From contig CATMNW010000002.1 of NCBI GenBank assembly GCA_950071875.1, positions 1 to 37,774 of the forward strand: a stretch of DNA of 37,774 nucleotides. Reading direction: 5' to 3'. The notes below the pieces were generated by a model. It saw only the letters and a list, made by a program, of their open reading frames with translations, had not been told where the DNA came from and made no database searches. Below, piece after piece: positions 1 to 37,774 of the stretch. The translations under genes and the position numbers were made by a program. The DNA is from an uncultured Erythrobacteraceae bacterium (lineage in GTDB: Bacteria; Pseudomonadota; Alphaproteobacteria; Sphingomonadales; Sphingomonadaceae). The first letter of the stretch is position 1; every line of letters starts with the position of its first letter.

Positions 1-516
1 CCGCTTCTGACACCGGAGATGTGGGAGCCAATGCCCGGCCTGCTGACCGGCATCATCCTGGCACCCGATGGGGCGGTTTACGTCTCGAACCTCGGCAATG
101 CGCTGGTGAAGCTCGAACGAGCCGATACGGCCCAAGTCGATTCCTCTCTGGACAGCGTGCTGGCCAACCGGACCGAGGTTGTTCTCGAGGCGATCAAGTC
201 GGGAAATACCGAGCCGATCCTCGCGCTTTACACCGACGATGCCGTCTTTTCGCCCTCGGGGTATACGCTGCTGAGCGACCGGACGGCACTCGCTGCCTTC
301 TGGGAAGGCGTTGCCGAAAGCGAGGCCGCCGATGCGACGTTCGACGTCGTGTCGATAAGGCGCCTCGGGCCCGACGCCTTCACCGAATTGCAGAAATACG
401 AAGTGTTCGACGCCGAGGGCACCTCACTCTTCGGTGGTTATGCCTTGCTGCTCTGGGTTCGCGAGGATGGCCGCTGGCGGATGGCTGCCGATGTCTCGAA
501 CGAAGGGAACCCGTAA
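1..516 (+). CDS. C-terminal part of a beta-propeller (ScyD/ScyE-like) protein with a SnoaL/DUF4440-like tail
   Basis: The reading frame is open from base 1, so the gene starts outside the window and only about 171 residues are visible. The first roughly 35 visible residues (GIILAPDGAVYVSNLGN) look like a blade of an NHL/SMP-30 or ScyD/ScyE-type propeller. The remaining 120 or so residues resemble an NTF2-like SnoaL/DUF4440 domain (ALYTDDAVFSPSG, then a LLWVREDGRWRMAADVS ending). A propeller joined to an NTF2 fold is a slightly unusual pairing. The stop codon is two bases from the GTG start of the next gene, so this is probably the same operon as the SDR and the second SnoaL protein. The function is unknown. 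Confidence 0.7.
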   Translation, partial: PLLTPEMWEPMPGLLTGIILAPDGAVYVSNLGNALVKLERADTAQVDSSLDSVLANRTEVVLEAIKSGNTEPILALYTDDAVFSPSGYTLLSDRTALAAFWEGVAESEAADATFDVVSIRRLGPDAFTELQKYEVFDAEGTSLFGGYALLLWVREDGRWRMAADVSNEGNP

Positions 517-517
517 G

Positions 518-1285
518 GTGTCCGTTTTCGAGGGAAAGGTCGCCATTGTCACCGGTGCCAGCAGCGGGATTGGCAAGGCAACGGCGCTGATCCTGGCCGA
601 GCGCGGAGCCACGGTCGTGGTCGCGGCGCGCCGCACGGAGGTGCTCGACGAACTGGTCGCGCAGATCGAACAGGCGGGAGGCAAGGCAAGCGCTGTCGTC
701 ACCGATGTCGCACAGGCCAGCGACGTCGAAGCGATGGTGGCGCATGCGGTAGACACGCATGGACGGCTCGATCTTGCCGTCAACAACGCGGGCATCGGTG
801 CCGAGGTCTATCCGCTGATCGACACGCCAGACGATTACTGGGACCGCGTGATGGCGGTAAACCTTCGCGGCAATTTCCTGTGTCTCAAGCATGAAGCGCG
901 CGCCATGCTGGCGGCGGGCAATGGCGGATCGATCGTCAATATCGGATCGGTCAACACGTTCCTGGGTTGCCCCGGAGCCAGCACATACACCGCGTCCAAG
1001 GCCGGCCAGTTGGGGCTGACGACCTCCGCCTCCGCAGAGCTGGCCGAACACGGCATACGCGTGAATCTGCTGTGCCCCGGCGTCATCCACACGCCGCTGC
1101 ACGAACAGATCAAGGGCAATCTCGGCGCCGAAGCCTTCGATGGCATTCGTCAGCGCAAACATATGCGGCGCTTCGGGGAGCCAGAGGAAATAGCGCGCTG
1201 CATCGCCTTCCTCTGCTCCGAAGATGCCAGCTTCGTGACCGGCACTACACTGACACCCGACGGCGGCTTCCACCTATCTTTGTAA
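518..1285 (+). CDS. SDR-family NAD(P)-dependent oxidoreductase
   Basis: A classical short-chain dehydrogenase of 255 residues. It has the cofactor-binding TGASSGIG at residues 12-19, NNAG at 89-92, the catalytic Ser144, and Tyr157/Lys161 in YTASK. The C-terminal GGFHLSL-type end is typical. I chose the GTG at 518 because a GAAGGGA ribosome binding site lies about 9 bases upstream. An in-frame ATG at 491 lacks such a site and would overlap the previous gene. It is followed 10 bases later by a SnoaL-like gene, so this is a small catabolic or modification operon. The substrate cannot be told from sequence. Confidence 0.92.
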   Translation: MSVFEGKVAIVTGASSGIGKATALILAERGATVVVAARRTEVLDELVAQIEQAGGKASAVVTDVAQASDVEAMVAHAVDTHGRLDLAVNNAGIGAEVYPLIDTPDDYWDRVMAVNLRGNFLCLKHEARAMLAAGNGGSIVNIGSVNTFLGCPGASTYTASKAGQLGLTTSASAELAEHGIRVNLLCPGVIHTPLHEQIKGNLGAEAFDGIRQRKHMRRFGEPEEIARCIAFLCSEDASFVTGTTLTPDGGFHLSL

Positions 1286-1295
1286 GGAGCACACC

Positions 1296-1700
1296 ATGAC
1301 CAGGGCACTGGAGATCGTGCAGCAATTCTATGCTGCCGTCGGCACTGGCGACAAGGACACAGCTGCATCGCTGATGGCCGATGACGTCCGCTGGATGGAG
1401 GCGGAGAACTTCCCGCTGGCGGACCGCAATCCCTATGTCGGCGCGCAGGCCGTGCTCGAAGGCGTCTTCGCGCGGTTGGGCGACGTGCTGGACGATTTCG
1501 GCGTCGAGCCGGGACGTTTCATCGCGGACGAGACCAGCGTCGTGATGGAAGGCCGTTACACCGGCACCGGGAAGGCGACCGGGCAGCCCTGCAACCCGCA
1601 GGTTGTCCATGTCTGGACTGTCGAGGATGGCAAGATCGCTACCTTCCAGCAGCATATTGATACACTCGCTGTCGCGCGGGCCACCGGCAAAGCGCCATGA
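1296..1700 (+). CDS. SnoaL-like (NTF2-fold) protein
   Basis: 134 residues with the typical NTF2/SnoaL pattern: an N-terminal helix (ALEIVQQFYAAVGTGD), LMADDVRWMEAE, and the final strands VVHVWTVEDGKIATFQQHID. Such proteins are small cone-shaped enzymes (isomerases, hydratases, cyclases) or binding proteins, and many have no known substrate. AAGGAG lies 6 bases before the ATG. The stop overlaps the start of the next gene (ATGA), so the two are translationally coupled. It is the second NTF2-fold protein in this operon. Confidence 0.85.
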   Translation: MTRALEIVQQFYAAVGTGDKDTAASLMADDVRWMEAENFPLADRNPYVGAQAVLEGVFARLGDVLDDFGVEPGRFIADETSVVMEGRYTGTGKATGQPCNPQVVHVWTVEDGKIATFQQHIDTLAVARATGKAP

Positions 1701-2944
1701 GCGAGGCGGTCGCCCCGATTACTGCGAAAGACAGGGTCGGGGAGCTCGACGTGCTGCGAGGCTTCGCCTTGCTCGGAGTAATGACGATCAACCTGTGGGA
1801 ATTTGGCGGCGAGAGCGTCACCATCACCGCCGATCAACTTGCCGCATTACCCAACGCCGCGCTCAACAGCTCGATCGAATTCTGGCTGCGCCTGTTCGTT
1901 TCCGACAAGGCCAACACCCTGTTCGCCTGCCTGTTCGGCATGGGGTTCTGGATTCAAATGGAGCGCCTGGAAGCACGCGGCGCACCGTTCCGCTCGATCT
2001 ACTTCCGGCGTGCCGGCATCCTCCTGATCTTCGGCTGGCTGCACTTCTTTCTGCTGTTTTCCTGGGATGTCCTGCATGTCTACGGGATCGCCGCTTTCAT
2101 CCTGCTGTTCAGTCGCAAGCTGTCAGCGCGCACGATGCTGGTCGTCGGAGGGGCGCTGCTCCTGTTTGCCAAGCCTCTGATCTCCGGTGTTTTCGAGTGG
2201 TCCGGCGTTTCGGTCACGCTCGATGCGATCACTTCCGCCGATAGCGAAGTCTTGGCCCGCCAGGCCGCAGCGCAGTCAGGCGATTTTGTCACCTTCATGA
2301 GCTTGATGGCGGAAAACAACTGGCTCGGCTGGATCATGAACGGCGGCCTCGTTGCCTGGATCGCATACGCTACCGGGAGGTTTTATATCGGCGCGTGGAT
2401 CGCGCGAAAGGGGTGGATCCAAAACGCCTCGACGAATCTCGCGCCGTTCCGCCGGGTATTGTGGCCCACCCTGGTGCTTGGCCTTGCGCTGGAAGCGACC
2501 CATCTCCTTACCGAGAATGCCGAGCCGGGCACCACGCTCTCGGCGATCAGCGCATGGGGCGGCATTCTTCACGCCTTGGCGACGCCGCTGATTGCAATCG
2601 GCTACGGCTGCGCGCTCATTCTCCTTTTCAATGGCCGGTCCGCCAAGTGGCTTGTCGCCCCGTTCGGAGCGGTGGGGCGGATGGCGCTGACCAACTATGT
2701 GCTTCAGAGCATTGCGATTGTCCTGATCCTCACCGGGGTCGGGCCTGGACTCGCCTTGGCTGGCAAGGCCGGCATCGCCACCTTCCTGCCACTGGTGGCG
2801 ATTTTCTACGGGGCGCAAGTTCTGATCAGCAATTTCTGGCTCAAGCGCTTCTCTTACGGCCCGCTCGAATGGGTCTGGCGCGCGCTAACCTATGGTGAGC
2901 GGCCCGCGATGCGGCGATCGACCTCCGCCATGATCGCGCAATAG
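1697..2944 (+). CDS. DUF418 family membrane protein (YeiB-like)
   Basis: 415 residues with about ten hydrophobic segments. The N-terminus RVGELDVLRGFALLGVMTINL is the hallmark opening of DUF418/YeiB-type integral membrane proteins, and the C-terminal half carries the conserved FGAVGRMALTNYVLQS block and the GPLEWVWRALTYG ending. The biochemical role of the family is not settled; it is related to acyltransferase-like membrane proteins. The gene overlaps the preceding SnoaL gene by four bases and is the last gene of the operon, followed by a hairpin. Confidence 0.9.
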   Translation: MSEAVAPITAKDRVGELDVLRGFALLGVMTINLWEFGGESVTITADQLAALPNAALNSSIEFWLRLFVSDKANTLFACLFGMGFWIQMERLEARGAPFRSIYFRRAGILLIFGWLHFFLLFSWDVLHVYGIAAFILLFSRKLSARTMLVVGGALLLFAKPLISGVFEWSGVSVTLDAITSADSEVLARQAAAQSGDFVTFMSLMAENNWLGWIMNGGLVAWIAYATGRFYIGAWIARKGWIQNASTNLAPFRRVLWPTLVLGLALEATHLLTENAEPGTTLSAISAWGGILHALATPLIAIGYGCALILLFNGRSAKWLVAPFGAVGRMALTNYVLQSIAIVLILTGVGPGLALAGKAGIATFLPLVAIFYGAQVLISNFWLKRFSYGPLEWVWRALTYGERPAMRRSTSAMIAQ

Positions 2945-2986
2945 CCAGCGCCCCGCTTTCTGCCAGTCCACGTGCCCCGCCCATCT

Positions 2987-3013
2987 CGCTCTCATCGAGA
3001 TGTGAGAGCGTTT
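2987..3013 (+). terminator. Probable terminator after the DUF418 gene, in a 306-bp gene-free gap
   Basis: CGCTCTCA (2987-2994) pairs with TGAGAGCG (3003-3010) across an 8-base loop and is followed by TTT. A second hairpin, TTCTCCT/AGGAGAA, spans 3012-3031. They lie in the gap 2945-3250 between two convergent genes, where I see no other coding signal. Either hairpin could end transcription from the left. Confidence 0.5.
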
Positions 3014-3250
3014 CTCCTGTGAAGAGGAGAACGGCAAACCAAGCCGCTGCTGCGAACATGAGGGATCCGCCACGTGCCGGACGGGCACCTGGGGTGTTTG
3101 TCGTTCCGGCAAATCGCCCCATCGCATCCGAGCAAATATGACGATCGAAACGACCGCTTTGGTCCTTTTAAGTGCAGCCACGAATGACCGAGATTAGGGC
3201 GCAAAACAGTCATAGTGTGAAGTGTAATCGGGCCCGCTGGCAAGCCACGG

Positions 3251-4174
3251 TCAAGCGACTGCTTCACTCTTGAGCTTCTCAAGCCTTACCGAGCATATAT
3301 CATGGACAACGCGGCCGAGCTCCTCGACCTGCTCTCCGAGCCATTCGAGTTCCTCCTTGGTGATGCGGTAGTGCTGTGAGTAGCGGGCCTTCACGTAGGC
3401 TTCTTTGAGCTTTTCAAAGCGCGCCCGATCGCGGCGCGTATCGCGTGGCCAGACATAGGTGAGGCGTGGATCAATCCTCTCCGCTTGGGTGCGCAGAAAA
3501 CCGAGGTTGTGCACGTGCGGCGTGTAGAAGGTGCAGACCAAAAGCACGCAGTGATAGAGGAATTCGGCGGATTGATGCATGTCAAACGCTGCCGGTTTTA
3601 GAAACCCTCGCTCTCGACCCACCTTTGATAGCTCGTATCGCTGCATCGCGGTTGGAAACCACTCGTCGAAATACTCCTGCGCCATCGCGAGTGCCTGCTC
3701 GGGCGTTTTGGGCTTAGGCTTATGCAGTTCGGTGTCGTCTGCCTGGTAGAGCGCCACCCCGTCTTTCGCGACATCCATGAAGAAGTAGCGCCCGTGCGCG
3801 AGGCCGTCGTTCACTTCCTGCAATGTGTGGACGATAAAATTCACCGGCGTGTTGAGGGTCTTGGTGACGCCGTATTCGCGCATCAGCCGGTCATCGAGCT
3901 TGGACCAGTACTTGATGCGGTCAACCAGACGCTTGTCATTGACGATAACAAGCAGATCATAGTCAGACTGGTAGCCCTTTGCAGTATGGGGTTCATCGAC
4001 CCATGTTCCGCGTGCATAGCTGCCGTACAGAATGACCTTGAGGATGCGCCCGGCCTTCTTCCAGTCGTGCCTCGCCAGCGCGAAGGCGTCATCGAATTCT
4101 TCGAAGATAAGCTGCACCACGCGCTCAAGCTCGCGCTGTTTTTGCGGTGGCAGATGATCGAGTTCGGTGCGCAT
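3251..4174 (-). CDS. Nucleotidyltransferase-HEPN fusion protein
   Basis: 307 residues from the ATG that follows AGAGG by about 8 bases; a longer frame upstream lacks a better site. The N-terminal half is a minimal nucleotidyltransferase, with GSYARG at residues 51-56 and the acidic pair SDYD (Asp71, Asp73). The C-terminal half resembles a HEPN domain (SAEFLYHCVLLVCTFYTPHVHNLGFL, later ARYSQHYRITKEEL). When split, these two domains make MNT/HEPN toxin-antitoxin pairs; fused versions are common on proteobacterial plasmids and islands and have no firm role. It sits beside the CopG end of the transfer block, where mating-pore genes would be expected, so it may be cargo that replaced them. Confidence 0.85.
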   Translation of the reverse strand: MRTELDHLPPQKQRELERVVQLIFEEFDDAFALARHDWKKAGRILKVILYGSYARGTWVDEPHTAKGYQSDYDLLVIVNDKRLVDRIKYWSKLDDRLMREYGVTKTLNTPVNFIVHTLQEVNDGLAHGRYFFMDVAKDGVALYQADDTELHKPKPKTPEQALAMAQEYFDEWFPTAMQRYELSKVGRERGFLKPAAFDMHQSAEFLYHCVLLVCTFYTPHVHNLGFLRTQAERIDPRLTYVWPRDTRRDRARFEKLKEAYVKARYSQHYRITKEELEWLGEQVEELGRVVHDICSVRLEKLKSEAVA

Positions 4175-4347
4175 AACACAACCTCTAGCAAGCAGTTGGA
4201 ATAGTTGCACCTATAGACTGGCGCAGCGGCATTTCGCCCTGCTCCAGAGCGCACCTCTGCTCTCACCCAACCGCAACATTTAACTAAGGTCTGCGCGTCT
4301 TCACGCGCGGTGTTGTCGTGAAGCCATCGAAGCGCGCATCCAATGGA

Positions 4348-4788
4348 CTATCGGTCAGTTTCCGCTTCATCATGTGCTGGCCCCAGACGAATAAGCTCGT
4401 CGGACAGGTGCTTTCCCGTTTCCATTCTGCGCGCCAGCGCCTCGACGAGATGGCTGAAGCGTTTCTCGGCGTCGGCGCGTGCTGCCGCAGAGGCATCGCC
4501 GCCGAGCGCGGGCGTGACTTCGAGCCAGCGTCTCAGGTAAAGAGCAAATGCCTCGTTTCCGACCTCGACGTGATAGTCGAGCTTGTCGATCTGCCGCGAA
4601 ATCCGGTCCAACCGGCGGCTGAATGCCGCCTCGAGTCTCTCCGACCCATCGGGCGATAGGAACGAAGCTATCGCGGCTTCCACCACCGAAGCCTGCGATA
4701 CCCGCTTGCGTCCGGCAAAGTCGGCCAGTTGCCGCGAGAGAGCGGGCGGCAGGCGGAAAGTGTGCTTGATGCGGTTGCCCTTGCTCAC
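4348..4788 (-). CDS. CopG-type ribbon-helix-helix protein of the transfer operon
   Basis: 146 residues. Residues 8-46 (KHTFRLPPALSRQLADFAGRKRVSQASVVEAAIASFL) read as a ribbon-helix-helix DNA-binding unit, followed by a long helical, charged region. Its ATG overlaps the TraG stop codon (ATGA), so it is co-translated with the coupling protein. In related alphaproteobacterial elements a CopG-family protein sits between traG and trbB. Here no trbB follows. It may regulate the transfer genes or belong to the oriT complex; I infer this from position only. Confidence 0.82.
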   Translation of the reverse strand: MSKGNRIKHTFRLPPALSRQLADFAGRKRVSQASVVEAAIASFLSPDGSERLEAAFSRRLDRISRQIDKLDYHVEVGNEAFALYLRRWLEVTPALGGDASAAARADAEKRFSHLVEALARRMETGKHLSDELIRLGPAHDEAETDR

Positions 4789-6776
4789 AAGTCGATCCCG
4801 TCATCGGGGTCGAGCGCCGCCCGCTGAGCATTGGCGCGCATCTGGTCGGCGATCCGGCGGTTTCTGCTCGACTCTTCGTCATCGCGCCGATCGTCGAACT
4901 CGAATTCATTGCGCGGTGGCGATGCCGCGGGCGCTATATCCTCGTGCTGGGGAAGTTCGGGCTCGCGCCGGACACCGCCATCAGCGACCGTGTCGCGATC
5001 TTCCAGCTCAGCGGCATCCGACGCGACAAGCGGTTGCTTGGGTGCGCGCGCAATCACCCCTTCCCATTCTCCGGCGTCGGGCTGACTGGGCGATTGTTCA
5101 GCCATCGGCGGCGGCTCGACCCGTTTTGCCAATCTGGGATCGGCATAATAGCGCGCCTTCTTCGCCCGGATCGGATGCGCGCCTGCAAGCATCACAATCT
5201 CGTCGGTATCGGGCAGCTGCATGATCTCGCCCTGGGTGAGCAAGGCCCGGGCGGTTTCGCTGCGCGAGACCATCAGATGACCAAGCCATGGCGAGAGCCG
5301 GTGCCCAGCGTAATTCTTCATCGCGCGCAGTTCGGTCGCGGTGCCAAGCGATTCAGAAATACGCTTCGCCGTGCGCTCGTCATTGGTCGCAAAACAGACC
5401 CGGACATGACAATTGTCGAGGATCGCATTGTTCTGACCGTAAGCCTTCTCGATCTGGTTGAGCGATTGCGCGATCAGGAATGCCTTGATGCCGTAGCCTG
5501 CCATGAAGGCAAGCGCGCTTTCGAAGAAGTCGAGACGGCCGAGCGCTGGAAATTCGTCAAGCATCAGCAGCAATCGGCGTCGATCCGATCCTTCGTTCAG
5601 GTCTTCGGTCAGGCGGCGGCCCAGCTGGTTGAGAATGAGCCGGATGAGCGGCTTGGTGCGGCTGATGTCGGACGGCGGCACGACGAGATAGAGTGTGACG
5701 GGCCGCGCCGGATCGACGAGATCGGCGATCCGCCAGTCGCATTGCCGCGTGACTTTCGCGATCACCGGATCGCGGTAGAGGCCGAGGAAGGACATCGCGG
5801 TTGAGAGCACGCCCGATCGCTCGTTTTCCGACTTGTTGAGCAGTTCGCGTGCGGCGCTCGCCACGACCGGATGGACGCCTTCCTCTCCCAGATGCTGCGT
5901 AGCCATCATTGCAGTGAGCGTCGTCTCGATCGAGCGTTTCGGGTCGGACAGGAACGACGCCACTCCGGCCAGGGTCTTGTCGGGCTCGGCATAGAGGACA
6001 TGGAGGATCGCTCCGACCAGCAAGGCATGGCTGGTCTTTTCCCAATGGTTGCGCCGTTCGAGTGAGCCTTCGGGATCGACTAGCACGTCGGCGATGTTCT
6101 GGACGTCGCGCACTTCGTTAATTCCCCGCCGCACTTCCATCAGCGGATTGTACGGCGCCGAGGCTTCATTGGTCGGATCGAACAGCAGCACGCGGCTGAA
6201 ACGCGAACGAAAGCCTGCGGTGAGTTCCCAGTTTTCGCCCTTGATGTCGTGAACGATGGCCGAATGCGGCCAGGTCAGCAGCGTCGGGACAACGAGGCCG
6301 ACACCTTTGCCGCTGCGCGTCGGGGCGAAACACAGCACATGCTCGGGTCCGTCATGCCGTAAATAGAGATTGGCATGGCGACCGATCACTGCGCCTTTGC
6401 CGCCGAGTAGCCCTTCGCGGGCGATCTCGGAGCGGGTTGCCCAGCGCGCGGAGCCATAGGTCGCGCTGGTCCGGGCCTCGCGGGCACGCCAGACCGACAT
6501 GGCGATTGCCACAACCACCGCAATCAGACCGCCCGATGCGGCGATCATCCCGCCGGTTTCGAATATTCGCGGAGCATAGGCCTCGTAGCTGAACCACCAC
6601 CAGAAGATCGAATATGGCGGATAGACCGGGTGACCAAACGCGGTGAACCATGCTGGACCGAGCTCTTGCTGGTAGCCGAGCGTTGCAGCAGTCCATTGGG
6701 TGGCCGCCCAGACTCCTGCGAGCGCCAGCGCAAATACAGCCAGGATCTGGCCCCACAGGATCTTGGTTGCCGACAC
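4785..6776 (-). CDS. traG: TraG/VirD4-type conjugal coupling protein
   Basis: 663 residues. This hexameric inner-membrane ATPase links the relaxosome to the type IV secretion channel. N-terminal membrane segments are at about 6-30 and 77-95. Walker A is APTRSGKG (151-158) and Walker B is LLLMLDE (402-408), followed by FPALGRLDFFE, typical of TraG. The C-terminal 90 residues are acidic and disordered. I chose the GTG at 6776 because AAGGAGG lies 5 bases upstream; the longer ATG frame adds 60 unlikely residues. It overlaps the CopG gene. The gene is separated from the relaxase by cargo (TA pair, EamA transporter), although the two normally belong to one block. Confidence 0.95.
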   Translation of the reverse strand: MSATKILWGQILAVFALALAGVWAATQWTAATLGYQQELGPAWFTAFGHPVYPPYSIFWWWFSYEAYAPRIFETGGMIAASGGLIAVVVAIAMSVWRAREARTSATYGSARWATRSEIAREGLLGGKGAVIGRHANLYLRHDGPEHVLCFAPTRSGKGVGLVVPTLLTWPHSAIVHDIKGENWELTAGFRSRFSRVLLFDPTNEASAPYNPLMEVRRGINEVRDVQNIADVLVDPEGSLERRNHWEKTSHALLVGAILHVLYAEPDKTLAGVASFLSDPKRSIETTLTAMMATQHLGEEGVHPVVASAARELLNKSENERSGVLSTAMSFLGLYRDPVIAKVTRQCDWRIADLVDPARPVTLYLVVPPSDISRTKPLIRLILNQLGRRLTEDLNEGSDRRRLLLMLDEFPALGRLDFFESALAFMAGYGIKAFLIAQSLNQIEKAYGQNNAILDNCHVRVCFATNDERTAKRISESLGTATELRAMKNYAGHRLSPWLGHLMVSRSETARALLTQGEIMQLPDTDEIVMLAGAHPIRAKKARYYADPRLAKRVEPPPMAEQSPSQPDAGEWEGVIARAPKQPLVASDAAELEDRDTVADGGVRREPELPQHEDIAPAASPPRNEFEFDDRRDDEESSRNRRIADQMRANAQRAALDPDDGIDL

Positions 6777-7004
6777 AGTCGCCTCCTTTCGCCCAATAAC
6801 AGGAGGCAGTTGTAACGCCGGTATCAAGTTCGAATGCGTGTGATCGGGGTCCAGCGTAGCCAAAGAAGCAGGAGGAGGGGTCGTTGCACCACGGATCAAT
6901 CCAGCGCGACTGGCACGGAACCCGCTTGCTGGACCCTGTGCCGGATAAGAGAACAAGGCTATGATTTGCTAACAAAACCCGACATGTTAAGTCTTTCCGG
7001 TATC

Positions 7005-7922
7005 ATGGTATCCGAGAGACCATCGACCACTCCTGCGATTGTCGTGCAGCTTTTGCTGGGCATGGCACTCTTTGGCAGTGCAACGCCGCTCAGCAAGTTA
7101 ATCGGGCAGCAGTTCTCGGTCTTCACAGCGTCATGCATGCGCATGCTGATCGCTTGTCTGGTCCTTGCTCCATTCACATGGCTGCTGACGAAAAGGTTTG
7201 CTCATGCGAAGCGGTCGGACTGGTGGGTGATTGCCGCGATCTCATTATTCGGGATGGTCGGTTTCACCGCAGCCATGCTTTTTGGCATGCGTCTCACCAC
7301 AGGCGTGATTGGCTCCACGATCATGAGCGCGACACCGGCAGTGACTGCCGCCGCGGCCGTAGTTTTCTTCGGTGCCGCAATGAACTGGCGCACATCGGGA
7401 GCATTGGCCCTTGCGGTCGCGGGGATCGTGATGATCAATCTGCTGCGAACCGGGGGAAGCGGAGCCACCGAAGCGCCGATTCTTGGCGCAGCGCTTGTCG
7501 CAATGGCCGTGTGCTTCGAGGCAGCCTACACCCTGCTTGCACGTAAACTTTCCGACGGGATCAGCTCGCTGGAAGCAACACTGGCCGCATCGCTCATTGC
7601 CGCTTTGCTCTTTGTCGTTCTGGCTTTTGTTTTCGATTCCCGACCGTTCGATTTTTCCGGCGTAAGTCGGGATGGTTATTTCGCGCTCGCCTTTTGGGGT
7701 GCGGCCACAGGAGGGCTCGCTCCTGTTCTTTGGTATAATGGTGCCCGCAAAGCGCCAGGAGCACTCACGGCAGGTGCGATGGCAGTCATGCCCCTTAGCG
7801 CGCTTGTCCTATCTTACGTCCTACTTGGCGAATCCTTTCGCTGGTCTCACCTATTGGGCTTCGGGTTGGTTTTCGCAGGGCTTGTCCTGATGATAGTCGA
7901 GCATGCGAAATCGGCAGATTAG
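7005..7922 (+). CDS. EamA/DMT-family transporter
   Basis: About 305 residues from the ATG at 7005. In-frame ATGs at 6984 and further upstream exist and no start has a strong ribosome binding site, so the N-terminus is uncertain. The protein has ten hydrophobic segments arranged as two EamA repeats, with family-typical LLGMALFGSATPLSKL at the start and GALTAGAMAVMPLSALVLSYVLLGE near the end. EamA proteins export small metabolites. The gene runs against the transfer genes on both sides and looks somewhat less GC-rich by eye, so it is probably an insertion into the transfer block. The substrate is unknown. Confidence 0.88.
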   Translation: MVSERPSTTPAIVVQLLLGMALFGSATPLSKLIGQQFSVFTASCMRMLIACLVLAPFTWLLTKRFAHAKRSDWWVIAAISLFGMVGFTAAMLFGMRLTTGVIGSTIMSATPAVTAAAAVVFFGAAMNWRTSGALALAVAGIVMINLLRTGGSGATEAPILGAALVAMAVCFEAAYTLLARKLSDGISSLEATLAASLIAALLFVVLAFVFDSRPFDFSGVSRDGYFALAFWGAATGGLAPVLWYNGARKAPGALTAGAMAVMPLSALVLSYVLLGESFRWSHLLGFGLVFAGLVLMIVEHAKSAD

Positions 7923-7977
7923 TGAGAATGAGATGTCCGTCCCGCCCAGCCGCTGAGACAGAGTGAGCGTCTAGAAC

Positions 7978-8706
7978 CTACGCGGCCTCCCATGTAAATT
8001 CAGGACTACCCGACCAGGTCAGACGGTACAGGGCACCCTGCGTCACCGACTGCACGACATTGGGCCATAGCGCCGCGATGCAGGTCCCGTCCGGATGGCG
8101 AACCGAGGAATAGATGATGCCGTTATGACCTTCGGCGCGGGCTTGCGCTGCCAGGGCATTACCGACGGGATAGCCCTTGTTCTTTTCCGGATCGAGCGAT
8201 GGGTGGCCGGGCGTTTCGCGCAGATCGAGAAAGATGCCGGACATACTTGCAATCATCTCGCCATATTCCACCACGGCATTGAAATCGCCTGCATCCGCCA
8301 ACGCCTGGGTCAGGTGATGTCCGACCTCGGCGAGGCAGGTTTCGACCGCCAGGGCCGCGTACCAAGCCCCGCGATTTGCGGGGTTAAATCGCCCCGGCTC
8401 GCGAGGTTTGGCGTAAGCGAAACTCGCATTGATGAACTTGGCATGCGGCACGCCGTGCACCAATTCTTCGGCGCTAAGGCCGCCATGGCCGCGCTCCTCG
8501 GCTATCAGGCGCGAGCTAGTCGCTCCTTCGATCTCCGCAAGCAGCGTAAGTTCATCGTCATCGTCAGCGAGCGGCGCCATCACCGCGTCGCGCAGGCGCG
8601 CACTCGAAACCAGCCGGATGGTGCGCTCGAACGCTTCTCGTTTGGTAGCCAGATCTGCCGAAAGCAATTCGGGATCGCTCTCAGAGCCCGCCACGAAGCG
8701 CGTCAA
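7978..8706 (-). CDS. RES-domain toxin of a RES-Xre toxin-antitoxin pair
   Basis: 242 residues. The RES fold is indicated by R106-F-N, the G113-A-W-Y116 stretch, Glu122/Glu127 in ALAVETCLAEVGHH, and the distal YSSVRHPDGTCIAAL region. RES toxins are related to ADP-ribosyltransferases and degrade NAD+ in characterised members. The start lies inside the 3' end of the antitoxin gene (26-bp overlap), so the pair is co-translated with the antitoxin first. The N-terminal 70 residues before the RES core are an extension often seen in this subfamily. Confidence 0.88.
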   Translation of the reverse strand: MTRFVAGSESDPELLSADLATKREAFERTIRLVSSARLRDAVMAPLADDDDELTLLAEIEGATSSRLIAEERGHGGLSAEELVHGVPHAKFINASFAYAKPREPGRFNPANRGAWYAALAVETCLAEVGHHLTQALADAGDFNAVVEYGEMIASMSGIFLDLRETPGHPSLDPEKNKGYPVGNALAAQARAEGHNGIIYSSVRHPDGTCIAALWPNVVQSVTQGALYRLTWSGSPEFTWEAA

Positions 8707-9112
8707 TATACTGGCGGGTTTCGAGCATACGCGGGATACCGCCTTCGATCATTGCCTGGACTGGCGAAAGCCGGTCGAACACAGGTGCCGTATTGACGAG
8801 CCTGGGCCAGCGATCGGCCATGTCGTCGGCAAACAGCAGATGCAGCCCCTTGAACAAGCCGATCAACGCCGAAGCGCGCGTCAACTGGTCCTGGCTAAGC
8901 GCGCCCTCCCAAGTTCCGGCCTTCATCCGGTCCCAGGTGCTTTCAGAGACACCGAGCAGCGCAGCGCCCTCGGCATTGCTGCCACCCCAGGCGTCGACAA
9001 GTCGCAGAACGGCTTTGACCGCCGCGCCCGTCAGGCGGTCACGATCATCACTGGCCGCGAAGGTCTGAATGCCTCGCGGTGCTTCGGCTTGCTCTAATGC
9101 TATACTTGTCAT
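8681..9112 (-). CDS. Xre/MbcA/ParS-type antitoxin
   Basis: 143 residues. The middle (GGSNAEGAALLGVSESTWDRMKAG) is an Xre-like helix-turn-helix, and the C-terminus (WPRLVNTAPVFDRLSPVQAMIEGGIPRMLETRQYIDALRGG) is the MbcA/ParS/Xre toxin-binding domain. It should neutralise the RES toxin encoded downstream and repress its own promoter. A sigma-70-like promoter with overlapping palindromes lies directly upstream. AGGAGA lies about 6 bases before the ATG. The pair follows the relaxase gene by about 70 bases and may stabilise the element. Confidence 0.88.
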   Translation of the reverse strand: MTSIALEQAEAPRGIQTFAASDDRDRLTGAAVKAVLRLVDAWGGSNAEGAALLGVSESTWDRMKAGTWEGALSQDQLTRASALIGLFKGLHLLFADDMADRWPRLVNTAPVFDRLSPVQAMIEGGIPRMLETRQYIDALRGGL

Positions 9113-9115
9113 ATC

Positions 9116-9159
9116 GCATCTCCTGATGCTTTTATACGCATCACATGGTGTTTCGTCAA
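9116..9159 (-). promoter_or_regulatory. Promoter and double palindromic operator of the RES-Xre pair
   Basis: On the minus strand TTGACG (9159-9154), a 17-base spacer and TATAAA (9136-9131) form a near-consensus sigma-70 promoter. GCATC/GATGC half-sites make two nested inverted repeats: GCATC-N4-GATGC (9116-9129) over the ribosome binding site, and GATGC-N8-GCATC (9125-9142) over the -10 box. This is the usual layout for autorepression by an HTH antitoxin; the operator role is inferred. Confidence 0.7.
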
Positions 9160-9184
9160 GGACAGATTTGTCTGCACAGCCCCG

Positions 9185-10927
9185 TCAGACAGAAGGCCCC
9201 CGCGACCGGGTGAAGCTCCAGTCAACACCGCCGCGTTCGTTGACCCTGCCAGTGACCGTCTGGCCCAGATGGCGCTCCAGGTCCTGTCGCCAGGGGACGA
9301 GCTGGAAACCTACACCGTTGTCGATCATCGCAAACCGGCCCGAAGCGAGTGTGACGCGTTCCCGATACACGCCTGCGACATGATCCCCGGAAGTCGCGCT
9401 CTGCATGGTGCTTGCGTGACACGAGGCGAGCGCATCGCTAGCCGCGGCCAGGTCCCGTTCGCGCAGAGTGCCCAGCAGATTGCGAGCATAGACGATCTTT
9501 TGCCCCTGACGGTTCGCAAGACCTTGCTCCAGGAGGACGTCGGCCCGCTTGCCCAATGCCTCGCGCACCTCCGACCCGAACCCGCCTGCCACGGACTTGA
9601 GGTGGGGCGATACGAGTTGCCGATCAAGCCAGGTCGCACCGTTTGCACCGATCTGTCTTTCGAGAGCGAAGTCGGAGCGAACAAGCAGGCTCATCTGTTG
9701 CCGGCCTTTCCGATCGGTCCATGCGCTCGTCTCCACGATGGCGCCCGGTGCGGCATCACCTGTCCGCTCGAGGTCGGGAAAACGCAGGTGGTGAATGCGC
9801 CCATCGGCCCCGTCGACGATGGCGTAGGCCCTGCCAGTAAGCTCGTCATGCAGCCCGCGCTCGACGAGCCTGCCAATCACACGCTCGCCGTTCGCATCCT
9901 CATGCAAAGCCAGCCGCGCCGGGTGCGCATCCAAGCCTTTCCCGGTCATGGCCCGGTGCATCGTTTTGATGATGTCGCCGCGTTCTCCAAGTGCCCGAAG
10001 CGTGGGCTCGATATCGGATGCCAGCGTCCAGCTTGCTGGTCCCACCTGCTCAGCCAGTCCCATGCGTTCGAGGACCTTGGCGCGTCCAATCAAGATCGAG
10101 CGATCCTTACGTGCTGCCGAACCGGCTTCGGGCCGCAGATCGATCTCGCCAAACGCGCCGCGTTGCTTGTGCAGGCGGCGATCGAGACTGGTCCAGCGTT
10201 CAGCGTCAACCTCGCGCGCCAGAGCATTGAGGATATCACGTTCGCTGCGCGGTCCCAGCTCGATGGTCACGCGTTCCTCGGCGCGGGCGCGCATCCCCTC
10301 GCTGATATAGGCGCGGTCGATCACAAGGTCCTCGCCGCCTGTCGCGACGCCGCGAACCAGCACATGGATATGCGGATTGTCGGTGTTCCAGTGATCGACG
10401 GCCACCCAGTCAAGCCTGGTGTCGAGATCGCTGGCCATATCGGTCATCAATTCACGCGTGAAGGCGCGCAGGTCGCCCATCTCGTTGGCATCCTCAGGAG
10501 AGACGATGAAGCGGAAGTGGTGCCGGTCGTCCTCGCAGCGATCGGCAAAGCTATCCCCATCGGCCTGGTCGGAAGCGACATCGAACATCTGGCCATGCGA
10601 TCCATCCTTCGTGACACCATCGCGCTCAAGATAGGAGATGTGACGCGCGAGCGGCGCCGAGCGGAAACGCGCACCCCCATGCCGCACAACGCGGGCCTTG
10701 ATCACCACACGGCGCTGGACGGGACTTCGGCGGAGTCCGAGTGCCGCATGTCTGCCCCGACCGAAATGGCCCGTTCCCGTCCGACCCTTGCCTTGGTGAA
10801 GCGGTGTGTGGCCGGCCCGTCGAGATGACTGAAGAACGCGGCCGACCAGCGTACTGGCTTTGCGATATTGGCGCTCCCCGCTGTCGCCCGAGCGACCCGG
10901 CCTGACGTTGAAATCCTCGTCAGCCAT
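9185..10927 (-). CDS. Relaxase/mobilization nuclease with DUF3363 domain (VirD2/TraI-like)
   Basis: 580 residues. The N-terminal relaxase part carries the metal-binding histidines in VDHWNTDNPHIHVLVRG (His179, His186, His188) and the preceding RHISYLERDGV motif. The C-terminal two thirds match the DUF3363 architecture seen in relaxases of alphaproteobacterial integrative elements. It would nick oriT and pilot the strand to TraG. I chose the ATG at 10927 because MADEDFNVRPGR is the usual kind of start; 9 further in-frame residues exist upstream. A 519-residue open frame on the opposite strand is a shadow of this GC-rich gene. Confidence 0.92.
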   Translation of the reverse strand: MADEDFNVRPGRSGDSGERQYRKASTLVGRVLQSSRRAGHTPLHQGKGRTGTGHFGRGRHAALGLRRSPVQRRVVIKARVVRHGGARFRSAPLARHISYLERDGVTKDGSHGQMFDVASDQADGDSFADRCEDDRHHFRFIVSPEDANEMGDLRAFTRELMTDMASDLDTRLDWVAVDHWNTDNPHIHVLVRGVATGGEDLVIDRAYISEGMRARAEERVTIELGPRSERDILNALAREVDAERWTSLDRRLHKQRGAFGEIDLRPEAGSAARKDRSILIGRAKVLERMGLAEQVGPASWTLASDIEPTLRALGERGDIIKTMHRAMTGKGLDAHPARLALHEDANGERVIGRLVERGLHDELTGRAYAIVDGADGRIHHLRFPDLERTGDAAPGAIVETSAWTDRKGRQQMSLLVRSDFALERQIGANGATWLDRQLVSPHLKSVAGGFGSEVREALGKRADVLLEQGLANRQGQKIVYARNLLGTLRERDLAAASDALASCHASTMQSATSGDHVAGVYRERVTLASGRFAMIDNGVGFQLVPWRQDLERHLGQTVTGRVNERGGVDWSFTRSRGPSV

Positions 10928-11167
10928 GCTCAAAATTGACGAGCGACGGCGCATTTAGCGCTGAAAAATATGCAGAATTTGAAGGAACCGACAGCAGAGC
11001 AATGCCGGAGACGGCGCTAATTACCCAGAAAAACCAACCACATGCAGCCCGGACGACGGCGCTGCTTTTATCTCGCCATCCTCTCTTACCCTTTCTGACC
11101 AGCCCGCAACCCGTTCGCAAAACTTCGCTAGCGGACGACGCAGAACGCAGGGATGCCCGCCTGGCTG
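10928..11167. other. 240-bp non-coding gap upstream of the relaxase gene; candidate oriT location
   Basis: The gap lies between the lytic transglycosylase stop and the relaxase start. A minus-strand 83-codon frame covers it but is low in family-like features. On the + strand CATCCTCTC near 11080 resembles the YATCCTG nick consensus of IncP/VirD2-type oriT only loosely. I see no convincing inverted repeat next to it, so an oriT here is positional inference. Confidence 0.25.
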
Positions 11168-11848
11168 TCATTGGTCGGCAACTGTCGATATGGGCGCGAA
11201 AAGATCATGCGCGGGCCGTACCGGGCGGACAAAAGCGGTGCCCGAGGCCTCCGGGAGACCCCGATCGCCGGGGGCATAATCCGAAGTGGAAACAGGTGCA
11301 TCGGGCGCGCCCGGAGCGTCCGCAGAGTGTGAACCCGCCGCGACGAAGATGCGCTCGATCTGCAGCAGGGGCGCAATCTTCGCGACATAGCGGCGGGTTT
11401 CGAGGGGGAGCGAACGCCGTCCTGCAAGCCAGGCCTCGTAGCGCCCCGGCCCCGCATTATAAGCTGCAAGGAAGCCAGCTACACCGTAGCGGTCATACAT
11501 TTCGCGCAAGTACGATGTGCCCGCGAGGATATTGTCGCGCGGGTTGAAAGGATCGCTGCCGAGCGAGTACCGATCGCGCTGGCGCGCCCAGGTGCCAGGC
11601 ATGAGCTGCATCAATCCCATCGCGCCTGCCGACGACACTGCGCGCGTCCGGCCCGCACTTTCAATGCGGATCACGGCATAAATCCAGTGCTCGGGAATGC
11701 CGAAGCGCTGCGAGGCCTCGCGCACATGTGCTGCAATATCGATCGAATCTGGGTGCGTTTGCGCTGCGCGCGATTGCCCGCTCGCTTGCAGAGGATACGC
11801 GAGCGCCAGCGCGGCGAGAAGCGCGGTTAGTGCGATACCGAGGCGCAC
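11168..11848 (-). CDS. Periplasmic lytic transglycosylase of the transfer system (VirB1/TrbN-like)
   Basis: 226 residues with a signal peptide (hydrophobic stretch at residues 4-20, cleavage around QASG/QSRA). The SLT core has the catalytic Glu63 in RIESAGRTRAVSSAGAMGLM, then QLMPGTW, and AAYNAGPGRYEAW near the end of the domain. Such enzymes cut peptidoglycan so the transfer apparatus can cross the wall. The C-terminal 60 residues are low-complexity and Ala/Pro/Asp-rich. The gene starts 3 bases after the DUF736 stop, in the same operon. Confidence 0.92.
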   Translation of the reverse strand: MRLGIALTALLAALALAYPLQASGQSRAAQTHPDSIDIAAHVREASQRFGIPEHWIYAVIRIESAGRTRAVSSAGAMGLMQLMPGTWARQRDRYSLGSDPFNPRDNILAGTSYLREMYDRYGVAGFLAAYNAGPGRYEAWLAGRRSLPLETRRYVAKIAPLLQIERIFVAAGSHSADAPGAPDAPVSTSDYAPGDRGLPEASGTAFVRPVRPAHDLFAPISTVADQ

Positions 11849-11851
11849 GGT

Positions 11852-12184
11852 TCAAGCCTTGCTGGCGCGCTGCGCAGGGCGCGACCACGTCAGAACGTGG
11901 GAGCCGTCATCGGATGCGAACAGATTGGCGCGTATTGGCCGGGCGAATGCCGGATCGTCGATCAGCACCGCGACAAAGTCGCCGGCTTTGTCGCCGACGC
12001 GCTTCCAGCCCGCACCAATTTCGTAGACGGCGTCATTGTCACCCACCATGATCCGGTAGTCCGGCGCATTCTCGGTTTCGGACGGTTGCGCAGGTACGAG
12101 GGCGAGCCTTGTATCGAGTGTGAGCGTCTGCAAGCGCCCTTCGAAGCCATCGCGGGTCGCTGTGAATGTGCCGATATATGTCAT
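11852..12184 (-). CDS. DUF736 family protein
   Basis: 110 residues beginning MTYIGTFTATRDGFEGRLQTLTLD, the characteristic DUF736 opening, with the downstream NAPDYRIMVGD and GAGWKR blocks. The family is small, cytosolic and of unknown function, and is found next to traF and relaxase genes of alphaproteobacterial conjugative elements. AAGGAGA lies 6 bases before the ATG. The ATG overlaps the traF stop (ATGA). Confidence 0.93.
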   Translation of the reverse strand: MTYIGTFTATRDGFEGRLQTLTLDTRLALVPAQPSETENAPDYRIMVGDNDAVYEIGAGWKRVGDKAGDFVAVLIDDPAFARPIRANLFASDDGSHVLTWSRPAQRASKA

Positions 12185-12762
12185 TGATCGTCTCCTTGGT
12201 TGTTGATTGAGGTTGCGGTGATGCTTGGCTGCGCGAACCAGATATGCGCGCCGTCACCGTGCTCGTCGGTCCAGACAGGGCTGGCCCGGCCAAGCAAGTG
12301 ATCGCGCGCGATGGGTCCGAAATAGCGCCCGTCGAAGCTGCCTGACGCGCGCCGGTTCATGACGAATATCTGGCCTGCTGCGATGGTCCGGCAGCCTTGC
12401 CAGACCGGCAGAGCGCGCCCGATACTGTCTGCCGAGCGCGCCACACCGGCGCGCGCACGATTGATGGTGATGGTCAGACCCTGCCTGCAGACAGTGTCGC
12501 CGGGACGTGCCGCGATTTCCTTCAGCAGCGGAATTCCCGTCGGCAGATAACCGCGTGTCGCAAGGTAATCGCGCAGCCGAGGCGGCGGATCAATCGCCAC
12601 GCGCTCGCCAACCTGCAGACCTGCCGTACCGCGGATATGATACAGTCCCGTCGGCACGCTGGCGGTCGCATTCCAGATCAGAACGCGCGAGAGTGGCAGC
12701 ACGGCGCTGACCAATGCGGCAGCACAGACAGTGCCCGCGATGAGGACCGTTCGACGCTTCAT
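12181..12762 (-). CDS. traF: TraF-type S26 signal peptidase of the conjugation system
   Basis: 193 residues with an N-terminal membrane anchor (residues 5-28). The catalytic serine is Ser35 in NATASVPTGLYHI and the general base is Lys81 in LLKEIAARPGDTVC, the S26 Ser/Lys dyad. Further conserved FVMNRRASGSFDGRYFGP follows. In RP4, TraF matures and cyclises the TrbC pilin. Here no trbC is visible, so the substrate may be gone or lie elsewhere. It overlaps both neighbours by four bases (DUF2840 upstream, DUF736 downstream). Confidence 0.93.
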   Translation of the reverse strand: MKRRTVLIAGTVCAAALVSAVLPLSRVLIWNATASVPTGLYHIRGTAGLQVGERVAIDPPPRLRDYLATRGYLPTGIPLLKEIAARPGDTVCRQGLTITINRARAGVARSADSIGRALPVWQGCRTIAAGQIFVMNRRASGSFDGRYFGPIARDHLLGRASPVWTDEHGDGAHIWFAQPSITATSINNQGDDQ

Positions 12763-13238
12763 GGCCGAAGATTCCGGTAGCGCAGCCAGACGCGGTGCCG
12801 GTCTGGATGATAGGCGCGTGGCGGCATTCCAGCTGCAAGCCGGTTGTGCATGTGCCGCCAGTGGTCGGGCGCTACCTCACATGGATCGGTGCCACCTGCA
12901 TCGATTGCATCGATCAGGCCAAGGACCTGGCGCACCTTTGGCCAGCCCCGGACCGAGAGCAGTATCTCTGCGCCCGGATCGACTTGCGGAAGCGTGGAAT
13001 AGGTGTCGCCAGCTGCGACCGCGCGCGCAATTGCGAGAGCCGAATGGATGGTGCCATATTCGTTGGACGCCCAGCGCACGAAAGCGAAGAGCTGCCCCGG
13101 CTTATAGCTTTCGACCCGTGTCCTGCGATCGATGATGCGCTGACCGACCGGCTTGCCGAAACGCAGCCAGTCTTCGCGCAGGCCTTCCTGCCACACCAGA
13201 GTGACGTGGGTCAGCGGCGGATCGCCATCACACCGCAC
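12759..13238 (-). CDS. DUF2840 family protein (start uncertain)
   Basis: The recognisable DUF2840 part begins at LTHVTLVWQEGLREDWLRFG and ends with DHWRHMHNRLAAGMPPRAYHPDRHRVWL. The family is about 160-170 residues, of unknown function, and sits between repA and traF in this class of element. The frame stays open much further upstream through the iteron repeats, but that portion is not protein-like. I place the start at the GTG at 13238 (159 residues); no good ribosome binding site is visible. An AAGGAA near 13315 might serve a non-standard start instead. The stop overlaps the traF start. Confidence 0.8.
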   Translation of the reverse strand: MRCDGDPPLTHVTLVWQEGLREDWLRFGKPVGQRIIDRRTRVESYKPGQLFAFVRWASNEYGTIHSALAIARAVAAGDTYSTLPQVDPGAEILLSVRGWPKVRQVLGLIDAIDAGGTDPCEVAPDHWRHMHNRLAAGMPPRAYHPDRHRVWLRYRNLRP

Positions 13239-13296
13239 GGCGCTGCTGCGCGGCGGTGCCAGCCAGTCGGCCGTGCACAGGCGCGGCGACGTTAGC

Positions 13297-13315
13297 AGGA
13301 ATCGATAAGATTCCT
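13297..13315. repeat. AT-rich inverted repeat beside the iterons
   Basis: AGGAATC and GATTCCT face each other across GATAA. The stretch 13292-13332 is the most AT-rich part of the neighbourhood. Next to iterons and an initiator gene it could be the melting region of an origin; this is inference. Confidence 0.4.
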
Positions 13316-13374
13316 TGTTAGGATAGTTAAGGAGCTCGCAAGGCCAGCATTTCTGCGGGTTTGCGCTGCATTTC

Positions 13375-13440
13375 GGTTCCCGATAGTCCGAACTTGCGGT
13401 TCCTGATAGTCCGTGCGCGGGGGTTCCTGATAGTCCGAAC
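13375..13440. repeat. Three 19-bp iteron-like direct repeats (putative oriV)
   Basis: GGTTCCYGATAGTCCGWRC occurs at 13375-13393, 13398-13416 and 13422-13440. The copies differ at only one to three positions and are spaced 23 and 24 bases apart, close to two helical turns. The last copy ends immediately beyond the 3' end of repA. Iterons bound by a Rep protein are the expected arrangement for an origin of replication, so this is a strong oriV candidate for the element. Confidence 0.7.
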
Positions 13441-13441
13441 A

Positions 13442-14323
13442 TCACACCGACTTGTCCACAGGAGGCATGCCGATGCGCCGCCGGGCGACATCGAAGGGAT
13501 CGACAGGAATTGCCACGAAGCTGAGCCGCTCGCGGCCCAGCTGGTGGTCGAGCGAGAGGGTATAGCCCGGGAGCGGTTGGCGCCGGACGATTGCGCGCAT
13601 CTCGAAAGCGAACCGTTTGAGCGGTGAAAGCGCACCAGATTTGAGGTGAAGATGGGCAATGTCGAAGCTCCATCCGCCCTTTTGTTTGCCGCCATGTTTG
13701 CGCACGATCCGGTATAGCCAGCGCTCCAGGCCCCCGGTCAGCGTGAAATAGGCCGGGTCGATCGTGAGTACGAGCGCTCGGTCGATGACCGCTTCATAGA
13801 GCCAGTCCGGCACGATCATCTCGATGCCGAGCGCGCGGCCATTGCCATCGAGGCATTCGCGCCATTCGTTGATCCAGGAAAAGCGGTGGCGACGGCGTCC
13901 GCCCAGCTGGCGGATCGATGTCGCGATGCTGGTCGATTGCAGCCTGTCGAGCGCGGCTTTCAGTCGCTCATAGGCGGCCTTGCCGGTACCGCGGCGGGTA
14001 AAGGCGAGGATTTCATGCGGGGTGGCGGCAATGAGCCGCGACGTCGGCTTTCCGGCATCGCGCGCCTCGACGATCTGGCTGGCCACCCAGATCAGCACAT
14101 CGGCGTCCCATATGGTTGCCATGCCATGTTCGGCAGTTGCCTCGACAAGAATTGAGATGTCGCCCATGCGAAAGTCGATGGGCTTCACCCGCTTCGATTT
14201 GGCGAGGCTGAAAAAGGGCCATGCCATCAGGTCCTGCGCATCGCGCGCCGCGATTGCTGCGGAGGTTCCGACGAACAGATCGAGCTGCTGTGCTGCGCTG
14301 GCAAAGGTCGTGCGGGCCGTCAT
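13442..14323 (-). CDS. repA: Replication initiator protein A (RPA family)
   Basis: 293 residues. The RPA-family pattern is clear: LDLFVGT near the start, DLMAWPFFSLAKSKRVKPIDF, TPHEILAFTRRGTGKAAYERLKAALDRLQST, and GLERWLYRIVRKHGGKQKGGWSFDI. Such proteins start replication of plasmids and plasmid-like integrative elements in alphaproteobacteria, probably by binding iterons. Three iteron-like repeats lie directly beyond its stop codon. It is preceded by an AlpA-like HTH gene 11 bases away and has GAGGG about 8 bases before its ATG. Confidence 0.93.
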   Translation of the reverse strand: MTARTTFASAAQQLDLFVGTSAAIAARDAQDLMAWPFFSLAKSKRVKPIDFRMGDISILVEATAEHGMATIWDADVLIWVASQIVEARDAGKPTSRLIAATPHEILAFTRRGTGKAAYERLKAALDRLQSTSIATSIRQLGGRRRHRFSWINEWRECLDGNGRALGIEMIVPDWLYEAVIDRALVLTIDPAYFTLTGGLERWLYRIVRKHGGKQKGGWSFDIAHLHLKSGALSPLKRFAFEMRAIVRRQPLPGYTLSLDHQLGRERLSFVAIPVDPFDVARRRIGMPPVDKSV

Positions 14324-14334
14324 TGAACAGGCCC

Positions 14335-14607
14335 TCAGCGCCGAACCGGGCCGGTGTAGCCGTCAATCCTTTTAGCGGGATGGACCACGCCCTTGCCCGG
14401 ATCGCTGGTCGAGCGGCGCAGCCCTTGTTCGGCCCAGGCATCGAGATCCTCGCGCCGGTAGACGATCCGCCCGCCCAGCTTGTGGTAAGCGGGACCGGTC
14501 CCGTAGCAGCGGTGTTTTTCCAGCGTACGCGGCGATAGGCCCAGATGAACGGCAGCATCGGGCGTTCGCAGAAAACGGGGGCGAACTGGTTCTGGAACGG
14601 CGGTCAT
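14335..14607 (-). CDS. AlpA/excisionase-like helix-turn-helix protein
   Basis: 90 residues from the ATG preceded by GCGGAGA. The core FLRTPDAAVHLGLSPRTLEKHRCYGTGPAYHKLGGRIVYRREDLDAWAEQ is a MerR-like/excisionase-type HTH_17 domain. Proteins of this type act as small transcription factors or recombination directionality factors. In this class of element it stands immediately before repA and probably regulates replication or excision. No integrase is visible in the window. Confidence 0.9.
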   Translation of the reverse strand: MTAVPEPVRPRFLRTPDAAVHLGLSPRTLEKHRCYGTGPAYHKLGGRIVYRREDLDAWAEQGLRRSTSDPGKGVVHPAKRIDGYTGPVRR

Positions 14608-15055
14608 GGGTAATCTCCGCAAAACATGGGGTGGATGGTGCGGCGAGCTGCCGCTTGTTGCAGAGAGTGATGGCGGGCAATTGGTCCCATGGGGGAGCGA
14701 CAGAACTACGCGAGAACAATTGTCGCCCGTGCCTTGCTGCCCTGCCGCCAAATATGTGTCGCTGACCGTGCGGACGCACGAGAGTCCATCGTCCACCCGA
14801 TCATGAGCGATGCCCCCAACAAGCTCCGCACCGCGAACAAGGCGGCGGCAAAGGATCGCGTGCGGAGCCAGGGACCGGGACTTGTCGGTCCCGCCAGCTT
14901 CGCGCCGGTCCGACCCGCTGCCGGTTCGCAGTGCGCGCGGGGCCCAAAACGAATATGCCGCGCCCTCAGGAGCGCTGCTGGAGGCAGCGCGGGACAGAGC
15001 GCGTCCCCAGCCCCGCTCCGCTTTTCGCAGCCATCCCTCCTGCATGCGGACACGC
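14608..15055. other. Gene-free stretch upstream of the HTH gene
   Basis: About 450 bp between the HTH gene and the terminator of the 72-aa gene. Long frames cross it on both strands (for example + 14689-15489), but they are Arg/Ala/Pro-rich, lack family features and shadow each other. I see no clear promoter or repeat. It may hold the repA promoter region or decayed genes. Confidence 0.4.
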
Positions 15056-15086
15056 AAAAAGGCAGGAACCGGAGAAGGCTCCTGCC
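15056..15086 (-). terminator. Rho-independent terminator of the 72-aa gene
   Basis: On the minus strand a 10-bp stem with one mismatch (GGCAGGAGCC/GGTTCCTGCC, 15086-15061) and a 6-base loop is followed directly by TTTTT (15060-15056). It begins 11 bases past the stop codon of the small gene. Confidence 0.82.
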
Positions 15087-15096
15087 CAATCGCGCG

Positions 15097-15315
15097 TCAG
15101 AACTCGAGCATCGCACCGGGCACAGTATGCACTATGCGGCTTGCCAGATGCGCCGGCAGCGCATTGTAGTCGCCCTCATCGAAGGCGAAGTGACCGAGAT
15201 CGTCATCCTCGACGACGTGCTGGTCAAAGAAGCTGTGCAAAGCACGCCGTTCGGCAACAGCCAGAGCTGCGAAATAGCTGTCCGAGCTCTGTACAGATTG
15301 AGTGAGTGTAGCCAT
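15097..15315 (-). CDS. Small conserved-looking hypothetical protein (72 aa)
   Basis: I chose the ATG preceded at 5 bases by AGGAGG. The protein (MATLTQSVQSSDSYFAALAV...) is mildly acidic, has no signal peptide or membrane segment, and contains a helical AVAERRALHSFFDQH followed by acidic VVEDDDLGHFAFDEGDY. A strong ribosome binding site and a dedicated terminator downstream argue that it is a real gene. I do not recognise the family. It sits between ssb and the replication genes of the element. Confidence 0.7.
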   Translation of the reverse strand: MATLTQSVQSSDSYFAALAVAERRALHSFFDQHVVEDDDLGHFAFDEGDYNALPAHLASRIVHTVPGAMLEF

Positions 15316-15568
15316 GATATCCTCCTGATGTCTGCCTTGAAACGGCAGGAGGACCGGCAGACGGGCGTGCAGGTACCGGGTCACAGGATCGCCCGCACGG
15401 GCGACCACGAAGTGGCGTTGGGGGAAACGATTTTGTCGAACTGCAGCGCAGCTAAAGGAGGCAAAATGGTGGGGCCCCGCCGTCCTTGATGCGGTGGCTG
15501 CACGCCCGTCATGATCAGATTTCCGTGGGTCAGCCCCTCCCCGCTCTTACGCTCCTGAACAACACAAG
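15316..15568. other. Gap between the ssb terminator and the 72-aa gene
   Basis: About 250 bp without a convincing gene. It should hold the promoter of the minus-strand 72-aa gene, but I cannot pick clear -35/-10 boxes. Antisense frames through it are not protein-like. Confidence 0.4.
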
Positions 15569-15601
15569 AAGGGGCCCTGTCCGGTGAGGACAGGACCCCT
15601 T
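15569..15601 (-). terminator. Strong hairpin terminator after ssb
   Basis: A 14-bp stem with a single mismatch (AAGGGGYCCTGTCC arms at 15569-15582 and 15588-15601) closes a 5-base loop. On the minus strand it is followed by the T-rich TTCTTGTGTTG. It lies 24 bases beyond the ssb stop codon. Confidence 0.78.
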
Positions 15602-15624
15602 CGGGAGAGATCGACTGGGAGAGA

Positions 15625-16035
15625 TCAGTCGATTTCGGGAGCGTCGCGATTATCGCTCTCGCCGCCAGATTCACCGCTCTGAGGGTTGCCGCGCGAGAGA
15701 AAGTCGACCTTGTCGGCGAGAATCTCGCAGCCGTACCGCTTCACGCCGTCCTGATCGTCCCACTGGGTGTAGTGCAGGCGGCCCTGTACCGACACCAGCT
15801 GGCCTTTCGAGCAATACTGCCCGACCGTCTTGGCGAGGCCGTTGAAGCAGGTCACGCGGTGAAATTCGCTGTCCTTGGCGGTGTAGCCGTTTTCATCCTT
15901 GTAGGTCTTGCCGTCCTTGTCGCGAGCGGGGCGATCGGTAACGACGGTGATCCCGGTGACGCTGGTCCCGCTCTTGGTTTCCCGTGTTTCGGGATCACGG
16001 GCAATGCGGCCGGTGAGGATAACGATATTGGTCAT
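15625..16035 (-). CDS. ssb: Single-stranded DNA-binding protein
   Basis: 136 residues starting at MTNIVILTGRIARDPETRETKSG, chosen because AAGGAG precedes the ATG. The OB-fold motifs (VTGITVVTDR, DSEFHRVTCFNGLAKTVGQYCSKGQLVSVQGRLHYTQW) are typical, and the acidic tail ends in APEID instead of the chromosomal DIPF tip. Element-borne SSB proteins protect transferred or replicating single strands. The degenerate tip suggests weaker interaction with host repair partners; that last point is inference. Confidence 0.92.
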   Translation of the reverse strand: MTNIVILTGRIARDPETRETKSGTSVTGITVVTDRPARDKDGKTYKDENGYTAKDSEFHRVTCFNGLAKTVGQYCSKGQLVSVQGRLHYTQWDDQDGVKRYGCEILADKVDFLSRGNPQSGESGGESDNRDAPEID

Positions 16036-16217
16036 GATAAATTCTCCTTCAGCTCTCAACCCGGAAACCATTTCCGGCTTGCGACCGTCGATGAGAAACA
16101 GGGCATGGGAGGACTGCACCGCAGGCGCGCAGCGCCAAGGGAAACCCATTTACGCCGGGTGGTGCGGGCAGCCCGCGCAGCGGGCAACACGGCCGGAAAG
16201 AAAATGGGTTGCCGGGC
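16036..16217. other. Gap upstream of ssb with an inverted repeat
   Basis: The stretch contains AAACCCATTTACGCCGG (from about 16141) and, 40 bases on, CCGGAAAGAAAATGGGTT (from about 16192). These form imperfect facing repeats around a GC-rich core. It may be the ssb promoter/leader or a decayed end. No gene is seen. Confidence 0.3.
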
Positions 16218-16529
16218 TCAGCTGACCTGGTTCAGACAGGTTCGCATGAAAAGCCGGACTGGGTTCGGAGTGGGCATGAAGGCAGCGCAATGGTCCAACG
16301 CTTTATTCGCAGGCCGCGGTCCCTCCGCTTGCAGCAAGAAGGTCCATGAAATTGCGGGCAGCGCCGCAATCATCAGGATCCTCGAACTCAGCTCAAGGTC
16401 AGAGGCAGACCCAAGCCTATGAGGCAACCCCCACCAAGCGAAGCGCTTCACCCGGTCTTGCTCAAAGCCGAAATCGACCCGGCAGCGCTCGATACCCAAG
16501 GCCATCATCTCGGGGCTAACCGGCGACAC
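16218..16529 (-). CDS. Possible hypothetical protein or gene remnant (103 aa)
   Basis: The frame starts at a GTG and reads MALGIERCRVDFGFEQDRVKRFAWWGLPHRLGS, which looks protein-like. The protein-like reading continues upstream of the GTG for about 20 codons (RSDLLLRHVLATDVSPVSP) without a start codon, so the 5' end may be broken. The C-terminal 25 residues look random. I do not recognise the family; a decayed gene is the more likely reading. Confidence 0.35.
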   Translation of the reverse strand: MSPVSPEMMALGIERCRVDFGFEQDRVKRFAWWGLPHRLGSASDLELSSRILMIAALPAISWTFLLQAEGPRPANKALDHCAAFMPTPNPVRLFMRTCLNQVS

Positions 16530-16570
16530 ATCGGTTGCAAGGACATGACGTAAAAGGAGATCACTGCGAG

Positions 16571-16753
16571 TTACGGTGACAAGCTAGCCTTTTTCATTTC
16601 TGCGCCATCAGGCGTTACGTTGCTTGCATCAGAGCGTTCGGTACTATCGCGTTTGTCACATGCGGCTCCCACAGCTTCTTGCGGTCCACAGGGCAGCGCG
16701 CCGCCTTCATCTTCCCATCGCAAAAGGTCTCTATCCTTCTTCTCGATCACCAT
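16571..16753 (-). CDS. Possible small hypothetical protein (60 aa)
   Basis: MVIEKKDRDLLRWEDEGG... from an ATG with GGAGA about 7 bases upstream. It is charged, with no membrane segment or known motif apart from two cysteines. It may be real, but a short length and no recognised family leave it doubtful. The 200 bp further upstream, up to the hairpin at 16947, show no gene. Confidence 0.4.
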   Translation of the reverse strand: MVIEKKDRDLLRWEDEGGALPCGPQEAVGAACDKRDSTERSDASNVTPDGAEMKKASLSP

Positions 16754-16946
16754 ATGGAATTCTCCAAATTGAAGCGGCGACGCAGCAGTCAATCATCGCA
16801 CCGGGCAGAGGCCGAGCGTCTACAGCACCAGTATTATCATAGCTCCGATAGCACTGTTCCGGTCGCCCGTTCGGGAGGGGGATGACACTTGCACGACACA
16901 ATATTCTTTCAGATCGCGGCTCTCCTGAAAATTGCCTCGTGCAGAA

Positions 16947-16983
16947 GAAACCCCGCGCATGAGCGTATCATACGCGGGGTTTC
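16947..16983 (-). terminator. Hairpin terminator after the DUF2231/lipoprotein operon
   Basis: 16-bp arms with one mismatch (GAAACCCCGCGYATGA, 16947-16962 and 16968-16983) close a 5-base loop. On the minus strand it ends with TTTC followed by TTC. It lies about 105 bases after the lipoprotein stop codon, at the border between the mobile-element block and the metal island. Confidence 0.65.
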
Positions 16984-17088
16984 AAAGCGGCCCAATTGCA
17001 CCTGCGACCCGCAGGGCTCCGGGGGGACGTCGGGACCGCCTGTTCGGTGAGCGATGTAAAAGACGCTCGATGTTCTTTCCCGCTCGCG

Positions 17089-17496
17089 TCACATGTCTTT
17101 CATGTCGTGATCCGGCATCGTCCGCATATCGTGACCTGCATGCGGGTCGGCGGGCTCGGCTGTCGGCGTGACCGCGCTGGCATCTGCCGGTAAAATTGGC
17201 GTCACTGGTGCCGCGCGCGAGTTGCCGGAGCGCGGCCTGGTTGAGGCCTCGCCCATGCTCTCAGGGGAAGTTCCTGCGGTCACTGACTGCGTCTCGCGGT
17301 TAGCATCCGAGGAATTTTTCGGACCCTCAACATCGAGGGAAGCTGTGGCAGCCGATGGCGCAGCTCCTATGCCCATTGGCGCCTGCGCGTCAGGCGCCGA
17401 AACCTGCGCTTCGTCACACCCGGCGAGGAAAAACAGGGCAGCCACGGCTGGAACGAGACCGGTGGCTGTCATCTTCGATTTGCTTTTACGCATCAT
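17089..17496 (-). CDS. Lipoprotein with Met/His-rich C-terminal tail
   Basis: 135 residues. An N-terminal lipobox LAGC places the lipid-anchored cysteine at residue 27, so it is exported and membrane-tethered. The middle is low-complexity (Ala/Pro/Ser/Thr). The last 20 residues (DPHAGHDMRTMPDHDMKDM) are a His/Met/Asp cluster of the type that binds Cu(I)/Cu(II) in periplasmic copper proteins. Two ATGs occur in tandem; GAGGA better fits the second (17493). It starts 8 bases after the stop of the DUF2231-like gene and shares its promoter. Copper binding is inferred from composition. Confidence 0.78.
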   Translation of the reverse strand: MMRKSKSKMTATGLVPAVAALFFLAGCDEAQVSAPDAQAPMGIGAAPSAATASLDVEGPKNSSDANRETQSVTAGTSPESMGEASTRPRSGNSRAAPVTPILPADASAVTPTAEPADPHAGHDMRTMPDHDMKDM

Positions 17497-17504
17497 ACTA
17501 TCCT

Positions 17505-18161
17505 CTACAGCCAAGATATGCCGAGATGGTTCTGGCCATGCGCCAGTTCGCCTCCGAGGAACCCCTGGGCGAGAATGAGCACAGCCATCGAAGCAAGCGC
17601 AATGCGCAGCATCGTCCGGCTTTCCGGGCGGCGGTGCGCGAGCGCGGCGAGTACAACACCCAGAACGGCAATGAGCATGCCGTTCCAGCGATGGAGCTGC
17701 ATTGCCGTATCCCCGCCAAACCACAGTCCGGTGTGTATCCACCCGAATATGGCCGCAATGACGGCGCCGCCCGCACCGCCGTAAATGAGCACGCGTACCG
17801 CAGGCTCCAAGCCGGCCCCTCTTCGCTTACCGACGAAGAGCTCGGCCAGCGCGGCCATCAGAAACAGGGCAATCGGGAAATGTACCGTGGCGGGATGCAA
17901 TCTCTTGAGCACACCAACGAAGCCCTCCTCGTTCACATTGGCGGTCTCTCCCGATGCTTCGTCGTGCCCGCCGGAAGCATGAGCGTCACCCGAAGCGCCA
18001 TTCGATAGCTCCTGGGCTTCACCGGAATTGTTCACTGGACTGGCTGTCGCAGGCGCAGCTGCGCTCTCGGCCCCGCCATGCGCTTCGTCGCCATGCGCGT
18101 GGACCGGGCTGACCCAAAGAAGACTTGCGCAAACAAGCGCCAACAGTTGGATTGGCTTCAT
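17505..18161 (-). CDS. DUF2231-like membrane protein with His-rich periplasmic segment
   Basis: 218 residues. A signal-peptide-like start (QLLALVCASLLWVSPVHAHGDEAHGG) leads to a roughly 55-residue Ala/Gly/His/Glu-rich periplasmic stretch, then HPATVHFPIALFLMAALAEL, the DUF2231 hallmark, and four membrane segments. The conserved histidines (HPATVHFP, IHTGLWFG, LHRWNG) could bind heme or metal. It is first in a two-gene operon with the Met/His-tailed lipoprotein and carries one of the shared TTTGAGGGG-N15-CGTA promoters upstream. Its role in copper handling is inferred from context. Confidence 0.82.
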   Translation of the reverse strand: MKPIQLLALVCASLLWVSPVHAHGDEAHGGAESAAAPATASPVNNSGEAQELSNGASGDAHASGGHDEASGETANVNEEGFVGVLKRLHPATVHFPIALFLMAALAELFVGKRRGAGLEPAVRVLIYGGAGGAVIAAIFGWIHTGLWFGGDTAMQLHRWNGMLIAVLGVVLAALAHRRPESRTMLRIALASMAVLILAQGFLGGELAHGQNHLGISWL

Positions 18162-18209
18162 ATTGACGAGTGCCCTTTCTAGGCGGCTTTCCGCTGCCCT
18201 ACAGATTGT

Positions 18210-18237
18210 TACGCATCTGGAGATCTCACCCCTCAAA
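18210..18237 (-). promoter_or_regulatory. ECF-type promoter of the DUF2231/lipoprotein operon
   Basis: Minus-strand TTTGAGGGG (18237-18229), 15-base spacer, CGTA (18213-18210), about 50 bases before the ATG. The -35 box also lies in an inverted repeat (18227-18254) that may end transcription of the upstream Met/His-rich gene. Confidence 0.68.
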
Positions 18238-18374
18238 ACAGTTTTCTGAGGGTGGGCCAGCGCAGGAGTTATGCGATTTTGTGTGCTCGGGCGATTGCAC
18301 GTCTGTCCGAATTGCGACCCATTGCAGCGAGCGAAGCCCGGGGGAGCGTCAGCACCGATCCGGGCCGCCGGTTC

Positions 18375-18764
18375 CTAGTCTTGCTGCGCCATATCCTGCT
18401 GGGCAGCCATCTGCTCCATCATATCGTGCATCATCGTCATGCGCTGGTGACAGGCCGCCATCATATCGGCGTTGCCCCCCTGCATCATGCCCGCCATGTG
18501 CTCCTGCATCTTTTCGCGGTGCTCGGCCGTCAGCCTTTGGCGTTCGGCGGGATCGCTCGCGGCGCGGGCCTGCTGCATCAGCGCGCGCATTTCAGCCATC
18601 TTCTCACGATGGGCTGTCATGGCCTCGGAATCCTGCATCATGTGGCCACTGTGATCCTGCTGCTGTGCTACAGCTTGATTTGCATGGTCATGCTGCTGCT
18701 GTGCCATTACCGGGGAGGCTGTCAGGCCAGTGGCGAGCAAGAGGGCCAAGGCTGTGCGGTTCAT
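18375..18764 (-). CDS. Periplasmic Met/His/Gln-rich protein
   Basis: 129 residues from the ATG preceded by GAAGGGA. A clean signal peptide (MNRTALALLLATGLTASPVMAQ) is followed by QHDHANQAVAQQQDHSGHMM and an alpha-helical region with many Met and His residues (AEHREKMQEHMAGMMQGG, MMAACHQRMTMMHDMMEQM). The composition resembles periplasmic copper chaperones or sponges and, loosely, Spy/CpxP-type helical proteins. It is a single-gene unit with its own copy of the shared promoter. I know no firm family name. Confidence 0.78.
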   Translation of the reverse strand: MNRTALALLLATGLTASPVMAQQQHDHANQAVAQQQDHSGHMMQDSEAMTAHREKMAEMRALMQQARAASDPAERQRLTAEHREKMQEHMAGMMQGGNADMMAACHQRMTMMHDMMEQMAAQQDMAQQD

Positions 18765-18818
18765 GGTCGAATTCCCTTCTTTGGTCAGGTGGTGGATGCC
18801 TTGTGCATTCATCACCTT

Positions 18819-18846
18819 TACGCAGCGAACGTCGCTCCCCCTCAAA
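18819..18846 (-). promoter_or_regulatory. ECF-type promoter of the Met/His-rich periplasmic gene
   Basis: Minus-strand TTTGAGGGG (18846-18838), 15-base spacer, CGTA (18822-18819), about 55 bases before the ATG. The spacer and both boxes match the copA copy. Confidence 0.68.
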
Positions 18847-18961
18847 CAATCACGCAAGAGATGGTGGCGGCGAAGGGCAGGCCAACAGCCGAGCCGGTTG
18901 CAGCATTACTGATTTTCAGCCACGTTTCCGGCACAAGCCAAGAGAAAAGAAGGAGACGGTC

Positions 18962-18997
18962 ATGGTATCAGAAAAGCCGCCGGGAATGCTGCGATGA
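18962..18997 (+). CDS. Possible 11-codon leader peptide
   Basis: AAGGAGA precedes the ATG of MVSEKPPGMLR, whose TGA overlaps the ATG of the 95-aa gene (ATGA). The good ribosome binding site belongs to this short frame and not to the longer gene, so the next gene is probably translated by coupling. It could also mark a frameshifted N-terminus. Confidence 0.4.
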   Translation: MVSEKPPGMLR

Positions 18998-19281
18998 GCG
19001 CGGTCAACGAAGACGGCAGCTGGGAAGTCCCGGAACCGGACAAGGCCGAACTGGTGCAGATGCGCATTCGTCTCATAACGCTCGAAAACATCGTTCTTGG
19101 CCTGCTGTCCGGAGCGAGCAGTGAGCAGATCGAACAGATCAGAAAGCGCGCGGACATGATTGAACCGCGTCCCGAGGCGAGCAGGCACCCTCTTACCGAA
19201 CTGGCAGCAAATGACATGCGCAAATTTCTTGACCGTGCTGCTCGGCTTACCGACAACGCGGATCATGGAGAGGCTGAGTAA
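18994..19281 (+). CDS. Hypothetical protein (95 aa), helical
   Basis: MSAVNEDGSWEVPEPDKAELVQ... is predicted cytosolic, charged and largely helical, with no membrane segment. The segment LVQMRIRLITLENIVLGLLSGASSEQIEQIRKRA has coiled-coil-like heptads. The start overlaps the 11-codon leader stop. I do not recognise a family. It stands divergently to the Met/His-rich gene in the metal island, but I find no copy of the shared promoter in front of it. Confidence 0.62.
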   Translation: MSAVNEDGSWEVPEPDKAELVQMRIRLITLENIVLGLLSGASSEQIEQIRKRADMIEPRPEASRHPLTELAANDMRKFLDRAARLTDNADHGEAE

Positions 19282-19332
19282 TCCGGCAATGCAAACGCGA
19301 TCGAGGACCGAAAATGCAGGCCAGGAGCGGCT

Positions 19333-19806
19333 TTGCGATGCACATATCTGTGGAATCATGGCAAGGTGACCAGAACCCATTGGCTAGTCTATATTTGCGG
19401 CAGCTTGATCGCGTTCGTCTGGGAAATCTACCAGATGCCGTTTTTCGTTCCGGGCAATCTCGAACCCTATGAACAGACCATTCGTTGCGGCATTGCGAGC
19501 CTGGGCGATGGACTTATCCTGCTCGCAGCGTACACGCTCGCAGCCATGAAGGGCGGGCGCGCCTGGTTTCGCCAAGGCGCCAGGATATCTTATGCAATAT
19601 ACTTCGGTTTCGGCCTTGTCGTTGCAATCGCTGTCGAAATCATGGCGACGTCGCTACCGTCAGACAGCCTGCTGAGCTGGCGCTATAGCGATCTGATGCC
19701 CCATGAACCATTGACCGGCATGGCTCTGATCCCGATCGCGATGTGGACGATCGTGCCTGCGCTGACGATCCTTCTGGTTCGGTTTGCTCAAACCGAGCGC
19801 AACTGA
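19333..19806 (+). CDS. Four-helix membrane protein of unknown function
   Basis: 157 residues if started at TTG 19333, which has AGGAG 5 bases upstream; a GTG at 19366 is an alternative. Hydrophobic segments are at about 17-33, 55-70, 86-105 and 128-148. WEIYQMPFFVP in the first loop and MPHEPLTGMALIPIAMWTIVPALTILLVR at the end are distinctive, but I cannot name the family. It lies 51 bases after the 95-aa gene and runs towards the PepSY gene, with a 13-bp convergent gap. Confidence 0.68.
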   Translation: MRCTYLWNHGKVTRTHWLVYICGSLIAFVWEIYQMPFFVPGNLEPYEQTIRCGIASLGDGLILLAAYTLAAMKGGRAWFRQGARISYAIYFGFGLVVAIAVEIMATSLPSDSLLSWRYSDLMPHEPLTGMALIPIAMWTIVPALTILLVRFAQTERN

Positions 19807-19819
19807 ACTGAAAGCAGTC

Positions 19820-20554
19820 TCAACGAGCGACTTGGCCATGTCTCGCCCGGCGCTTAGTCCTCGGGAACCTGTTGGCCAGCAAGACGAAGCCCGAGATCGC
19901 GATAATTGTCCCGCCGATGCCGAACAGCAAAAGCCACCAGCTGTTGATCCGGTCGCGCTGCGTCCAGTCCATGATGTGCAGCCCCCAGATGAAATCGAAG
20001 AACCGCCACGTGTCGCTTCGCGCGGAGAGGACCGCACCGCTCGATGCATCGACATAGACGCGCGTGTTAGCCACGTCATTATAGGTGATTTGCCATGCAG
20101 GAAACGGGCCCCTGAATTCGGTGCCAACGCTTTCGTCGACCAGGCGCGCCGCATGGATGGATGTTTGCGGACCGACCCAGGCGCGCCGCGCAATTGAACG
20201 TGCCGTGGCTGCGGGAATGGGAGATAATATCCGACCGCTTTGTGGCTCATGCAGGCTCACGGCGCCATCGGTTCGCCGCACCTCAGTGACAGTCTTGCCA
20301 TCAAGAACCCGGGTCGTGATTGCGGTAATGTCATCGCTGTCGGACAGCCATCGCGGGATGGCGGCATCGTCGGGAAGCGTCTGTGCTGCGCGCGAGATGA
20401 CATGCTCGGATCGCACTTCCTCCAGATCGAGAAAGGACATCAAAGCTCCGGTGCCCATCCACAAAAGCACCTGGAGGCCGACGAAGATCGCCAGCCATTT
20501 GTGCAGCTTGCTGCCCAGGACATGCAGGCGCAGCTTGAACGAGCGTTTCGCCAC
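19820..20554 (-). CDS. PepSY domain membrane protein
   Basis: 244 residues from the GTG at 20554, which has GAGGGG about 7 bases upstream; a GTG 18 bases earlier is less favourable. Topology: an N-terminal helix (LHKWLAIFVGLQVLLWMGTGALMSFLDL), a periplasmic PepSY region (KTVTEVRRTDGAVSLHEPQSGRIL; VYVDASSGAVLSARSDTWRFFDFIWGLHIMD) and a C-terminal helix (WWLLLFGIGGTIIAISGFVLL). PepSY-TM proteins with HKW/GLHIMDW motifs are linked to metal or iron reduction at the membrane. It is last in the copA-copB operon. Direct reductase activity is unproven. Confidence 0.88.
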   Translation of the reverse strand: MAKRSFKLRLHVLGSKLHKWLAIFVGLQVLLWMGTGALMSFLDLEEVRSEHVISRAAQTLPDDAAIPRWLSDSDDITAITTRVLDGKTVTEVRRTDGAVSLHEPQSGRILSPIPAATARSIARRAWVGPQTSIHAARLVDESVGTEFRGPFPAWQITYNDVANTRVYVDASSGAVLSARSDTWRFFDFIWGLHIMDWTQRDRINSWWLLLFGIGGTIIAISGFVLLANRFPRTKRRARHGQVAR

Positions 20555-20577
20555 TCGGTTGCCCCCTCGCACTCCGA

Positions 20578-21141
20578 TCAGCGGTTGCGCGGCGCGCGCG
20601 ACGAGGAATGATATTGCACGATCTTCCAGCCATCGGCGTCATGGGCAAGTACGGATGTGGCCACGCCCTCGCGCTCGATAACCCGACCATCCGTCAGTTC
20701 GATCCGGTAGGTGTAGGTTTCGCGCCCGTAAGCGAGATGTCCCATGCGGGTGACCGCGACGGTCGGATCACCGAAGGTGAAACTTGCAATTGCATCCAGT
20801 TCGGGCCCGAGATGATGCTCCATGTAATGCGTGAAGCTACCTTCGTCCTTGCCGTTCTCGTAAACGAAAGATTCGTCGGCAAAAAGAGCGTCCATTGCGT
20901 CACCGTCGCGGGCAACCAAGGCCTCACGGTAGGCGACCAGAGCCGCTTCTGCACCGGCGACATCGTCGTTCATGGCCGCCATGTGATCGGCATGGTTCAT
21001 GCCTTGCGCCGAATGGTCCATCTCCATCGCTTCAGCTTGTTCCTGATGCGCCGAATGATCCATGGTCTGCGCCATCGCCGGTACTGCGGAAACTGCGAGG
21101 GCCGAAGCCATCAAACCTTGAATGATCATCGAATTCTTCAT
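20578..21141 (-). CDS. Periplasmic NTF2-like (SnoaL/DUF4440) protein with Met/His-rich N-terminus
   Basis: 187 residues. A signal peptide (to about AMAQ, residue 25) is followed by a roughly 35-residue Met/His/Asp-rich stretch (MDHSAHQEQAEAMEMDHSAQ) of the same MDHS type as in CopB, then an NTF2-fold domain (LVAYREALVARDGDAMDALFADESFVYENG, and the final SVLAHDADGWKIVQYHSSSR). The combination suggests a soluble periplasmic metal-binding protein in which an NTF2 domain carries a copper-binding arm. It lies between copB (15-bp gap) and the PepSY gene. Confidence 0.85.
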   Translation of the reverse strand: MKNSMIIQGLMASALAVSAVPAMAQTMDHSAHQEQAEAMEMDHSAQGMNHADHMAAMNDDVAGAEAALVAYREALVARDGDAMDALFADESFVYENGKDEGSFTHYMEHHLGPELDAIASFTFGDPTVAVTRMGHLAYGRETYTYRIELTDGRVIEREGVATSVLAHDADGWKIVQYHSSSRAPRNR

Positions 21142-21156
21142 TAGTCTTTCCTTTTT

Positions 21157-22434
21157 TTAGAACCAGAACCGGACACCGACGACATAGTTCGTCACGCTCG
21201 GGTCTTCGCCGGCCGCACGGGCATAGGCGGCACTATCGCCTATCCGCCATTCCTGAGAGACGCCGATATACGGCGCGAATTCGCGTGCGAATTCATAGCG
21301 CAGGCGAAGGCCTGCTTCGATTCGGTCGATCCCCGCGCCAACTCCCAGCTCCGGAATATCCTGAGCCGAAAGTGCAAGTTCCGCGCGCGGCTGAAGGATC
21401 AACCGCTGGGTGATGCGCTGGTCAAGTTCGCCCTCGATGCGGGCCGTCACATCGCCCTTGCTGGAAATAAACGCCGCAGCATCGACTTCGAACTTGTAAG
21501 GGGCAATACCCTGGATGCCGATCACCGCATGGGTGCGTTCAGGTCCGGTCAAGTCTTGTCGGACACCAGCCTGGAAGTCGAAAAAGGGTGCGATGGCGCG
21601 GCTCCACAGAGCCTGCACCTCGGCCCCTTCGATCGGTTCGCCGAAGCTGCCCTCGCCTTCCGATTTGAACCAGAACTTATTGATATCGCCGCCGTAATAA
21701 CCCTGAACGTCCCAAAGATAGCCGTCCGCGCCTTCGCGCGCCCGGTATTCCACGCGGTCGCCCTGTATCCATAGCCGCATGCCGCCATCGGTTTCGCGGA
21801 CCAGCTCCTGCCGGGCTTCGTTCATGGCTTCCTCGCCCCAAATTGCAATACCGGCGCGCGCGGGGCCGCTGCCAGCTTCGGGCGGAGGCGGGAGGAGCGG
21901 GATCATATCGTCGGCAGACCCTTGCATTGCGGAATGATCCATTCCCTGCATGGCTGGTGACGGCGCGGAAACCTGGCCCATCTGACTGTGGTCCATCTGG
22001 CTGTGGTCCATCTGGCTGTGGTCCATCTCGCTCTGGCTCGCCTGGCCTTGAGGCATATCGCCATGATTCATCTGGCTGTGATCCATTTCCATGGATTCCT
22101 GACCGGACTGCGCCATGGGCATCTCCATGCCCGAACTTTCTTCACCTTCGGCCATCGCCCCTTGGCTCATCTGCGAATGATCCATGGTTCCGTGATCCAT
22201 CGCCGGTTGGTCGCTGGCGGTCGGCTCGCAAGCGCCGTCCGCAACGGCATGGCCCATGTCCCGATGGCGCTGCGCTTCCTGCGCACACCTGTCCGCAGCA
22301 TCCTGGCCCGTGACCGGCTGAGCCCCGGGCTGGGGTTGACTGGTGTCATGCCCGGCATGCTGTGCCGAAGCCGGTGCCGACAGCATCGTTCCGGCAGCGA
22401 GCGAGGCAAGCAGGCTTGCTAGAAAAGTCTTCAT
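21157..22434 (-). CDS. copB: Outer-membrane copper resistance protein CopB/PcoB
   Basis: 425 residues. After the signal peptide (to about APASAQ) comes a roughly 150-residue Met/His-rich region with repeated MDHSQM units, then the conserved CopB beta-barrel domain (IWGEEAMNEARQELVRETDGGMRLWIQGDRVEY, DVQGYYGGDINKFWFKSEGEG) ending in the aromatic VGVRFWF typical of outer-membrane barrels. CopB pairs with CopA to sequester or detoxify copper in the periplasm. The start codon overlaps the copA stop (ATGA). The repeats are encoded by near-identical 15-bp units. Confidence 0.94.
   Translation of the reverse strand: MKTFLASLLASLAAGTMLSAPASAQHAGHDTSQPQPGAQPVTGQDAADRCAQEAQRHRDMGHAVADGACEPTASDQPAMDHGTMDHSQMSQGAMAEGEESSGMEMPMAQSGQESMEMDHSQMNHGDMPQGQASQSEMDHSQMDHSQMDHSQMGQVSAPSPAMQGMDHSAMQGSADDMIPLLPPPPEAGSGPARAGIAIWGEEAMNEARQELVRETDGGMRLWIQGDRVEYRAREGADGYLWDVQGYYGGDINKFWFKSEGEGSFGEPIEGAEVQALWSRAIAPFFDFQAGVRQDLTGPERTHAVIGIQGIAPYKFEVDAAAFISSKGDVTARIEGELDQRITQRLILQPRAELALSAQDIPELGVGAGIDRIEAGLRLRYEFAREFAPYIGVSQEWRIGDSAAYARAAGEDPSVTNYVVGVRFWF
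21981..22025. repeat. Three tandem 15-bp repeats coding MDHSQ units in copB
   Basis: TCTGRCTGTGGTCCA occurs three times in direct succession (21981, 21996, 22011), differing at one base, with a diverged fourth copy after it. Each unit encodes five residues of the MDHSQ metal-binding repeat, so copy number could change by slippage. Confidence 0.8.
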
Positions 22435-24248
22435 GCTTCGCTCCCGTCCGGATTGGCGACCGTGACGATCTGAAACATCCCGGCGTGCATGTGGTAAAGA
22501 AGATGACAGTGAAAGGCCCAGTCACCCGGCTCGTCGGCAGTCAGGTCGAATTGGGCGCTGCCGCCTGGCTGCAGGATTACCGTGTGCTTCAAGGGCTGGC
22601 GATCCGCAGGGGCACCATTGACCAGTTCGAAGAAATGACCGTGGAGATGGATCGGATGCGCCATCATCGTGTCGTTGATGAGCTTGACCCGTACCCGCTC
22701 GTCATAGGCAAAGCGGATCGGTTCGTCGGAGACGGCGGAAAACTTCTTGCCGTCGAACGACCACATGTAGCGCTCCATATTGCCGGTCAGATGGATTTCC
22801 ATCCGCCGGGACGGAGTTCTGCCTTCCTCGTGCGGCCTCAGCGCGCGAAGCTTGCGATAATCGAGCGTGCGATGGGGCACATCGGCAAGGCCAATGCCCG
22901 GATCGCCCATGCGATCGACCGGGTTCATCGATACCATGTCGAGGCCCGGGCCGACCTTCACGTCAGGCGGAAGGCGCGACGTATCGCGCATCTGCATGCC
23001 AGACATGCCTGCCATCCCCGCCATTGCGTCGCCGTTCGGCGCTCCGCTCGAACCATGATCCATGCCCGCCATGGCACCATCGGTTCCATGATCCATCCCT
23101 GACATGTCACCACCAGTGCCTGCACCGTGGTCCATACCGCTCATGCCCATGTCGGCCATGGTGAGCAGCGGCGGATCGCGCAGCGGAGGTATAGCTGCGC
23201 GCGCGCCGGGCCTGCTCGCCAGCGTCGCGATGCCCATGCCAGAGCGGTCCATCGACTCCGCCACCAGCGTGTAGGCCGGTTCCTCGCGCGGGGTGACGAC
23301 AACGTCGTAGGTTTCGGCGACACCGATCTGCAGCTCATCGACCTCGACCGGTTCGACATTCTGTCCATCAGCCTGAACCACTGTCATGGGTAGGCCGGGG
23401 ATGCGTATATTGAAGAAAGTCATCGCGCCGGCATTAACAAAGCGAAGGCGCACCCGCTCACCCGGCCGGAACAGATACTCCAGATTGTCCAGCGGGCCAT
23501 GGCCATTCAGAAGATAGGTATAGGCCGCGCTCGATACGTCGAGGATGTCAGTCGGCATCATGCGCATCTTCGCCCACATCCGCCGGTCCTCACCCGACAG
23601 CGGATAATCATCCGTCCAGGTGTTCTGGTTGTAGTTGAAGTAGCCTTCGCCCTTCTTGAGCTTGTCGAAGATCGCGTGCGGCGACATGTCGCTGAATTCG
23701 CTCAGCACCACGATATATTCGCGGTCGGCCTGCACCGGATCGGGACCTGCGGGATCGACCACGATCGCGCCATAGTGGCCCGCCTGTTCCTGAAGGCCGC
23801 TGTGCGAATGCCACCAGTAAGTTCCCGATTGCCGCACGGGAAATTCGGCGGTGAAGGTCTCACCCGGCTTGACGCCGGGGAAGCTCACTCCCGGAACGCC
23901 ATCGAGCTCAAATGGTACGAGAAGCCCGTGCCAGTGAATGGACGTATCTTCCTCAAGCTGGTTATGCACGTTTAGCCGGACCGTCGTTCCTTCCTGCAGG
24001 CGCAGGAGAGGTCCTGGAATACTGCCATTGACAGCGATCGCGCCGCCGCGCCTGTTGCCGCTTGCGAAGGCGGACCGGGCTACGGTGAGGTCGATATTCG
24101 GCCCCGCCACCTCGTCCAGTCCCTTACGGGCATTTCCCGCCAGGAGGTCACCGCCGCGCGCCCAGGCCGGCATTGCTCCGGCAAGGCCAAGCAGGCCCAT
24201 CCCGCCTGCTCCCGTACCAAGGAATTTGCGTCGATTTACGGAAATCAT
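22431..24248 (-). CDS. copA: Multicopper oxidase CopA/PcoA (Tat-exported)
   Basis: 605 residues from the ATG with AGGAG 9 bases upstream; an ATG 24 bases earlier is possible. A twin-arginine signal (NRRKFLGTGAGG) directs folded export. Copper ligands are visible as HWHG (residues 105-108), HSHSG (147-151), and C-terminal HPIHLHG and HCHLLYHMHAGM, covering the type 1, 2 and 3 sites. A Met-rich insert (MSGMDHGAGTGGDMSGMDHG and on) is typical of copper-resistance CopA and probably binds Cu(I). It oxidises Cu(I) in the periplasm. The promoter-like motif TTTGAGGGG-N15-CGTA lies 36-63 bases upstream. Confidence 0.96.
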   Translation of the reverse strand: MISVNRRKFLGTGAGGMGLLGLAGAMPAWARGGDLLAGNARKGLDEVAGPNIDLTVARSAFASGNRRGGAIAVNGSIPGPLLRLQEGTTVRLNVHNQLEEDTSIHWHGLLVPFELDGVPGVSFPGVKPGETFTAEFPVRQSGTYWWHSHSGLQEQAGHYGAIVVDPAGPDPVQADREYIVVLSEFSDMSPHAIFDKLKKGEGYFNYNQNTWTDDYPLSGEDRRMWAKMRMMPTDILDVSSAAYTYLLNGHGPLDNLEYLFRPGERVRLRFVNAGAMTFFNIRIPGLPMTVVQADGQNVEPVEVDELQIGVAETYDVVVTPREEPAYTLVAESMDRSGMGIATLASRPGARAAIPPLRDPPLLTMADMGMSGMDHGAGTGGDMSGMDHGTDGAMAGMDHGSSGAPNGDAMAGMAGMSGMQMRDTSRLPPDVKVGPGLDMVSMNPVDRMGDPGIGLADVPHRTLDYRKLRALRPHEEGRTPSRRMEIHLTGNMERYMWSFDGKKFSAVSDEPIRFAYDERVRVKLINDTMMAHPIHLHGHFFELVNGAPADRQPLKHTVILQPGGSAQFDLTADEPGDWAFHCHLLYHMHAGMFQIVTVANPDGSEA

Positions 24249-24283
24249 TGAATGCGGCTCCTGATGTGACATACACCCACCCT

Positions 24284-24311
24284 TACGCGCCTGTCAGCTG
24301 TACCCCTCAAA
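24284..24311 (-). promoter_or_regulatory. ECF-type promoter of copA
   Basis: Minus-strand TTTGAGGGG (24311-24303), 15-base spacer, CGTA (24287-24284). The -35 box overlaps the last codons of the sigma gene, where it encodes Phe-Glu-Gly, so copA can be transcribed separately from the sigma operon. Confidence 0.72.
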
Positions 24312-24869
24312 GTTTTTGACCCGTTCTCTCAGCCGGTTGCGCGCACGATATATGCGCGTCTCGATCGCCTTCTCGGTCGTGCCGAGCAACGCGGCGGCTT
24401 CGGCCTGGCTTCGGCCTTCGACACTTACGAGCACAAGCGCTTCGCGCAGGCGTATGGGCAACCGCCCGATCTCCGCCTCGACGAGCCTGAGTTGCTCACG
24501 GCTCGCTGCAAGGTTTTCGGGATCGGGCGTGTCGTCGGCCACCGCCTGTACCTCGTCGGAACTCGGAAAACCGAAGAAACCGACGACCTTCCTTCGGCGA
24601 AGTCGGTCGCGACACCGGTTCAGGACAATTGTTGTAAGATAAGGGCCGACGGGCTTGGAGGCATCGAGACGATGCCGGGTGAGCCAGACCGATGCGAGGC
24701 TATCCTGGACCACGTCCTGAGCGGAGGAGGAAGACCCCAGCATGCGCGTCGCCAGCGCAATCAGCCGCGCGATGTGGGCTTCGACAAGAGACGAAAACGC
24801 CTGCCTGCTGCCGGCCACGACCTGCGCGACAAGTATTTGTTCTGAATTGCCCCCCTTTTTTACCGGCAT
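24294..24869 (-). CDS. ECF RNA polymerase sigma factor (CnrH-like)
   Basis: 191 residues with sigma region 2 (RLIALATRMLGSSSSAQDVVQDSLASVWL) and region 4 (LPIRLREALVLVSVEGRSQAEAAALLGTTEKAIETRIYRARNRLRERVK) and no region 3, i.e. an ECF factor. It follows a small membrane protein and a CnrX-like sensor, the CnrY-X-H order, and precedes copA. I infer that it is held by the membrane anti-sigma candidate, is released on metal stress and transcribes the units carrying TTTGAGGGG-N15-CGTA. The ribosome binding site at the ATG is weak, so it may depend on translation of the upstream gene, whose stop is 6 bases away. Confidence 0.93.
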   Translation of the reverse strand: MPVKKGGNSEQILVAQVVAGSRQAFSSLVEAHIARLIALATRMLGSSSSAQDVVQDSLASVWLTRHRLDASKPVGPYLTTIVLNRCRDRLRRRKVVGFFGFPSSDEVQAVADDTPDPENLAASREQLRLVEAEIGRLPIRLREALVLVSVEGRSQAEAAALLGTTEKAIETRIYRARNRLRERVKNFEGYS

Positions 24870-24875
24870 GCGGGG

Positions 24876-25310
24876 TCAGCTGCGCGGGCTGTCGGTGAGA
24901 GCTTTGGACACTTGCTGGTCAAATCGTCTTTGCTGATCGGGGTCGAGAATTTCACGCATGTCGAAGACATGGCGGACCGTTGCTTTTTGGAGATCGCCCA
25001 TGCGTGCATGAACCTCGTCGATGGCCGCCCCCACCCTGGGTCCGTATTCGTGTTCGGCTTCCATCGCCTGCGCGAGTTGGGCGTTGGCAGCGCGCGCAGA
25101 GGCCTCGAGCCTGGCCCGTTCCACAGCGAAGCGCGCTTCGAGTGCCTCAAGGCGTTGCTTCTGCTCGTTGGTTAGCGTGAGTTCATCATGCACGAACGCA
25201 TGCAGGCCCGTATCAGCATCGTGATTGGCCCAGCGATCCGCGCCGAGCGCACCGAGACTACCGGCGAGCGCCGCGAGCAGCACCGCGAGGGCAATATGCA
25301 ATTTCTTCAA
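24876..25310 (-). CDS. CnrX-like periplasmic heavy-metal sensor
   Basis: 144 residues, starting at a TTG that has GGAG 9 bases upstream. One N-terminal membrane anchor (residues 5-24) precedes a helical periplasmic domain of the Spy/CpxP/CnrX superfamily (LTLTNEQKQRLEALEARF; LDPDQQRRFDQQVSKAL). His37-x3-His41, Glu58, His114 and Met118 reproduce the spacing of the CnrX metal ligands as I recall them (His42, His46, Glu63, His119, Met123). It should sense metal in the periplasm and signal to the small membrane protein encoded 3 bases upstream. Which metal it senses is not shown by the sequence; the surrounding genes suggest copper. Confidence 0.88.
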   Translation of the reverse strand: MKKLHIALAVLLAALAGSLGALGADRWANHDADTGLHAFVHDELTLTNEQKQRLEALEARFAVERARLEASARAANAQLAQAMEAEHEYGPRVGAAIDEVHARMGDLQKATVRHVFDMREILDPDQQRRFDQQVSKALTDSPRS

Positions 25311-25313
25311 TGT

Positions 25314-25610
25314 CTAGCGCTCCACATGCAGCAGCTCGGAGGGCGAGAGCCGCTCTCCGACAATGATGCTATCTGCTATGCCAGGTTGGGAACCAGCAAA
25401 TTGTGCAGGCCACCCGCTGGTGCCTGCACCGGCTCCCAGGCCGACGACGAACAGGCCCGCGAACAAGGCCATCCTGCGGCGTCTTTCAACGATTTCGCCA
25501 AGCTGGCCTGCCCGTTGCCACACGCCGGTCATGAAATCGTCCGGAACTTTGAAGGAGTCCTGTGTGCCCAGCGTCCCAAGCATCGCATCGAGTGTCTGAT
25601 TGTTACGCAT
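25314..25610 (-). CDS. Small single-pass membrane protein, CnrY-like anti-sigma candidate
   Basis: 98 residues: about 47 cytosolic residues (DSFKVPDDFMTGVWQRAGQLGEIVERRRRM), one membrane helix (ALFAGLFVVGLGAGAGTSGW) and a 30-residue periplasmic tail. Length, topology and gene order match CnrY, which captures its sigma factor with a short cytosolic peptide and contacts CnrX in the periplasm. Sequence similarity to CnrY is not obvious by eye, as is common for these short proteins. AGGAG lies 6 bases before the ATG. It is first gene of the sigma operon and has a diverged copy of the promoter motif upstream. Confidence 0.72.
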   Translation of the reverse strand: MRNNQTLDAMLGTLGTQDSFKVPDDFMTGVWQRAGQLGEIVERRRRMALFAGLFVVGLGAGAGTSGWPAQFAGSQPGIADSIIVGERLSPSELLHVER

Positions 25611-25640
25611 CCATTGCTCCTGTCGGTTGCCCGCTTCCTA

Positions 25641-25670
25641 TACGCGATAGAATACCCGAACCCTTAAGTT
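25641..25670 (-). promoter_or_regulatory. Diverged ECF-type promoter of the sigma operon
   Basis: Minus-strand AACTTAAGGG (25670-25661), 16-base spacer, CGTA (25644-25641). It keeps the GGG and CGTA cores of the shared motif but has TTAAGGG in place of TTGAGGG and one extra spacer base. If real, the sigma factor regulates itself weakly. Confidence 0.5.
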
Positions 25671-25675
25671 TCTTT

Positions 25676-25703
25676 TTTGAGGGCTGCGGCCCGGCTGTGC
25701 GTA
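25676..25703 (+). promoter_or_regulatory. ECF-type promoter of the methyltransferase/DUF411/DUF5676 operon
   Basis: TTTGAGGGC (25676-25684), 15-base spacer, CGTA (25700-25703), about 30 bases before the first start codon. It stands back-to-back with the sigma operon promoter, the two -35 boxes being 8 bases apart. Confidence 0.68.
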
Positions 25704-25732
25704 TCAGAACGTGCAACGAACAATAGCGAAGG

Positions 25733-26440
25733 TTGTTTGAACAGATCGGAAATTATGTGGTGAAAAATGCACGCCTCACAAAAGTGGAACGGGAGTTCAC
25801 TCCTCTGCTTGGCCACAGCTGGCTCACACCGCTCTACGATCGTGCGATTGGCGTTTTCACGCGCGAGGCGAAATGGCGCCGGGAGATCGTCAAACAGGCT
25901 CGAGTAAAACCTGGCGACAAGGTCATGGATGTAGGTTGCGGCACGGGGACGTTGTTGCGAGCCTTCATGACCAGCTGCCCCCAAGCAGATTTATTAGGCG
26001 TAGAACCCGATCCGGCAGCGCTTGCGATCGCACGGCGCAAGCTTGGTCCTGCTGCGGGCCTCGTTCGATGGCACAACGGATTTCTCGACAGTCTCGACCT
26101 TTCGGGTGATCGGCGACCCGATACGATCGTCAGCTCGCTTGTTTTGCACCAGGTTCCCGTGTCGCAGAAGCGCGCGATCCTCGAGCAAATGGAGGCCTTG
26201 CTAGCTCCTGGCGGCATGGTGCTGATCGCTGATTACATGCGCCAGGACCATCCGCTCATGCGCGCAATGTTCCGCGCGACCGTTCAGCTTCTCGACGGTT
26301 TACCAGACACCCAGCCGAGCGCTGACGGAGCAGTCGAGAAATTGCTAGGCGAAATTTTCGCAAGCGCAGAGCTGCTCGCTCAGATCCATACCGCAACCGG
26401 AACCATTTCGCTCTGGCGCGGCTCCAAGAAAGGCATGTAA
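25733..26440 (+). CDS. Class I SAM-dependent methyltransferase
   Basis: 235 residues from TTG 25733. Start uncertain: GTGs at 25757 and 25760 are alternatives and none has a strong ribosome binding site. Motif I VMDVGCGTGTLLRAF binds SAM, followed by LLGVEPDPAALAIARRKL and the post-motif DTIVSSLVLHQVPVSQKRAILEQMEALLAPGGMVLIADY, as in UbiE/ArsM-like enzymes. The substrate is unknown. It leads a three-gene operon with two metal-linked small proteins under the shared promoter, so a link to metal detoxification is plausible but inferred. Confidence 0.88.
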   Translation: MFEQIGNYVVKNARLTKVEREFTPLLGHSWLTPLYDRAIGVFTREAKWRREIVKQARVKPGDKVMDVGCGTGTLLRAFMTSCPQADLLGVEPDPAALAIARRKLGPAAGLVRWHNGFLDSLDLSGDRRPDTIVSSLVLHQVPVSQKRAILEQMEALLAPGGMVLIADYMRQDHPLMRAMFRATVQLLDGLPDTQPSADGAVEKLLGEIFASAELLAQIHTATGTISLWRGSKKGM

Positions 26441-26441
26441 C

Positions 26442-26909
26442 ATGATCAAAGACAATCCATCGAAGCCGCTGCGGCGTTCGCTGACGGCATCGGTTCTTCT
26501 CACGCTTGCGGCCTGCTCGAATGCCGCACAGGCCGCCACCTACACGATGTTCAGGGACCCGGGATGTGGTTGCTGCCTGAGCTGGGCAGGACATGTCGAG
26601 GGCGGCATGGAAGCAGAAGTGGCTTCGGTCGATACTGACGATATGAGTGCGCTCAAGGCAGCCAAGGGCGTACCGCAGGATATGTGGTCGTGCCACACAA
26701 TGGAAGTCGAGGGCTACATCATCGAAGGTCATGTGCCCGCCGAAGCGATCGCGCGGCTCCTGCGCGAAAGGCCCGAGGGCGTGACCGGCCTCGCCGTTCC
26801 CGGAATGCCGCTAGGCTCCCCCGGCATGGAAATGGGCGATCGAGTGCAGCCCTATGAGGTCATCGCTTTCGGTCCGGACGGCCAGAAAGTCTTCGCATCC
26901 TATCCGTAA
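26442..26909 (+). CDS. DUF411 metal-binding protein
   Basis: 155 residues, exported: a hydrophobic signal with an LAAC lipobox-like site (Cys25) and an alternative AQA/A cleavage. The DUF411 core is intact: YTMFRDPGCGCCLSWAGHV, DMWSCHTMEVEGYIIEGHVPAEAIARLL, then VTGLAVPGMPLGSPGMEMG. The GCGCC, CH and Met clusters are probable Cu(I) ligands; family members occur in copper resistance clusters. It begins one base after the methyltransferase stop codon. Confidence 0.93.
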   Translation: MIKDNPSKPLRRSLTASVLLTLAACSNAAQAATYTMFRDPGCGCCLSWAGHVEGGMEAEVASVDTDDMSALKAAKGVPQDMWSCHTMEVEGYIIEGHVPAEAIARLLRERPEGVTGLAVPGMPLGSPGMEMGDRVQPYEVIAFGPDGQKVFASYP

Positions 26910-26950
26910 ACGCCGACCAGCCCAGATGACGGTAATTCAACAGGAGAACC

Positions 26951-27214
26951 ATGATGTCAGAGCGTTCGCTCAAATCCTCGATCATCGCCTGGGGCTGGAC
27001 ACTCAGCCTGTTTCTGCTCGTCAGCTATTTGATCTGCATAGCTTTCGGCCTGCTCGCGCCCGAACGGTTCCATATGCATGAGGCCTGGGAACCGCTGCTT
27101 CCCGGATACGAATGGCTGACTCTGCCTGGATTTCTCGCAGGCGCAATCGGCAGCTTCTTATATGGGTGGTACATCGCGGTGATCGTGGTGCCGTTATACC
27201 GGTACTTCAGATAA
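26951..27214 (+). CDS. DUF5676 family small membrane protein
   Basis: 87 residues with two membrane helices (LFLLVSYLICIAFGLL; LPGFLAGAIGSFLYGWYIAVIVVPLYRYF) joined by a loop with HMHEAWEPLLPGYEWLT. This matches the DUF5676 pattern, a small inner-membrane family often next to copper and silver resistance genes. AGGAG precedes the tandem ATGs. It closes the methyltransferase/DUF411 operon; function unknown. Confidence 0.85.
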   Translation: MMSERSLKSSIIAWGWTLSLFLLVSYLICIAFGLLAPERFHMHEAWEPLLPGYEWLTLPGFLAGAIGSFLYGWYIAVIVVPLYRYFR

Positions 27215-27385
27215 CGCTTGAGGAAATCAGACTGGCTTGAAACGGCGCTCTATCGATCGGAACAAGCACTTGGTTCCACGCGGGTGTCGGATGCGACAAA
27301 AGAAGGCTGGCGACACCAATCAGAATGACGCCTCGACAGGAGACGAACAATTTCGCGATATCGATCCAGCGACGATAGACGGGGT
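27209..27385 (-). pseudogene. Possible inverted N-terminal fragment of a membrane protein
   Basis: Read on the minus strand this gap gives 57 open codons, YRRWIDIAKLFVSCRGVILIGVASLLLSHP and TPAWNQVLVPIDRAPFQASLIS, ending in TGA. It looks like a genuine membrane-protein N-terminus but has no ATG or GTG start or ribosome binding site in place. The adjacent + strand AlbA_2 gene starts abruptly in the middle of a hydrophobic helix. A short inversion that detached this protein's first ~55 codons would explain both facts. This is a hypothesis. Confidence 0.35.
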
Positions 27386-27415
27386 CTGCTCCTGCACACC
27401 GCCATAGGCGCAGTC

Positions 27416-28162
27416 ATGGGTTTCGCGATCCTTCATCCGGTGACGACACTTGTCTACTGGTATGAATTCGGTGCCTCGAATATTGCCGCCCAAAGCAACG
27501 CGCTCGCTTTTCTGCTTGACCGTCTGTCTTCGGCATTCGCGTTTGAAATGCTAACGATGAGCGCTGTGTATGTGGCGTTGGGCGCTGCGATCGGGCTGGG
27601 GTTTGGTATTTATCACAGCCGCCTTTTGGATGAACGCTCGAAAGTTCGTTTCCTCGAACGCGAGCTTGAAGAAGAGCTACCTTTGCTCATTGCCCGGGGC
27701 GAAGGAGAGCATGTCGAGTTCAAGTCGTCTATGCGTTGGGACAGACGCGAAGAGCGCGTAAACCGGCGCCTGCAGCAGGTTGTCGTGAAGACAATAGCGG
27801 GTTTTCTCAACCATGAAGGTGGCACGCTCTTGATCGGCGTGGAAGATGACGGGACTGTTGCGGGCATTGAAGCGGATATGCGAACGCTCAAGCACGCGAA
27901 CCAGGATGGATTCGAACGACTTTTGATGGACACTGCAAGAGACGCCCTGGGCGGGGATGCTTGTGCCCTGGTCCATAGTCGTTTCCATGGGCTTGGCGGG
28001 CTGACCGTTTGCAGGGTGATCGTCGAGAAAAGCGTGCATCCGGTCTACTACACCGAAGGGGGTGTCGCTCATCTCATGCTGCGCACCGGAAACAGTACCC
28101 GGGAGCTGGATGTTCGCGAAGCTCAGGCGCACCTTCAACGAAGAGAAGCCGGGCCGATGTAA
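27416..28162 (+). CDS. Membrane-tethered AlbA_2 (Schlafen-type) putative ATP-binding protein
   Basis: 248 residues from ATG 27416. The open frame extends back to 27329 with hydrophobic RGLLLHTAIGAV, so the true start may be earlier. Two membrane segments (about 1-15 and 40-67) and a charged coiled linker (RSKVRFLERELEEEL) lead to an AlbA_2 domain: EHVEFKSSMRWD, KTIAGFLNHEGGTLLIGVEDDGTVAGIEAD, HPVYYTEGGVAHLMLRTGNSTREL. AlbA_2/Schlafen domains bind nucleotides or nucleic acid. A membrane-anchored form in a copper island is unusual; function unknown. No shared promoter motif is seen. Confidence 0.85.
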   Translation: MGFAILHPVTTLVYWYEFGASNIAAQSNALAFLLDRLSSAFAFEMLTMSAVYVALGAAIGLGFGIYHSRLLDERSKVRFLERELEEELPLLIARGEGEHVEFKSSMRWDRREERVNRRLQQVVVKTIAGFLNHEGGTLLIGVEDDGTVAGIEADMRTLKHANQDGFERLLMDTARDALGGDACALVHSRFHGLGGLTVCRVIVEKSVHPVYYTEGGVAHLMLRTGNSTRELDVREAQAHLQRREAGPM

Positions 28163-28208
28163 CTATAACCCGGTCGCACACAGGCGCCTGGAGTCTCGCA
28201 GAATCTTT

Positions 28209-28236
28209 TTTGAGGGGTGAAGCCCTGCCGAACGTA
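28209..28236 (+). promoter_or_regulatory. ECF-type promoter of the APC permease operon
   Basis: TTTGAGGGG (28209-28217), 15-base spacer, CGTA (28233-28236), about 50 bases before the start codon. It shares CTTTTTTGAGGG with the methyltransferase promoter. Confidence 0.7.
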
Positions 28237-28287
28237 CTGTTCGGCAATGATGTTTCTCGAACGGGAGGACATCCATAGGGGAATGTA

Positions 28288-29640
28288 TTGCAAGACCATG
28301 GTCACGATCGAACGGGCAATACCGCAGGCTCCATAACGCTGCTGGGCGGCATCGCCATGGGCACCGGCGTTATGATCGGTGCAGGCATCTTCGCACTCAC
28401 CGGGCAGATCGCCGAACTTGCCGGCCCCCTCTTTCCGCTATCCTTTATCGCCGGGGCGCTGGTCACTTCATTGTCGGCCCACAGCTACATCAAGATGTCG
28501 AACAAATGGCCGTCTTCGGGCGGCATCGCGATGATTTTGCAAAAAGCATACGGGCCCGGCGTCATCGCCGCATCAGCCTCGCTGCTGATGGCGCTGTCTA
28601 TGGTCATCAACGAAAGTCTCGTGGCAAGGACCTTCGCAACATATGCGCTGCGTCCGTTCGATCTCGAGAGCAGCGGATGGCTCGTTTCTCTGGTAGCGCT
28701 CGCTCTCATTATCTTTGCCTATTTCGTCAATGCAGCGGGCAACAAGTCGGTTAGCGGGTTTTCACTTATCATGTCGGCGATCAAGATCGGCGGCATTGCG
28801 CTATTTGCAGTAGCTGCGATCTGGGTGAGCGGTTTTTCATCAGGAGCATTCTCGCAGCCTGTAGCGCTGACCAACGCAGAAGCCCTGGTCGCCTCGGTTG
28901 CCTTTTCGATTCTCGCTTTCAAGGGCTTTACCACGATCACCAATAGTGGCGGCGAAATCGTCGATCCGCACAAGAATGTAGGCCGCACGATCATGATCTC
29001 GATTGGCATCTGCATCGTGGTCTATCTGCTCGTCGCTGTTGCGGTGGGCTCAAGCCTCAGCATCTCCGAGATTATCGAAGCACGCGATTATTCACTGGCG
29101 GCGGCGGCGCGCCCGGCACTTGGCGATCTCGGTTTCTATTTCACCGTCGCGATCGCGATCGCTGCCACCACGTCGGGCGTCATCGCGAGTGTTTTTGCGG
29201 TGTCGCGGATGCTGACGATGCTGACCGATATGAAGATGATCCCGCATAGCCATTTCGGCATGAGCGGCGGGATCCGCAGCCACATGCTGGTCTATACGGT
29301 TGTCGTTGCCGGAACGCTGGCCGTATTGTTCGATCTTTCCCGTATCGCATCGCTGGGCGCCTTCTTCTATCTCGTCATGGACATGCTGGTTCACTGGGGC
29401 GTCCTGCGCCACCTGCGCGGAAAAGTCGGCGCACGCGCCTCGGTGCTTCTCGCTGCACTCGCAGCCGATGGCGTGGTCCTGGCAGCTTTCACTGTCGCGA
29501 AATTGCGCAGCGATCCTGCCGTCGTGGCCTACGCCGTGATCGGGATCGCCGCCGTTTTTCTTGGCCAATGGTTCTACCTCTCGCGCAATCCCGGCGCACC
29601 AGCATCGCCCGAGAACGATGGAACGGGAGAGGCGAGTTGA
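28288..29640 (+). CDS. APC-family amino acid/polyamine permease
   Basis: 450 residues starting at TTG with AGGGGAA 5 bases upstream. Eleven to twelve membrane helices; the first has GIAMGTGVMIGAGIFALTGQ, the APC substrate-binding signature, and the sixth region has SVAFSILAFKGFTTITNSGGEIVDPHKNVGRTI. APC permeases carry amino acids or amines. It heads an operon with a glutaredoxin-MauE protein, an ion channel, DUF305 and a lipoprotein, driven by the shared promoter, so it appears to be induced with the copper genes. Substrate unknown; import of a thiol precursor such as cysteine would fit, but this is inference. Confidence 0.9.
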   Translation: MQDHGHDRTGNTAGSITLLGGIAMGTGVMIGAGIFALTGQIAELAGPLFPLSFIAGALVTSLSAHSYIKMSNKWPSSGGIAMILQKAYGPGVIAASASLLMALSMVINESLVARTFATYALRPFDLESSGWLVSLVALALIIFAYFVNAAGNKSVSGFSLIMSAIKIGGIALFAVAAIWVSGFSSGAFSQPVALTNAEALVASVAFSILAFKGFTTITNSGGEIVDPHKNVGRTIMISIGICIVVYLLVAVAVGSSLSISEIIEARDYSLAAAARPALGDLGFYFTVAIAIAATTSGVIASVFAVSRMLTMLTDMKMIPHSHFGMSGGIRSHMLVYTVVVAGTLAVLFDLSRIASLGAFFYLVMDMLVHWGVLRHLRGKVGARASVLLAALAADGVVLAAFTVAKLRSDPAVVAYAVIGIAAVFLGQWFYLSRNPGAPASPENDGTGEAS

Positions 29641-29642
29641 CC

Positions 29643-29756
29643 ATGCACTTCCTTTCCAGGTGGGAAGCTCTCGAGGCGGGCTCCACTGCACAACCGTGCC
29701 CGGCTTGCGCATTGCCCAGTAGCGCCATCACGAAAAACAAACGGAGCGAATTATGA
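29643..29756 (+). CDS. Possible 37-aa peptide with a CPAC motif
   Basis: The frame begins 2 bases after the permease stop and its TGA overlaps the ATG of the glutaredoxin-MauE gene (ATGA). It carries QPCPACALP, a CxxC pair suitable for metal or disulfide chemistry. GAGAGG lies about 10 bases upstream. It fills the whole gap between two operon genes, but it is too short to be sure. Confidence 0.35.
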   Translation: MHFLSRWEALEAGSTAQPCPACALPSSAITKNKRSEL

Positions 29757-30502
29757 CGACCCGAACAGCGACGGTTTACCGCATGGTGATGGAGGATCAC
29801 GTTTGCCCCTATGGTCTCAAGACGATCGATCTCCTCAAGCGACAGGGATTCGAGATCGACGACAATCACCTGACAAGCAGGGAAGAGACCGACGCGTTTA
29901 AAGACAAGCACGAGGTCGAGACCACGCCCCAAACCTTTATCGAAGACAGGCGCATCGGTGGCTATGACGATGTGCGCGAATTCTTCGGCAAGAGCCGCTC
30001 GCAGCCCAAGGAGGGCGAAACCAGTTATCAGCCGGTCATCGCGATTTTCGCGGTGGCGCTGCTGCTCGCGCTCGGGCTGAGCTGGGCGTTCTTCGACAAT
30101 CTCTTTACCGTGCGCGCGGCAGAATGGTTCGTGAGCCTGTCGATGACCTTGCTGGCTGTCCAGAAGCTGCAAGACGTGCGCAGCTTCTCGACCATGTTCC
30201 TCAACTACGATCTGCTGGCCAAACGCTGGGTCCCCTATGGCTTCGTCTATCCGTTCGGTGAAGCCGCCGCAGGTATTCTCATGACCGCTGGCGCACTGAC
30301 CTGGCTTTCTGCTCCGCTAGCACTGTTTATCGGGACTATCGGCGCTGTCAGCGTATTCAAGGCGGTCTATATCGATAAGCGCGAGCTCAAATGCGCCTGC
30401 GTCGGTGGCAGCAGCAACGTGCCGCTTGGCTTCGTCTCATTGACCGAGAACATGTTCATGATGGGCATGGGTCTGTGGATGGGCGCAAAGGTCTTCCTAT
30501 GA
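29753..30502 (+). CDS. Glutaredoxin-MauE (DoxX-like) fusion membrane protein
   Basis: 249 residues. Residues 1-80 form a glutaredoxin domain with a monothiol-type site CPYG (HVCPYGLKT), and conserved TTPQTFIEDRRIGGYDDVREFF. Residues 95-249 form a four-helix MauE/DoxX-like membrane domain (FVSLSMTLLAVQKLQDVRSF; WVPYGFVYPFGEAAAGILMTAGAL) with a C-terminal CACVGGSSNVPLG. The pair resembles a membrane thiol-redox relay. CGGAG lies 6 bases before the ATG. Its stop overlaps the channel gene. Confidence 0.88.
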   Translation: MTTRTATVYRMVMEDHVCPYGLKTIDLLKRQGFEIDDNHLTSREETDAFKDKHEVETTPQTFIEDRRIGGYDDVREFFGKSRSQPKEGETSYQPVIAIFAVALLLALGLSWAFFDNLFTVRAAEWFVSLSMTLLAVQKLQDVRSFSTMFLNYDLLAKRWVPYGFVYPFGEAAAGILMTAGALTWLSAPLALFIGTIGAVSVFKAVYIDKRELKCACVGGSSNVPLGFVSLTENMFMMGMGLWMGAKVFL

Positions 30503-30912
30503 TCATTGCGCTCATCCTTGCCGTCGCTCTGTTCCTCTTGGCTATCGCCTCACACCTCGCGATCCTTGGTGTCGGCCACCGCCTCCTTGGTCGCAGGCGA
30601 GACACGCTGGCCAAACTTGGCGTCTCGCTGCTCGTCCTCAGTTCGCATTTTCTGGTCGCAATCCTTTTCGCGGTCGGCTTCTGGCTGGGCGCGGAATGGG
30701 ATCTTGGAGGGTTCGACAAGGCCCCGACAATGGACTGGATGGACTACTTTTATTTCTCGCTCATCAACGTGACCACGCTTGGTCTGGGCGACATCTATCC
30801 GACCGACCACCTGAGGGTGCTCGCCGGCATCGAAGCCCTGACAGGCTTCGCACTCATCAGCTGCTCGGCGCAGCTATTCTGGACCATGATGCATGAAGGA
30901 GAAAAAGCATGA
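30499..30912 (+). CDS. Two-pore-helix-type ion channel protein (Ion_trans_2 family)
   Basis: 137 residues. Hydrophobic helices at about 2-24, 41-64 and 106-128 flank a pore loop with TLGLGD (residues 93-98), the K+ channel filter TxGxGD with Leu in place of the usual Val/Tyr. There is no cytosolic RCK domain. It overlaps its neighbours by four bases on both sides. An ion channel inside a metal-responsive operon is unexpected; it could pass K+ or another monovalent ion, Cu+ or Ag+ being a speculative option. Confidence 0.85.
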   Translation: MIIALILAVALFLLAIASHLAILGVGHRLLGRRRDTLAKLGVSLLVLSSHFLVAILFAVGFWLGAEWDLGGFDKAPTMDWMDYFYFSLINVTTLGLGDIYPTDHLRVLAGIEALTGFALISCSAQLFWTMMHEGEKA

Positions 30913-31436
30913 CTGAGAAGACGCGCCACTCGGACAAGGGAGGGGGAGGCAGCTACTGGCGGTTCATGGCCATGGTTTCGACCTCAACCGTGATCATGTT
31001 CTTCCTGATGTATGCCAACACCTTCACCGTTGACGATATCTTCTGGAGCGAAACCCGGTTCTGGATGATGTTCGTCATGGGCGGAATGATGATGATCGTG
31101 ATGCTCCTTTTTATGTGGGGCATGTACAAGGACCGGACTAAGAACTTCATCATTCTTGGCGTCGGTGCCGTCGTGTTCGCCCTCGCTCTGTGGTTGGTGC
31201 GCAGTCAGACCACCGTCGACGACACCGAATATATGGCAGCGATGATCCCGCATCACTCGATCGCGATCATGACCAGCGAACGCGCAAGCCTGAAGGATCC
31301 TAGAGTGCGCGAACTCGCACAGGCCATCATCGTCGCCCAGCGCCGCGAAATCGCCGAGATGAAATATCTGATCAACGATATCGAGCAGAACGGCCCGCGG
31401 ACCGAAGAACGCCTGCCAGAGGAGATGCAGCAATGA
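30909..31436 (+). CDS. DUF305 domain membrane protein
   Basis: 175 residues. Three Met-rich membrane helices (residues 18-36, 51-71, 79-97) precede a DUF305-type domain with Met109, Met112, His115-His116 and Met121 in EYMAAMIPHHSIAIMTSERA, and later QRREIAEMKYLIND. DUF305 proteins are small ferritin-like helical proteins found with copper/silver genes; the HH/Met set is a likely metal site. It is co-translated with the channel gene. Confidence 0.92.
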   Translation: MTEKTRHSDKGGGGSYWRFMAMVSTSTVIMFFLMYANTFTVDDIFWSETRFWMMFVMGGMMMIVMLLFMWGMYKDRTKNFIILGVGAVVFALALWLVRSQTTVDDTEYMAAMIPHHSIAIMTSERASLKDPRVRELAQAIIVAQRREIAEMKYLINDIEQNGPRTEERLPEEMQQ

Positions 31437-31921
31437 AAAACTTCGCGCTTATAGCGGCCATCGCATTGCCGCTCGCCGCCTGCAATTCCAACACGGCCCC
31501 AGGCAATGACCGCGAGGCACAGCTAGATCCGCCCGCAATTGCGGCCCCCATTAAGAATGCAGCCAGTGCGCTGGCAAATGTCAGCCCCGGCCTAATGCTT
31601 CCCGAAACCATGAATGGCGCAGATATCGCTGCGCTGGGCGCGGAGAATTCCTGTCAGTTTCGTCTGACCGAAATTGCTTTCCCGTCCTTCGTCTACGACG
31701 ATAGCGGCCAGGGTGCGGTCAAGATCAACGGTACCCTTATTCCGGTCACTGCCGATGGCCCGGACAGCTATTCGAACGGCGAGCTTCGCATCAGGACGCG
31801 CATGCTGGATGATGAAGGCGATGCGGGCCTGCAGATGCAGGAGATGATCGTGGCTGCGCCGAGAGCCAAGGATGAATTCGGCTTCTGGGGCTATACCACC
31901 TGTCCCGGCGGCGGAACCTGA
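31433..31921 (+). CDS. Lipoprotein of unknown function
   Basis: 162 residues. LAAC lipobox with Cys17, then a disordered Asn/Ala/Pro stretch and a globular domain (AENSCQFRLTEIAFPSFVYDDSGQGAVKINGTLIPV ... FGFWGYTTCPGGG) with two cysteines that may form a disulfide. I do not recognise a named family. It overlaps the DUF305 gene by four bases and is the last gene before a strong terminator, so it belongs to the permease operon. Confidence 0.82.
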   Translation: MKNFALIAAIALPLAACNSNTAPGNDREAQLDPPAIAAPIKNAASALANVSPGLMLPETMNGADIAALGAENSCQFRLTEIAFPSFVYDDSGQGAVKINGTLIPVTADGPDSYSNGELRIRTRMLDDEGDAGLQMQEMIVAAPRAKDEFGFWGYTTCPGGGT

Positions 31922-31929
31922 TTGAAGCA

Positions 31930-31981
31930 GGGCGGACGGGCGAGCGATGGCTCGCCCGTCCGCCCGCTCAAGCTGATTTTT
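31930..31981 (+). terminator. Strong terminator of the APC/glutaredoxin/channel/DUF305 operon
   Basis: A perfect 16-bp stem (31930-31945 with 31950-31965) and GATG loop, followed 10 bases later by a TTTTT run. It separates the metal operon from the sulfur module. Confidence 0.85.
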
Positions 31982-32015
31982 CTTGCAGACATCATTTCTG
32001 AAAAGGAGCGATCCC

Positions 32016-32720
32016 ATGCCCGATACCAGGCCGATTGCTGTCTTCGGTGCCGGCGGTAAAGCAGGCACCGAGCTTTTGAAGCATGCCTTTGGCCGTGACG
32101 TACCGATCCGCGCCTTTGAACACAATCTGCCCGAGCCGAGCGAGCGTATAGGCGAGTTCGAATATATCGACTGCGATGTTCTGTCGGATGATTTCGCACA
32201 GCAGCTCGATGGATGCCGCGCGGTGATTTCCACTCTCGGTGTCGGGTTTGGTCCAAGCAATGCCATTGATCCGCCACCGCTTTATACCGAAGGAACGCGG
32301 AATCTGCTCGAAGCGATGAAGCAAACCGACATAGACCGAATTGCCGTGATCTCCGCAGCGTTCGTGGAACACCAGTCGAGCGTTCCTGCCTGGTTTGAGC
32401 TGACGGCCAAGCCTGCACTGTTCAACATCCTGGAACAGATGCGTGCAATGGAGGCGATGCTGAGTGACGCTCCGGATGTCAGATGGACTGCTGCGCGGCC
32501 CGGCTGGTTGCTTGACGAACCCTATACCGGCGAAGCGGTGATTACCGACGAACGTCTGGCAGATGGTTGCTTTAGATGCCGTCATGCGGATCTTGCAGCA
32601 AGCCTTCTCGAGTTTGTACTCGAAGACACCTGGATCAACGCAAAGCCTGCCATCGGTCGGCCCGAAAACGAGAGCTTGGAGAGCCCTGCCGCCATCAAAG
32701 CCGAGCTGGGGATCGATTAA
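32016..32720 (+). CDS. NAD(P)H-binding (NmrA/atypical SDR) protein
   Basis: 234 residues from the ATG preceded by AAAAGGAG at 8 bases. The Rossmann motif is VFGAGGKAGTELL, followed by DCDVLSDDFAQQLDGCRAVISTLG and the long RIAVISAAFVEH block. This fits atypical SDRs that reduce flavins or quinones or act as redox sensors. There is no YxxxK pair in the usual place. It stands alone between the metal-operon terminator and the rhodanese gene, 70 bases away. Confidence 0.85.
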   Translation: MPDTRPIAVFGAGGKAGTELLKHAFGRDVPIRAFEHNLPEPSERIGEFEYIDCDVLSDDFAQQLDGCRAVISTLGVGFGPSNAIDPPPLYTEGTRNLLEAMKQTDIDRIAVISAAFVEHQSSVPAWFELTAKPALFNILEQMRAMEAMLSDAPDVRWTAARPGWLLDEPYTGEAVITDERLADGCFRCRHADLAASLLEFVLEDTWINAKPAIGRPENESLESPAAIKAELGID

Positions 32721-32790
32721 GCCTGGTACCAACGATTGAGGCGAATCGGACTGAACATCACAAATTTCGAGTAGGACACAAGGAAGCCGT

Positions 32791-34143
32791 ATGTATTTCG
32801 AGACGATCAAGACCCCGGGTCTTTCGCAACTTTCCTACATTATCGGTGCCGGCGGGCAGGCTGCGGTCATAGATCCGCGCCGAGACTGCGAAGTCTATGT
32901 CGACAAGGCCCGCGCCGAAGGACTGGAGATCACCCATATCTTCGAGACCCATCGCAATGAGGACCTCATCAGCGGATCGCCGATCCTTTCCGAAATGACC
33001 GGCGCGAGGGTCTATCACGGGCCCAATCCAGCAGGCGAAGTCGTGTTTGCCGAGACTGCGCGCGAAGGCGATTGCTTTGAACTGGGACAACTGAGAATCG
33101 AAGTGCTCGAAACGCCCGGTCACACTGACGACCATCTCGCCTTTGTTATCCATGACAGCGAATATTCCGAAGGACCGGTTGGCGTCTTCACCGGCGATGC
33201 GCTGTTTGTCGGCGATGTCGGGCGAACCGATTTCTATCCCGAACGCAAGGAGGAAGTTGCCGGGCTGCTGTACGATTCCCTGCAAAAGATTTGCCGTCTC
33301 GGAGACCAGGCAATCATTTACCCGGCGCATGGCGCGGGTTCGGTCTGCGGATCGGGTATGGCGGACCGGGAATTCTCCACGGTCGGCTACGAGCGCCGCA
33401 ACAATCCGCGCCTGCGCATCTTTGATCGCGACGAGTTCATTCAGGCGAAAATTGCAGAGCACCATTACCAGCCGCCGTATTTCCGGTTGATGGAGCGGCT
33501 TAATCTGGAGGGCGCAGATGCTGCGCCGCGCATCATGCGCCCCCGCCGGATGGGGCTCCAGCAAATTACCAAGAGCGGCGCTGACCACCTGATCGACGTT
33601 CGTGAACCGCTTGGCTATGCCGGCGGCCACCTGCCGGGCGCGATGTGCCTTCCGGTGGGAATGATCCCGGCTTTCGCCGGGTGGTTCATCACCGAGGGCG
33701 AGACGATAGCGCTGGTCGCCTCCGAAGAAGACCAGCTTGCCGAGGCGATGGCGCATCTGGTGCGCATCGGTTTTGACAACATCATTGGTGGTTACGTGGG
33801 CGTCGTTCCTGCAGCTGCACAGGGCGCGGCGATGCGCAGCGTTCCCATGATCAACACCGATGAAGTCGCGCAAAGACTCGACCAGAACGGCGGCCAATGG
33901 ACCTTGCTCGATGTGCGTGATCTCGAGGAGCGCCAGCAAACCAGTATCGATGGCTCAGAACATATCTACGTCGGCGAGCTGAATACCCGCTGGAAAGAGC
34001 TAAAGCAGGATCATCACTACACGCTGATGTGCGCCAGCGGGATGCGCGCGAGCGTTGCTGCGGGCTGGCTGGCCAGCAAGGGTTTCGAGCACCTCGACAT
34101 CTATCTTGGTTCCATGGGGGCGTGGAAGAACGCGTCCGGCTGA
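32791..34143 (+). CDS. Metallo-beta-lactamase-fold protein with two rhodanese domains
   Basis: 450 residues. Residues 1-230 form an ETHE1/Blh-like MBL domain, but the first metal motif reads FETHRNEDL instead of THxHADH; TPGHTDDH and the distal PAHGAGS are kept. Two rhodanese domains follow (about 260-345 and 355-450). The first lacks the active cysteine (VASEED); the second has it in MCASGMRAS. Such proteins handle persulfides, and this variant motif occurs in a known subfamily. The neighbouring operon supplies a standard persulfide dioxygenase. Start ATG with AGGAAGCC upstream. Confidence 0.88.
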   Translation: MYFETIKTPGLSQLSYIIGAGGQAAVIDPRRDCEVYVDKARAEGLEITHIFETHRNEDLISGSPILSEMTGARVYHGPNPAGEVVFAETAREGDCFELGQLRIEVLETPGHTDDHLAFVIHDSEYSEGPVGVFTGDALFVGDVGRTDFYPERKEEVAGLLYDSLQKICRLGDQAIIYPAHGAGSVCGSGMADREFSTVGYERRNNPRLRIFDRDEFIQAKIAEHHYQPPYFRLMERLNLEGADAAPRIMRPRRMGLQQITKSGADHLIDVREPLGYAGGHLPGAMCLPVGMIPAFAGWFITEGETIALVASEEDQLAEAMAHLVRIGFDNIIGGYVGVVPAAAQGAAMRSVPMINTDEVAQRLDQNGGQWTLLDVRDLEERQQTSIDGSEHIYVGELNTRWKELKQDHHYTLMCASGMRASVAAGWLASKGFEHLDIYLGSMGAWKNASG

Positions 34144-34182
34144 AGCGCGTAGCTTGAAGCGCGAAACTCTTGCAAAGCACGT

Positions 34183-34204
34183 CAAAATCTTTTGCGAGAT
34201 TTTG
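34183..34204. terminator. Hairpin between convergent sulfur genes
   Basis: CAAAATCT and AGATTTTG pair across a 6-base loop in the 92-bp gap between the rhodanese gene and the DoxX gene. The A/T ends suit a bidirectional terminator. Confidence 0.5.
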
Positions 34205-34235
34205 CTCGTATGTGGCGGGTCAGCGTGCTCGTCGC

Positions 34236-34682
34236 TCAACTAGCGGCGCGACCGAGCGCCGTATCCATTGAATGACTTCCTGGTCCGCGAACGAAGACAA
34301 ATGCCAGCGCCCCCAGGATAGCGATATTCTTGAGTAGCGGGCCTGTGTGGCCAGGGGCGATATGGATCGCGAAAGTTATCGGAACGAGAGTGAGAAATAG
34401 CGCGGTGCATGAGAGCCGAGTCATCCACCCCAAGGCCAGCGATGTGCCTGCACCGATGAACACCAAGCCAGACAGCCACAAAAGGATGGACGCATCACCA
34501 ATTAAAACAACATGATCTTTCCATGGCGACAATGCCATCCGGTCGAGCATATATTCATGCGCAAGAAAATGCCCCACTCCGCCGATGACGAATATGAGGC
34601 TCAAAGAGAGGCGGAAGACCGGATCGATCAATCGCACTTTTGTGGCCCATGTCGCTAGGTTGTTTTCGACATTCCGGATCAT
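34236..34682 (-). CDS. DoxX-family membrane protein
   Basis: 148 residues from the ATG with GGAGGG 6 bases upstream. Four membrane helices with LSLSLIFVIGGVGHFLAHEYMLDRM at the first, typical of DoxX/DoxD-like proteins, and HIAPGHTGPLLKNIAILGALAF near the end. DoxX-type proteins are linked to sulfur and thiol oxidation and to redox stress at the membrane. It lies 41 bases after the persulfide dioxygenase gene in the same operon. Confidence 0.85.
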   Translation of the reverse strand: MIRNVENNLATWATKVRLIDPVFRLSLSLIFVIGGVGHFLAHEYMLDRMALSPWKDHVVLIGDASILLWLSGLVFIGAGTSLALGWMTRLSCTALFLTLVPITFAIHIAPGHTGPLLKNIAILGALAFVFVRGPGSHSMDTALGRAAS

Positions 34683-34723
34683 AATGTACCCTCCACCCTC
34701 AGGTTGATGCATCGACGGCAAAC

Positions 34724-35632
34724 TTACTGGGTGCGTGGACCTGTTTCTTCGGGCGGTGTTTGCGGTTCACCCAAAACGTTGACCGGCAGTTTCAGATAGA
34801 TCGTGCCGTTTTCTTCTGCGCCAGGCATGTTCCCACCACGAATGTTGATCTGGATTGATGGCAGGATGAGACGTGGCATACCCAGCTGTTCGTCGCGCTC
34901 CTCTCGCATGGCCACAAATGCATCCTCGCCGATCCCGGCGTGGACATGGATGTTGCTGTGCTTTTGGTCTTGTACCGTAGTTTCCCACCGATGCTCCGAG
35001 CGGCCTTCCGGTAGGTAGTCGTGACACATAAACAGCCGCGTCTCGCCTGGTAGCTCGAAGATCCGGCGAATAGAGCGATAGAGCGTACGTGCATCGCCGC
35101 CGGGAAAGTCGGCGCGCGCCGTGCCGTAATCGGGCATGAACAGCGTATCGCCGACAAAGGCGGCATCGCCGATAACATAAGTCAAGCACGCGGGCGTATG
35201 TCCCGGCGTATGGAGTGCCCGAGCCGATATGGTGCCCAGGTCGAAGCTGTCATTATCGGCAAACAAATGGTCGAACTGGCGCCCATCGCGCGGCAGGTCC
35301 ACCCCGGCATTGAAGATCGGACCGAAGGTATTCTGCGTGACGGTGATCTGGCTGCCGATAGCGAGTCTGCCGCCTAGCGCGCTGCGAATGTAAGGTGCGG
35401 CGGACAGGTGATCGGCATGGACATGGGTTTCCAGTATCCACTCACATTTGAAACCCTTCTCCCGGACGAAATCGATCACCTTATCGGCGGACTTTGTCGC
35501 GGTTCGTGCCGCTGCGGCATCGAAATCGAGCACCGGATCGATCACCGCGCACACCTTGGCCGCGGGATCGGACACGACATAGGTCACCGTATTGGTATTT
35601 GTGTCGAAAAATGCCTCTACGTCAGGTTTCAT
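34724..35632 (-). CDS. Persulfide dioxygenase-type MBL-fold hydrolase (Blh/ETHE1-like)
   Basis: 302 residues from the ATG that gives MKPDVEAFFDTNTNTVTYVVSD. The metal motif THVHADH (residues 69-75) is intact, with HTPGHTPAC, VGDTLFMPDYGTARADFPGGDARTLY and MCHDYLP further on, as in ETHE1/Blh persulfide dioxygenases. It oxidises glutathione persulfide to sulfite, which the downstream TauE/SafE protein could export. It follows the TIGR01244 gene by 43 bases and is presumably controlled by the adjacent ArsR/BigR-type repressor. Confidence 0.92.
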   Translation of the reverse strand: MKPDVEAFFDTNTNTVTYVVSDPAAKVCAVIDPVLDFDAAAARTATKSADKVIDFVREKGFKCEWILETHVHADHLSAAPYIRSALGGRLAIGSQITVTQNTFGPIFNAGVDLPRDGRQFDHLFADNDSFDLGTISARALHTPGHTPACLTYVIGDAAFVGDTLFMPDYGTARADFPGGDARTLYRSIRRIFELPGETRLFMCHDYLPEGRSEHRWETTVQDQKHSNIHVHAGIGEDAFVAMREERDEQLGMPRLILPSIQINIRGGNMPGAEENGTIYLKLPVNVLGEPQTPPEETGPRTQ

Positions 35633-35675
35633 CGAAAGCTCTTTTTGTATGCAGGTTGAAGGCGGGTCGGAGTGA

Positions 35676-36128
35676 TCAGTCCTGCGCTCGGTCGACGTAA
35701 TTACGGACAAAATCTTCCAGCGCCGGTTCATCGCAAACGAAGCCCATATCCGCCGCTTGCTGCAGCGTCGCGTCGCCGCCCATTCCCTGTTGCGCCGCCA
35801 GATGCATCATTGTGAAGGCCCCTGCGCGCTTGCCCGAAGCGCAATGGACCAGCACCGGCTTCGGGAGCGCTTCGACGCTGGCCCTGAATTCATCGACGAG
35901 TTCATCCGACATGGCGCCGCCCGCCACCGGCAGGTGACGATATTCGAGGCCAAGCGATGCCACAACTTCACCTTCCCGGTCCGGGGCGATTGGCTGATCC
36001 GCCTCATCCTGGCAGCGCAGGTTGACGACGGCTTTGTAACCATCCTCCGCCAAGGCGCGCAGGTCGCCCTCGGAAGGCGGAGCAGCCGAGACAGCGAAAC
36101 TGTCGTTGAGGGTCTTGATGTGGGTCAT
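35676..36128 (-). CDS. TIGR01244-family sulfurtransferase (phosphatase-like, Blh N-terminal type)
   Basis: 150 residues. The active loop is HCASGKR (Cys96, Arg101; C-x4-R), in the setting KPVLVHCASGKRAGAFTMMH. The family is known as the phosphatase/rhodanese-like domain often fused to the Blh dioxygenase in BigR operons; here it is a separate gene immediately upstream of that enzyme. It probably moves sulfane sulfur. First gene of the minus-strand sulfur operon; its start faces the palindromic operator region. Confidence 0.9.
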   Translation of the reverse strand: MTHIKTLNDSFAVSAAPPSEGDLRALAEDGYKAVVNLRCQDEADQPIAPDREGEVVASLGLEYRHLPVAGGAMSDELVDEFRASVEALPKPVLVHCASGKRAGAFTMMHLAAQQGMGGDATLQQAADMGFVCDEPALEDFVRNYVDRAQD

Positions 36129-36190
36129 AAGGAATATCCTGGATCTGGCTCAAAGCTCCCGGCCCGCAATAGCGCGGGGGCAGATTACGA

Positions 36191-36219
36191 TTGACTTTAT
36201 ATGCACACCTTCGCATATA
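36191..36219 (+). promoter_or_regulatory. Promoter and palindromic operator of the ArsR/BigR-type repressor
   Basis: TTGACT (36191-36196), a 17-base spacer and CATATA (36214-36219) form a sigma-70-like promoter. The palindrome TATATGC-N8-GCATATA (36198-36219) covers the spacer and -10 box, as expected for an ArsR-family operator. The ATG is only 8 bases beyond the -10 box, so the transcript is probably leaderless. The site could also repress the divergent sulfur operon. Confidence 0.72.
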
Positions 36220-36226
36220 TGCAAGT

Positions 36227-36559
36227 ATGCAAGCCGAAGATATTCGCAAACAAGCCGAAAAGGCGGTGACCCTGCTCAAGGCATTGGGCAGCCACAACCG
36301 CCTGATGATCGCCTGCCAGCTTGTGGAGGGCGAGCGCAGCGTGGGCGAGCTGGCCAATTTGCTGGAGATCGGTGAAACCGTCGTCTCGCAGCATCTTTCG
36401 CTGATGCGCAAGGACGGTTTGGTCGCAGCGCGGCGAGACGGTCGCTCAATCCACTATTCCCTGTCCGGCGATGCGACACGGCGTGTGCTGGAAACGCTTT
36501 ACGCCATCTATTGCAGTCCGGACGGCGAAGCCGGCAGCAGGCCCGGCGAGACAAGTTAA
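36227..36559 (+). CDS. ArsR-family persulfide-responsive repressor (BigR/SqrR-like)
   Basis: 110 residues. Winged-helix core KALGSHNRLMIACQLVEGERSVGELANLLEIGETVVSQHLSLMRKDGLVAARRDGRSIHYSLS. Cys30 (IACQLVEGE) and Cys96 (YAIYCSPDG) sit where BigR and SqrR carry the two cysteines that sense persulfides by forming a sulfur bridge. Its position between the sulfur operon and TauE/SafE supports this role. I chose ATG 36227; no ribosome binding site is present, which agrees with a leaderless transcript. Confidence 0.92.
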   Translation: MQAEDIRKQAEKAVTLLKALGSHNRLMIACQLVEGERSVGELANLLEIGETVVSQHLSLMRKDGLVAARRDGRSIHYSLSGDATRRVLETLYAIYCSPDGEAGSRPGETS

Positions 36560-36578
36560 TGACGGCTGCGCCCGCCTG

Positions 36579-37379
36579 ATGGATATCGGTCTTGTTCAGG
36601 CGTCATTGTCGCTAGCCTCAGGGCTCCTCGTGGGGTTCTCGCTGGGTTTGATCGGCGGCGGGGGATCGATCCTCGCCGTGCCGCTATTGATCTATGTTGT
36701 CGGCGTTCGCGACACACATGTCGCAATCGCCACATCCGCTGCCGCCGTGGCCGCGAGCGCCTTGGCCAACCTGCTGTTACATGCCCGTGGCGGCAGTGTG
36801 AAATGGCGTTGCGCAAGTCTTTTCGCGGCATTCGGTATTATCGGTGCAGCGGCGGGATCGACTATGGGGAAGATGACACAGGGCGATCTCCTGCTGGGCC
36901 TGTTCGGCTTGGTGATGATCATTGTCGGCCTGTCGATGATACGCGAAAAATCGGGTGGGTCCGACCCGGATGTCCGCCTTACCGCAGCGACCGCATTGCG
37001 GTTGACCCCGCGGCTGGCGGCCGGTGGGTTTGTTGTCGGCGCACTGTCCGGCTTTTTCGGTATCGGCGGCGGGTTCCTGGTGGTGCCGGGCCTGGTTGCC
37101 GCGACGGCCATGCCGATCCTCAATGCGATCGGCTCTTCGCTAGTCTCCGTAACCGCTTTCGGCGCCACCACGGCCGCCAATTACGCATTGGACGGGCTGA
37201 TCAATTGGCCGATCGCCGGGTTCTTCATTGGCGGAGGCGCGATGGGGGGCTGGCTGGGAACCTGGGCCTCGCACAGCCTCGCGGCGCGCAAGCGGACGCT
37301 AACATACATTTTCTCTGCAGTCGTGATCCTTGTCGGTGTGTTCGTCACCGGCGAATGGGTAACGACGGCTTTGTTGTGA
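36579..37379 (+). CDS. TauE/SafE-family sulfite exporter
   Basis: 266 residues with eight or so membrane helices in two halves. Family-typical SLASGLLVGFSLGLIGGGGSILAVPLL opens the first half and GGFVVGALSGFFGIGGGFLVVPGLV the second. Likely exports sulfite or related sulfur anions made by the persulfide dioxygenase. Nineteen bases separate it from the repressor gene. A 6-codon frame (36559-36579) bridges them with overlapping stop/start codons at both ends and may couple translation. Confidence 0.92.
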   Translation: MDIGLVQASLSLASGLLVGFSLGLIGGGGSILAVPLLIYVVGVRDTHVAIATSAAAVAASALANLLLHARGGSVKWRCASLFAAFGIIGAAAGSTMGKMTQGDLLLGLFGLVMIIVGLSMIREKSGGSDPDVRLTAATALRLTPRLAAGGFVVGALSGFFGIGGGFLVVPGLVAATAMPILNAIGSSLVSVTAFGATTAANYALDGLINWPIAGFFIGGGAMGGWLGTWASHSLAARKRTLTYIFSAVVILVGVFVTGEWVTTALL

Positions 37380-37395
37380 TCGCCGCCATTCGGCG

Positions 37396-37774
37396 TCATG
37401 TGTCCAGGCGCAGGCTCCGCAGCCGCAGCGCATTCGCGATCACCGATACAGAAGAGAGGCTCATGGCCGCCGCCGCGATCATGGGACTCAGCAGCAATCC
37501 GAAGAACGGAAACAGCACGCCTGCGGCGACCGGAATGCCAAGCGTGTTATAACCAAACGCGAAGAACAGGTTCTGCCGGATGTTGCGCATCGTTGAGCGC
37601 GACAGCACGATGGCCTGGACTACCCCTGTCAAATCACCGCGCACCAGAGTCACGCCTGCGCTCTCAATCGCCACATCGGTGCCGGTACCCATGGCGATTC
37701 CGACATCTGCAGCGGCCAGCGCGGGGGCATCGTTGATGCCGTCTCCGGCCATACCGACGCGGCGGCCTTGTGCC
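37396..37774 (-). CDS. Heavy-metal (probably copper) P-type ATPase, C-terminal part
   Basis: The gene runs off the right edge; the visible 125 residues are the C-terminus. [35 protein letters not shown] is the hinge motif of P1B ATPases. [52 protein letters not shown] covers the last two membrane helices, with the YN and MxxSS residues typical of Cu+ exporters (CopA/CtpA ATPases). It ends 16 bases from the TauE/SafE gene, convergent. The metal-binding N-terminus cannot be seen. Confidence 0.92.

Follow-up and report, generated by a model that had tools for sequence, protein, structure and literature searches.

The three genes Y, X, and H, which are encoded in 25610–24294 on the minus strand of the window (the whole 37,774-nucleotide stretch of DNA that was analysed, from an uncultured Erythrobacteraceae bacterium), probably constitute a CnrYXH-type switch that is dedicated to periplasmic copper and turns on transcription of Y-X-H itself, of copA, and of a divergently oriented operon. 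The locus is a copper-resistance variant of known CnrYXH-type signalling and is common in public genomes. The genes, the fold and ligands of the sensor, the promoter elements with their restriction to the cluster, and the conservation of the arrangement are computed results. The original prediction of a CnrYXH-like unit wired to copAB is borne out by the gene order, by the homology of X and H, and by a CnrH-like promoter before copA.

As Table 1 shows, the small one-helix protein, the periplasmic sensor, and the ECF sigma factor are all found in the proposed order, separated by gaps of a few bases, and a multicopper oxidase and CopB directly follow, as had been claimed. The SnoaL/NTF2-like gene that comes after copB is the next gene in many relatives too. 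Considering that the predicted copA promoter would start transcription at ~24275, the ATG at 24248, which stands after an AGGAG, is the likelier copA start than 24272. The promoter elements span 18210 to 28236, so that the system extends well past 24294–25610. One of them precedes the gene of the Met/His-rich protein, which gave no match in a Pfam scan and is a candidate periplasmic copper-binding protein.

Table 1. Genes and predicted promoters of the copper cluster (window coordinates)
Feature	Position	Strand	Basis or remark
Y, 98 aa, presumed anti-sigma factor	25314..25610	-	sequence, low-confidence model
X, 144 aa, TTG start, CnrX-type membrane-anchored periplasmic sensor	24876..25310	-	PF13801, PDB matches, model
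H, 191 aa, ECF sigma factor	24294..24869	-	nearest solved structure is CnrH
copA, periplasmic multicopper oxidase	22431..24272	-	TIGR01480, 777.8 bits
copB, copper resistance protein B	21157..22434	-	PF05275, E 2.2e-85
SnoaL/NTF2-like exported protein	20578..21141	-	PF13474
PepSY membrane protein	19820..20572	-	PF03929, PF03413
Met/His-rich exported protein, 129 aa	18375..18764	-	sequence
DUF2231 membrane protein	17505..18161	-	PF09990
SAM methyltransferase, divergent operon gene 1	25733..26440	+	PF08242
DUF411 protein	26442..26909	+	PF04214
APC-family permease	28288..29640	+	PF13520
Glutaredoxin/MauE fusion protein	29753..30502	+	PF07291, PF00462
Predicted H-dependent Y-X-H promoter, TAAGGG-N15-GCGTA, weaker copy	25641..25666	-	predicted start ~25632
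Predicted H-dependent divergent promoter, TGAGGG-N15-GCGTA	25678..25703	+	back-to-back with Y promoter; predicted start ~25712
Predicted H-dependent copA promoter, overlaps H end	24284..24309	-	predicted start ~24275
Predicted H-dependent promoter of Met/His-rich protein	18819..18844	-	motif
Predicted H-dependent promoter of DUF2231 gene	18210..18235	-	motif
Predicted H-dependent promoter before APC-family permease	28211..28236	+	TTTGAGGG-N16-CGTA exact; ACGTA replaces GCGTA

Conjugation genes adjoin the copper cluster at 4785–12762 of the window (a PF02534 coupling protein, a DUF3363/relaxase protein, a transglycosylase, and an S26 peptidase), and beside them, 3251–4210 encodes a protein of 319 aa that combines a nucleotidyltransferase domain (PF18765) with a HEPN domain. 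Near-identical copies of X are found in several genera. The copper cluster is therefore probably part of a mobile element.

X matches PF13801 (Metal_resist, E 4e-18) and also the LTXXQ family, and its best solved relative is NccX (4clv, 1.8e-18), followed by the CnrX entries (1.8e-16 and weaker). The AlphaFold model has a mean pLDDT of 78.1 and helices at 36–43, 48–86, 91–121, and 124–139. Alignment with the CnrX and NccX structures, proposed as a check on the assignment, was carried out and gives Z 13.2 with NccX (3.4 Å over 136 residues) and Z 11.8 with CnrX (1.8 Å over 110 residues). X has the four-helix fold, the N-terminal anchor, and the His/His/Glu/His/Met ligands of a CnrX-type sensor. 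The five residues that had been named as ligands, H37, H41, E58, H114, and M118, are present at these positions and are invariant across 13 aligned sensors including CnrX; on account of this invariance, a chance spacing of the ligands was rejected. The predicted shift in numbering agrees with the structural alignment, in which X is offset from CnrX by +5 at the C-terminal end (model residue 141 is chain residue 146), and Glu58 and Met118 of X correspond to the positions altered in the CnrX mutant entries E63Q, M123A, and M123C. Extra residues in X are H87, H101, and M104.

The residue comparison comprised 104 distinct X sequences, of which 71 are copA-linked, 5 are cnr-linked, 15 have neither downstream, and 13 come from stretches that are too short; X stretches spanning fewer than ~100 model positions were excluded from the X alignment. 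Among the copA-linked sensors, H41, E58, and H114 occur in 71/71 and H37 and M118 in 70/71, the exception (L116) having Asp for H37 and Ile for M118. The five ligands are also retained in 5/5 cnr-linked sensors. Fixed differences nevertheless separate the copA-linked from the cnr-linked sensors, the latter represented by five distinct sequences only, at L44/V, Q50/E, H101/E, M104/A, Q126/H, and F130/Y, and they uphold the earlier suggestion of a distinct branch of the family. His101 and Met104 are thus found in all 71 distinct copA-linked sequences, where the cnr-linked ones have Glu and Ala, and His87 is found in 61/71 and 0/5, respectively. Since CnrX is said to have one methionine only, according to the title of a reference cited in PMC7689651, the invariant Met of the copA-linked sensors is an addition. 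Counted along the helix, His101 and Met104 lie more than two turns away from H114 and M118; they may serve in copper binding, in the dimer, or in contact with Y. In a set of divergent X relatives (L178–L184), most of the five ligands are gone, as is His101; one of these (L181) retains the Y-X-H layout, and inspection by eye shows no copper genes around it. These ligand-poor relatives are possibly a metal-free branch of the same switch.

Y consists of an N-terminal segment, one hydrophobic helix at ~47–65, and a C-terminal PxxLL tail that is invariant among 13 Y proteins including CnrY. The model of Y is of low confidence (mean pLDDT 58.7), with helices at 2–15 and 26–62. Searches of Pfam, NCBIfam, and the PDB gave no match for this short, divergent protein, which is 13% identical to CnrY, and a profile comparison of the two found no detectable homology (probability 0.1%). 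The proposed likeness to CnrY therefore stands for position, the single hydrophobic helix, and the shared PxxLL tail, features on which Y is presumed to be CnrY-like, but not at the level of the profiles. For H, the nearest solved structure is CnrH (4cxf, 8.8e-27), and the second among the solved structures is SigW (8.4e-14).

The regions upstream of Y hold a symmetrical element made up of two back-to-back TGAGGG-N15-GCGTA promoters. The predicted consensus, (TT)TGAGGG-N15-GCGTA, matches the CnrH promoter except that its spacer is shorter by one base. The cnrY and cnrC start sites mapped in PMC9045368 fall 11–12 bases past the C of CGTATA, which marks the element as being of the CnrH promoter type, and the start sites in the window (~25632, 24275, and 25712) were predicted by transferring this distance. 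Such sequences precede both Y and the first output gene, and the one before copA is positioned as cnrCp is in the cnr locus. Considering that copA has this separate element, expression of copA solely by read-through from Y was rejected. The divergent predicted promoter points to the methyltransferase/DUF411 operon.

The pattern TGAGGGN{14,16}GCGTA, read from the regions upstream of Y and then searched assembly-wide, has 4 matches in the 2.66 Mb assembly, all with N15 and all in the window (reversed control, 2); these are the divergent, copA, Met/His-rich, and DUF2231 sites. Allowing up to one mismatch, the window contains 6 matches to the N15 form versus 0.60 expected in shuffles. The form TTTGAGGG-N16-CGTA was refined after inspecting the window's own sites, so that its count is confirmatory only: it has 5 exact matches in the assembly, all in the window, one before copA, one before the divergent operon, and one before each of three more genes of the cluster. 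With one mismatch there are 5 more outside the window (reversed control, 8 in all). Because the assembly is 75.9% complete, H sites outside it may be missing.

The element is also seen well beyond this genome. Across the 71 distinct copA-linked loci, AGGG-N16-CGTA occurs upstream of Y in 61 and between H and copA in 67, and a divergent copy is present in 53; other spacers (10–15 and 17–23) give 0 to 6 matches. The five cnr-linked loci show the spacer N17 (in 2 and 3 of 5), and no divergent copy was found in them. The genomes of 99 relatives contain 140 exact matches to the promoter motif: in the 39 X-positive genomes, 82 lie within 10 kb of X (~0.18 expected) and 28 elsewhere, and the 60 X-negative genomes account for 30. 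Matches per genome within the genus average 2.92 versus 0.65 (Mann–Whitney p ~1e-7, with genomes treated as unrelated). No exact match was found near X in the X-positive genomes G005, G021, G026, G035, and G072.

A search of GTDB genomes with X yielded 57 loci, which judging by their titles are all from sphingomonads except one labelled Henriciella. The order Y-X-H-copA is present in 57/57, and copB in 55/57, the remaining two stretches ending early. This conservation shows that the arrangement is not due to chance, and a one-off fusion was rejected on the same ground. X was found in 39/99 genomes of relatives, in 92/199 genomes of the sphingomonad family to which genome G446 belongs, and in 17/398 genomes sampled across the phylum, and it is annotated in public genomes mostly as "periplasmic heavy metal sensor". 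A TIGR01480 copA lies within 1.5 kb of X at 25 of the 26 loci compared. In the genus, 62 copA genes were detected, 37 of them without linkage to X; Y-X-H is therefore one of several routes of copA control there.

Plasmid records matching X number 79. Six were inspected, with pMOL28 (cnrYXHCBAT) as the control: L089, L091, L092, and L094 carry annotated Y-X-H-copAB, and L090 has Y, X, H, and CopB, its CopA being located by tblastn. On the sixth, a Caulobacter plasmid (L093), a type II restriction endonuclease gene sits between H and the copA match. In a further set of 20 regions taken from 23 X matches, copA is downstream in 15, copAB is otherwise nearby in 2, cnrCBA is present in 2, and 1 has neither. 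Two of the 15 sensors with neither copA nor cnr downstream have copAB upstream or divergent (L126 and L129). By eye, L189, L190, L185, and L194 adjoin apparent CopC/CopD, P-type ATPase, or efflux-adaptor genes, and L181 and L183 do not.

In this sample, the cnrCBA-linked X is the rarer form. Sensors close to CnrX occur in 1/369 genomes of the class of G352 and in 5/150 of its family. The cnr-linked sensors form one clade (SH-aLRT 100), which in a quick tree is nested among the copA-linked sensors with SH-aLRT 92, but p-AU is 0.414 and the branch is long, and the nesting was dropped for these reasons. The idea that copAB stand here instead of a Ni/Co efflux system is thus right as to what follows H, whereas the direction that it implies may run either way, given this p-AU and the commoner linkage to copA. 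We consider it rather doubtful that copper sensing is the main, possibly older role of the whole alphaproteobacterial family, with His101-x-x-Met104 as a second copper-type pair that sets specificity, and with Ni/Co CnrYXH as an offshoot that lost the pair and gained a 17-base spacer on joining an RND pump. At the contig start of G446:C1, two oppositely oriented X genes with identical sequences stand ~1 kb apart (L120, L121, and L140); the genome also has other copA-linked and cnr-linked copies.

In the CnrYXH system, the classic example of such a switch, metal sensing by X in the periplasm frees the sigma factor, the metals reported being Co(II) and Ni(II) (PMC7689651). By analogy, contact of Y with H, contact of X with Y, and release by metal would operate here as follows. 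Without metal, membrane-bound Y would hold H via its cytoplasmic N-terminal part, and X would rest on the periplasmic tail of Y. Upon a rise in periplasmic copper, X would bind the metal at H37, H41, E58, and H114 and recruit M118, and the altered contact of copper-bound X with Y would release H. The freed H would take RNA polymerase to the (TT)TGAGGG-N15-GCGTA promoters, which would drive Y-X-H, copA (hence copB and the following genes), and the methyltransferase/DUF411 operon. By motif, H may also drive three further cluster genes.

On the basis of genomic context, copper is the most likely inducer. The five-ligand set does not single out this metal, since CnrX also binds copper in the crystal (title of entry 3epv), and a broader metal response is the chief rival, considering that copper-bound crystal and that nickel raised CopA, CopB, and CopC in Sphingobium sp. 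ba1 (PMC5557971, where the portion available to us does not mention a sigma factor). X would then sense several metals (Ni/Co/Cu/Zn), in nature chiefly one other than copper, and copAB would be one among the outputs of an all-purpose alarm for metal in the periplasm. That X shares all five ligands with CnrX, which has been crystallised with Ni, Co, Zn, and Cu according to the entry titles, speaks for such a sensor. However, its immediate output is copA and copB, the other predicted H promoters are all in the same cluster, the fixed residues differ between cnr-linked and copA-linked X, and the presence of both kinds in G446 suggests a division of labour; we therefore judge the multi-metal alarm unlikely. 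It is very improbable that X works chiefly as a periplasmic chaperone of the Spy/CpxP/ZraP kind or as a buffer for metal, with H answering envelope stress caused by copper rather than copper: X does match the LTXXQ family and the Spy/CpxP structures at Z about 7–8, and there are ligand-less relatives in the Y-X-H layout that do not belong to any obvious copper cluster (L181), but CnrX and NccX outscore Spy/CpxP (Z 10.9–13.2) and the five ligands are retained in nearly all copA-linked X.

The locus can be compared with several known systems. With CnrYXH of Cupriavidus metallidurans pMOL28 (cnrYXHCBAT) it shares the gene order, the X fold, the five ligands, the relationship of H, and promoters before Y and the first output gene with their AGGG and CGTA elements. 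It differs in its output (copAB and copper genes versus cnrCBA), in the promoter spacer (16 versus 17), in having a divergent promoter, in H101/M104 of X (Glu/Ala in the CnrYXH sensor), and in the low identity of Y to CnrY. A cnr/ncc nickel–cobalt determinant in the strict sense has cnrCBA or nccCBA next, where the window has copAB. Likewise, NccX of the nickel–cobalt–cadmium system is the best match of X in both sequence and structure, but no ncc efflux genes follow X in the window. The genome paper of Erythrobacter ani WH131 lists nccX beside copper genes (PMC9283347), and the X locus of this strain (L034) is Y-X-H-copAB; we infer that its "nccX" is this X.

Two other ECF systems respond to copper. 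In SigAb-AabA of Acinetobacter baumannii, the ECF sigma factor is stimulated by copper and its anti-sigma factor has been modelled on the pattern of CnrY, but the anti-sigma genes lie downstream, the metal genes are an indirect regulon, and CnrX is unmentioned in the portion of the report consulted (PMC12153292). CorE of Myxococcus xanthus is a copper-dependent ECF sigma factor that controls a multicopper oxidase gene, and it works without an anti-sigma factor, sensing copper itself through a Cys-rich extension of its C-terminus (PMC10141476). The sequence of H has a single Cys and lacks the CorE-type CxC motif and Cys-rich C-terminus. Two-component control of copAB by CopRS, PcoRS, or CusRS resembles the present system in its output genes and in periplasmic copper sensing, and these regulators belong to other protein families than Y-X-H. 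The portions of the open-licence literature that we consulted yielded no description of copAB under the control of a CnrYXH unit.

Should copper be the signal of this branch, nature would have swapped the specificity of a single fold at the cost of a handful of fixed differences (L44, Q50, H101, M104, Q126, and F130), and metal selectivity would for that reason be directly testable. The compact promoter set is a possible part for a copper biosensor. Labels such as "nccX" or "nickel-cobalt-cadmium" on such genes would, if the reading is correct, mislead surveys of metal resistance, and an ECF route to the control of copAB would be common among sphingomonads.
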